The notes beneath the pieces are model-generated. The model made no database searches. It was not told the origin of the DNA and saw nothing but the letters and a program-made list of their open reading frames with translations. The translations under genes and the position numbers were made by a program. A DNA stretch of 46,066 nt from Aquificota bacterium. GTDB taxonomy: Bacteria > Aquificota > Aquificia > Desulfurobacteriales > DQVG01. Positions 1 through 46,066 of the stretch are shown piece by piece. Within the stretch, counting starts at the first letter, position 1. Each line of letters opens with the position of its first letter. The stretch spans positions 1 to 46,066 of the forward strand of contig JAMOTM010000074.1 in assembly GCA_027002265.1 (NCBI GenBank), read 5' to 3'.

Positions 1-77
1 TCAACTATTGAATCAAGACATTTAGCTATATATTTTTCTTCGTTTAAGATTGGAATTATTACAGAAATTTTTGGCAT
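1..77 (-). CDS. Glycosyltransferase family 2, N-terminal fragment cut by window edge
   Basis: The minus strand from 77 to the window edge reads MPKISVIIPILNEEKYIAKC and continues with LDSIV without a stop. This is the classic opening of a GT2 (GT-A fold) enzyme: the first beta strand SVIIPILNEE followed by the helix ending in SI, which together bind the nucleotide-sugar. Only 25 codons are visible, so substrate and length cannot be judged. The ATG at 77-75 lies inside the end of the upstream GT9 gene (overlap 19 nt), in keeping with the tight packing of this operon. A GT2 identity is likely; anything more specific is not supportable. Confidence 0.8.
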   Translation of the reverse strand, partial: MPKISVIIPILNEEKYIAKCLDSIV

Positions 78-952
78 CTTTTATAAACCTCCTCTACACT
101 TAATTCTTTTAAACATTTAAAATCACTACATCCGACATAATCGATTGCCGGGTTAAAACATGGTCTACACTCTAAATTTAAAAAAACACTCTCATTATTT
201 TTCCTATAACCTCCCGTTTCTTTTTCATTTGCCATTCCAAAGATTGCTATACTATTTACTTTAGTAGCATATCCAATATGCAACAAACCGCTATCATTAC
301 CTATTAATAAATCTAAATTAGAAATAATAGTAATTACATTTTCTATGTTTTCTTTTACTATGATTCCTAAATCTTTAAATTCTTCTTCAAGTTCTGTTTC
401 ATCAGGACCTATAAAAATCAGTTTATTTCCATCAATTTTTTGTATTAACTCTTTAAAATAAGGCCATCTCCTAAATTTTTGTTTTCTTCCTGTGCCAACA
501 ACAAATCCAATATTTTTTTGATTAGTTTTTAAATATTTCTCTAACACTTTTTGATTATTATTTATGTAAATATATGGCTCTTTCGTAACATCTTTAAGCA
601 AAGGATTCACAATTTTTAAATTCATTTCAATTCTATGAATATCTTTTTCCTGCACACCACAAAAAACTTTCTTCACTCCCAAAAGCTTACCTAACAATCT
701 AACTTTTTTAGGATTAATTCCGGCAGTTGCCACTAAATAATCGTATTTTTTAAAAAACTTCATCATCTTCCACATTTTATCAACCACAAAAATATTTTCT
801 AGAAAGTCATTATTTTTTAAAATTCTTTTGTTTATTTCATTTGTAGTTACCAAATCAGCTTTATATCCACTAAGGGCTAAACTTTTTAGCATAGGAGTCG
901 CCATTATCATATCACCCATACCCCAGGAGTGAAAGAGTAATATTTTTTTCAT
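59..952 (-). CDS. GT9-family glycosyltransferase (heptosyltransferase-like)
   Basis: This 297-residue protein has the GT9 (ADP-heptose:LPS heptosyltransferase family) pattern. The N-terminus MKKILLFHSWGMGDMIMATP has the GMGD turn and the following proline; GTGRKQKFRRWP lies mid-protein; GNDSGLLHIG near residue 220 matches the family D-S-G-x-x-H nucleotide-site motif. A C-terminal cysteine group (CRPC, then CSDFKC) is common in this family. GT9 enzymes transfer heptose from ADP-heptose to LPS core or other glycans. Complete ADP-heptose supply genes lie upstream in the same run (gmhB to gmhA), which supports heptose as donor by context. The start overlaps the upstream GT4 by ATGA. The acceptor is unknown. 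Confidence 0.85.
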   Translation of the reverse strand: MKKILLFHSWGMGDMIMATPMLKSLALSGYKADLVTTNEINKRILKNNDFLENIFVVDKMWKMMKFFKKYDYLVATAGINPKKVRLLGKLLGVKKVFCGVQEKDIHRIEMNLKIVNPLLKDVTKEPYIYINNNQKVLEKYLKTNQKNIGFVVGTGRKQKFRRWPYFKELIQKIDGNKLIFIGPDETELEEEFKDLGIIVKENIENVITIISNLDLLIGNDSGLLHIGYATKVNSIAIFGMANEKETGGYRKNNESVFLNLECRPCFNPAIDYVGCSDFKCLKELSVEEVYKRCQKFL

Positions 953-2154
953 TTTAATCTCGCTAATTCTTTATAAGTTGTTACCCATTTTCTAATCCAA
1001 TTTTCATATCCGAAATTTTGCAAAGCATAATTTCTTATATAATTTTCTTGCTCTTTAAAGTAAGATATATTTTTTTCAAAAGTCATTAATTTTTTAGTTA
1101 AATCGTTATTATCATAAATATCAAAAACATACCCCACTTTATTATCACTTACAATTTCGGGCAAAGCCCCTCTATTACTTACTATAACCGGTTTACCAAA
1201 CATCAAAGATTCTATCGCACTCATTCCCAACCCTTCTTCAACTATACTAGGAACCACTGTAACATCCACATTAGGAAAAAAATATTTTTGAGAAACTCTT
1301 CCTAAAAAAATAATATTATCACTTTTATATTTATTTTTTAAATAATTCATATAATTTTTCTCTCCACTACCGGCTACCAACAGTTGACGTTTCTTAAAAA
1401 AAGAATCGTATTTAAATATTTTCAATAAATTTTCAATACCTTTATATTTAATTAAAGTACCTATATATCCGTAAATTATTTTATTTTCTTTTTTTCTTCT
1501 TGCATTTAAGTAAATTTCATTACCGAATATTCTGGAGTTATAAATAACTTTTTTTACAGAAGCATCGCTAAAATAGCCGTAAGATAAAAACTTATTTAAA
1601 ATAAAATTACTAATTCCCACAACATTTATATTTTTAGATTTTATTTTATGCGGATATCTTAAAACTTTACATTGAAAACACTGCTTCTTACATATATTCC
1701 CACCTCTTACAAAATTAGCCGGACATAAAAAATACTGGTCATGTAATACCTGCACAAAAGGATAATTAAGTTTCTTTAAAACATCCCATAAAGCAATTGA
1801 AAAGCCCTGCAGATTATGAAGAGACACTACATCAGGACTATACTCTCTTATTACGTTTTCGATAATTTTATTATTCAAGGGATTATATATATCAAATAAT
1901 AACCACATCTTTATTTTAAAATCCGAAGGTCTTTTTATTATTTTAAAATTCGGAAAATATAAATTTTTTATAGGAATTCTTATTACTTCAATATCATCAA
2001 TATTTTCATAGACTATCTTTTTCTCGTTTGTCAAAGTCAAAATTTTAACTTCATTGCCTAATTTCTTAATTCCTTTTACTAAATTTTCCAATGTTATCTC
2101 TACTCCCCCTCCTATAAAAGGTTTATAAAAAACATTTACGAACAAAATTTTCAT
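949..2154 (-). CDS. GT4-family glycosyltransferase with cysteine cluster
   Basis: A 401-residue GT-B fold, retaining type (GT4). The N-terminus has the glycine-rich FIGGGVE loop. The C-terminal half has GYIGTLIKYKGIENLL and the EX7E signature in EEGLGMSAIESL (around residues 305-315), which binds the donor nucleotide-sugar. In the N-terminal domain, after HDQYFLCP, is a set of cysteines (C-x(10)-C-x(3)-C-x(2)-C, residues about 145-162). A similar H-D-Y...C...C..C loop occurs in a subgroup of bacterial GT4s and may bind a metal, though this is inference. It starts at ATG 2154 with an ATGA overlap to its upstream GT4, and is one of three consecutive glycosyltransferases. Donor and acceptor are unknown. 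Confidence 0.85.
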   Translation of the reverse strand: MKILFVNVFYKPFIGGGVEITLENLVKGIKKLGNEVKILTLTNEKKIVYENIDDIEVIRIPIKNLYFPNFKIIKRPSDFKIKMWLLFDIYNPLNNKIIENVIREYSPDVVSLHNLQGFSIALWDVLKKLNYPFVQVLHDQYFLCPANFVRGGNICKKQCFQCKVLRYPHKIKSKNINVVGISNFILNKFLSYGYFSDASVKKVIYNSRIFGNEIYLNARRKKENKIIYGYIGTLIKYKGIENLLKIFKYDSFFKKRQLLVAGSGEKNYMNYLKNKYKSDNIIFLGRVSQKYFFPNVDVTVVPSIVEEGLGMSAIESLMFGKPVIVSNRGALPEIVSDNKVGYVFDIYDNNDLTKKLMTFEKNISYFKEQENYIRNYALQNFGYENWIRKWVTTYKELARLK

Positions 2155-3377
2155 TTAAAAACCTTATGATATAAAAAATCCACAAATTCATATATTTTTT
2201 TATATTTATAAATCATCGGATATTTTTGATTATGATAATTCAAAGCTTTATTCGCAAGCTCGGAAGATAAAGATTGTTTATTGGAATTTTGAAGTTTAGA
2301 CACTAAAAGTGAACTGTTTTTCATCCAATCAAGATAACTTTCGGCATATTTTCTCGCATTTTTTTTAAAATCGCTTATATTATTAAAGTTTTCTACATAA
2401 AATAACATTTTATTGACCAAATCATTAACATTAACTTCGCATTTAGGCCAATAATAACCGTCGGCTCTAGCATATAATTTATCTATTTCTACCAATTTAC
2501 CGTTTATCCCATCTTTCACGAATTCGTTCATAGGTCCGTTATCAGGAACTATAGCCGGCAACCCCATAGAAACGGCCTCCGCAATAGTCAATCCGATTCC
2601 CTCCAATACCGTAGGATATACATAAACATCCCCTAAATGATACAATCCGGGAGCCGATACCGTTTTTATAATCACTTCTACAATATTTTTATCCGTCAAT
2701 TTTTTCAATATTTCCCGTTCCTCATTATTTAAGAACTTGTTCAAATCGGTTTGAGAATGAATAACAACTTTAAAATCGGTAGTTATTTTATATAAATTAT
2801 TTATAGCCCTTATTAAAAAAGCGGTTCCCTTTCTATGAGGGCTAATTCCGCAGGAATGGAAAAATACAATTTTATTTTTATTTACGGAAAAAAAACTTTT
2901 AGGAGAAAACAATTCGATATCTGTTCCCCAAGGTATATAATAAGCTTGCGGATGCCATTGAAATACTTGATAATGTCTTTTAGTGTTACATATTAAGAAA
3001 TCGTATACACCGAACAACGATATCGAATCTTCCTTATAATAATCAACATACGTTCCGGTAAGAATATTTTTATTTTTACAAAAAATTACTGGTTCCCACC
3101 AATGTTGTTCATTAAAAATTACCGTATCGATATTTTTAAAATTCAAAAATCGTTCGAAATCTTTCAAATCGATATAAGTTGGTATCGGAAAACTCTTTCT
3201 TCTTCCCCACCATACATAGTCTTTATCCCAATTTTTATCTCCCACGGCATATTCTTCTCCTCCCCTTACATAAATAAATACGTTATATTCTTCCGACAAA
3301 ACTTTCATAAGTTGTTTAGATACGTATGCCGCACCTCTTTCAAACCATGTAGTAACAATCGCTAAATTTTTTTTCAT
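2151..3377 (-). CDS. GT4-family glycosyltransferase
   Basis: 408 residues. The C-terminal Rossmann domain contains FHSCGISPHRKGTAFLI and the EX7E motif in LEGIGLTIAEAVSMGLPAIV (about residues 258-267), which marks a retaining GT4 enzyme. The N-terminus (MKKNLAIVTTWFERGAAYVS) gives a standard first beta strand followed by a nucleotide-proximal loop. It overlaps both neighbours (wzx-like upstream, GT4 downstream) by four bases, so it is probably translationally coupled. A conserved tail past residue 370 is of unclear function. Specificity cannot be read from sequence; it probably adds one residue to the repeat unit flipped by the adjacent Wzx. Confidence 0.85.
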   Translation of the reverse strand: MKKNLAIVTTWFERGAAYVSKQLMKVLSEEYNVFIYVRGGEEYAVGDKNWDKDYVWWGRRKSFPIPTYIDLKDFERFLNFKNIDTVIFNEQHWWEPVIFCKNKNILTGTYVDYYKEDSISLFGVYDFLICNTKRHYQVFQWHPQAYYIPWGTDIELFSPKSFFSVNKNKIVFFHSCGISPHRKGTAFLIRAINNLYKITTDFKVVIHSQTDLNKFLNNEEREILKKLTDKNIVEVIIKTVSAPGLYHLGDVYVYPTVLEGIGLTIAEAVSMGLPAIVPDNGPMNEFVKDGINGKLVEIDKLYARADGYYWPKCEVNVNDLVNKMLFYVENFNNISDFKKNARKYAESYLDWMKNSSLLVSKLQNSNKQSLSSELANKALNYHNQKYPMIYKYKKIYEFVDFLYHKVFK

Positions 3378-4738
3378 AAAATTCCTTTAAGAAATTCATA
3401 ACGTTTAATATTTTTAAAAAAAACCACCGTCCCGAATAATAATATTATAATCAATATTTTCTCATTTATACTTTTCGCTATTAAAAAATAAGTTATAATT
3501 AATATATATACCAAATTAAAATAGACATAAAATTTTGACATAAATTTAAATTCGTTTTTATACATAACGACTATCAAAAATAAAAAATTAAAAGCATCGC
3601 TTATAAAAGTCGTATATGCTGCACCTATATCTTTATAAATCGGTATATAGATATAATTTAAAATTCCGTTTAATAAAAGCATCAAAATTATTCCAACTCC
3701 CACCCCCCATTCTTTCTTATGAAGATAAAGCCAGTTAACAAAAAATGCGGAATGAAATTTAAAATAAGTCCCCAAAACCATAATAACAAATAAATCTCTT
3801 GCATTTTTATATTTATCGCCTATAATTAAATTTACCAATAAATCACTTGAAATCAATAACATACCAACAAATAAAAAACTAATAAGCATAACGACTTCTA
3901 ATATCCTCGAAAACAATTTAATATCTTTTTTATCGGCAAATACATTATAAAACACCATAGAAATAGTAAGTAAAAAAAATTCTAATTTTTCATATAAATT
4001 ATAACTACCTCCATATTCCGCAATATCATAAGAAAAATTAAAATAATTCAACATAAAAACATCAAGTCGTGAAAAAATCAAATTACCTAAAAAAATAATT
4101 ATCCAAGGAATCATAAATTTTAAATTCTTTTTTATAAAAAAAATTGAAAAGAAAAAATATTTTAAGTTTACTTTAAATAAAAGAATTTTTTTATTCAAAA
4201 TTCGCTTATACAAAATGACATAAACAAATAAAATCGAACATAACACGCCTAACAACACATCCAAAAATAAAAATTTTTTGTAATATAATCCGACTATCAG
4301 CAAAAACTGAAAAAAAACAGCCCCTACGTTAACATAAGCGATATAATCAAATCTAGAAAAACTTTTAAGAAGTTTTTCCAATACATCTTTTAATACGAAT
4401 AAAAACACATAAAGTATAATAAAAAAAGCTATCTTATAATTAAGAAAATTAAAGCATAAAAAATATAAGATGATTACAATAAAAAAAACAACTATTTTAA
4501 AATTAAATAAAATGTTAAAAAAATAATATTTTTTTTTTGTTATAGCTTCTCTATAAAAAAAATTACCCAATCCTAAATCTATAAAACCTATAATATACAA
4601 AACAATCGCTAAAAACAAATTGTAATCTTTAAATTCTTCAACCGATAAAGATTTTACGATTAAGCTATATATTATTAACGATAAAGGAAAAGTAATTATT
4701 TTAGAAAAATATTGAATAAAAATAGACTTAACTACCAA
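3374..4738 (-). CDS. Wzx-like polysaccharide flippase (first copy)
   Basis: 454 residues, almost entirely hydrophobic with roughly twelve membrane-spanning segments. The N-terminus (IFIQYFSKIITFPLSLIIYSLIVKSLSVEEFKDYNL) is typical of the MOP/PST flippase superfamily that moves lipid-linked oligosaccharide across the inner membrane. The start is a TTG at 4738 placed in the TGG-TAG end of the upstream gene, with AAGGA nine bases before it; no ATG or GTG lies near, so I accept TTG. The gene contains an uninterrupted run of ten A on the coding strand (4529-4538). It sits among glycosyltransferases, as wzx genes do. A second, distinct Wzx is at 27662-28945. Confidence 0.85.
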   Translation of the reverse strand: MVVKSIFIQYFSKIITFPLSLIIYSLIVKSLSVEEFKDYNLFLAIVLYIIGFIDLGLGNFFYREAITKKKYYFFNILFNFKIVVFFIVIILYFLCFNFLNYKIAFFIILYVFLFVLKDVLEKLLKSFSRFDYIAYVNVGAVFFQFLLIVGLYYKKFLFLDVLLGVLCSILFVYVILYKRILNKKILLFKVNLKYFFFSIFFIKKNLKFMIPWIIIFLGNLIFSRLDVFMLNYFNFSYDIAEYGGSYNLYEKLEFFLLTISMVFYNVFADKKDIKLFSRILEVVMLISFLFVGMLLISSDLLVNLIIGDKYKNARDLFVIMVLGTYFKFHSAFFVNWLYLHKKEWGVGVGIILMLLLNGILNYIYIPIYKDIGAAYTTFISDAFNFLFLIVVMYKNEFKFMSKFYVYFNLVYILIITYFLIAKSINEKILIIILLFGTVVFFKNIKRYEFLKGIL

Positions 4739-5712
4739 CTTTTTAAATCCTTAACAATCGTTCGCAACTTATGAATAAGAGTATGTCCAGATAAAATTTC
4801 TTTTTTTAAATTATTAGATAATCTTAAAGTATATTCATAATTTTTTAATAAAAATAAAACCTTTTCTTCTATCTCGGAAAAAGATGTATAATAAATAAAA
4901 TCGTTTTCAAAATCTTTTTTCATATCTTCCTGATAATTAGATAAACAATAAGTACCTATTCCAAAACTTTCAAAAAACCGATGATTAATTCCGTTATAAG
5001 GTATAACGTCCTTTTGCCCAAACCCGTAATGAATATTAATAACCAATTTTGAATTTTTATATGCGAAATACATCTCTTTACCTATTAACGACCTTCCCAT
5101 ATAAAATTTTTTATATGGCGTTTTATTCCATTTTTCAGGTCCCCATATTTTAATATTAAGTTTCGGTAATTTTTCCAAATATTTCAATAATACCAATCTC
5201 TCATTCGTAGGAGAACCTATAAAACTTATATCGGATTTATAATACTCCGAATCTTTACTGTTAAAATTTCTATCCATTAAAGTATCGAATCCGAAAGATA
5301 AATATTTCACATTATGAGGACAATTCAATAATTCTATAGTTTTAGAATCAAAAGTATAAAAAGCATCATAATACTTATAAATTTTTTTTATAAAATCCAA
5401 AACCCACGGACCGTCTCCTATCCAATTTATTAAAGGAATCTTAAATTTTTTTATCTCTTCCAAAATAAAAGGCGTAATTAGTTCGCCTTTTGAAACAAAA
5501 ATAAAATAAGGTTTAATCTCTTTTATCTTTTTTTTTATCTCTTTCAATAAAAGATTTTCATAAAAAGGTTTTTTTAATTTATAAAAATAACTGATTTCTC
5601 TATAATCCAAAGAATACGTTTCAAATCCCAAATATTTAAAATTATTAACTAAACTTCTCTCCCACACCCCTAAAGAACTGTTAATAGGGTGTAATAATAA
5701 AATATTTTTCAT
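4732..5712 (-). CDS. CgeB-like GT-B glycosyltransferase
   Basis: About 326 residues. The N-terminal half is a weakly conserved Rossmann domain (NILLLHPINSSLGVWERSL). The C-terminal half has SDISFIGSPTNERLVLLKYL, then KLVINIHYG and GINHRFFESFGIGTYCLS near residue 246, the pattern of the CgeB/Glyco_trans_1_2 group, where the donor-site glutamate lies in R-x-F-E. I place the start at ATG 5712 (ATGA overlap with the upstream epimerase stop). The frame opens 12 bases earlier at a TTG, but GGAAAGAGG just upstream better serves the ATG. It lies between an epimerase and the Wzx, so it is probably part of repeat-unit assembly. Confidence 0.75.
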   Translation of the reverse strand: MKNILLLHPINSSLGVWERSLVNNFKYLGFETYSLDYREISYFYKLKKPFYENLLLKEIKKKIKEIKPYFIFVSKGELITPFILEEIKKFKIPLINWIGDGPWVLDFIKKIYKYYDAFYTFDSKTIELLNCPHNVKYLSFGFDTLMDRNFNSKDSEYYKSDISFIGSPTNERLVLLKYLEKLPKLNIKIWGPEKWNKTPYKKFYMGRSLIGKEMYFAYKNSKLVINIHYGFGQKDVIPYNGINHRFFESFGIGTYCLSNYQEDMKKDFENDFIYYTSFSEIEEKVLFLLKNYEYTLRLSNNLKKEILSGHTLIHKLRTIVKDLKSW

Positions 5713-6611
5713 ACCTCTTTCCAATTATTCTCTCTTAATTTCTTAATATAATCTTCCAATTTATATTTACATTTCCAACCTAAAGCCTTAGTTTTATCCG
5801 TTACAACTTCGGCACTCATTCTATTTCCTCTTCTACCGGGTAACATTATAATTTTTTCCTTTTTTAAAGCCTCTTCTAAAGGCATATCCAAAAATAATTC
5901 CGCAACTTCGATAATACTAAAAAATTTTTCATTACCTATTCCGAATTCATCTCCATAACCGTTTTTACCTATCAACACAAGTCCGTTTATAATATCTTCT
6001 ATATAAGTAAAATTTCTTTTTTGAGTTCCGGGACTTACTATAGTAAGAGGTTCTCCTTTTCTCATTTTCTCTTTAAAAAGAGCTATTAACGTCGCATATT
6101 TTCCGGTAGAAATTTCCCCGGGACCATATACGTTATAAAAATAAGTAATGGCATAATTTATACCATACCAATTTCCATAATTAATTACAAGCTCAGTATT
6201 ACTCGCTTTTGTCCATGCATAAGGAGAAGTATTTCTAGCTATTCCTCCATCTCCAAATTTCGTACTACTTCCAGCATATATAATTTTAGCTCCGGTTTTT
6301 CTAACAAATTCCAATACCTCAAAAGTTCCTATTTTATTATATTCATAAACAATTCTCATATCTTCAAAAGATTGTTCCACTCTACTGTATTCTCCCAAAT
6401 GATAAACTATATCGGGAATAAAATTTACCAATTTATTTATATCTCTAGTATCCCCTTTGAGATATGTAACGCCGGGAATATGATTATTTTCACTCCCTGT
6501 AAAATAATTATCAAGAGAATAAACTTCATTACCTAATCGTAATAATTTTTTACATAAATGACTTCCTACAAAACCAGCTCCTCCAGTTACCAAAATTTTT
6601 TTATTTTTCAT
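5709..6611 (-). CDS. NAD-dependent sugar epimerase/dehydratase (extended SDR)
   Basis: 300 residues. An N-terminal GGAGFVG dinucleotide loop (residues 10-16), the SS pair near 115 and Y131-x-x-x-K135 (YAWTK) give the extended SDR fold with an intact catalytic set. NFTYIEDI in the C-terminal part and FYNVYGPGE are typical of UDP-glucose 4-epimerase-like enzymes. It shortens the usual substrate region somewhat, and the Ser-Thr-Lys-Phe-Gly after SS is slightly unusual. It follows wecB, so a UDP-HexNAc or UDP-hexose substrate is plausible but unproven. ATGA-type overlaps with both neighbours suggest coupling. Confidence 0.8.
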   Translation of the reverse strand: MKNKKILVTGGAGFVGSHLCKKLLRLGNEVYSLDNYFTGSENNHIPGVTYLKGDTRDINKLVNFIPDIVYHLGEYSRVEQSFEDMRIVYEYNKIGTFEVLEFVRKTGAKIIYAGSSTKFGDGGIARNTSPYAWTKASNTELVINYGNWYGINYAITYFYNVYGPGEISTGKYATLIALFKEKMRKGEPLTIVSPGTQKRNFTYIEDIINGLVLIGKNGYGDEFGIGNEKFFSIIEVAELFLDMPLEEALKKEKIIMLPGRRGNRMSAEVVTDKTKALGWKCKYKLEDYIKKLRENNWKEV

Positions 6612-7726
6612 AACTTCTCCTTTAAAAATTTTACAATCCTCTCACTTGCTTTTCCATCCCCATAAGGATTTTTACATTTACTCATTTTTTTATACTCATT
6701 TTCATCATCTAAAAGTTTTTCAACTTCTTTAACTATTTTTCTCTTATCTGTCCCTACCAATCTCAAACATCCGGATTCAATTCCTTCCGGTCTTTCCGTA
6801 GTGTCCCTCATTACCAAAACCGGTTTATTAAGAGAAGGGGCTTCTTCCTGCACTCCTCCGCTGTCGGTTAAAATCAAATAACTTTTACTCATTAAATATA
6901 CGAACTCCAAATAGTTTAAAGGCTCAATTAGCTTTATATTTTCAATAACTTGTAAAATTTTATTAACCGGTCCTCTAACATTTGGATTCAAATGAACAGG
7001 ATAAATAATATTTATATCTTTATGTTTTAAAGCAATTTCTTTTAAAGCTTCACAAATATTTAAAAAGCCCTGCCCGAAATTTTCTCTTCTATGCCCCGTT
7101 ACCAAAATAAATTTAGAATCAAAAGAAAAATTTAAACGCTTTAAAATTTTTTCTTTTAACTTACTGTCGTTTTCAATTTTTTTAATTACCCAAAGTAGAG
7201 AATCAATTACCGTATTACCTGTTACAATAATATTCTTTTCATTCAATCCTTCTTTCACTAAATTCTCTTTTGCTTTTAAAGTAGGAGCAAAATGATATTT
7301 TGCTAAAATGGAAGTCATTTTTCTATTAGCTTCTTCGGGATAAGGAGAATAAATATTACCGCTTCTAAGTCCCGCTTCTATATGAGCTATATCAATTTTT
7401 TTATAAAATGCTGCTAAACTCGCACTAAAGGTAGTAGTAGTATCTCCGTGAACCATTACTAAATCTGGTTTAAAATCATTTAACACATTTTTTAAACCCA
7501 ATAAAACATTTGAAGTAATATCATAAAGATCTTGATTTTTTTTCATAATACCTAAATCATAATCGGGAATCATCTCAAAAATTTTTAAAACTTCATCAAG
7601 CATCTCCCTATGCTGAGCTGTAACACATATTTTTACATTAAAAATATCTGCTTCTTTTAATTTCTTAATAACCGGTGCCATTTTTATAGCTTCCGGACGA
7701 GTTCCAAAAATTATTAATATTTTCAA
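6608..7726 (-). CDS. wecB: UDP-N-acetylglucosamine 2-epimerase, non-hydrolysing
   Basis: 372 residues with the full non-hydrolysing epimerase pattern. [12 protein letters not shown] opens the protein. D95 (HGDTTTTF), E117 (HIEAGLRS) and E131 (YPEEANRK) fall at the positions known as catalytic in E. coli WecB, and H212 lies in TGHRREN. GGVQEE lies in the donor site. The reaction interconverts UDP-GlcNAc and UDP-ManNAc. The hydrolysing NeuC/LegG type is a separate gene at 31714. UDP-ManNAc could be used directly by one of the GTs or oxidised to ManNAcA by a dehydrogenase; the TviB-like enzyme at 40175 is a candidate but is closer to the GalNAc/GlcNAc type. Confidence 0.95.
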
Positions 7727-8274
7727 ATTTTTTCCTCAATAATTTCACAAATCATATGCCCTATCATAATATGCATTTCTTGAATTCTTGGTGTATCATT
7801 TGAAGGAATAATTATATTAATATCCCCCATATTTTTTATTTCTCCACCATTTTTCCCACTTAAAGTTATTATTTTACAATCATATTTTTTTGCGCTTTTT
7901 ATCGCATTTATCACATTTTTACTATTTCCACTCGTAGAAATCGCTATTAAGACATCTCCCTTTTTTGCCAATGCTTCTATTTGTCTGGAAAAAATATAAT
8001 CAAATCCATAATCGTTTCCTATTGCAGTAAGGGCTGATGTATTTGTTGTAAGTGCAATTGCTGGTAAAGCAATCCTATCTTTTTTGAACCTCCCAATAAG
8101 TTCTGCTGCTATATGTTGAGCATCTGCTGCACTACCTCCATTCCCACAAAGTATTATTTTATTTCCTTTTGTTAAGGCATCAATACATAAACTTCCAGCC
8201 TTTTCAATTAAAGGCAATAAATCATAAATTTTTTTTGCTACTTTTATATGCTGATTTAAACATCTATTTAGCAT
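7723..8274 (-). CDS. gmhA: Sedoheptulose 7-phosphate isomerase
   Basis: 183 residues forming one SIS domain. [16 protein letters not shown] (residues 44-59) is the signature phosphosugar-binding helix, STSGNSKN (103-110) binds phosphate, and [10 protein letters not shown] carries the metal/catalytic His-Glu residues. GmhA converts sedoheptulose 7-phosphate to D-glycero-D-manno-heptose 7-phosphate, the first step of ADP-heptose synthesis. It is directly downstream of hldE, hldD and gmhB, so the whole heptose pathway is in one run. Its start overlaps the hldE end by 11 bases. Length is normal for the family. Confidence 0.95.
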
Positions 8275-9652
8275 TTTTTATCTTTTCAATTATAGTAGTA
8301 GTACTTTTACCTTTAATAAAATCTATCAATATTACTTCTTTTGCAATATCACTGCCTACAATTTCTTTATCTTCATAATCTTTACCTTTAACTAAAATAT
8401 CCGGCTTTATTGTTTTTATAAGTTCATATGGAGTATCTTCATTAAAGATAATTACATAATCAACTATCTCTAAACTAGCAAGAAGATACGCTCTATCATA
8501 TTCATCATTTATAGGTCTATTCTTTCCTTTTAATCTTTTAACCGATTCATTTGAATTAACTCCAACTATTAATATATCTCCAAGAGCTTTTGCTTTTTGC
8601 AAATATTTCACATGTCCTAAATGTAATATATCAAAACACCCATTAGTAAAAACAATTTTCTTATTTTTATTTTTTAAATCATCTGTTATTTGCTTTATTT
8701 TTTTTAAATCAACTATTTTATAATCTACATTATTATCAAATTTTTTCTTTATTTCCTCTATTTCTGAAATAGTAGCACTTGCACTTCCAACTTTACCAAC
8801 TACCACTGCCGCCGCTGCATTTGCAAAATGTATAGCTTCAATTAAATCATCATTTTCACTCAAAAAATATCCAAGAGCTGCCAAAACAGTGTCTCCCGCT
8901 CCTGTTACATCATAAACTTCTTTTGCAACTGTTGGAATTTTTATAAATTTATCTCCAAATAAAGCCATTCCATCTTTTCCGAGAGTCACGAGTAAATATT
9001 TTAAATTAAGCTCTTTTTTTAGTTTCCACCCCGCTTTAATTAAATCTTCTTCCGTATTTATATCTATTCCTGTAGCAAATGAGAGCTCATTTTTATTTGG
9101 TTTTATCATCCAAGCATTTTTGTATTTACTAAAATCCCTTTTCGGATCAATAATCAACTTTTTATTATTTTTACCGGCAAGGTTAATAATCTTTTGAGTC
9201 AATTTTTTAGTTAATACTCCTTTTTCATAATCACTTAAAAGTATCAAATCTAATTTATCTAAATTATTTTCTAAATATCCTAAAATTTTATCTTCAAAAT
9301 CTTTTGTAATTGCCTTTTTTGTTTCTTTATCATATCTTATTACTTGCTGATTTGAAGATATTATTCTACTTTTAATAATTGTTTCTCTGTTTTTATCAAT
9401 AAAAATCCCTCCAATATCCACTCTTTTTTGTTTTAAGAGATCAATTAATATATTGCCATTTTTCCCAACAACACCTGAAACAATCACATCAGCACCCAAT
9501 TCTAAAAGATTATTTACAACATTTCCTGCCCCTCCTAGCCTATACTCTTCTTTTTCAATTTCAACTACAGGCACAGGAGCTTCTGGTGAAATTCTTTCAC
9601 TTTTTCCCCATAAATAATGATCTATCATAAAATCACCGATTACAGCTATCAT
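8264..9652 (-). CDS. hldE: Bifunctional heptose 7-phosphate kinase / heptose 1-phosphate adenylyltransferase
   Basis: 462 residues with both domains fused as in E. coli HldE. The N-terminal PfkB/ribokinase-type kinase has [10 protein letters not shown] and the anion-hole motif [12 protein letters not shown] linker leads to the nucleotidyltransferase, with [16 protein letters not shown] near residues 337-352 holding the HxGH signature. The kinase makes heptose 1,7-bisphosphate; after GmhB removes the 7-phosphate, the second domain makes ADP-D-glycero-D-manno-heptose. Both active-site motifs are intact. It overlaps hldD and gmhA, indicating coupled translation. Confidence 0.96.
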
Positions 9653-10644
9653 TTTATTTCTTCCTCATATATTCTAATAATTTCAGGTACATATGTTTTT
9701 ATTCCATTTTCAAGATTGAATCTTGGATTATAATCTAAATATTTTTTAGTATCTTCTATATCAGCTTCTGTAAAATACTGATATTGCTTTTTATATGGAT
9801 TGGGTATATAAACATCTTCCCTTTTTATTGAAAATTCTTTTTTTAAAAGATCTACAATCTCCTGAAAACTTCTTGCAATTCCTGTTCCTACATTATAAAC
9901 TCCATTTTTTTGTGAATTACATGCTTTTATATTTGCTTGAATAATATCTTCAATATATACAAAGTCTCTTTTTATCTTATCGCTACCTTCAAATAATCTA
10001 GCCCTCTCACCTTTTAAAAGTTGCAAACCAAATTGAAGTACCATTGATGCGGTTTTTCCTTTAAAATATTCTCTTTTTCCATATACATTAAAATATCTGA
10101 GCCCTACTATTCTTATTTTATCGTAATACTCTTTTGCTAAATTATCCATCATCAATTTAGAAAAACCATATACATTATTTGGTCTTTCATATCCTATTTT
10201 AAAAATATTACTATTTCCATAAGTAGCAGCAAATGAAGCATAAATCATTGAAGCATTTTTTCTAACTGCCAAATCACATAAATCCTTAAAAGCATTTACA
10301 TTTGTATCTATCATAATCTTTTGATCACTTACAGTTGTATCTGAAATAGCAGCTTTATGAAAAATATAATCAATATTATACTCTTCTAATTTTTCTATAT
10401 CTTCTTTTTTAGTAATATCTCCACTTATTACTATTCCTTTAAAACCTAATAAATTTTTAAAATGACCCAAACTTTTTAAATTTCCATTACTAAAAGTCTC
10501 TTCATTTCTAAATTTATCAAATACAATTACTTTTGCATCAGGGAAATTTTTTTGAAAATAAAATGCCAAATTACTTCCAATAAATCCGGCACCACCAGTA
10601 ATTAAGATAGTTTTATTATTAAAATCTATATTCCCATATTTCAT
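9649..10644 (-). CDS. hldD: ADP-L-glycero-D-manno-heptose 6-epimerase
   Basis: 331 residues. The SDR dinucleotide motif GGAGFIG is at 17-23, S137 is in ASFAATYG, and the catalytic pair Y159-x-x-x-K163 is in NNVYGFSK. HKAAISDTT and LRYFNVYGKRE are characteristic of HldD/RfaD. It flips C6 of ADP-D-glycero-D-manno-heptose to give the ADP-L,D-heptose used by heptosyltransferases. It lies between gmhB and hldE with four-base overlaps on both sides. It completes a pathway whose expected user here is the GT9 at 59-952. Confidence 0.95.
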   Translation of the reverse strand: MKYGNIDFNNKTILITGGAGFIGSNLAFYFQKNFPDAKVIVFDKFRNEETFSNGNLKSLGHFKNLLGFKGIVISGDITKKEDIEKLEEYNIDYIFHKAAISDTTVSDQKIMIDTNVNAFKDLCDLAVRKNASMIYASFAATYGNSNIFKIGYERPNNVYGFSKLMMDNLAKEYYDKIRIVGLRYFNVYGKREYFKGKTASMVLQFGLQLLKGERARLFEGSDKIKRDFVYIEDIIQANIKACNSQKNGVYNVGTGIARSFQEIVDLLKKEFSIKREDVYIPNPYKKQYQYFTEADIEDTKKYLDYNPRFNLENGIKTYVPEIIRIYEEEIK

Positions 10645-11141
10645 AAAATACCTTTTTTAAAATCTTCTTTTATCTTTTCTAACAATGAAAAAAGTGAACC
10701 TTCTACTTTATAACATTTTTTAAGACCTGCTCTTTTACAAGCTTCAATATCGCTATTATTATCTCCTATCATTATAGAATTTTTTAAATCTATATTATAT
10801 ATTTTAGCTAAATCCAAGATCATCCCAGGTTTTGGCTTTCTACACTCACACTCTCCTGTAATATCAGGATGATGGGGACAAAATCTTATATCTTTTATTT
10901 CGATATTTTCTCTTTTTAACTCCTCTTTCATCCATTTAGTCAATTTAAAAAAATCTTCTTCATTATAAAATCCTCTTGCTATTCCACTTTGATTAGTAAT
11001 AATAAAAAGAGCATATCCATTCATTTCTAAAAATCTTAATAATTCAAAAATTCCTTTTTTAAATTTAAATTTATCAATATTACTAACATATCCATAATCT
11101 TCATTAATCACTCCGTCTCTATCTAAAAATGCTGCTTTCAT
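10641..11141 (-). CDS. gmhB: D-glycero-D-manno-heptose 1,7-bisphosphate 7-phosphatase
   Basis: A HAD-superfamily phosphatase of 166 residues. FLDRDGVINED carries the nucleophile and general acid (D7, D9). ITNQSGIARG holds motif II. CPHHPDITGECECRKPKPG supplies the zinc-binding cysteines and His typical of GmhB, and MIGDNNSDIEA is motif IV. The frame opens at a TTG at 11153, but ATG 11141 gives the usual MKAAFLDRDG start with GGA eight bases upstream, so I prefer it. It removes the 7-phosphate from heptose bisphosphate between the two HldE reactions. It is the first heptose gene after the phosphatase gene, with a 35-base gap. Confidence 0.93.
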   Translation of the reverse strand: MKAAFLDRDGVINEDYGYVSNIDKFKFKKGIFELLRFLEMNGYALFIITNQSGIARGFYNEEDFFKLTKWMKEELKRENIEIKDIRFCPHHPDITGECECRKPKPGMILDLAKIYNIDLKNSIMIGDNNSDIEACKRAGLKKCYKVEGSLFSLLEKIKEDFKKGIL

Positions 11142-11176
11142 TCTTTTATCCAAGATATTTCTTAATTAAATTTAAT

Positions 11177-11884
11177 CTAAATACTGTTATTTTTAATACT
11201 ATTTTTTTCTATTAATTTTATAAAATTTTTATTTTTTATCACTTTTTCCAATAAATCCATATACTTCATCGAATGACAATCACTTCCGAGAAAATCAATC
11301 ATATGTTGTTTTGCTAAATATTTTACCTTTTTTTGAACATTTTTACCATAAAATCCTCCGAAGGAATTAATATTACATTGAAAAAGCACTCCTAAATCTT
11401 TTAATTTTTTATAATCATCTAAATCCTCTATATATCTGTATCTTTCAGGATGGGCAAGAACTGGGGTCAGCCCTTTAGTCTGAATTTTAAAAACAATTTC
11501 TTCCAAATTTATAGGTTTTTCATAATAAGAAGTTTCAAACAGCAGATATTTATCATTTATAGGCAATAAATCACCGGTTTCAATTCTTTTCAAAAACTCT
11601 GAATCAGCATAATATTCGGCGGATATATCCAACTCTATATCTAAATTTTTCACAGCATTTTGAAGTTCTTTAAATTTATTTAAAATTATTTTTGTAGAAT
11701 TATTATACGTATCTTCCATTACATGAGGAGTAATTATAAGCTTTTTATATCCTAAAGAAATAAATTTTTTAATAATTTCAATACTTTCATCCAATGACTT
11801 AACCCCATCATCAATACCCGGCAACAGATGAGAATGAATATCCGTTTTTAAATATAAAGGTTTTAATTTTTTAAAAAAGATCAT
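11177..11884 (-). CDS. PHP-type protein tyrosine phosphatase (CpsB/YwqE-like)
   Basis: 235 residues of the polymerase-and-histidinol-phosphatase metal enzyme family. The metal ligands are visible: DIHSHLLPGIDDG (H17, H19), ITPHVME, LAHPERY and GSDCHS. CpsB/YwqE enzymes dephosphorylate the tyrosine-rich tail of the partner BY-kinase. The gene immediately follows the Wzc/CpsD-like kinase (four-base overlap), exactly that pairing. It is notable that a PHP enzyme, the type typical of Gram-positive capsule loci, rather than a low-molecular-weight Wzb, accompanies a Wza-type outer-membrane exporter; this pairing is known in some Gram-negatives. Cytoplasmic, no membrane segment. Confidence 0.9.
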   Translation of the reverse strand: MIFFKKLKPLYLKTDIHSHLLPGIDDGVKSLDESIEIIKKFISLGYKKLIITPHVMEDTYNNSTKIILNKFKELQNAVKNLDIELDISAEYYADSEFLKRIETGDLLPINDKYLLFETSYYEKPINLEEIVFKIQTKGLTPVLAHPERYRYIEDLDDYKKLKDLGVLFQCNINSFGGFYGKNVQKKVKYLAKQHMIDFLGSDCHSMKYMDLLEKVIKNKNFIKLIEKNSIKNNSI

Positions 11885-14151
11885 TTTTCCTCACTATAAT
11901 ACCCATACCCATAACCATATCCGTATCCGTAAGATGATTTTGATTTCACATCATTAAGTATTATACCGAGCCCTTTTATTTTTTTATTATATTTTAAATC
12001 ATTTACATTATTTATAAATTCTTTTTTGGAATAATTGGCCCTAAATACGTATAAGTTTATATCGGATTTAGTAAGAACTGAAATAGCATCCACTACCAGA
12101 CCTACCGGAGGTGTATCAAAAATAACGATATCATATTTCTTTTGAAGATATTTTATTATTTCATCCATCATTTCGCTTTGGATAAGCTCCCCCGGATTTG
12201 GAGGAATAGGGCCTGATGGAATAACATCAAGATTAGCGTATTTCGTCGAGTGAATAACTTCGTCAATACCGGCTTGTTTTGCCAATACGTTACTTATACC
12301 CTTATCATTTTCTATTCCAAAGACCATATGAAGAGAAGGTTTACGCATATCCAAATTTATGATAACGGTTTTTTTACCAGCCATTGAATATATTGCCGCG
12401 AGATTAGACGCTACCGTTGTCTTTCCTTCTCCTGAAATAGTAGAAGTAATAGTAATTATTTCCGTATCTTTAGGTGAAAGAAATCTTATATTCGTTCTTA
12501 TAGCCCTAAAAGCTTCAGCAATGGAAGATTTCGGATTCTCAAATATCTTTAACACACTATCTGTTTTTTTGAAATGCGGAACCGTTCCAACCAATGGCAC
12601 ATCAGTAACTTTTTTTATATCTTCAATAGAAGAGATTTTAGTATTTAGATATTCTTTAATTATAGCTACTACAATACCTAAAATAAGTCCTAATATTATA
12701 CCAATTGCTATTACAAGCTTTTTTTTTGGCTTATAAGGTTTATCAGGTACTAAAGCCGTATCAATAATTCTGTTATCACTGACGATACTGGATTTAGCCA
12801 AAGCCGTTGCCGCTCTTTTTTCTAAAAGATATGAATAAATTTTTTCATTAACCTGATAAGTTCTTTGTAAATTTACAAGTTTTCTCTCATTTTGAGGAAG
12901 CGCTTCAAGCATTTTATTATATTTATCAATCATATTTTCAAGCATCTTTCTTTTTGAAAGAAGCATTTCTTTTATATTTTGAATACGGTTGATTATCATC
13001 TGTTTTACAGTTCTTATCTGCTCATTCGTTTTAATAACATCCGGATGTTTTATAGTATATTCTATCAATAAATCCTGTCTTTTCAATAAAAGCTGCTGTA
13101 ACTGAGTAATTAAATCGGCAAGAACTTTATCTTCCAGGATATTAGCGGATACCAAAGAGGTGGTTTTTGAATCTTTTATTTTTTCTTCTATAAATTCGAT
13201 TAAATTTTCTTTTAAAATAAGCTCATTTAATTGTGCTTGTAAATCATTTAATTTTTGTAAAATATTTTGAGCTTCAATACCCAAATCAACAACTTTATTC
13301 TTCTTTTTATAATTTTCAAGAGCAATTTCCGATTCGGCCAATTTCTTAGAGACAATTTTCAGCTGATTATCTATAAAGTTTAAAGTCTGGTCAAGCTGTT
13401 TTGTTTTGGCTTTTATACTTTGAGTTATATATACTTTCATTAAGGTATTTACAAAATCAGCGGCTCTTTTTGGGAGATTGTCCGAAAATTCAACTTTAAT
13501 AATACTTGCTTTTGGAGCTAAAGGGGAGATATTCAACTTATATTTTAATGACTCTGCTACCGAAATTTTATCTAAAAAATTTACAATATATTTAGCATCC
13601 AAATTAGGAGATTTTATTTTATTTACTATAAATTTATATCCGTTAATTTCATAAGTGGTATTATAAGCTATCTCTTTTTGAATTTCTCCTTTTTTAGTAT
13701 TAATAGTAATTAAAGCCTTATTTGTTTCAAGAGGAACTATAACAATTTGTGCTTTTATATCAGGAGTAATAACTACATCAAACGGAAAATCAAAACCCGC
13801 TATCTCAGTAGTTTTAAAATGCTTTTTAATATAAAATCTTTTAGTAAAATTTACTTTATCTAGTGCCTTTATCAGCATATTTCTTGATTTTAAAATTTGA
13901 ATTTCCGTTTGAAGGTTATTAGGTCCACTGTATAAATTAAGTGCCTGAATCAGCTGGTCATTCGCCTGAGCCGATTTACCTGATGAAATTTCTACGGTTC
14001 CGTACGTCTTATATTGAGGGGTAGTAAAATATAAAAGCACATACGCACCAATTACAAAAAGAAACGTAAAGAAAATTATTAATAATTTATTATTTTTTAT
14101 TATGTTTAATATTTCTTTCAGATCTATTTCTTGTGTATTAACGTTTTCCAT
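11881..14151 (-). CDS. wzc: Wzc-like polysaccharide co-polymerase and BY-kinase
   Basis: 756 residues. An N-terminal membrane segment (about 24-45), a long periplasmic region with coiled-coil stretches (about 260-420) and a second membrane segment (about 478-497) precede the cytoplasmic BY-kinase. Walker A is TISGEGKTT (near 570-578), A-prime is NLDMRKPS and Walker B is VIFDTPPVG (about 679-687). The C-terminus is a run of Gly-Tyr pairs ending YGYYSEEK, the autophosphorylated cluster. Wzc controls chain length and export with Wza. It is followed by its phosphatase and preceded by wza. The coding strand has an A9 run at 12719-12727 just before the second membrane segment. Confidence 0.95.
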   Translation of the reverse strand: MENVNTQEIDLKEILNIIKNNKLLIIFFTFLFVIGAYVLLYFTTPQYKTYGTVEISSGKSAQANDQLIQALNLYSGPNNLQTEIQILKSRNMLIKALDKVNFTKRFYIKKHFKTTEIAGFDFPFDVVITPDIKAQIVIVPLETNKALITINTKKGEIQKEIAYNTTYEINGYKFIVNKIKSPNLDAKYIVNFLDKISVAESLKYKLNISPLAPKASIIKVEFSDNLPKRAADFVNTLMKVYITQSIKAKTKQLDQTLNFIDNQLKIVSKKLAESEIALENYKKKNKVVDLGIEAQNILQKLNDLQAQLNELILKENLIEFIEEKIKDSKTTSLVSANILEDKVLADLITQLQQLLLKRQDLLIEYTIKHPDVIKTNEQIRTVKQMIINRIQNIKEMLLSKRKMLENMIDKYNKMLEALPQNERKLVNLQRTYQVNEKIYSYLLEKRAATALAKSSIVSDNRIIDTALVPDKPYKPKKKLVIAIGIILGLILGIVVAIIKEYLNTKISSIEDIKKVTDVPLVGTVPHFKKTDSVLKIFENPKSSIAEAFRAIRTNIRFLSPKDTEIITITSTISGEGKTTVASNLAAIYSMAGKKTVIINLDMRKPSLHMVFGIENDKGISNVLAKQAGIDEVIHSTKYANLDVIPSGPIPPNPGELIQSEMMDEIIKYLQKKYDIVIFDTPPVGLVVDAISVLTKSDINLYVFRANYSKKEFINNVNDLKYNKKIKGLGIILNDVKSKSSYGYGYGYGYGYYSEEK

Positions 14152-14159
14152 ATATTTCC

Positions 14160-14894
14160 TTATTCAGCTATAATTTTTATATTAACAAATGTAGAAAGAA
14201 CACTGTTTATAAATCCTAAGATAGGCTGAACACCCTGAATTTTAACATCAAGAGGTTTGGTACCCATAGGTTGTACATAAACAATATCATTTGGCTTCAA
14301 TAAAAGATTTTTATAATTAAGAGAGCTTATTTTTGTCAAATCCACCTGTCTGATAGTTGGTGAATCAAATCCTCCGCTTATTATTAAAATATTTTTTCTC
14401 ATTGCGGTATCGTTTAATCCGCCCTTTTGGGAAATTGCTTCTATGAGAGTAGTATAATCACCTGAGAGTTGGACTATTCCAGGTTGTCTGACTTCACCTA
14501 AGACATATACTTTTTTTGTCAATACTTCAAGTTTTACATAAGGTTTTTTTATATATTGGGCGTATAGTTTTTGTATTTTTTGAGATGCTTCTCTTTCGGT
14601 AAGACCGGCAACTTTCACCTCTCCTATCAAAGGCAGAGAAACAGTGCCGTCAGGATATACCTGTATTCCTTTTATATTGGTAGCTGAGGTACTAAGTTCA
14701 GGGTGATTAAACACAGTAATACTTAATCTATCACTTGGAACTATTTTATACTGATAGATATAACGGATTTTGTTTGTTTTTTTAGCAGGTTTTTTTGTGG
14801 CATTTATATCATTTTGAAATAAAATATATTCTTTTTTAGCATTACACCCTAAAAACAATAATACTATCATACCCCCGTATAATATTTTTTTCAT
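14160..14894 (-). CDS. wza: Polysaccharide export outer-membrane lipoprotein
   Basis: 244 residues. The N-terminus is a lipoprotein signal with lipobox LFLGC (cysteine 17). The Poly_export domain follows (YKIVPSDRLSITVFNHPEL, then VYPDGTVSLPLIGEVKVAGLT), then one SLBB domain (KVYVLGEVRQPGIVQLSG, then LIEAISQKGGL). It is shorter than E. coli Wza (about 380) and lacks much of its C-terminal part, resembling the shorter KpsD/EpsA-like exporters. It is the first gene of the leftward operon, with GAAGGGA five bases before ATG 14894. It forms the outer-membrane channel for the polysaccharide with the Wzc that follows nine bases downstream. Confidence 0.92.
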   Translation of the reverse strand: MKKILYGGMIVLLFLGCNAKKEYILFQNDINATKKPAKKTNKIRYIYQYKIVPSDRLSITVFNHPELSTSATNIKGIQVYPDGTVSLPLIGEVKVAGLTEREASQKIQKLYAQYIKKPYVKLEVLTKKVYVLGEVRQPGIVQLSGDYTTLIEAISQKGGLNDTAMRKNILIISGGFDSPTIRQVDLTKISSLNYKNLLLKPNDIVYVQPMGTKPLDVKIQGVQPILGFINSVLSTFVNIKIIAE

Positions 14895-14932
14895 ATCATC
14901 CCTTCTCCATTGAATAAAACGCGTGGTTTATA

Positions 14933-14961
14933 TTGGATCACTGACAAAATTATAATATAAT
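14933..14961 (+). promoter_or_regulatory. Candidate sigma70 promoter for the plus-strand sugar transferase
   Basis: TTGGAT at 14933-14938 (four of six matches to TTGACA), 17 bases, then a perfect TATAAT at 14956-14961. Transcription would begin near 14968, about 33 bases before ATG 15001. Seen by eye; the AT-rich background makes chance matches likely. Confidence 0.45.
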
Positions 14962-14976
14962 TCGAAAGGATTTAAA
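14949..14976 (-). promoter_or_regulatory. Candidate promoter for the wza-wzc operon
   Basis: On the minus strand TTTAAA (14971-14976) is followed after 16 bases by TATAAT (14949-14954). Transcription would start near 14942, giving a leader of about 48 bases. The -10 nearly abuts the plus-strand -10, so the two polymerases might exclude each other. Weak -35, low confidence. Confidence 0.3.
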
Positions 14977-15000
14977 AGGGAAAAAGGATGAAAAGGGGTC

Positions 15001-15882
15001 ATGATTATAATCGGCAATAAATATAATTTCTTAACATATGAATTAGAAATTTTACAAAAAAAAGAAAAAATCATAAAACTTCCTCTTTATAGCGAAAAAG
15101 AAATCATGGAAATTGTTAATAACCATCCGAATGAACTCATAATAATTAATACACCTTATGAATTCACTAAAAAGATTATAAAAAAACTATCTAACAAAAA
15201 TGTGACAACTATCGAAGAATTTTTAGAAAAAAAATTTCAAAAATATTACGTTCCTTATAAAAGTGAAAAACATTTTCCGGTTATGAAACCATACACGAAA
15301 TTTCAATATTTTCAAAAAAGAGTAATTGATTATTTAACAGGCGGAACTTTACTCATCTTGGCTTTTCCGATAATGGCATATTCGGCATACAGAATAAAAA
15401 AAGAATCCCCGGACGGTCCGGTGTTTTTTACTCAATACAGAATCGGGAAAGACGGCAAACCGTTTAAATGCTATAAATTCCGCTCGATGAGAACTGATAT
15501 AAAATTTTTTAATAAATATACCCAGGAAAACGACCCGAGAATCTTTCCTTGGGGAGCTTTTATGAGAAAAACGCGTATTGATGAACTACCTCAGCTTATT
15601 AACGTATTCAAGGGTGAAATGCATATGATAGGACCAAGGGCCGAATGGGACGAACTCGTAAAAGAATACGAAAAAACCTTTCCGTTTTACCATGAGAGAC
15701 ATAAAACAGCTCCCGGAATCACCGGTTGGGCTCAGGTGAACTATCATTATGGACAAAATATAGAAGATACCCGTCAGAAACTTATGTATGATTTTTATTA
15801 CATAAAAAACTGGTCACTAGGACTTGAAATTAAAACTATTATCAAAACTATTTTGGTGATGCTTGGTAAAAAGGGGTTATAA
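15001..15882 (+). CDS. Undecaprenyl-phosphate sugar phosphotransferase (initiating PGT) with short soluble N-terminus
   Basis: 293 residues. The C-terminal two thirds is a bacterial sugar transferase (WbaP/WcaJ type). A hydrophobic re-entrant helix lies at about 111-130; VFFTQYRIGKDGKPFKCYKFRSM follows; the catalytic Asp-Glu pair is in RIDELPQL near residue 192; then MIGPRAEW and PGITGWAQVNYHYG. It transfers a sugar phosphate to undecaprenyl phosphate to start a repeat unit. The first about 100 residues are soluble, resembling the cytoplasmic linker of WbaP, without the usual four-helix membrane domain. It is the only plus-strand gene, preceded by AAGGGG, and its stop abuts that of the convergent GT4 (TTATAA). 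Sugar specificity is unknown. Confidence 0.9.
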   Translation: MIIIGNKYNFLTYELEILQKKEKIIKLPLYSEKEIMEIVNNHPNELIIINTPYEFTKKIIKKLSNKNVTTIEEFLEKKFQKYYVPYKSEKHFPVMKPYTKFQYFQKRVIDYLTGGTLLILAFPIMAYSAYRIKKESPDGPVFFTQYRIGKDGKPFKCYKFRSMRTDIKFFNKYTQENDPRIFPWGAFMRKTRIDELPQLINVFKGEMHMIGPRAEWDELVKEYEKTFPFYHERHKTAPGITGWAQVNYHYGQNIEDTRQKLMYDFYYIKNWSLGLEIKTIIKTILVMLGKKGL

Positions 15883-16998
15883 AATTTCTTTTATAGCATT
15901 TAAATATTTTTCAACAACTATTTTTTCATCAAATTCTTTTATTATTTTTTCTCTTCCTTTTCGTCCCATTATTTTTCTTTCTATGTCACTTAAGCTTATC
16001 ATTTTCTCCATTTTTTCAGCCAGACTTTTATAGTTTCTTACTTCACATAAAAACCCGTTAACCCCGTCATCCACCACGTCACGACATCCCGGAACATCAG
16101 TAGTAACAATTGGTTTTGCCATAGCTGCCGCTTCTAAAAGAACTCGGCTCAGCCCTTCTCTGTAACTTGGAAGCACCACACAGTCAACCTTTGCTATTTC
16201 TTCTTTTACATTATCACTAACACCCAAATAATTAACGATTCCTCTTTTTACCCACTCATTAAGCTCTTCTTTTGTAATAGCCGTAGGATTACCCGGATAA
16301 AAAGCCCCAAGCAGCAAAAACTCTACATTTCTGTATTTTTGTTTGAGTTCATCAGCTGCCTTTAAATATTCAAAAAGCCCCTTATCTTTTACAAGTCTCG
16401 CTATCATAAGAAATTTTATTTTATTATCATCTCTTTGAATTTCAATAGGAGCAAACCTCTTCGTATCTATTCCTGAACCAGGCAACAAATCTGTTTTTTT
16501 TATATCTACAAGCTTATATTTTACAAACAAATCCCTGTCGTCTCTGTTTTGAAAAAAGACTTTTTTGGGAAATCTTAACCCTATCTTATATAAGTTTCTT
16601 GCTATCTTTGACGTAATAGAATCATTCAAAAACACCGTTCCAAGCCCTGAAATATTTGAAATAACAGGGATTTTCACAATACCTGCCGCAATTGAGCCGT
16701 AGATATTAGGCTTAATCGTATATGATAATATCACATCCGGTTTTGCTTTTTTATATACTTTTATATAATCAAAAATAAGTTTCATATCTTCAAAAGGATT
16801 GGTACCTTTGTTGTTAATTTTTATATCATAAAATTTAACCCCCTCATTTTCTAATTTTTTAGCATATTCATCCCCTGGAGCAATAGCTATTACCTCATAC
16901 CCTTCCTTTTGTAAAGCCTTTATAAGCCCAAGACGAAAATTGTAAATATTCCAGGCGGTATTAAGAGAGATTGCTATTTTTTTGTCTGTATATTTCAT
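15877..16998 (-). CDS. GT4-family glycosyltransferase (PglA-like)
   Basis: 373 residues, GT-B fold. SLNTAWNIYNFRLGLIKAL opens the acceptor domain, LSYTIKPNIYGSIAAGI and NISGLGTVF resemble PglA/WbpX-type enzymes that act on a lipid-linked first sugar, and MIARLVKDKGLFEYLKAA plus EX7E in REGLSRVLLEAAAMAKP (about residue 286) define the donor site. The start at ATG 16998 has GGAG six bases upstream and lies 38 bases inside the end of the upstream membrane protein gene. Family relatives add HexNAc to undecaprenyl-PP-linked sugars, so it may act second after an initiating transferase; that is inference. Confidence 0.85.
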   Translation of the reverse strand: MKYTDKKIAISLNTAWNIYNFRLGLIKALQKEGYEVIAIAPGDEYAKKLENEGVKFYDIKINNKGTNPFEDMKLIFDYIKVYKKAKPDVILSYTIKPNIYGSIAAGIVKIPVISNISGLGTVFLNDSITSKIARNLYKIGLRFPKKVFFQNRDDRDLFVKYKLVDIKKTDLLPGSGIDTKRFAPIEIQRDDNKIKFLMIARLVKDKGLFEYLKAADELKQKYRNVEFLLLGAFYPGNPTAITKEELNEWVKRGIVNYLGVSDNVKEEIAKVDCVVLPSYREGLSRVLLEAAAMAKPIVTTDVPGCRDVVDDGVNGFLCEVRNYKSLAEKMEKMISLSDIERKIMGRKGREKIIKEFDEKIVVEKYLNAIKEIL

Positions 16999-18244
16999 AA
17001 CTTACTCCAATTATTATTAACATTATTGGTAAAACTTGTAGTTTAAATCTTGCTGCCATACCAAGATTTGTTGGAGAGATAATTACATAAAACAATGCCC
17101 AAGAAAAAATTAGAAGTATTAAAAATTTGATATATTTTATTGAATAAATTTGTTTCCAATTTTTTATTATATATTTATATACAAGTACTAATAATACTAA
17201 GTTTTCAACTGCTGCCAAAGCAGTAAAAGCATTTCTTATATCCCAAGGCATCGGTCTGAAAAGAGCAGTAAAAAGATTAGGAACAAACCAAAGAATATAA
17301 TCAAAAAAATTATTAATTTTAGCAACTCCTACACTGCTACCACCATAAGAAAGATTTTTCATAGTATAATTCATTTTTATAAAAAGAGCTTGAATAGAAT
17401 CAATTCCATTTTTCTGTAAAAACAGTATCATTAAATATATAACTATAGGAGTTAATATTGAGAAAAACATAAAATTTTTAAGATTATTGATTTTTAAAAA
17501 ATATAAAAAAATTGAAATCATCATAATTAAAGACCACCAAGATCTTATATACGAAACTAACCAAATAGATAGAACAATTAACATTAAATACTTTAACTTT
17601 GGAGAGTCAATAAAATGTACAAATGCATATACAAATATTCCAATAAAAAAAAGATTTAAAGGGTCTTTTCCAAGAATTGAAGACCAAAAAAGTATTGAGG
17701 GGAAAAAAAACAGTATATATATAAAATATCTATTTATTTTCAAATTTAATTTATTCAGAATGTACTCATATGTTTTATAAATAAATAAAATTCCTAAAAA
17801 ACCTATAAATGAATTTAATACTTTTAAAGAGTAATAACTTTTTCCCACTAAAAAAGTAAAAAAATGATTAATAATAATTATATTATAGGTTCCACTTTCT
17901 CCAAATCTAAAATTAACAATATTTTTCAATGCTTCATCAGCATAATATGCTGGATCACCACCATATTTATATTCATAAAACATCATAAAAATTAGTGTTA
18001 TCAAAAATCCTTTAACAAACCAAATAAAAGCATATTTTCTATTCCAAAAAAATAATATTAGCTGTATTATTATATAAATAATTAATCCTAACAAAAATTC
18101 ATAATATTTATTAAAATAATTAATACCATAAATCCTATCCTTAAATATTGTACTACTTAAAATATCAAAATAATATATTCCAATTACCCATATTATTAAC
18201 GCAAAAAACAAACCCCCAAATACAATAAAAAAGTTTTTTTTCAT
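16961..18244 (-). CDS. Polytopic membrane protein, candidate Wzy-type polymerase
   Basis: 427 residues with around ten hydrophobic segments. The sequence FFPSILFWSSILGKDPLNLFF (a serine-x-x-x-GKD loop after an aromatic helix) recurs in EpsG-like and other membrane proteins of polysaccharide loci, often annotated as polymerases or unclassified integral membrane proteins. No clear WaaL His-Pro-His-Asn or GT39 DD motif was seen. Its placement between a phosphoethanolamine transferase (ATGA overlap) and a GT4 fits a repeat-unit polymerase, but a lipid-sugar transferase is possible. Base composition is extremely AT-rich. I cannot assign the function firmly. Confidence 0.55.
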   Translation of the reverse strand: MKKNFFIVFGGLFFALIIWVIGIYYFDILSSTIFKDRIYGINYFNKYYEFLLGLIIYIIIQLILFFWNRKYAFIWFVKGFLITLIFMMFYEYKYGGDPAYYADEALKNIVNFRFGESGTYNIIIINHFFTFLVGKSYYSLKVLNSFIGFLGILFIYKTYEYILNKLNLKINRYFIYILFFFPSILFWSSILGKDPLNLFFIGIFVYAFVHFIDSPKLKYLMLIVLSIWLVSYIRSWWSLIMMISIFLYFLKINNLKNFMFFSILTPIVIYLMILFLQKNGIDSIQALFIKMNYTMKNLSYGGSSVGVAKINNFFDYILWFVPNLFTALFRPMPWDIRNAFTALAAVENLVLLVLVYKYIIKNWKQIYSIKYIKFLILLIFSWALFYVIISPTNLGMAARFKLQVLPIMLIIIGVSYEIYRQKNSNLS

Positions 18245-20118
18245 TGCTCATACTTTTTACGAGATTTATAAAGTTTTTTACTATGTAAAATATATGCTTT
18301 ATCATTTGGCAAAAAATAATTTTTACAAGTTAGATTATGATATTCATGTTTATTACAATTCTCATATCCTAAAATACCTAATATAGTATTATAAATTGAG
18401 TCATTACAAAATAGTTTTTTTTCATTATTTTTTAAATTTTTATAAATATGTGTACTTTTATATTCATCGGAAAACCACATAATCAATGGTATTTCAGCCA
18501 TATCAGGAGTATAAAGTTCAGGATTATGTGCTAATTGATGGTCTATATCTTCTGAATGATCGGAAAAATAAACTAACATTTTCATTTTATTTGGATCTAA
18601 TTTTTTTAAATACTCAATTAGATTAAATATTATATAATCATTATATAATACACTATTATCATAACAATTAAAATTTTTTATTGAATTACCTAATAGTTGT
18701 TTTATAAAATCTTTAAAACTTCTCAAATTATGTATTGTCTTTATTTTTGAAAAAAACTCATCAATACTTTCAATTTTATTATTTAATTTAGATAATTTAG
18801 GAAAAACTTGTGAATTTACATTCCCTTTAAAATGATTAAAATTACTATGAATAGGATATCTTAAACAATAATTTGCATGACTTCCCATCAAATGAACAAA
18901 TATAACTTTTTTTGTAATTTTTTGTTTTAAAATTTTTTTATACGGTATAAAAATATTCTGATCAAAACTTCCTCCATAAGAAACATTACTATTCTTATTT
19001 AAATTTATTAATACATTTGCTTTTTTAGCAATAGCTGAAACAAGATCATTCCCTATATTCTGATTAGTAATCCAATAAGTTTTAAATCCTTTTTCTTTTA
19101 AAAAACTAATTAAATCGATAATTTTTGTAATATTTTCTTCATTAATTTGATTTATATTAGTTAAAGCATATGACAGTGATGGTTCAGTTGCTACAAAATT
19201 AGCATATGCATTTCTAAAAACTAAAATTTCTCCTTTTTTATCTAATTGTTTTAATAAAGGAGTTGTGTTTCTTTTATATCCGTATAAGCTCATATGATTT
19301 CTATTCAAAGATTCCCCTATAACAATGACTATAGTTTCACTTTTATTAAAATCATATTTTTCAAATTTATTATTTTTTTCTTTACCAAAATTTATATTTT
19401 TAAATGTTTCAACTTGTTTTTGATACTCTTTATATGAATTCATTATAAAATTTATTGGTTGTAAATTTTTTATGTTTAAACTTACTATCAAAAATAGAAT
19501 TAAAAGATTGAAAATCAAAAATTTATTTTTAATTTGTATATTACTTTTAATAAAAACTTTTAATATAAAAAAAACAATAATTAATACAATAAAAAACAAA
19601 ATATAAGTATCTATTCCAATATATGTAGCTAAAAATTCTTTTGATTCTTTTACATTTGTTTGAAATATTGCATTCAATATATTTGTTGTAACTGCTACAC
19701 CATCATTATAGTTATAAAACAAATAAAACAATAAAGGTAAAATAAAAATTAAATAAATAAAAAAAAGTATAATTAATTTAATTTTTTGATGAATTTTAGA
19801 TTGCTTTATAAGCATTAGTAAACTAATTAAAAAATAATCAAACAAAATTACAATAAAAAATTCAAATAAATTTCCTCCACCAAAATTAATTTTTACTATA
19901 ACTGAATATAATAAAAAATAGAAAAAAAACAACAAAAAACATGATAAACAATTTATTAAATATTTATATACTAAATAAAAAATTACTAAAATACTAGGAA
20001 TAATAAGATTTTTAATATTGAAATAATCAGGATTATTTAATGTAATTGGTTGAATAATAAAATATATTATGAAAATAATTAATACTAAAATCACATCAAT
20101 AAATAAATTTTTAATCAT
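18241..20118 (-). CDS. EptA/CptA-like phosphoethanolamine transferase (sulfatase fold)
   Basis: 625 residues. The N-terminal third has about five membrane helices. A periplasmic sulfatase-fold domain follows: VIGESLNRNHMSLYGY (metal-binding Glu near 268), a nucleophile threonine candidate in FVATEPSLSYALT (near 310), HLMGSHANY, and FSDHSEDID (Asp-His near 519). These are the hallmarks of enzymes that transfer phosphoethanolamine from phosphatidylethanolamine to lipid A, LPS core sugars or other glycans. Within this locus it may decorate the polysaccharide or heptose. An alternative is a phosphoglycerol transferase or arylsulfatase-like enzyme. It overlaps the upstream gene by one base and the downstream one by four. 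Confidence 0.8.
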   Translation of the reverse strand: MIKNLFIDVILVLIIFIIYFIIQPITLNNPDYFNIKNLIIPSILVIFYLVYKYLINCLSCFLLFFFYFLLYSVIVKINFGGGNLFEFFIVILFDYFLISLLMLIKQSKIHQKIKLIILFFIYLIFILPLLFYLFYNYNDGVAVTTNILNAIFQTNVKESKEFLATYIGIDTYILFFIVLIIVFFILKVFIKSNIQIKNKFLIFNLLILFLIVSLNIKNLQPINFIMNSYKEYQKQVETFKNINFGKEKNNKFEKYDFNKSETIVIVIGESLNRNHMSLYGYKRNTTPLLKQLDKKGEILVFRNAYANFVATEPSLSYALTNINQINEENITKIIDLISFLKEKGFKTYWITNQNIGNDLVSAIAKKANVLINLNKNSNVSYGGSFDQNIFIPYKKILKQKITKKVIFVHLMGSHANYCLRYPIHSNFNHFKGNVNSQVFPKLSKLNNKIESIDEFFSKIKTIHNLRSFKDFIKQLLGNSIKNFNCYDNSVLYNDYIIFNLIEYLKKLDPNKMKMLVYFSDHSEDIDHQLAHNPELYTPDMAEIPLIMWFSDEYKSTHIYKNLKNNEKKLFCNDSIYNTILGILGYENCNKHEYHNLTCKNYFLPNDKAYILHSKKLYKSRKKYEQ

Positions 20119-21344
20119 TAAATTCCTTTACAAATTTTTAAAAAATCTTCTACAAATTTTTTATAAGTAAATTCTTTACAGATTTTTTCTTTTACATTTT
20201 TATATTTCTCTTTTAATTCTTCATTATTTTCAATAGCATAAATTATTTTTTGTGATAAATCTTCAATGTTTGAAGGTTCAAACAATAAAGAGAGTTCTTC
20301 ATTTTGGTTTATGTTTTTTATGACATCAAAACTACCATTAATTACAGGCTTACCTGAAATTAAAGAATCATAATATTTAATATGAGGAACCATATGTGAA
20401 TATGGATGATCTTTATCTGGACAGACTATAACATCTGCTATTTCTTGATAAGTTCTTAATTTATTATATGGGATTCTTCCTAATAAAATTATTTTACCTT
20501 CTAATTTTTCTTTTTCGATTAAATTTTTAATCCAATCATAATGTTCTCCATCACCTATTAGCAATAATTTAACATCTTCTCGTTTTTTTAAAACTTTTAA
20601 AAAAGCTTTTACCAAATCATCTACCCCTCCTAAATCTTTAAAATTTCCAGCAAATAAAACTATCTTTGAATCATCACTTTTATACTTATTTATCAATTCT
20701 TCTAACAACTTTTTATCAATTTCTTGATTACATAACGCTTCATTTATCCCATCTTTTAATACACAAATTTTATTTTTATCTATTTCATAAAATTTTGATA
20801 AATAACTTTTCATTTCATCAGAAACTGCTATCAATTTTTTTGAATTTTTATAAATTTTTTTATCATGTTTTTTTGCTACATAAGCTTTAAAATTATTTAT
20901 TATTTTTCTTATTCCATTATATTTTTTATATTGAAATTCTAATACAGCTAAACCATGAATATCATTTATATAATTATTAATATTGTTTTCTTTGTTTAAA
21001 AAATATCCAAAACTATTATCCAGATATTCAAAAAAAATAATATTATCTTCATTAATACCTAAATTTTTAAAAGCCTTCAAATATTTTCTAAACAAAAATT
21101 TATTAATCCAATGAGGCAATATTGCTACACAAAACTGAAAAAATCTTTTTTGTTGTTTGTTTAATTTACAATTTAAAAAAATATGTTTTATATCAGGATG
21201 AAAATTTTCATAATTTTTAGCATTTGAAATTAAAGTTACATTCTTTCCTAATTCTGCTAAGGAATTTAATATTCCATACATTCGAATAACACCGCCCCCG
21301 TGTTTTGAAAAATCATTAAAAGTAAAAAAAACATACTTATTCAT
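20118..21344 (-). CDS. GT4-like glycosyltransferase
   Basis: 408 residues. The N-terminus MNKYVFFTFNDFSKHGGGVIRMYGIL has the G-G-G loop. NDIHGLAV, KLIAVSDEMKSYL and IVLFAGNFKDLGGVDDLVKAFL follow the GT4 order. The donor-site region reads HMVPHIKYYDSLISGKPVI, without a canonical EX7E pair, as in a subgroup of GT4 enzymes. It is downstream of a GT4 with an 8-base overlap and ends over the phosphoethanolamine transferase start. Substrate unknown; very AT-rich, with lysine- and asparagine-rich codon use as in its neighbours. Confidence 0.75.
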   Translation of the reverse strand: MNKYVFFTFNDFSKHGGGVIRMYGILNSLAELGKNVTLISNAKNYENFHPDIKHIFLNCKLNKQQKRFFQFCVAILPHWINKFLFRKYLKAFKNLGINEDNIIFFEYLDNSFGYFLNKENNINNYINDIHGLAVLEFQYKKYNGIRKIINNFKAYVAKKHDKKIYKNSKKLIAVSDEMKSYLSKFYEIDKNKICVLKDGINEALCNQEIDKKLLEELINKYKSDDSKIVLFAGNFKDLGGVDDLVKAFLKVLKKREDVKLLLIGDGEHYDWIKNLIEKEKLEGKIILLGRIPYNKLRTYQEIADVIVCPDKDHPYSHMVPHIKYYDSLISGKPVINGSFDVIKNINQNEELSLLFEPSNIEDLSQKIIYAIENNEELKEKYKNVKEKICKEFTYKKFVEDFLKICKGI

Positions 21345-22533
21345 TAATCAACCTTTTATAAATATTATCATATTTCTTTACTGCCATTTTTTTATCAAAA
21401 TGTTCATTAAATAATTTTTCGAAATCATTTTCATTTATATCTGGTTTTTCAATAAATTTTAAAATTTCTTCATATTCTTCATAATTAATATTTTCTAAAT
21501 CAATCAATTTACCAACTTTATATTGAGTCAAATAATATTCCATATCACCAACACCTTTATTGGTAATAGAAGGCAAATGACAAGCTACATTTTCAGCAAA
21601 TTTTGTAGGAGCTGATGCCTGTTTTGAATACGAAGGTTTAATAAAAAAAATAGAATAATCTGAAATATTTAAAAACTGACTAACTTTTTCAAATGGCACA
21701 CTTTTTAATATAACTTTTGATTTGTCTATCTTATACTCTTGTAATTTTTTATTTATAAAATCATGTTCATTTTTATTAAGAATAATAAATTTAATATTTT
21801 CATTTTTATTTATCAGATATTTAATGAGTTTTAATTCTTTATCGAAGTCGTACCACCCACTTACAGTACCAGTATGAATTAGCAAAATATCATCATTAGT
21901 AAAATTAAACTCTTTTCTAATTTTTTCTTTTTCAAAGTTATCTATTTTTTGAAATATCTCTTTATTTGCACAAGTTGGAATTACAGTAATTTTTTCATTA
22001 TGAATTTTTAAATTCTCACTTAAAATATCTTTTGCTTTATGTGTTAATGTAACAACATGGTCAGCGTTTTTATACAAATAATCATCTATTTTTTTTAGTA
22101 TTTTATATAAAAATGTACTTTTCATTCTCCCTGAATCTAATTTTTCATCTATCCAAAAACCTCTAATATCAAAAATTATTTTTATATTTTTTCTTTTACT
22201 CAAAAATCCAATTAAAGTCGGTAAAAAACTACGGGTATGAAATATTTGAAAATTTTCCTTTTTATTCAATTTTTTTATATGTTTTACTACTTTATAAATT
22301 TCTTTTAATTGTTTAAATTTGTTTTTTTTATAAATAAAATATTCCCACTTAATATTATTTTCTTCAATTATTTTTTTAACTTCCTCAATATCTTTTAAAT
22401 CTTTTTCTCTTTCAAAAGAAATCAAATAAAAATCATTCCCTTTTTTACTTAAATCTATTAAATATTCTAAAACCTGCGACCTACCAAGAGGCTCTGTCAT
22501 ACCTGTAAGAGAAATATAAAGAATTTTATTCAT
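21337..22533 (-). CDS. GT4-like glycosyltransferase
   Basis: 398 residues. MNKILYISLTGMTEPLGRSQVLEYLIDL at the N-terminus is typical of a GT4 subgroup in which the acceptor loop carries E-x-L-G-R-S-Q. FHTRSFLPTLIGFL and FDIRGFWIDEKLDSG follow, and the donor end has YSKQASAPTKFAENVACHLP, the K-x-S-x-P-T-K-x-x-E variant of the EX7E motif. The gene opens within the last four bases of the deacetylase gene upstream. Probably assembles the repeat unit; specificity unknown. Confidence 0.8.
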   Translation of the reverse strand: MNKILYISLTGMTEPLGRSQVLEYLIDLSKKGNDFYLISFEREKDLKDIEEVKKIIEENNIKWEYFIYKKNKFKQLKEIYKVVKHIKKLNKKENFQIFHTRSFLPTLIGFLSKRKNIKIIFDIRGFWIDEKLDSGRMKSTFLYKILKKIDDYLYKNADHVVTLTHKAKDILSENLKIHNEKITVIPTCANKEIFQKIDNFEKEKIRKEFNFTNDDILLIHTGTVSGWYDFDKELKLIKYLINKNENIKFIILNKNEHDFINKKLQEYKIDKSKVILKSVPFEKVSQFLNISDYSIFFIKPSYSKQASAPTKFAENVACHLPSITNKGVGDMEYYLTQYKVGKLIDLENINYEEYEEILKFIEKPDINENDFEKLFNEHFDKKMAVKKYDNIYKRLINE

Positions 22534-23489
22534 TTTTTAAATCCTAATGCCCTTAATTTAATTTCATTTTTAGAATCTCCATAAAAAGTAAAACGATTAT
22601 AAATATTTGTTTTATAATTTGAAAAATCATTATTCACCAACAAAATATGTGTAATATTATTTCTTTGTAAGAATTGAATATTTTCATTTTTATAACTTCC
22701 ATTTGGAAAAGCATAAATGTTCATTGGTAATTTTAAAACATTTTCAAAATAATCTTTACAAAGATAAAAATCTTTCTCAAAAAATTCTTGAGATTCTACT
22801 CCCATAGATTCATGATAATATGAATGAACTCCAATTTCATGAATTTTAGAAATTTCTTTTACATTTTCTTCATTCATCATTTTTGTAAAAGTTACATTAT
22901 CGATTTTTTCAAAAATTACATCCAAATGCTTTAAATATTTTTTCCTTTCTTCAAAAGGTTTATTTTTCAAAAAAGCACTAAGTTTTATTCCAAATAATGT
23001 TTTATCTCCATTATATTTATAATTAAAATTAGGAATATTTATTTCTTTTAATAATAAATCGGAAGCAGCATTTAAATAATCATACATTTTAATATTCCAC
23101 ATAGGTTCCTGAGACTTTACACAAGAAGGTATAATATTCATATTTACAGAAATTTTATGTTTACTTAAAATAGGACAAGCATATTCTAAAAAATCATAAT
23201 AACCATCATCAAACGATAAAATCACATTAGGTTTATTTAATTTAGAGACATGTTTAATATTTTCTATATCTTTAAAAGTGATAATATCATATTTTTCTTT
23301 TAAAAATTTTATTAAAATTTCGAATAATTCAGGAGATAAAGGATTATAAAACTTATTTTTTTGAGGGGAAATCCTATGAAGATTCAATATTGTTAAATAA
23401 CCTTTATTAATAATATTATTATACATTTTTTTATTATTTAATAAGAAATATATATCAAAAAAAATCTTTTTTAATATTTTTTTACTCAT
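22530..23489 (-). CDS. NodB-type polysaccharide deacetylase
   Basis: 319 residues. The carbohydrate esterase 4 motifs are present: LSFDDGYYDF (D94, D95), GVHSYYHESMG (H-S-x-x-H metal ligands, near 220) and YAFPNGSY (motif 3). These enzymes remove N- or O-acetyl groups from glycans, using a metal held by Asp-His-His. No signal peptide or membrane helix is seen, so it may act in the cytoplasm on a lipid-linked intermediate or at the membrane face. It sits between asnB and two GT4 genes with ATGA overlaps. Candidate role: unmasking an amino group on the repeat unit. Confidence 0.85.
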   Translation of the reverse strand: MSKKILKKIFFDIYFLLNNKKMYNNIINKGYLTILNLHRISPQKNKFYNPLSPELFEILIKFLKEKYDIITFKDIENIKHVSKLNKPNVILSFDDGYYDFLEYACPILSKHKISVNMNIIPSCVKSQEPMWNIKMYDYLNAASDLLLKEINIPNFNYKYNGDKTLFGIKLSAFLKNKPFEERKKYLKHLDVIFEKIDNVTFTKMMNEENVKEISKIHEIGVHSYYHESMGVESQEFFEKDFYLCKDYFENVLKLPMNIYAFPNGSYKNENIQFLQRNNITHILLVNNDFSNYKTNIYNRFTFYGDSKNEIKLRALGFKK

Positions 23490-25333
23490 TTAATACCCTT
23501 CATATTTTTTTCATACCACATTATAAACGTCAGAATAGTCCAAATTTTTTTATCATCATTCTTACCAGTTAAAAATCTTTCTTTTAAATTCAAAAGAAAT
23601 TGTTTATCTAAAAATTCTATTTTTTTTAAAAACATTTCAGAAAAATAATAATCTATTAAATGTCTTAATTCATTTCTTAACCAATCATTTATAGGAATCC
23701 CGAACCCCGTTTTTTTTCTCTCAAACATTTTTCTTGGAATATAATTAGCAAGAATATCTTTTAAAATTCTTTTTTTAATTTTAAATTCAATTGGTAAAGA
23801 AGCAGCATATTCAATAATTTTATTATCCAGCAACGGCTCTCTACCTTCTAATGAAACACCCATTGTTGCTCTGTCTACTTTTGTTAGAATGTCGTTTGGA
23901 AGATAGGTAAGAAAGTCGATTATCATCATTTTTTCCAAATCATTAAGATTTTCTTCAATATCAACTTTTGATAGAGTTGTCTTTTTCATTATTTTTTTTA
24001 TTTCTTTATTAGAAAAAACTAAATTAGAAACTCGAAACATATTTGCTATATTATTAAATTCCAAAGTATCATGAATCTTTAACAATTTCATATTATATTT
24101 ATCATTTACAAAATTTAGTGATGGAAACATATTAATTATATGTTTGAATTTTCTAACTTTATTTAAAAGTTTATATCTGTTTAAAAATAAATAATAACTT
24201 GTATATCCTCCAAAAACTTCATCACCTCCATCTCCTGAAAGCACTACTTTTACTTCTTGTTTAGCTACCTTTGAAACTAAAGCAGTTGGAATAGAGGAAA
24301 TATCAGCAAAAGGTTCATCATAAATATCAGGGAGCTTTGTAATTATCTCCATAGTCTCTTTTTCAGTACAGTAATATTCATAATGTTCCGTTCCTAAATA
24401 TTCTGCTATTTTTTTGGCATATGGTGCTTCATTATATTTTTCATTTTCAAATCCGATAGTAAAAGTTTTAATTTTTGTATTAGTATGTTTTTGTAATATT
24501 GCTGTAACTAAACTACTATCAATCCCTCCACTTAGAAAACTACCTACTGGTACATCTGCCACCATTCTTAATTTAAAAGAATCTATTAAAATATTCTCAA
24601 GTTCTTTTTTTGCTCCGTCATATGAAATATCTTTTTTATCTTTATAAAAATTTTGAATATTCCAATATTGTTTAATAAAAAATTTTTTTGACTTAACATC
24701 AAATTCAAGATATGTTCCAGGTAGAAGTTTAAACGTATTTTCAAAAATTGAAAGAGGTGCGTTTATATATCCAAATCTAAAATAATCACTTAATGCTTCA
24801 AAACAAATTTGCTTTTCAAAAAACTTATTTGGATAAAAAGTTTTTATTTCACTACCAAACAAAAACACATTGTTTTTCCAATAATAATATAAAGGTTTAA
24901 CACCTGCTCTGTCTCTAAATAAATATATTTTTTCTAAATTTGTATCATAAATACAAAAAGCAAACATTCCTCTGAATTTATCTACAGCTTTTACTCCCCA
25001 TTTATGAAACGCTTTTAAAATTACCTCAGTATCAGTATTAGAATGAAAACTGTATCCATAAATTTCCAACTCTTTCCTAATTTCTCTAAAGTTATACACT
25101 TCTCCATTATACGTTATTACTAAATTTTCAAAGTACATTGGCTGATGACCAGCATTGCTTAAATCAAGAATCGATAACCTTCTATGGGCCAAACCTAAAT
25201 TATAATTAGTAGCTACTTTAAAAAATAACCCTTTATCATCTGGACCTCTTTCATATACTCTATCTATCATTTCAGATAAAATATTTTTATCAGACTTTTT
25301 ATTGTAATCAATAAACCCTGCTATACCGCACAT
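23486..25333 (-). CDS. asnB: AsnB-type glutamine-dependent amidotransferase
   Basis: 615 residues with both domains of class B asparagine synthetase. MCGIAGF provides the N-terminal Cys2 nucleophile of the Ntn glutaminase domain, followed by HRRLSILDLSNAGHQPM and FNGEVYN-type positions (ITYNGEVYNF). The synthetase domain has the PP-loop SGGIDSSL (near 267) and LSGDGGDEVFGGY. In a polysaccharide cluster this family often amidates uronic acids (WbpS/WbmE type), so it may convert a HexA to a uronamide rather than make asparagine. Uronic-acid-forming genes in the window (40175, 42673) fit that reading. Both functions remain open. Confidence 0.85.
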   Translation of the reverse strand: MCGIAGFIDYNKKSDKNILSEMIDRVYERGPDDKGLFFKVATNYNLGLAHRRLSILDLSNAGHQPMYFENLVITYNGEVYNFREIRKELEIYGYSFHSNTDTEVILKAFHKWGVKAVDKFRGMFAFCIYDTNLEKIYLFRDRAGVKPLYYYWKNNVFLFGSEIKTFYPNKFFEKQICFEALSDYFRFGYINAPLSIFENTFKLLPGTYLEFDVKSKKFFIKQYWNIQNFYKDKKDISYDGAKKELENILIDSFKLRMVADVPVGSFLSGGIDSSLVTAILQKHTNTKIKTFTIGFENEKYNEAPYAKKIAEYLGTEHYEYYCTEKETMEIITKLPDIYDEPFADISSIPTALVSKVAKQEVKVVLSGDGGDEVFGGYTSYYLFLNRYKLLNKVRKFKHIINMFPSLNFVNDKYNMKLLKIHDTLEFNNIANMFRVSNLVFSNKEIKKIMKKTTLSKVDIEENLNDLEKMMIIDFLTYLPNDILTKVDRATMGVSLEGREPLLDNKIIEYAASLPIEFKIKKRILKDILANYIPRKMFERKKTGFGIPINDWLRNELRHLIDYYFSEMFLKKIEFLDKQFLLNLKERFLTGKNDDKKIWTILTFIMWYEKNMKGIK

Positions 25334-25335
25334 TG

Positions 25336-26442
25336 TTAAATTATCCTTTTATAAACTTGTAATATTTCATCAACAATTTTTTCTATATCAAATTGTTGAA
25401 TATGATTAAAAGCATTCTCTGTAATATATTTAGTATCTATTTCTTTTCGATAAATTTTCTCAATTAATTTTTTTATTTTTTCTATATTTTTAACCTCAAC
25501 TAAAAACCCCGTTTTTTTATCAATTACTAACTCTCTTAATCCTCCAACATTTGTTGAAATAACTGGTACTTTTTTTATCATTGCTTCTGCCACGACCAAT
25601 CCAAAAGCTTCTTCATAAGTTGGCAGCAAAAAAACGTCAGCTATATCATATAACTTTATAACTTCTTTATGTTCCATAGTTTCCAAAATATAAATATTCT
25701 TTGACATTGTTTTTTTTAAAAATTCTTTTAATGGTCCTTCTCCTACAAAGATAAATTTTATATTTTTATATTTTTTTTCAAAAAAATTTGCAATTCTTAA
25801 AATTTCTTTATAACCCTTTTGTTCTACAAATCTACCAACTGTTAATATAATGAAATCTTCATTAGCTAAACCTAAGCTCTCTTTTAATTTTTTATCTCCT
25901 TTATAAGACATAATATCTTTTATTTTTAACGGATTATAAATAGTATTGATATTTCGTAAAGCACAATGCTCTTCATAGTGTTCTTTTACAGCATTACTTA
26001 CTGCAATATATGAATCAAAACTTTTATTTAAAATAAAACAATCTATTTTTTTTCTTATTTTTTTTATTAAAGAATCATAATTATTCTCATTAAAAGGTAA
26101 ATTATGAAATGTAACTATTCTTTTAATATTTGGGAAAAAAGATTTTGTTAGTCCTGTATAAAAATATGCAAAAAATAAATGAGCATGAATAATGTCATAT
26201 TTGTTTTCTTTTATTAACGTATTCAACTTTGTTATGCCCTCATAAATATTCCACTTATAGGATAAATTTAAATTATAAACATTAATATTTTGTCTTAAAA
26301 GTTCTTTTTCTAAATCATTGTTATCAAATAATGTTGCAACATTAATATCTAAACCTTTTTTTTGTAAATATGGAACTAAATCGACTAAAGCCCTTTCAGC
26401 ACCACCTAATCCTAATGTTTCTATAATATGTAAAATTTTCAT
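25336..26442 (-). CDS. GT4-family glycosyltransferase
   Basis: 368 residues, canonical GT4. ETLGLGGAERALVDLVPYL opens the acceptor domain, IIHAHLFFAYF and RIVTFHNLPF follow, VGRFVEQKGYKEILRIA starts the donor domain, and EX7E lies in EEAFGLVVAEAMIKKVPVI. It is separated from the asnB start by two bases and overlaps the upstream GT-B gene by four. Its sequence resembles many LPS and capsule glycosyltransferases; donor and linkage cannot be inferred. Confidence 0.88.
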   Translation of the reverse strand: MKILHIIETLGLGGAERALVDLVPYLQKKGLDINVATLFDNNDLEKELLRQNINVYNLNLSYKWNIYEGITKLNTLIKENKYDIIHAHLFFAYFYTGLTKSFFPNIKRIVTFHNLPFNENNYDSLIKKIRKKIDCFILNKSFDSYIAVSNAVKEHYEEHCALRNINTIYNPLKIKDIMSYKGDKKLKESLGLANEDFIILTVGRFVEQKGYKEILRIANFFEKKYKNIKFIFVGEGPLKEFLKKTMSKNIYILETMEHKEVIKLYDIADVFLLPTYEEAFGLVVAEAMIKKVPVISTNVGGLRELVIDKKTGFLVEVKNIEKIKKLIEKIYRKEIDTKYITENAFNHIQQFDIEKIVDEILQVYKRII

Positions 26443-27665
26443 TTTTTACTTTCCTTAACTAATTTTAAAAAAGTTTCTTCATTAAAATCTTGATAAAACT
26501 CCCTTGCCCAATCATAAACTTGCTTTGAATATGTCTGATATATTTCTTCATTTTCCAATTTTAATAACAACTTTTGCAATTGATTCGGGTTAGTTACTCT
26601 AAAATCTTTTAAAGGATAGTTATATTGATTAAAAAAAATTTCTTTTGGAGAAAATAAATTAAACATATCAACGAATATAGTCGGAATTCCTTTTAAAGCA
26701 ACATCAAATGCTGTTGTAGAATGGAAAGTAATATGTAAATGTACATTTTCTGTTAAGTTATCTAAACTTATTTTATCTTCCACAAACTTAATAAAATTTA
26801 ACTTCTTTTCAAACTCTAATTTATATTGATTATTATATCTGGGATGATTCTTGAACCAAACTTCATACCCATGTTGAATCAAAAAATCTTTATTAATTTC
26901 AATAATAAGTTGGATTAACTTATAATATTTTTTCAAATTTAAATAAGAAAGATCAGTATTTTGTAAACTCAATAAAATAATTTTATTATTCTGTCTAATT
27001 TTATAATCATCAATTTTTTTATAAAAACCAATTGTCTTAATATTTTTTTTATTAAAATAATTCGTTTTATCTGATTTTAACAAAATATTTCTAAAACCTT
27101 TTCCATAAACCAATGTAATAACTTTTGGTTTACTCTTTATTTTACATGCTTTACTATTTAAAATAATACCTTTGTGATTATTAGAAATAATTCCATGTTG
27201 ATAATCACAAATTAAAGCTTTTTTATTTATTTCCCTCCATAAAATCACATTATTGTGAGCTAAAGTAATAAATAAATTACATTTTAAATTTCTAAAGAAT
27301 ATCCTTTGCAGAATCTTAGAAATCTTTTTCTCTCTTACATAATACTCATCATCAACTATATCATAAAATTTATTTTTTTTTGAAAAAAATTTCCTTAATA
27401 AAATCTGTAAAAATGTAATTAAATCTAAATAAATTGCTTTTTCATTTCTAGGATAAGTATTATACATACCCTTTAAATCTGTTTCTTCTAATAATAAATA
27501 TTTAATATTATATTTTTCACACACTTTCAGAAAAGGTTTTAAAAATATATTTTCTCCGTTTGCGCCTCTATTAAAATGATTAGAATAAGAAAAAATTACA
27601 TCATATTTTTGTTTAAAAAACAATAATTTAAAAAAAAATAAAATTGACTTTATTTTCTGTTTCAA
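26439..27665 (-). CDS. GT-B-fold transferase of uncertain family
   Basis: 408 residues. I do not recognise a firm family. The C-terminal half has GYEVWFKNHPRYN and then VHLHITFHSTTAFDVALKGIPTIFVDM. This K-x-H-P and H/S-S-T-x-x-x-E/D-x-x-x-x-G-x-P pattern is seen in CDP-glycerol phosphotransferases, sialyl- and polysialyltransferase-like and Kdo-transferase-like enzymes, all GT-B folds. The start is a TTG at 27665 with AAAGG seven bases upstream, overlapping the flippase stop as TTGA. Adjacent CMP-legionaminate synthesis makes a sialyl-type (CMP-donor) transferase a plausible guess, but it is only that. Confidence 0.5.
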   Translation of the reverse strand: MKQKIKSILFFFKLLFFKQKYDVIFSYSNHFNRGANGENIFLKPFLKVCEKYNIKYLLLEETDLKGMYNTYPRNEKAIYLDLITFLQILLRKFFSKKNKFYDIVDDEYYVREKKISKILQRIFFRNLKCNLFITLAHNNVILWREINKKALICDYQHGIISNNHKGIILNSKACKIKSKPKVITLVYGKGFRNILLKSDKTNYFNKKNIKTIGFYKKIDDYKIRQNNKIILLSLQNTDLSYLNLKKYYKLIQLIIEINKDFLIQHGYEVWFKNHPRYNNQYKLEFEKKLNFIKFVEDKISLDNLTENVHLHITFHSTTAFDVALKGIPTIFVDMFNLFSPKEIFFNQYNYPLKDFRVTNPNQLQKLLLKLENEEIYQTYSKQVYDWAREFYQDFNEETFLKLVKESKK

Positions 27666-28945
27666 TTTTTAACCTTTGTAAAGAAATAACTCCATGGCAT
27701 AGAATATACTTTTGTACTTATTTTCCAAATAATTAAAAAAGTAAATAAATAAACAATAACATTTGCATAAGCAGCACCAATTATTCCAAATTCTTTTATA
27801 AAAAGATAAGATATTAATACTTGCAAAAGACTCATAATTATAGTGGTTACAGAAATATAGAAAGTTTTTTTCTCATAAAAAATATAATTCACTACCATTA
27901 AATACATTCCATTAAAGGCATATGCTAATGCGATCCAAATTATTATGTTTCTTGATTCAAGAAAATTACTATTAATAAAATAAGGAAAAGAAAAATATAA
28001 CAATAAGGAATATAAAATAGCAAATATTAATATTAATATAAAATATAAATATGTAATCTTAATAATTTTTAAATTTTCATTAAAATTTTTTTCTTCTAAT
28101 TTTTTATATAAATAAGGAACAAAAGCATTGTTAAAAGAATGTGCAATTATTCCTATCATTGCACCAAATGTATATCCAAACGAATAAATTCCAGCAGAAG
28201 AAACATTTATCAAATTTGTAATCAAAATAATATCAATACTTGTTCTAAGCCAAAGTGCTATATTATGTGGTAAAAGCGAAAGACCAAATTTATATATATC
28301 AATAATATATTTTTTCATAATTTTAATTTTAAAAAAATTTATTTTATATAATATATATAAACTAATAACTCCAAATAATATATTCGCAAAAATTATTCCC
28401 GAAACTCTACCCACCCAATGTAAGTTAAAATATATAACTAATATCAAGGTAATAAATATATTTAATAAAGTTTTTGATATTTCAAAAATTGCAAAAATTT
28501 TAGCTTTTTCTAAATTTCTAAATATAATCAAAAATATTTGACTTAAAATTTCAAAAAAAGCTGTTATTAATATAATACTAATCCAAAAATATGTAAATTT
28601 GATATTTATCATATTTAATTTTTTTAAAAAAAAGACTAAACTACAGACCACAATAAAATTTATAAATAAAACAATAAAACTATTTCCTAAATAATACGCA
28701 ATTTGTTCATTATTCCTTAATTTAAAAAAATTTATAGTAATTGCTCCTGGTACACTTATAGATATAAAAATAGCAAAAACTCCTAATAAAACATTAAAAT
28801 TAGAAATAATTCCGTAATCTATTGGAGAGAGATAATATGTTAAAATAGGTAATAATAAAAATGAAACACCTTTATTAAAAATTTGTAAAAAAGTATAAAT
28901 AAAAGTATTTTTTAAAAATAAAGAATTTTTTATTCTTTTAAGCAT
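27662..28945 (-). CDS. Wzx-like polysaccharide flippase (second copy)
   Basis: 427 residues with about twelve membrane segments. The start LKRIKNSLFLKNTFIYTFLQIFNKGVSFLLLPILTYYLSPIDYG is a typical PST/Wzx N-terminus, and IASIFANILFG-like helices and GIIGAAYANVIVY near the C-terminus also fit. It shares little obvious sequence with the flippase at 3374-4738, so this is not a recent duplication. It overlaps legF by eight bases and the downstream GT-B gene by four, which suggests it flips the legionaminate-containing unit. Very AT-rich. Confidence 0.85.
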   Translation of the reverse strand: MLKRIKNSLFLKNTFIYTFLQIFNKGVSFLLLPILTYYLSPIDYGIISNFNVLLGVFAIFISISVPGAITINFFKLRNNEQIAYYLGNSFIVLFINFIVVCSLVFFLKKLNMINIKFTYFWISIILITAFFEILSQIFLIIFRNLEKAKIFAIFEISKTLLNIFITLILVIYFNLHWVGRVSGIIFANILFGVISLYILYKINFFKIKIMKKYIIDIYKFGLSLLPHNIALWLRTSIDIILITNLINVSSAGIYSFGYTFGAMIGIIAHSFNNAFVPYLYKKLEEKNFNENLKIIKITYLYFILILIFAILYSLLLYFSFPYFINSNFLESRNIIIWIALAYAFNGMYLMVVNYIFYEKKTFYISVTTIIMSLLQVLISYLFIKEFGIIGAAYANVIVYLFTFLIIWKISTKVYSMPWSYFFTKVKN

Positions 28946-29618
28946 TCAATAACACCTCTGCCAACTTAAAATCAATCTCATCGTCAATATCCATAGAACT
29001 TTTCCTATCCATTATATACGCATATATATTTTTATCTAAAAAAAAAGTATTTTTTTCTAAAAATTTATCAATTTTACAAATATAAATAGCTCCATTAAGT
29101 CGATAGTATTTAGGCAAATCCTGGCTTCTTTTATTTTTAACATCTTCTTTTAAAAAATTTTCCATACTCAAACTTTCAGGTAATGTATTGCTCCATAAAG
29201 GAGAATGATCCATCTCGCATACGCTTATTACCGCATCTGCATTCTTTTTTTCAAGTAATTCAATTGCTTCATCTATATGTTTTTCAGTCCTTAAAGGAGA
29301 TGTAGGCTGTAAAAGTACTATATATTCATATCCTGGATAATTTTCAATTACATGTTTCACCACATCAATACTAGAAGCAGTATCAGTTGCTAACTCATCA
29401 GGTCTTTTTATAATATTTACACTATATTCTTTAGCAATTTTTAAGATCTTCTCACTATCACTGCTAACTACAATTTCATCTATATATTTGCTTTTCTTTG
29501 CAGCTTCTATACTCCATGCTATTAAAGGTTTACTGTTTAAATCTAAAATATTTTTATTTGGAAGTCGTTTACTACCTCCACGCGCAGGAATAATAGCTAA
29601 ATATTTACTTTTCTGCAT
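28938..29618 (-). CDS. legF: CMP-legionaminic (or related nonulosonate) synthetase
   Basis: 226 residues of the CMP-sialate synthetase family. IIPARGGSKRLPNKNILDLNSKPLI holds the CTP-binding signature, VSSDSEKIL and LQPTSPLRTEKHI follow, and DIDDEIDFKLAE near the C-terminus carries metal ligands. It activates a nine-carbon sugar with CTP. Because LegB, C, H, I, G and PtmE homologues precede it in order, the substrate is most likely N,N'-diacetyllegionaminate. Neu5Ac or pseudaminate activity cannot be excluded by sequence. The gap to the upstream acyltransferase is one base. Confidence 0.88.
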   Translation of the reverse strand: MQKSKYLAIIPARGGSKRLPNKNILDLNSKPLIAWSIEAAKKSKYIDEIVVSSDSEKILKIAKEYSVNIIKRPDELATDTASSIDVVKHVIENYPGYEYIVLLQPTSPLRTEKHIDEAIELLEKKNADAVISVCEMDHSPLWSNTLPESLSMENFLKEDVKNKRSQDLPKYYRLNGAIYICKIDKFLEKNTFFLDKNIYAYIMDRKSSMDIDDEIDFKLAEVLLNA

Positions 29619-29619
29619 T

Positions 29620-30681
29620 TTATTTTACCTTCAAACTATTAATTAATTTTCTCAAAGGATCCTCATAATAAAAATAGATAATCGTACTTCCAATAATTAC
29701 AAAAAATATTGATAATAATAAATGTAATAAATTACTTATCCTATGAACCATAGATACATAAAGATATAAAAATAATGGATGCATTAGATATACTGTATAA
29801 GAAATATCCCCTAAAAATTTCAAAACTTTTTTTATATAATCTTTTACACTAAAAAATAATAAAAATAATAAAAATATTCCCAAAGAGGCAATTGACAATA
29901 TTATTCTATTAATCCCATACAGATAATTCCAATATAAATTTGTATAATGTGAATTCCAAATTAAGAATAATATTAGTAAAAAAAATAAAAAATATTTAAA
30001 AAATTTTTTATTTTTTAAATTAAAAAAATATTCCCTATTAAAAGCAAAAAACATCCCTATTAAAAAAAAATATAAATGATTATAAAAATTATGAACATAT
30101 ATGAAAAAATAATGTTTTTCTGAAAACTTTTCATAAAAATTATAATAAGATGACAATAATAATAAAAAAAATACTATTAGAAAAAGTACCATATTAAAGA
30201 GAAACTTATATTTATATAGTGTATTAAAAATAATAAAAATCAAAGGAAAACATAAATAAAAAGTTACTTCAACCCCAATGGACCAAGAAGCAGGAGTTAA
30301 TCCATCTCTATTAAAAATATTAAATGTTAAAGTTATTTGATACAAAAATTCTATAATAGAACTAACATTTCTATATCCTATTAAAATCGCTAAAACTATT
30401 ACTAATATAAATAGTGGATAAATTCTAGCAAATCTTCTTTTAAAATAATAAAACACATCCCATCTATTTTTAAAATTATAATTATAATTTATAGCCGATA
30501 TAGTCAAAGCATAACCACTAATAATAAAAAATAAACTAACAAAATAAAAAGCCAATTTAATAAATATTGTATTCCCATTTAATTCAATAAAATGATTCCA
30601 ACTTAATAAATGATACACAACAATATAAATCGCCAATATCCCTCTTAAATAATCTAAATTTACATCGTAAATTTTACTCAC
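29620..30681 (-). CDS. Acyltransferase family 3 (O-acetyltransferase)
   Basis: About 353 residues with around ten membrane segments. The N-terminus VNLDYLRGILAIYIVVYHL includes the family signature and the conserved R/D and H positions (R-G...Y-H); WSIGVEVTFYLCFPL is a further conserved block. I start it at GTG 30681, which overlaps the ptmE stop (GTGAGTAA) and has AAAGGA six bases upstream; longer starts at 30705 or 30726 lie deep in ptmE and have weak binding sites. It probably O-acylates a sugar of the glycan, and its position within the legionaminate genes hints at that sugar as target. Confidence 0.82.
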   Translation of the reverse strand: MSKIYDVNLDYLRGILAIYIVVYHLLSWNHFIELNGNTIFIKLAFYFVSLFFIISGYALTISAINYNYNFKNRWDVFYYFKRRFARIYPLFILVIVLAILIGYRNVSSIIEFLYQITLTFNIFNRDGLTPASWSIGVEVTFYLCFPLIFIIFNTLYKYKFLFNMVLFLIVFFLLLLSSYYNFYEKFSEKHYFFIYVHNFYNHLYFFLIGMFFAFNREYFFNLKNKKFFKYFLFFLLILFLIWNSHYTNLYWNYLYGINRIILSIASLGIFLLFLLFFSVKDYIKKVLKFLGDISYTVYLMHPLFLYLYVSMVHRISNLLHLLLSIFFVIIGSTIIYFYYEDPLRKLINSLKVK

Positions 30682-31720
30682 CAAAAATCCTTTTATAATC
30701 TTCATTTGCTTTTTTAAATTCTTCAATCCTTCCTATATCACACCAATATTCTTTTATAGGAAATGTTATAGTATTTTTCTTTTCTTGTATCATTTTTTCA
30801 AATAAACTCGGCATATCGTAATATTCATTTTTTGGAATATAATCAATCGTTTCAGGATTTAAAACATAAATCCCGGCACTTACAAAAAACTTTTGTTTTG
30901 GTTTTTCCTCAATTGAAAAAATTTCATTTCCTATAGTGTTCACCACCCCAAAAGGAACCTGATATTCATACTCCCTAACCCCCATTGTAGCAACTGCTTT
31001 ATTTTCAAAGTGATATTCAAGCATATACGCAAAATTAACTGTCGTCAGCAAATCTCCGTTCATTACAAAAAAAGGCTCTTTTGGTCTTTCTTTTAGTAAA
31101 CTAAGAGCTCCTGCTGTCCCCATTCTTTTATCTTCGTACACATATTCAATATTAATTCCAAAATCTTTCCCATCTTTAAAATAATCTTTTATAATTTCCG
31201 CTTTATAATTTACACAAAAAATAAAATTCTCAAATCCATGTTTTTTAAACTGCTCAATTATAGTCTCAAGAATTGGCTTCCCTCCGACTTTTAACATTGG
31301 CTTAGGCATGTTTTCAGTAAGAGGTCTTAATCTCGTACCCAAGCCTCCAAGCATCAAAACAATTTTATTAGAATATTTTTTAGATTTTACAAGCTCATCA
31401 AAAGTTATAACTTTTACTATTTTTTTATTTTTATCTACTACAGGAATATTATAAATCTTCTTTTCTATACAAGTTTGAATAAGATTATTCCTATAAAAAT
31501 TATCATAAACAAAAAATGGCTTTTTATTATATATATCATGAATTCTGTCGTGTAAATTTTTACCCTTTAACAATGCTCTTCTTATATCACCGTCACTTAT
31601 ACTTCCAAGAAGTTTATTATTTTCATCAACTACAAAAGCTATTTTCATTGCTCCTTTATCAATTGCTCTCAATGCATCAATAATTGTAGAATCAGGTTTT
31701 ATTAGAATTTCATTCAACAT
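30674..31720 (-). CDS. ptmE: CBS-domain nucleotidyltransferase (glucosamine-1-phosphate guanylyltransferase, PtmE/LegE type)
   Basis: 348 residues. Two CBS domains come first (residues about 1-115: AFVVDENNKLLGSISDGDIRRALL, then NIPVVDKNKKIVKVIT). A nucleotidyltransferase domain follows, with MLGGLGTRLRPLTENMPKPMLKVGGKPIL as donor-binding signature and FVMNGDLLT as the metal site. This fused layout is that of Campylobacter PtmE, which supplies GDP-GlcN for legionaminate synthesis. The signature has MLGG where many relatives have LAGG. The gene lies between LegG and the acyltransferase, in line with the pathway. GTP rather than UTP use is inferred from family only. Confidence 0.85.
   Translation of the reverse strand: MLNEILIKPDSTIIDALRAIDKGAMKIAFVVDENNKLLGSISDGDIRRALLKGKNLHDRIHDIYNKKPFFVYDNFYRNNLIQTCIEKKIYNIPVVDKNKKIVKVITFDELVKSKKYSNKIVLMLGGLGTRLRPLTENMPKPMLKVGGKPILETIIEQFKKHGFENFIFCVNYKAEIIKDYFKDGKDFGINIEYVYEDKRMGTAGALSLLKERPKEPFFVMNGDLLTTVNFAYMLEYHFENKAVATMGVREYEYQVPFGVVNTIGNEIFSIEEKPKQKFFVSAGIYVLNPETIDYIPKNEYYDMPSLFEKMIQEKKNTITFPIKEYWCDIGRIEEFKKANEDYKRIFGE
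30688..30693 (-). promoter_or_regulatory. Ribosome binding site fixing a GTG start of the acyltransferase
   Basis: AAAGGA on the minus strand, six bases before GTG 30681, which overlaps the ptmE stop. Earlier ATGs at 30705 and the frame start at 30726 have no comparable site. Confidence 0.75.
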
Positions 31721-32883
31721 TTAATATCCTTGCCTTCAAACTCGATATCACAAAAACTTTTTTTCATATTTACATCTATATGTTTTAAAATTTCTATAAC
31801 TTTTCTACTTGGAAATTTTTCTTTTTGATATGGATTTATAGTATTTTTAAGCTTTTTCTGAAACTCATCAGTATAAACTAATTTTATTGCGTTCAAAATA
31901 TTATCTTTTTTAGTCTCTACATCTATTACACTTTCAGCTTTGATTCTTCCTTTTTGTCTATTTCCTATGTTTATAGTGGCTCTTTTAAAAGAAGGAACTT
32001 CAATAAGTCCACTAGAAGAATTGCCGAGTACAATATCAACAAACTGTAACAAACTCAAATATCTATGCTGTCCTAATGAATCAAACAGATAAGTATCATT
32101 TTTAATTTTTATAAACTCTTCTATCATTTGATTAATTACTCTTCCACCTGTGTCCGAATTTGCTTTTGTAAAAATAATCATCCCATCATATTCATATAAA
32201 GCTTCAAGTATTTCTTTAAAATCTTTTTGAATATTTTCAACATTCAAAGTTTCTGGATGATAAGTCACAAGCATATTTTTTTTCTGAAATTTAACACCTA
32301 AACTTTTTTCTAATTCTTCTTTTGATAGTAAATTAAGTCTATAAATATTTTCAAGTCCAAAAGCACCAACATTAAAAACTCTACTTGGTTCTTCTCCCAT
32401 TTGAATTACTCTTTTTCTATACTCATCAGTCGATGTAAAATGTAAATAACTCATTTTTGTAATAGAATGCCTAAAATATTCATCAACTGCTCCTTCGGTT
32501 TTTTCTCCTCCATGAAGATGAACAACAGGAATATTAAAAACTACAGCAGTCGAAACTATTGGAATAAGTTCGAATCTATCCCCCAATACTACGACAAAAT
32601 CAGGTTTTAATTCATCAAAAGCTTCTGCAAAAGAAATCTGAGCAAGTCCCATACTTTTTGAAATACCTACTTTACTATCAGATGAAAGTAATATTTCTAT
32701 TTTTTTATCTATTTCAAACTCATTTTCTATTTCTTTAACAGTCATTCCAAATTCAGGTGAAAGATGCATTCCGGTAACAATTACTTGAAGTTCCAACTCT
32801 TTATCATTTTCAATTTCTTTCATAAGCCAATATAAAAGCCCGTATTCCGCTCTTGTGGCTGTTACAACACACACCTTTTTCAT
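31714..32883 (-). CDS. legG: Hydrolysing NDP-HexNAc 2-epimerase (LegG/NeuC type)
   Basis: 389 residues. VTATRAEYGLLYWLMKEI opens the protein, VLGDRFELIP and HLHGGEKTEGAVDEYFRHSITKMS provide the catalytic acid/His region, and GNSSSGLIEVPSFKRATINIGNRQKGR closes the nucleotide site. The NeuC/LegG group both epimerises C2 and removes the nucleotide, giving free ManNAc or 2,4-diacetamido-2,4,6-trideoxymannose. With LegB, LegC and LegH present, the latter product is more likely. It overlaps legI by four bases and ptmE by seven. Contrast with the non-hydrolysing wecB at 6608. Confidence 0.9.
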   Translation of the reverse strand: MKKVCVVTATRAEYGLLYWLMKEIENDKELELQVIVTGMHLSPEFGMTVKEIENEFEIDKKIEILLSSDSKVGISKSMGLAQISFAEAFDELKPDFVVVLGDRFELIPIVSTAVVFNIPVVHLHGGEKTEGAVDEYFRHSITKMSYLHFTSTDEYRKRVIQMGEEPSRVFNVGAFGLENIYRLNLLSKEELEKSLGVKFQKKNMLVTYHPETLNVENIQKDFKEILEALYEYDGMIIFTKANSDTGGRVINQMIEEFIKIKNDTYLFDSLGQHRYLSLLQFVDIVLGNSSSGLIEVPSFKRATINIGNRQKGRIKAESVIDVETKKDNILNAIKLVYTDEFQKKLKNTINPYQKEKFPSRKVIEILKHIDVNMKKSFCDIEFEGKDIKC

Positions 32884-33881
32884 AACTGTATCTTTTCGTC
32901 TTTTTTATAATCTTTATCTGCAAACTTACCTATTATCTCTTCCCACCTCATAGGGCTTATTCCTTTTCCGGCTCTTTTTACAGTTAAATTTTCCTCGCTA
33001 AATTTTTCACCTTTTTTTATGTTTTTTTTAGCAACAATAACTTTTCTCGCAATTTCAATATTTTTACTTTCACTTTTACTTGGTTTTTTTATTCCGTTTC
33101 CAAGTGCAATTTCAATATTTCTTATTGCTTTTACCATAGCTTTTAATTCATCGGGTTCTAAACTTGCTTTATGGTCTGGTCCTTCCATATTCTTATCAAG
33201 TGTAAAATGTTTTTCTATCACAACTGCTCCCATAGCAACAGCTGCTACCGGTACTTCAATTCCCAAAGTATGGTCACTGTATCCCACATCAACCTTAAAA
33301 GCTTCTTTAATTGTCAGCATCGCTTTTAAATTTACATCTTCCATAGGAGTTGGATATTCGGTATTTGCGTGGAGTACTGTGATGTTTTTCCTTTTTGTGC
33401 CAAATTTTTCCATTACATCAAGAGCTTGTTCTATTTCACACATATTTGCCATACCTGTTGATAAAATCACTCTTTTTTTTAATTTGGCTATCTCTCTTAA
33501 ATAAGGATAATTTGTAATTTCACCACTTGGAATTTTAAAAATTTCAAGTCCTAAACTATCCAAAAACTCAATACTTTCAAAATCAAAAGGGGTAGATAAA
33601 AACATTATTCCTTTTTCATCGCAATACTCTTTAAGCTCTACAAACTCATCAAATCCAAGCTCAAGTTTTTTAAGCATTTCATATTGAGATTCATTACTTC
33701 CTGTATTTTCTACCTGATATTTTGCTTTCTTTGCTTCTTTACTTACTAAGTTTTTTGCTTTAAAAGTTTGAAACTTAACGGCATCTACCCCGGCTTCCAC
33801 CGCTACATCTATAAGTTTTTTAGCAAGTTCTAAACTTCCGTTATGATTTACTCCGGCTTCCGCTATTATAAATACACTCAT
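32880..33881 (-). CDS. legI: Legionaminic acid synthase (NeuB family)
   Basis: 333 residues. The TIM-barrel synthase domain has IIAEAGVNHNGSLELAKKLI, KFQTFKAKNL, STPFDFESIEFL, KIPSGEITNYP, STGMA, HANTEYPTP and IEKHFTLDKNMEGPDHKASL. The C-terminal antifreeze-like SAF domain (from about residue 275: ARKVIVAKKNIKKGE) completes the fold. It condenses phosphoenolpyruvate with the six-carbon product of LegG to make the nine-carbon acid. Sequence alone does not separate NeuB, LegI and PseI firmly; the gene context argues for LegI. Confidence 0.9.
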   Translation of the reverse strand: MSVFIIAEAGVNHNGSLELAKKLIDVAVEAGVDAVKFQTFKAKNLVSKEAKKAKYQVENTGSNESQYEMLKKLELGFDEFVELKEYCDEKGIMFLSTPFDFESIEFLDSLGLEIFKIPSGEITNYPYLREIAKLKKRVILSTGMANMCEIEQALDVMEKFGTKRKNITVLHANTEYPTPMEDVNLKAMLTIKEAFKVDVGYSDHTLGIEVPVAAVAMGAVVIEKHFTLDKNMEGPDHKASLEPDELKAMVKAIRNIEIALGNGIKKPSKSESKNIEIARKVIVAKKNIKKGEKFSEENLTVKRAGKGISPMRWEEIIGKFADKDYKKDEKIQL

Positions 33882-34456
33882 TTTACTATACTCCCGGCTT
33901 TTATAAAACTTTTTTTAGGAATTTTAATGTATTCTTTTGTTACTGCATTAGAACCAATAAAACTTCCTTGGCCCACAATTACACCACCATTTATTACAGC
34001 ACCTGTTGAAATGTGACAATTATCTTCAATTTCTACATCATGTTCAATTAATGCTTTTGTATTTATTATACAATTTTTTCCAATCTTCACATTTGCATTA
34101 ATTAACGCATCATGCATAATAACCGTCCCTTCATCTATTTTTGTATGTTTTGAGACATAAGCTCTTGGTGAAACAATCACAGGTAATTTAAAATTTAAGC
34201 TTTTAAGTAAATTAAATAATTTTATTCTAACTTTTGGAGTTTTAATCTGCCCTACTCCAATAATTGCATATTCATATTTACTTCTTAAGATTTCCAAATC
34301 ATTATCATTACCTATAACTTCATAATCCAAAACCCTACTGCCAACAGGCAACTCATTATCAATAATGCCAGCAATCTTAAACTTATCTTCAAGTTCAATC
34401 ACATCAATAATTGAGCGACAATGTCCTCCAGCTCCAAGAATTATTATCTCTTTCAT
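33878..34456 (-). CDS. legH: NeuD/PglD/LegH-type N- or O-acetyltransferase
   Basis: 192 residues. An N-terminal Rossmann-like sugar-nucleotide domain (IILGAGGHCRSIIDVIEL) is followed by a left-handed beta helix of hexapeptide repeats (KHTKIDEGTVIMHDALINANVKIGKNCIINTKALIEHD). H in IEHDVEI is the likely catalytic base. In PglD, LegH and NeuD this fold acetylates an amino or hydroxyl group using acetyl-CoA. Because LegC is adjacent, acetylation of the 4-amino group of the NDP-trideoxyhexose is the expected reaction. Four-base overlaps join it to both neighbours. Confidence 0.88.
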   Translation of the reverse strand: MKEIIILGAGGHCRSIIDVIELEDKFKIAGIIDNELPVGSRVLDYEVIGNDNDLEILRSKYEYAIIGVGQIKTPKVRIKLFNLLKSLNFKLPVIVSPRAYVSKHTKIDEGTVIMHDALINANVKIGKNCIINTKALIEHDVEIEDNCHISTGAVINGGVIVGQGSFIGSNAVTKEYIKIPKKSFIKAGSIVK

Positions 34457-35595
34457 ACTACAACCCCGCTTGGAATATTTACAATCCTCTCTTCTAAATA
34501 TCTAGAATTTTCAAGCCCGTCATTTTGACAATTCTTATACATCGGTAGTTTATTCATTAAAGTCCAGATTGGTCTTGTCATTACTCCATTATTGTTAGTG
34601 CATTCAAGAAACTCATCTCTTTCGTTTATGTCTTTTAATTTAATAGCATTAAGCCAAAAATTACTTTTTGCATTTTTAGGTTCATTAATAAATTCAATTC
34701 CAATATTTTCAAAAAATTTTTTATATCTTTTTGCCAAATCTCTTTTAATCCTTAAAAACTTATCTAAATTTTCAAGCTGTGCCAAAAGAAGTGCAGCATT
34801 AAGATTTGGCATTCTGTAGTTATATCCCACTTCATCGTGAAAATACTCCCATTTATGAGGAACTTTTGCAGTGGTTGATAAATGTTTTAGTCTTTTTGCC
34901 AAACTTTCATCATTTGTGACAATCATACCTCCTCCGCCGCTTGTAACAATTTTATTTCCGTTAAAACTAAAAACTCCAACTTTCCCAAATGTTCCTGTAT
35001 GTTTATTTTTATATAAACTTCCAAGACTCTCGGCACTGTCTTCTATAAGTTCTAAATTCCATTCATCACATATTTTTTTAATTTCATCAATTCTACAAGG
35101 ATGACCAAAAGTATGCATAGGCACTACTGCTTTTATTCTGTTTCCTGTGGTTTTATTAAATGTTTCATTTCCTTTTTTTATTGCATTCTTTTCAAGCCAT
35201 TTTCTAAGACTCTTAGAACTCATTCCAAGAGTATCCAAATCAACATCCACAAAAACAGGTTTAGCCCCAGCATAAACTATAGCGTTTGAAGTAGCTACAA
35301 AAGTCAAAGCTTGAGTAATTACTTCATCACCCTCATTTACTCCGACTACTTTTAAAGCCAAATGAAGCCCGTTTGTCCCATTTACTACAGCCACAGCATA
35401 TTTAGCGCCTGTTATTTCACAAATTTTTTCTTCTACTTTATTTACATATTCTCCAACACTTGAAACAAAAGTAGAATCAACCGTATCGCATATATATTTT
35501 TTTTCATTTCCTATAAAAATGGGTTCATGTAAAGCAATAAAATCTTTTTTATAAATATTTTTGATAAATTCAATTATTTTATTACATTTTTTCAT
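34453..35595 (-). CDS. legC: PLP-dependent sugar aminotransferase (LegC/PglE type)
   Basis: 380 residues of the DegT/DnrJ/EryC1 family. NGTNGLHLALKVVGV, VVPMHTFGHPCRID, EDSAESLGSLY and FSFNGNKIVTSGGGGMIV, with the PLP lysine near residue 214, are conserved. LegC adds the 4-amino group to the LegB product. The frame could open at 35646, but ATG 35595 has a strong AGAGGAAAG site seven bases upstream (35603-35611) and gives the normal start MKKCNKIIEFI, so I prefer it. It overlaps the legB end by 14 bases. Confidence 0.92.
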   Translation of the reverse strand: MKKCNKIIEFIKNIYKKDFIALHEPIFIGNEKKYICDTVDSTFVSSVGEYVNKVEEKICEITGAKYAVAVVNGTNGLHLALKVVGVNEGDEVITQALTFVATSNAIVYAGAKPVFVDVDLDTLGMSSKSLRKWLEKNAIKKGNETFNKTTGNRIKAVVPMHTFGHPCRIDEIKKICDEWNLELIEDSAESLGSLYKNKHTGTFGKVGVFSFNGNKIVTSGGGGMIVTNDESLAKRLKHLSTTAKVPHKWEYFHDEVGYNYRMPNLNAALLLAQLENLDKFLRIKRDLAKRYKKFFENIGIEFINEPKNAKSNFWLNAIKLKDINERDEFLECTNNNGVMTRPIWTLMNKLPMYKNCQNDGLENSRYLEERIVNIPSGVVV

Positions 35596-36775
35596 CAAGA
35601 TACTTTCCTCTTTCAAGATGTCTGAATTCAGGCAACATATATTCAAAAAGCTCTACTATTTCTTTTTTATTCCAATTAAGAGTCTTTTTCATTTTCTCAA
35701 TTTCATTCATAAAATAATTTAATTTTTCCTCATTAAAAACCGGCTCGTTTTTAATGATTCCAATTCCACTAAACCTATCCCAGTCAATTGTGTTCTCATC
35801 TGTATAAAACTCTTCAAAATCTTTCTCACCCGTAGTATCGCTTATCGTAAAAAGACAAGGCCATTTGCCTTTTTGAGGTAAAGTTTTAACAAGCTCTCTC
35901 GCTTCTTCTTCACTTTGACACAAATATGGCTCATACCCTCTCATTTTAAGATACTTAACAGCAATGTCAGCAAATGTAATTAAATGAAGTTTTTCACTAA
36001 GCTTTGGGAAAAATATATCTCTGTTATCTCCAAAAATCGCACTCATAAGACATAATTCACCTGATTCTTTAGGAGTCACAAAATATCTTTTTATATCTTT
36101 TGGAGCAACAATTGGCTGATGCTTTTCAAGGCGTCTATTAAATGAATATAATAAACTTCCGTCACTAAAAGCCACATTTGCAAATCTTGCAGTCGATACC
36201 GGAATTTCCAAACTTCTTCTCATTAAAAAAAGTTCCATTATTCTTTTACTAGCACCCATCATATTTACGGGATTTGTAGCTTTATCGGTAGATACGCAAA
36301 AATATTTTTGGGTTTTATTTTCAATAGATTGAAGAAGAGTTTTTTCCGTATTTAAAATATTAACCTCAATCATTCTCATCAATGTAAATGGGTCTTTTTC
36401 ACTTCTTACATGTTTAAGTGCACTGAAATTTAACACATAATCATATTTTCCATCAGTTTTTATAAAAGCATCATACTCAAAACTTCCGGCATCAATAGCA
36501 AACGTCTTAAACTCTCCGTCAATATATCCAAGAGAACTTCTAATATCCCTGACAAGTTCGGCTAAATTATTTTCGCTTATATCAACCACATGAAGTTTTT
36601 TCGGATTTCTTTTAAAAATTTCTTTTACCGTAGCACTTCCAATACTGCCTGCTCCTCCTATTACTAAAAAAGAAGAATTTGAAATAATATTTTGTAACTC
36701 TTTTTCGTATTTTTTTATATCATCTTCAAATAACTCTCTGTCTCTTCCTATTAATTGTAAAATTTCTTTATCCAT
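35582..36775 (-). CDS. legB: NDP-HexNAc 4,6-dehydratase (LegB type)
   Basis: 397 residues, single-domain cytoplasmic form. FLVIGGAGSIGSATVKEI (residues 37-54) is the NAD loop; NFSALKHVRSEKDP and CVSTDKATNPVNMMGASKRIMEL (about 160-182) hold the active site. The usual Tyr is Met, giving the Ser-Met-Lys set of the PglF/WbpM group. It makes the 4-keto-6-deoxy-HexNAc that LegC aminates. The start is ATG 36775 (MDKEIL) with GGAG nine bases upstream; a start at 36790 lies further into rmlB. Donor is GDP-GlcNAc in Campylobacter jejuni; the same donor here is inferred from adjacent ptmE. Confidence 0.9.
   Translation of the reverse strand: MDKEILQLIGRDRELFEDDIKKYEKELQNIISNSSFLVIGGAGSIGSATVKEIFKRNPKKLHVVDISENNLAELVRDIRSSLGYIDGEFKTFAIDAGSFEYDAFIKTDGKYDYVLNFSALKHVRSEKDPFTLMRMIEVNILNTEKTLLQSIENKTQKYFCVSTDKATNPVNMMGASKRIMELFLMRRSLEIPVSTARFANVAFSDGSLLYSFNRRLEKHQPIVAPKDIKRYFVTPKESGELCLMSAIFGDNRDIFFPKLSEKLHLITFADIAVKYLKMRGYEPYLCQSEEEARELVKTLPQKGKWPCLFTISDTTGEKDFEEFYTDENTIDWDRFSGIGIIKNEPVFNEEKLNYFMNEIEKMKKTLNWNKKEIVELFEYMLPEFRHLERGKYLDEKM
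35603..35611 (-). promoter_or_regulatory. Ribosome binding site fixing the legC start
   Basis: AGAGGAAAG on the minus strand, seven bases before ATG 35595. It favours this start over the 51-base longer frame start. Confidence 0.85.
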
Positions 36776-37844
36776 TTTTAATTTCTCCATATTTATTCAA
36801 ATACCATTTAACTGTTTTCACAATACCGCTTTCAAAGTTCTCATCCGCTCTCCATCCAAGCTCATTTTCTATTTTACTTGCGTCTATTGCGTATCTTCTG
36901 TCATGCCCTGGTCTATCGGATACGAAAGTTATAAGATCCTTATAACTTTTTAATTTTGAATTTTTAGTTTTGAGTTTTGAATTATTTTCAACAGGATACA
37001 ATTCATCTAAAATTTCACAGATTTTATTCGCAATATATATATTCGTTCTTTCATTCCTTCCACCGATATTATATGTCTCACCAGCTTTTCCTTTGTGATA
37101 CGCCAAATCAATCCCCTTACAATGATCAAGCACATACAGCCAGTCTCTTATGTTTTTACCGTCTCCATATATTGGAATAGGATTTCCATTCAGCGCGTTT
37201 CTTATGATTGTAGGAATTAGTTTTTCATCATGCTGTTTTGGTCCGTAGTTATTTGAACAGTTTGTAATAACCGTATCCATTCCGAACGTATGATGATAAC
37301 TTCTGACTATCATGTCAGAGCTTGCTTTGCTGGCGCTGTATGGTGAATTTGGTGCGTATGGCATTTCTTCTGTAAATAAAATATTTGGATCATCAGGAAG
37401 GGTACCGTATACTTCATCAGTTGAAATATGATGAAATCTACATCCTTTATATTCGTCTTTGTATTCAAAAGGCTTTTCCATCCAATAATTTTTCGCAACA
37501 TCTATTAAAGTATAAGTACCATCTACGTTAGTTCTTACAAACACTCCCGGATTTTTAATTGAATTATCCACATGAGATTCAGCGGCAAAGTGAATTACCC
37601 CTCTTATATCGTATTCATTAAAGATATGTTCTACCAGTTCTCTGTTACAAATATCCCCTTTTATAAATTTGTATCTTGTATTATTTTCCACTTCTTTTAA
37701 GTTTTCAAGGTTTCCGGCATATGTTAGTAAATCTAAATTAACTACGTTATATTCAGGATACTTTTCTAAAAAATATGGAATAAAATTGCTTCCTATAAAT
37801 CCGGCCCCACCGGTAATTAATATAGTTTTTTTTGTTTTATCCAT
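36768..37844 (-). CDS. rmlB: dTDP-glucose 4,6-dehydratase
   Basis: 358 residues. GGAGFIGSNF (12-21) is the NAD loop, STDEVYG (141-147) supplies the Asp-Glu acid-base pair, and Y169-x-x-x-K173 (YSASK) completes the site. NIRDWLYVLDHC and SDRPGHDRRYAID are diagnostic RmlB blocks. Residues 287-300 (NNSKLKTKNSKLKS) are an extra low-complexity stretch made of a repeated AATTCAAAA-type DNA unit, just before YKDLITF, where E. coli RmlB has a shorter link. It makes dTDP-4-keto-6-deoxyglucose, second step of dTDP-rhamnose synthesis. AAGGAT precedes the ATG by six bases. Confidence 0.96.
   Translation of the reverse strand: MDKTKKTILITGGAGFIGSNFIPYFLEKYPEYNVVNLDLLTYAGNLENLKEVENNTRYKFIKGDICNRELVEHIFNEYDIRGVIHFAAESHVDNSIKNPGVFVRTNVDGTYTLIDVAKNYWMEKPFEYKDEYKGCRFHHISTDEVYGTLPDDPNILFTEEMPYAPNSPYSASKASSDMIVRSYHHTFGMDTVITNCSNNYGPKQHDEKLIPTIIRNALNGNPIPIYGDGKNIRDWLYVLDHCKGIDLAYHKGKAGETYNIGGRNERTNIYIANKICEILDELYPVENNSKLKTKNSKLKSYKDLITFVSDRPGHDRRYAIDASKIENELGWRADENFESGIVKTVKWYLNKYGEIKNG
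36946..36984 (-). repeat. Repeat-derived in-frame insertion inside rmlB
   Basis: On the minus strand AATTCAAAACTCAAAACT is followed three bases later by a second AATTCAAAATTAAAAAGT-like copy. Together they encode SKLKTKNSKLK in a surface loop of RmlB. The reading frame is preserved. Seen by eye; a full unit length cannot be fixed from two imperfect copies. Confidence 0.7.
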
Positions 37845-38703
37845 TATTTATCCTTTTTAAGCACTTTTTTAATGACTCTCTCCAATAAGGTATTTCAATA
37901 TTAAATTCATTTTTTATTTTATTTTTATTTAAAACCGAATAATGTGGTCTTTTTGCTGGAGTCGGATAGTCTTTGCTCTCAATCGGATTTACTTTTATAT
38001 CAATATTTTTTATTTCAAATATTGCTTTTGCAAAGTCATACCAGCTTATAACTCCTTCATTTGAATAGTGATAAATCTCAGCTTTTTTATTTTTTATTTT
38101 TTCAAGGTTTTTGTTTATTATTTCAAGTATAGTCTCTGCCAAATCTCTTGCGTATGTAGGAGTCCCTACCTGGTCAAATACAACTCCTAGCTCTCCTCTA
38201 TCTTTTAGTCTTAGCATTGTCTTTACGAAGTTATGACCAAAACTTGAATACACCCATGAAGTTCTGATAATTATTCCTCTTGCACCTGAATTTATAAAAG
38301 CTTCTTCGCCTTTTAGTTTCGTAAGTCCATAAACTCCCTGAGGATTTACCAGATCTTCTTCCACATAAGGCCTGTAATTTTTCCCATCAAACACATAATC
38401 AGTTGATATATGTATTAAAGGAATGTTTTTTTCTTTTGCTGTATTTGCAAGATATTTAACAGCTTTGTGATTTACTAAATCTGCTTTTTCTTTTTCCTCC
38501 TCGGCTCTGTCAACAGCAGTATATGCCGCGCAGTTTATTATTAAATCAATATCTTTTTCATTTACATATTTTCTAATATTTTCTTCCTTTGTAATATCAA
38601 GTTCATTTACATCTGTAAAGAAAAAATTATAAGAATATTTACTTGAAAGCTCTTTTATCTCACTTCCAAGCTGACCGTTTGAGCCTGTAATTAAGATATT
38701 CAT
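37837..38703 (-). CDS. rmlD: dTDP-4-dehydrorhamnose reductase
   Basis: 288 residues. GSNGQLGSEI (7-16) is the RmlD-type dinucleotide loop, ISTDYVFDG holds the Thr-Asp site, and Y125-x-x-x-K129 (YGLTK) is the catalytic pair. RTSWVYSSFGHNFV and WYDFAKAIFE match the family. It reduces dTDP-4-keto-L-rhamnose to dTDP-L-rhamnose with NADPH, last step of the pathway. It is between rmlC and rmlB, overlapping both, and all four Rml enzymes are present in the order A, C, D, B. Confidence 0.95.
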   Translation of the reverse strand: MNILITGSNGQLGSEIKELSSKYSYNFFFTDVNELDITKEENIRKYVNEKDIDLIINCAAYTAVDRAEEEKEKADLVNHKAVKYLANTAKEKNIPLIHISTDYVFDGKNYRPYVEEDLVNPQGVYGLTKLKGEEAFINSGARGIIIRTSWVYSSFGHNFVKTMLRLKDRGELGVVFDQVGTPTYARDLAETILEIINKNLEKIKNKKAEIYHYSNEGVISWYDFAKAIFEIKNIDIKVNPIESKDYPTPAKRPHYSVLNKNKIKNEFNIEIPYWRESLKKCLKRINNG

Positions 38704-39275
38704 TTATTATCTCCATAAAGGTCTGTATATTCAAAAATTTCCGCATCTTTTAAAAATAGAGCGTTTTTATCTTTATCTGATACAAGTATTTCATCTTTTG
38801 GAAAGTTCCAGTCGATATTTATATCAGGGTCATCATATCTGATACTTCTGTCACATTCAGGTGAATAGTAATTATCCACTTTATATACAAATATAGCTTC
38901 ATCACTTGTTACTAAAAATCCGTGAGCAAATCCTCTTGGGATAAAAAGCTGTCGTTTATTCTCTTCACTAAGCTCAACCGCCACATATTTTCCAAACGTA
39001 GGAGAATCTTTTCTGATATCTACCGCTACATCTATTACGCTTCCCTTTATTACTCTAACAAGCTTACTTTGAGCAAAAGGAGGCAGTTGATAATGAAGAC
39101 CTCTAAGTACTCCTCTTTTACTTTTAGATTCGTTATCTTGAATAAAGTTTATTTTTCTTACATTTTTTTCAAACAAATCCTGACGGAATGTTTCCATAAA
39201 ATAACCTCTGTCATCTCCAAAAACTTTCGGCTCTATTATTACAACATCAGGTATTTCAGTTTTTATGAATTTCAT
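38700..39275 (-). CDS. rmlC: dTDP-4-dehydrorhamnose 3,5-epimerase
   Basis: 191 residues, one cupin domain. FGDDRGYFMETFRQDLF, RGVLRGLHYQLPPFAQSKLVRVIKG (catalytic His61), and FIPRGFAHGFLV (with His118) are the family blocks; YYSPECDRSIRYDDPDINIDW closes the site. It epimerises C3 and C5 of dTDP-4-keto-6-deoxyglucose. The start codon directly follows the rmlA stop with no spacer, and its end overlaps rmlD by four bases. Length and motifs are standard. Confidence 0.96.
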   Translation of the reverse strand: MKFIKTEIPDVVIIEPKVFGDDRGYFMETFRQDLFEKNVRKINFIQDNESKSKRGVLRGLHYQLPPFAQSKLVRVIKGSVIDVAVDIRKDSPTFGKYVAVELSEENKRQLFIPRGFAHGFLVTSDEAIFVYKVDNYYSPECDRSIRYDDPDINIDWNFPKDEILVSDKDKNALFLKDAEIFEYTDLYGDNK

Positions 39276-40151
39276 TTATTCTCCTGCCACTTTTAATAGA
39301 TATTGACCATACCCTGTTTTTTTGAGCTCTTCACCTAATTTTTGAAGACTTTCTTTACTAATCCATCCGTTGTTGTATGCTATCTCTTCTATACATCCGA
39401 CCTTTAGCCCCGTTCTTTTTTCAATAGTGGATATAAAATATCCCGCTTCAAGTAAATTTTCATGAGTTCCCGTATCAAGCCATGCATAACCTCTTCCCAT
39501 AAGTTCTACTTTTAGTCTGCCTTCATCTAAAAATTGATTTATTACATCAATAATTTCAAGTTCACCTCTATTACTTGGTTTCACATTATGTGCTTTTTTT
39601 ACTACATCATTTGGGTAAAAATATAGTCCTACCACCGCATAATTACTTTTTGGGTTTTTTGGCTTTTCTTCTATACTTATTGCGTTCATGTTTTCATCAA
39701 ACTCTACAACTCCATAAACAGTGGGATCACTTACGTAATATCCAAATATTACCGCCTTATTTTCATTTTTTACCGTTTCTCTTGAATGTTTTAAAAGCTC
39801 TGTAAGTCCATGACCGTAAAATATATTATCACCAAGAACCAGACAAACGTCATCATCACCTATAAACTTTTCTCCAATTATAAACGCTTCGGCAAGCCCT
39901 CTTGGCTCGTCTTGAATAGCATATTCTATATTCATCCCAAGCTGACTTCCATCACCAAAAATTTGCTTGTAATTTTTTATATATTCAGGATTTGATATTA
40001 TTAAAACATCTCTGATACCACTCAACATCAAAACTGACAATGGATAATAAATCATCGGTTTATCATATATAGGAAGCAATTGCTTGCTAATTCCTCTTGT
40101 AATAGGATACAGTCTTGTACCGCTACCCCCTGCAAGTATTACCCCTTTCAT
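39276..40151 (-). CDS. rmlA: Glucose-1-phosphate thymidylyltransferase
   Basis: 291 residues. [20 protein letters not shown] is the nucleotidyltransferase signature, [21 protein letters not shown] and [18 protein letters not shown] bind dTTP and glucose 1-phosphate, VLGDNIFYG holds the metal-binding Asp, and the C-terminal helices (from about 220) form the regulatory site. First enzyme of dTDP-rhamnose synthesis. A 23-base gap separates it from the upstream dehydrogenase, with AAAAGGAGAAGGATG at its start. Confidence 0.96.
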
Positions 40152-40174
40152 CCTTCTCCTTTTAAATTAACTAA

Positions 40175-41443
40175 TCAAAGTCTCCCATCCACTAGATTCT
40201 CATCAAAGAAACTTTTAATATCATAAACTACAAGATTTGAATTTTGTTTTGCTTTTTTGATTGGCTCTTCTAACTCTTTAAATTCGTTATGTGATACCGC
40301 TAACACTATTCCATCATAATCATTTACATTTATATTATCCTTTAGTTCAAGTCCGTATTCGTGCTTAACTTCTTCACTGTCTGCCCATGGGTCATATACG
40401 TCTACGTCCACTTTAAAATCCTCAAGCTCTCTTATTACATCTATTACTCTGCTGTTTCTTATATCAGGACAGTTTTCTTTAAATGTAATCCCAAGTACTA
40501 ATACTTTACTATTTTTGATAGTATGTCCTTCATGTATCATTAATTTAACAAGTTTATTAGCAACGAATATTCCCATATTGTCATTTAATCTTCTACCGGC
40601 TAAGATTATTTCAGGATGATATCCTATCTCTTTTGCTTTGTATGTAAGGTAATACGGATCAACGCCTATACAATGCCCTCCTACAAGCCCGGGAGTAAAT
40701 CTTAAAAAGTTCCATTTTGTCCCGGCAGCTTCAAGTACCGCTTTTGTATCGATTCCAAGCTTATCAAATATTAAAGCCAGCTCATTTACAAAGGCGATAT
40801 TAATATCTCTTTGGGCATTTTCGATTACTTTTGCGGCTTCGGCTACTTTTATTGATGGAGCAAGGTGAGTACCCGCTTCAATAATAGAAGCATACATTTC
40901 ATCTATCTCTTTTGCGATTTCCGGTGTGCTTCCTGAAGTGACTTTAAGTATTTTTTTAACTGTATGCTCTTTGTCTCCCGGATTTATTCTCTCAGGCGAA
41001 TATCCTACAAAAAAGTCTTCATTAAATTTAAGTCCAGAAACTTTTTCAAGTATCGGTACACATACTTCTTCTGTACATCCGGGATATACTGTAGATTCGT
41101 ATATTACGATATCTCCTTTTTTAAGTACTTTGCCAAGTGCTTCGCTGGCTTTTCTTAGAGGTGTTAAGTCCGGATTTTTATGATTATCTATCGGTGTTGG
41201 TACCGTTACTATGTAAACGTTTGCGTCTTTTATTTCATCAAGTTTATTTGTAAATTTTATTCCTCTGTCAATCGCGGCTTTTAAATCTTCTTCGCTGACT
41301 TCAAGAGTTCTATCATATCCGCTGTTTAATTCATCTACTCTCCATTGAGCTATGTCATACCCTGTTACCGGGTATTTTTCACTAAATGCTACAGCCAATG
41401 GCAATCCTACGTATCCTAATCCTATAACCGCTATTTTTTTCAT
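40175..41443 (-). CDS. tviB: UDP-N-acetylhexosamine 6-dehydrogenase (TviB/WbpO type)
   Basis: 422 residues with the three UDP-sugar dehydrogenase domains. GLGYVGLPLAVAF (8-20) is the NAD loop; VPTPIDNHKNPDLTPL and ESTVYPGCTEE follow; the catalytic cysteine lies in GGHCIGVDPYYL (near 257). KVAEAAKVIENAQRDINIAFVNEL is diagnostic of the TviB/WbpO branch that oxidises UDP-GlcNAc or UDP-GalNAc to the uronic acid. A UDP-ManNAc dehydrogenase role (with wecB) is less likely by sequence. The product HexNAcA could be the amide acceptor for the AsnB-like enzyme. A ribosome site AAAGGGAGAAAGG precedes ATG 41443. Confidence 0.9.
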   Translation of the reverse strand: MKKIAVIGLGYVGLPLAVAFSEKYPVTGYDIAQWRVDELNSGYDRTLEVSEEDLKAAIDRGIKFTNKLDEIKDANVYIVTVPTPIDNHKNPDLTPLRKASEALGKVLKKGDIVIYESTVYPGCTEEVCVPILEKVSGLKFNEDFFVGYSPERINPGDKEHTVKKILKVTSGSTPEIAKEIDEMYASIIEAGTHLAPSIKVAEAAKVIENAQRDINIAFVNELALIFDKLGIDTKAVLEAAGTKWNFLRFTPGLVGGHCIGVDPYYLTYKAKEIGYHPEIILAGRRLNDNMGIFVANKLVKLMIHEGHTIKNSKVLVLGITFKENCPDIRNSRVIDVIRELEDFKVDVDVYDPWADSEEVKHEYGLELKDNINVNDYDGIVLAVSHNEFKELEEPIKKAKQNSNLVVYDIKSFFDENLVDGRL

Positions 41444-41461
41444 CCTTTCTCCCTTTAAAAA

Positions 41462-42505
41462 TTAAACTTTATAAAACCATCTATACCAATCGACAAACTT
41501 CTTAATCCCCTCTTTTACATCCACTTTCGGTTTATACCCGAGGTCTTTTTCAAGTGCGCTCGTATCAGCCCAGGTACTCGGTACGTCTCCCGGCTGCATC
41601 GGAAGCAGATTTTTTTTAGCCTTTTTTCCAATAGTCTCTTCAATAGCCTCTATAAAATCCATAAGTTTCACAGGCTTTCCGCGGCCTATGTTATATATCT
41701 TATAAGGAGCTATACTTTCACTCGGCCTTCCATCCCACTCAGGATTTCCTTTTGGAGGATTGTCAATAACCCTCACTACCCCCTCTATAATATCATCAAT
41801 ATATGTAAAATCTCTTTGCATGTTTCCGTAATTGAAAACATCAATAGGCTTATCTTCGAGTATCGCTTTTGTAAATAAAAACAGCGCCATATCCGGTCTT
41901 CCCCACGGCCCGTATACCGTAAAGAATCTAAGACCGGTAGTCGGGATATTATAAAGATACGAATACGTATGACTCATAAGCTCATCCGCCTTTTTCGTAG
42001 CTGCATAAAGGCTTATAGGATGGTCAACGTTATCGTCAGTCGAAAACGGCTGCTTTTTATTAAGTCCGTATACGCTTGAACTGCTTGCATAGCTAAGAGC
42101 CTTTACCCCATGATGTCTGACAGCCTCCAAGATATTCATATGTCCTACGATATTACTCTGAATATAAGCATCCGGGTTTGTCAGAGAATATCTAACTCCC
42201 GCCTGCGCCGCCAAATGGCAGACTTTGTCAAACTTTTCTTCTTTAAACAGTTTATCAACAGCCTCTTTGTCTTCAAGATTTAGTTTTATAAATTTATAAT
42301 TCGGATATTTTTTACTCTCAACTATTTTTCCATATTCTATTTCATCTCTATCTATTCCTGCTTCGGCAAGTCTTCCGTATTTTAAATTCACATCATAATA
42401 ATCGTTTATATTATCAAGCCCTACTACCTCATCTCCACGCTCAAGCAGTCTATTTGCCAAATGAAAACCTATAAATCCGGCAGTACCAGTCACTAATATT
42501 TTCAT
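41462..42505 (-). CDS. lspL: UDP-glucuronate 4-epimerase
   Basis: 347 residues, extended SDR. GTAGFIGFHLANRLL (7-21), HLAAQAGVRYSL with the Arg that grips the uronate carboxyl, SSSSVYGLNKKQPFS, and Y167-x-x-x-K171 (YAATK) are the usual UDP-glucuronate epimerase features, as is FFTVYGPWGRPDMALF. It interconverts UDP-GlcA and UDP-GalA. Ugd, which makes UDP-GlcA, lies just upstream across the 167-base gap. First gene after that gap, with AAGGA six bases before ATG 42505. Its GC content is visibly higher than that of the mid-window glycosyltransferases. Confidence 0.92.
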   Translation of the reverse strand: MKILVTGTAGFIGFHLANRLLERGDEVVGLDNINDYYDVNLKYGRLAEAGIDRDEIEYGKIVESKKYPNYKFIKLNLEDKEAVDKLFKEEKFDKVCHLAAQAGVRYSLTNPDAYIQSNIVGHMNILEAVRHHGVKALSYASSSSVYGLNKKQPFSTDDNVDHPISLYAATKKADELMSHTYSYLYNIPTTGLRFFTVYGPWGRPDMALFLFTKAILEDKPIDVFNYGNMQRDFTYIDDIIEGVVRVIDNPPKGNPEWDGRPSESIAPYKIYNIGRGKPVKLMDFIEAIEETIGKKAKKNLLPMQPGDVPSTWADTSALEKDLGYKPKVDVKEGIKKFVDWYRWFYKV

Positions 42506-42546
42506 TAAATTCCTTTATTTAACAACAAATTTTTTATGATTTATAT

Positions 42547-42580
42547 AAAAGGAGAGTAAAAACTGTAGTACTCCCCTTTT
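42547..42580 (-). terminator. Hairpin with short U-run: terminator or leader attenuator
   Basis: Arms AAAAGGAGAGTA (42547-42558) and TACTCCCCTTTT (42569-42580) pair over 12 bases with one mismatch around a ten-base loop. On the minus strand the stem is followed by TTTT then ATATAA. It could end the ugd transcript. As it also lies downstream of the candidate promoter, it could attenuate lspL transcription instead. The U-run is short for a strong terminator. Confidence 0.45.
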
Positions 42581-42605
42581 CATCCTTTCCTTTTTCCCTG
42601 TTGAA

Positions 42606-42634
42606 ATTTTACATCAAATAATACGTTTTTTCAA
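42606..42634 (-). promoter_or_regulatory. Candidate sigma70 promoter for lspL and downstream genes
   Basis: On the minus strand TTGAAA (42629-42634), exactly 17 bases, then TAAAAT (42606-42611) with TG directly before the -10. Five of six bases match at each box. Transcription would start near 42599, about 94 bases before the lspL ATG. This is the best-looking promoter in the window, but it is read by eye only. Confidence 0.5.
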
Positions 42635-42672
42635 CTAAAAACAAAGCCTCCGGAACAAAAATTGCTTATATA

Positions 42673-43839
42673 TCAATTTTCGTGAAAAATATCTCTTGTA
42701 TATACTTTGTCTTTGAATTTTTCAAGCGGTTTTTCCATTCTGTTTGCCAAAATAATATCGCATTCTTTCAAATCATCAAGATTATTGGTTACAGGTATGC
42801 CGTCAATCTCTTTTTCTTTTGCCGTAGGCTCGTAAATCACCATATCCACAAAAGGTTTTAGCATATTAATCACATCAAATATCGCACTGCTTCTGAAATT
42901 ATCACTTCCGGCTTTCATAATTAATCTATAAATCCCCACTTTTTTAGGATTTTTATCAAGGACTCTTTTTGCGATAAATTCTTTTCTTAGTGTATTGCTG
43001 TCTACAATAGCTTCCATAAGTTTTTGAGGTATGTTTTCTCTTTTGTAGTTTGCCACGAGCTGTTTTGTATCTTTTGGCAAGCAGTAGCCACCGTATCCGA
43101 AGCTTGGGTTGTTATAGTGCATACCGATTCTCGGGTCAAGACATACACCTTCTATAATATCTTTTGTATTAAGCCCTTTCATCTCCGCAAACATATCAAG
43201 CTCGTTAAAAAACGCCACCCTCATAGCAAGATACGTATTGGCAAAAAGTTTTACGGCTTCTGCCTCAGTATTATTGGTATAAAGAATCGGTATTGTCTTT
43301 TTATATGCTCCGTCTTTTAGTAGATTTGCGAAAATTTCAGCTTTTGTAGACTTTTCCCCGACAATTATACGGCTTGGATAAAGACTGTCATAAAGCGCTT
43401 TTCCCTCTCTTAAAAACTCAGGCACGAAAAAAATATTCGGGTAATTAAACTCTTTTTTTATTCTCTCGGTATATCCGATTGGTATCGTTGAGCGGATTAC
43501 GATTGTTGCTTTTGGATTTATCTCTATTACATCTTTTATCACGCTCTCTACCGATTTCGTATTAAAGTAATTCGTCACAGGGTCATAATCGGTGGGAGTA
43601 GCCACCACTACGTATTCCGCTCCCTCATATGCTTCTTTTTTATCGGTAGTGGCTTTTAAATGTAAATCTTTAGTTTGGAAAAACTCGGTAATTTCTTTAT
43701 CTTCTATGGGAGAAATTCTTTTATTTATCATCTCTACTTTTTCAGGCACTATATCAAGAGCCACTACGTCATTGTTTTGGGCTAAAAGTACCGCGTTACT
43801 AAGCCCTACATACCCCGTCCCGGCTATTGCTATTTTCAT
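42673..43839 (-). CDS. ugd: UDP-glucose 6-dehydrogenase, short type
   Basis: 388 residues. [21 protein letters not shown] is the NAD loop; [16 protein letters not shown] and [12 protein letters not shown] follow; the catalytic cysteine is in [14 protein letters not shown] (near 252); NRMEKPL closes the C-terminal domain. It converts UDP-glucose to UDP-glucuronate. The frame opens at GTG 43860, but ATG 43839 carries AAAGGAG five bases upstream (43845-43851) and begins the Rossmann strand at once, so I prefer it. UDP-GlcA feeds lspL just downstream. Ten bases separate it from the upstream sugar transferase. Confidence 0.94.
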
Positions 43840-43844
43840 TTTTT

Positions 43845-43851
43845 CTCCTTT
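43845..43851 (-). promoter_or_regulatory. Ribosome binding site fixing the ugd start
   Basis: AAAGGAG on the minus strand, five bases before ATG 43839. It sets the start there rather than at the upstream in-frame GTG 43860. Confidence 0.85.
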
Positions 43852-44467
43852 AATAAGCACCCTTGCCTGTGAGTACCACTTTTATAGTTTTCAGGATAAT
43901 TTTAAAATCCAGTAAAAAAGAACGGTTTTTAACATACCATTCATCCATTTTTACCCTCTCGTCATAATTATCTATATCACTCCTACCCTCCACCTGCCAG
44001 TAACCAGTAATACCAGGTTTTACCTTTTTGTAAAATTCAGCCTTTTCTTTATAAAATTTATCAAGTTCTTCCTGTGTAACCGGTCTTGGTCCCACTACAC
44101 TCATATCTCCCTTTAAAACATTTATAAACTGAGGCAATTCATCTAAAGATGTTTTTCTTAAAAATTTTCCCACAGGTGTAATTCGAGGGTCGTTTTTTAA
44201 TTTATGGGAAGCATCCCACTCTTTCCTCGCCTCTTCATCATATTCCAAAATTTCTTTTAATTTCTTCTCTGCATCCGGATACATACTTCTAAATTTTATT
44301 ATTTCAAACTTTTTTCCGCCTTTGCCCACCCTTTTTTGTTTAAAAAATACGCTGCCGCCATCAGTCAATTTTATGGCAATCATAATAGGAATTGCAACGG
44401 GTGCACTCAGTAAAATTGCAAACAACGAAAATATTACGTCAAAAACTCTTTTTAGCTTATCACTCAT
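43850..44467 (-). CDS. Monotopic initiating sugar transferase (small PGT)
   Basis: About 205 residues from ATG 44467 ([29 protein letters not shown]), with GGAG seven bases upstream and an eight-base overlap of the GT4 gene. One re-entrant membrane helix (about 9-30), then [22 protein letters not shown], the Asp-Glu catalytic pair in [22 protein letters not shown] and [14 protein letters not shown]. This is the PglC/WbaP-type small transferase that loads a sugar phosphate onto undecaprenyl phosphate. A frame start at 44512 would add 15 residues of poor fit. It is the second initiating enzyme in the window. Sugar unknown. Confidence 0.92.
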
Positions 44468-45539
44468 TAATATTCTCCATAATTTTTTTATATATTTCAG
44501 TGTATCCCTCAATCATTTTCTTTACTGAAAAATTAGATTTTAAAATATAAAAAGAGTTTTCTCCCATTTTCAATAATTTCTCTTTATCTTTAATCAAATC
44601 TCTTATGATTGAAACGGCTTCATCTTTAGAATTATATATAAAACCGTTATATTCGTTACTTACTAAATCAATATTTCCCACACAATTGCTTAAAATCAGA
44701 GGTTTTTGAAAACACATAGCCTCCAAAACTGAAAGTGGCAACCCTTCCCACAAAGAGGTGGAAAGATAAATATCAAAGTTTTTCAGTTCTTTTTCCATAA
44801 ATTCTTTTTTCATCCACCCTGTAACTTTTATATTTGAAGAAGTAAGTTCATTTCTCAAATCACCATCCCCAATCCAGACAAACTCTATATCTTTAAAAAA
44901 TTTCGCAATTTCATTAAAAAGCTTCGGATTTTTTTGATATACTATTCTTCCAACGGTACCTATTGTGATTTTTTTAACATTTATTTGATTTTTACCTGCA
45001 TTTTTATATGAACAATCTATTCCGTTGGAGACATATTTCGCTTTTATACCTATTTTTTTAAACTCTTCGGCTTCAGACTCAGAACAGGCCACAACTACAC
45101 CACCCATCTTATTCGCTGTTTTTTCTAAAAAGACAAAAAACTGTCTTTTAAAATTTGAAATATCCTTTCTTAAAAACGAAACGCCGTGAGGAGTATAAAC
45201 AACCCTGTTTTGCTTTTTTAAAATTCTTGCCGCTAACCTGCCTAAGAAACCTGCTTTTGAAGAGTGTAAATGGAGTATATCAAAATCCAGATTTTTTAGA
45301 ATGTTTACTAGCTCTTTTAAAGCCAAAAAATCTTTTTTTAAATCTATTTCCCTTTGAACGCTTTTCCAAGAAACAAACTCCACATTGTTTGAAAAGAGAT
45401 GATAGTTTTCCTTTTCGTCTTCCCTAAGTCCATGAATAATTATATGTTTAAATTCAGGAGTATGAGTTGTTATATTAACCAAAAAATCAAAAACCCCGCC
45501 TGAAAACGGTTCGGTTACGTGTACTATTTTATATGTCAT
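44460..45539 (-). CDS. GT4-family glycosyltransferase
   Basis: 359 residues. VTEPFSGGVFDFLVNI opens the acceptor domain; LHLHSSKAGFLGRLAARIL and YTPHGVSFLRKDI follow; GTVGRIVYQKNPKLFNEIA starts the donor domain; EX7E is in WEGLPLSVLEAMCFQKPLI. This is the RfaB/EpsF-like pattern that often precedes or follows an initiating transferase, as here. It begins with an ATGA overlap at the end of the Wzy/WaaL-like gene and ends over the sugar transferase start. Likely adds the second or third sugar; specificity unknown. Confidence 0.88.
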   Translation of the reverse strand: MTYKIVHVTEPFSGGVFDFLVNITTHTPEFKHIIIHGLREDEKENYHLFSNNVEFVSWKSVQREIDLKKDFLALKELVNILKNLDFDILHLHSSKAGFLGRLAARILKKQNRVVYTPHGVSFLRKDISNFKRQFFVFLEKTANKMGGVVVACSESEAEEFKKIGIKAKYVSNGIDCSYKNAGKNQINVKKITIGTVGRIVYQKNPKLFNEIAKFFKDIEFVWIGDGDLRNELTSSNIKVTGWMKKEFMEKELKNFDIYLSTSLWEGLPLSVLEAMCFQKPLILSNCVGNIDLVSNEYNGFIYNSKDEAVSIIRDLIKDKEKLLKMGENSFYILKSNFSVKKMIEGYTEIYKKIMENINE

Positions 45540-46066
45540 ATATTCTCCATTTCTTTAAAAATTAATCCAAATATTATCCAAATATCCAATTCATTAAGTT
45601 GCCATCCAAAAATTCCCCTTATTAAATAGGCACTTAATAAACCCATTAAAACAATATTTTGTACATTTATATGCTTTATTAAAAAAAACAACATATATCC
45701 TATTAAATATAAAAATATCAAAAAGCCTATAATTCCCTCTTCTGATAAAATTTTTAAATAAATATTATGAGGATGAGAAACATGCTCATCAATATGTAAA
45801 TCAATATACTTTTGTTTCAATCCTTCATATCCATTACCTATTAAAAAATGACTTTTCCAAAATTTATAAGCATAATTCCATAAAATCACTCTAGAAGAAA
45901 TAGAACTATCTTTATTTTCTTTAACTATATTTTTGACTTTATTTTCTTTAACTATATTTTTGACTTTATTTTCTTTAACTATATTTTTGACTTTATTTTC
46001 TTTAACTATATTTTTGACTTTATTTTCTTTAACTATATTTTTGACTTTATTTTCTTTAACTATATT
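45536..46066 (-). CDS. Wzy/WaaL-type O-antigen polymerase or ligase, C-terminal part, cut by window edge
   Basis: The visible C-terminus has SSRVILWNYAYKFWKSHFLIGNGYEG, then HPHNIYLKILSEEGIIGFLIFL, the Wzy_C (O-antigen ligase/polymerase) blocks with the conserved Arg and the His-x-His-Asn loop, and two further membrane helices before the stop at 45536. The reading frame stays open without a stop to 46066. A start at the GTG 45889 would cut the domain in half, so that start is rejected. Upstream of residue SS the frame is filled by VKNIVKENK repeats (45911-46066). The N-terminal membrane helices lie outside the window. It may polymerise the repeat unit or ligate it to a carrier. Confidence 0.85.
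   Translation of the reverse strand, partial: NIVKENKVKNIVKENKVKNIVKENKVKNIVKENKVKNIVKENKVKNIVKENKDSSISSRVILWNYAYKFWKSHFLIGNGYEGLKQKYIDLHIDEHVSHPHNIYLKILSEEGIIGFLIFLYLIGYMLFFLIKHINVQNIVLMGLLSAYLIRGIFGWQLNELDIWIIFGLIFKEMENI
45911..46066 (-). repeat. 27-bp tandem array, in frame, encoding VKNIVKENK
   Basis: Five perfect copies begin at 45911, 45938, 45965, 45992 and 46019, with a sixth copy of 21 bases at 46046-46066 stopped by the edge. Unit length 27 is a multiple of three, so the Wzy/WaaL frame passes through with no stop. Each unit is nine residues, basic and lysine-rich, read VKNIVKENK. Copies show no divergence. Confidence 0.97.

Follow-up and report, generated by a model that had tools for sequence, protein, structure and literature searches.

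The locus raises the question of why a perfect tandem repeat should sit inside a gene of the Wzy_C polymerase/ligase family, next to the residues on which catalysis depends, and what, if anything, the repeat does for the enzyme. The window, by which the whole stretch of DNA analysed is meant (46,066 nucleotides), is an entire contig (C74 of assembly G000), and the array runs off its end. The answer that we favour, at about even weight for and against, is that a real in-frame minisatellite lies in an intact Wzy_C gene, most likely a Wzy polymerase gene, of a Nautiliaceae bacterium from a deep-sea vent, and that the lengthened loop is tolerated by the enzyme and at most tunes it.

The array was located by TRF at 45910-46066 on the minus strand (period 27, 5.8 copies, 100% matches, score 314); the maximum score over 30 dinucleotide shuffles of the window was 77 and the runner-up array in the window scored 82. 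The initial annotation had reported the array at 45890-46066, and its presence was confirmed with a corrected start, 45890-45892 being the codon of an invariant Arg and the repeat beginning at 45910. Read on the coding strand from the contig end, it comprises 157 bp in phase, 5 x AATATAGTTAAAGAAAATAAAGTCAAA followed by 22 nt. The features of the gene, including the half found on a partner contig, are as follows.

45910..46066, minus strand: perfect 27-bp tandem array, five full units plus 22 nt (TRF, frame, shuffles)
45890..45892, minus strand: invariant Arg codon (SSRVILW), 7 residues after the array (alignment, 127/127)
45767..45769, minus strand: conserved His codon (HPHN block) of the Wzy_C loop (alignment, 105/127)
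45536..46066, minus strand: C-terminal part of the Wzy_C-family polymerase/ligase (array + 124 aa + stop), 5' end open (Pfam)
L019 (JAMOTL010000093.1) 2164-3000: N-terminal 280 aa of the array protein, open frame into the array

The array frame reads (NIVKENKVK)5-NIVKENK-DSSISSRVILW and continues to the stop codon of the gene with no stop inside, in agreement with the in-frame repeat first proposed, each 27-bp unit encoding the nine residues NIVKENKVK. The other two forward frames hold stop codons, so that this is the sole usable frame, and an out-of-frame reading was rejected. Since the unit of 27 nt equals nine codons, the gain or loss of whole units preserves the frame, and the array does not have the form of a frameshift on/off switch. 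The net charge is +2 per unit and +11 for the minimal array. The array can also be written as n+1 copies of a 22-nt core with TCAAA between them; this 5-nt spacer is absent at both outer array edges (window 45889-45911, L019 2990-3001), a hint as to how the first duplication arose.

The repeat was sampled from one population only, in which no polymorphism of copy number was seen. No further copy was found in the window's assembly at up to 3 mismatches, the 27-mer was absent from the 298-299 genomes of the order searched besides its own locus, and the unit was not found in viral contigs; a mobile or shared repeat was rejected on these three counts. Its absence from 298 other genomes of the order leaves no conservation that could be cited in favour of a function.

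The family assignment made at the outset held. The window part alone matched Wzy_C (PF04932) with 53.7 bits over profile positions 74-149, and the joined protein matched the full-length domain with 76.4 bits over positions 2-149, the curated cut-off being 31.7 bits. For comparison, 126 homologous proteins were taken from relatives of the two bins that hold the halves of the gene, giving 127 aligned sequences with the array protein included. The Arg lying 7 residues past the array is R in all 127, and its block (SSRVILW) aligns with the VGVRLKIW block of WaaL 7tpg, in keeping with the original placement of the repeat directly before the conserved Arg block. A conserved His follows 41 residues beyond this Arg (H in 105/127), and in the joined protein with one unit these residues are R294 and H335. 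The same domain, with a periplasmic loop carrying an essential Arg and His, is found in P. aeruginosa Wzy-beta and in WaaL 7tpg; in Wzy-beta the homologous loop faces the periplasm, and the protein requires Arg270 and His300 in order to function (PMC4815439). The array protein has many hydrophobic segments, and with the side of the membrane taken from these homologues the array would fall within the large periplasmic loop, after a transmembrane helix and ahead of the invariant Arg. Single-sequence structure models of the separate halves had low confidence, with a mean pLDDT of about 61, and drew the array as one long helix, on which no weight is placed.

A protein with a single unit would have 69 aa separating the invariant Arg from the first conserved basic residue, where the family shows a median of 73 and a range of 60-109; its hydrophilic stretch ahead of that Arg would measure 21 aa, compared with 13-67 in natural loops. 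A one-unit loop therefore has a normal length and, as judged from the alignment, the array expands a site at which natural loops differ in length. The minimal array adds 45 aa, bringing the hydrophilic stretch to about 66 aa, close to the natural limit or past it. A comparable array was present in none of the 126 homologues, whose genes reached a highest TRF score of 67; a tandem array in a Wzy_C protein was not reported in the literature searched either, which is weak evidence, many journals being missing from it. Within this sample and this literature, the view that no such array had been described for the family stands.

These lengths bear directly on whether the array is a neutral passenger, that is, the product of slippage or unequal crossover in a loop that tolerates changes in length, neither affecting the enzyme nor selected for variability. 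This is a serious possibility, somewhat short of an even chance: natural loops in the 126 homologues span 13-67 aa, the array is missing from 298 other genomes of the order and the genome is AT-rich. Against it, the array is perfect, is far stronger than any other in the window or the family, and adjoins catalytic residues, a site that makes neutrality less likely. A loop that is tolerated and at most tunes the enzyme mildly was ranked first as the most likely reading, with pure neutrality a close second. Even if neutral, the array shows that at least 45 extra residues can be accommodated in the loop preceding the catalytic Arg.

The identity of the enzyme was approached through its neighbours, two of which lie immediately downstream.

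44460..45539, minus strand: glycosyltransferase family 4, next gene, same operon (Pfam PF00534/PF13439)
43850..44512, minus strand: initiating phosphoglycosyl transferase (Bac_transf), same operon (PF02397, 241.8 bits)

On the minus strand, the order running from the partner contig into the window is a GalE-like gene, a nucleotidyl transferase, a Wzx-type flippase, UDP-galactopyranose mutase (Glf) and a GT2, and onward in the window the array protein, the GT4, Bac_transf, UDP-sugar dehydrogenases and rhamnose genes. A second complete Wzy_C protein (69.7 bits) is encoded on the partner contig, at the end away from the array (L043:11597-12910), flanked by a glycosyltransferase and an acyltransferase-like gene. 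Gene order and the second protein together favour Wzy for the array protein and a ligase for the other, and prove neither; judged by this context, the array protein is most likely a Wzy polymerase belonging to a Wzx/Wzy cluster and the second Wzy_C protein is likely the ligase. An ORF at 26439-27665, considered as a second polymerase, was rejected since it is not polytopic.

A quarter or so of our belief goes to the converse assignment, in which the array protein is an O-antigen ligase (WaaL) or a protein O-oligosaccharyltransferase and the array occupies the active-site loop of a ligase. Both kinds of enzyme belong to the same fold family; the best match of the Wzy_C family profile among solved structures is WaaL 7tpg (E 1.1e-27), followed by the oligosaccharyltransferase 9rmk, and the top NCBIfam match is PEP_O_lig_1, although far under its cut-off (46.5 vs 188.1). 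No close orthologue of the array protein was found, the best being 29% identical. Against a ligase stand the position of the gene between the Wzx flippase and the initiating Bac_transf, and the presence on the partner contig of a second intact Wzy_C protein that is the likelier ligase.

If the array protein is a Wzy, the array could act as follows. Copy number could change by slippage or RecA-type recombination with the frame intact, the cell would always make a full-length enzyme with a loop differing in length and charge, and the loop would at most tune the enzyme quantitatively, in substrate holding or release, partner contact or chain length. In P. aeruginosa, the cationic periplasmic loop of Wzy-alpha is proposed to catch the anionic substrate, and PL3 of Wzy-beta is described as having no such notable positive stretch (PMC4815439). 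Genes for acidic sugars are present at the array locus, namely a NeuB/NeuC/LegC-type cassette and two UDP-sugar dehydrogenases. A graded effect of the array on polymerisation is plausible because of the Wzy-alpha proposal and these genes. It is Wzz/Wzc proteins that normally set chain length in Wzx/Wzy clusters, and one such protein is encoded in the window at 11881-14151, which counts against chain-length tuning by the array. The suggestion that copy number might alter antigenicity was not upheld, the loop being placed by homology in the periplasm, at the inner membrane and away from the cell surface.

In its strongest form, this mechanism would make the array a hypervariable cationic loop beside the catalytic Arg of a Wzy polymerase that sets the length or amount of glycan by copy number, a graded in-frame contingency device of a sort not described for this family; we regard this as improbable, at roughly one part in eight of our belief. 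If copy number does vary and matter, one enzyme would shift the surface polymer by degrees rather than on or off, and the array would offer a natural length series for probing the periplasmic loop of Wzy.

In-frame coding tandem repeats are known from LPS O-chain enzymes of H. pylori, in the same phylum: DDLRVNY repeats in the alpha-1,3-fucosyltransferase and DELTGKY repeats in the beta-1,4-galactosyltransferase, the latter having gone from 8 to 9 units between spouses' strains with no frameshift, and repeat number is considered to influence the length or decoration of the O-chain (PMC3858298; PMC4202792). Both are transferases of the soluble type whose heptad repeats lie close to the C-terminus (established knowledge; PMC3858298, PMC4202792), whereas the present array consists of 9-residue repeats within the presumed periplasmic catalytic loop of a polytopic polymerase/ligase. 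E. coli TolA likewise carries in-frame coding repeats in an envelope protein, and variation in their number changes the phenotype by degree, with contraction dependent on RecA (PMC3477136); TolA is, however, not a glycan enzyme, and its variation was shown experimentally, whereas variation of the present array is putative. The array thus resembles repeat tracts in other surface-sugar genes while being unusual for the Wzy_C family: in-frame coding minisatellites in LPS genes were already known, and the site in the Wzy_C catalytic loop is new within the family sample and literature searched.

The N-terminal half of the gene was found by searching public genomes with the incomplete protein sequence, which returned one locus, JAMOTL010000093.1 ('4571-419_scaffold_71_c2'), in a Nautiliaceae MAG (bin G061) from Guaymas Basin sample 4571-419. 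A 280-residue open frame precedes the array on this contig, which terminates in exactly 127 bp of array, from the first base of a unit and in the same frame; the window array starts in the same unit phase. Joining the two halves in this frame gives one intact Wzy_C protein, and there is strong reason from the sequences to regard them as a single gene. A broken gene, which the initial annotation had raised as a possibility together with an upstream stop codon, was ruled out once this half had been located in frame.

The reads of the Guaymas Basin study were assembled by metaSPAdes with k up to 127 (PMC9793634). As the 127 bp of array on the partner contig equal the assembly k, this contig stops after one k-mer of a repeat loop, bearing out the earlier suggestion that the repeat interrupted the assembly. 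By the theory of de Bruijn graphs, the 157 bp in the window (127+27+3) would be the shortest sequence passing the loop once. Because the contig ends match one passage of a k=127 loop, the true array is at least about 154-157 bp long, i.e. at least 5.7-5.8 units. Copies anchored to unique sequence number 4.7 upstream (partner contig) and 5.8 downstream (window), the interior copies being unobserved. Any copies that an assembler draws from a loop of a de Bruijn graph are bound to be identical. Recent expansion or homogenisation, first argued from this identity, can thus be inferred in part, while the identity itself was made by the assembler.

An assembly artefact, with truly one or two units and the rest assembler-made, was rejected and is given very little weight: both contigs do end inside the array and graph-loop units are identical by construction, but the array is present on both flanks, the data set is documented as assembled by metaSPAdes at k up to 127 (PMC9793634), and a branch at k=127 requires periodic sequence of at least about 154 bp in the reads, a shorter array being crossed. 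Equally slight is the chance that the array marks a decaying or switched-off gene, for which the first conserved basic residue being Lys rather than the usual Arg may be cited (K in 7/127, R in 119/127), since the frame is open across both halves, the domain is full and the invariant Arg and conserved His are retained.

The two halves of the gene were deposited in different bins: bin G061 does not contain the window sequence, and assembly G000 does not contain the partner contig. RpoA identity between the partner contig and the window's assembly is 35%, so that the bins represent organisms far apart from each other and one of the two contigs is misplaced. The marker that assigns the window is the following gene.

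8264..9652, minus strand: HldE (PfkB + cytidylyltransferase), Nautiliales marker (Pfam; 72-76% to G061 relatives)

The window HldE is 72-76% identical to that of seven relatives of G061 and 48% identical to the second HldE of its own assembly, on contig C76; no HldE is present in G061. In tetranucleotide profile the window is nearest to the partner contig (r = 0.986, against 0.942-0.975 for pieces of its own assembly). From the HldE and RpoA identities, the window contig (1-46066, G000:C74) is very probably mis-binned and belongs to a Nautiliaceae organism; the Guaymas MAG study itself cautions that Nautiliales binning gave some bins with erroneous contigs (PMC9793634). The window also fits a putative 'scaffold_71_c1' in orientation and size. 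A short repeat can in this way split a gene over two bins and send a 46-kb glycan cluster to the wrong genome.

Further glycan genes were noted on the window. A nonulosonic acid cassette at 28938-36790 comprises a NeuA/PseF-like cytidylyltransferase, NeuC, NeuB (TIGR03569 above cut-off), a PglD-type acetyltransferase, a LegC-family aminotransferase and a CBS-domain nucleotidyl transferase. Two further flippase-like proteins and one polytopic protein are encoded at 3374-4738, 16961-18244 and 27662-28945; the polytopic protein (16961-18244) has no Pfam or NCBIfam match and could be another polymerase. Together with capsule-type Wzc, CpsB and Wza genes at 11177-14894, these extra flippase-like and polytopic proteins suggest that the contig carries two or more glycan systems.
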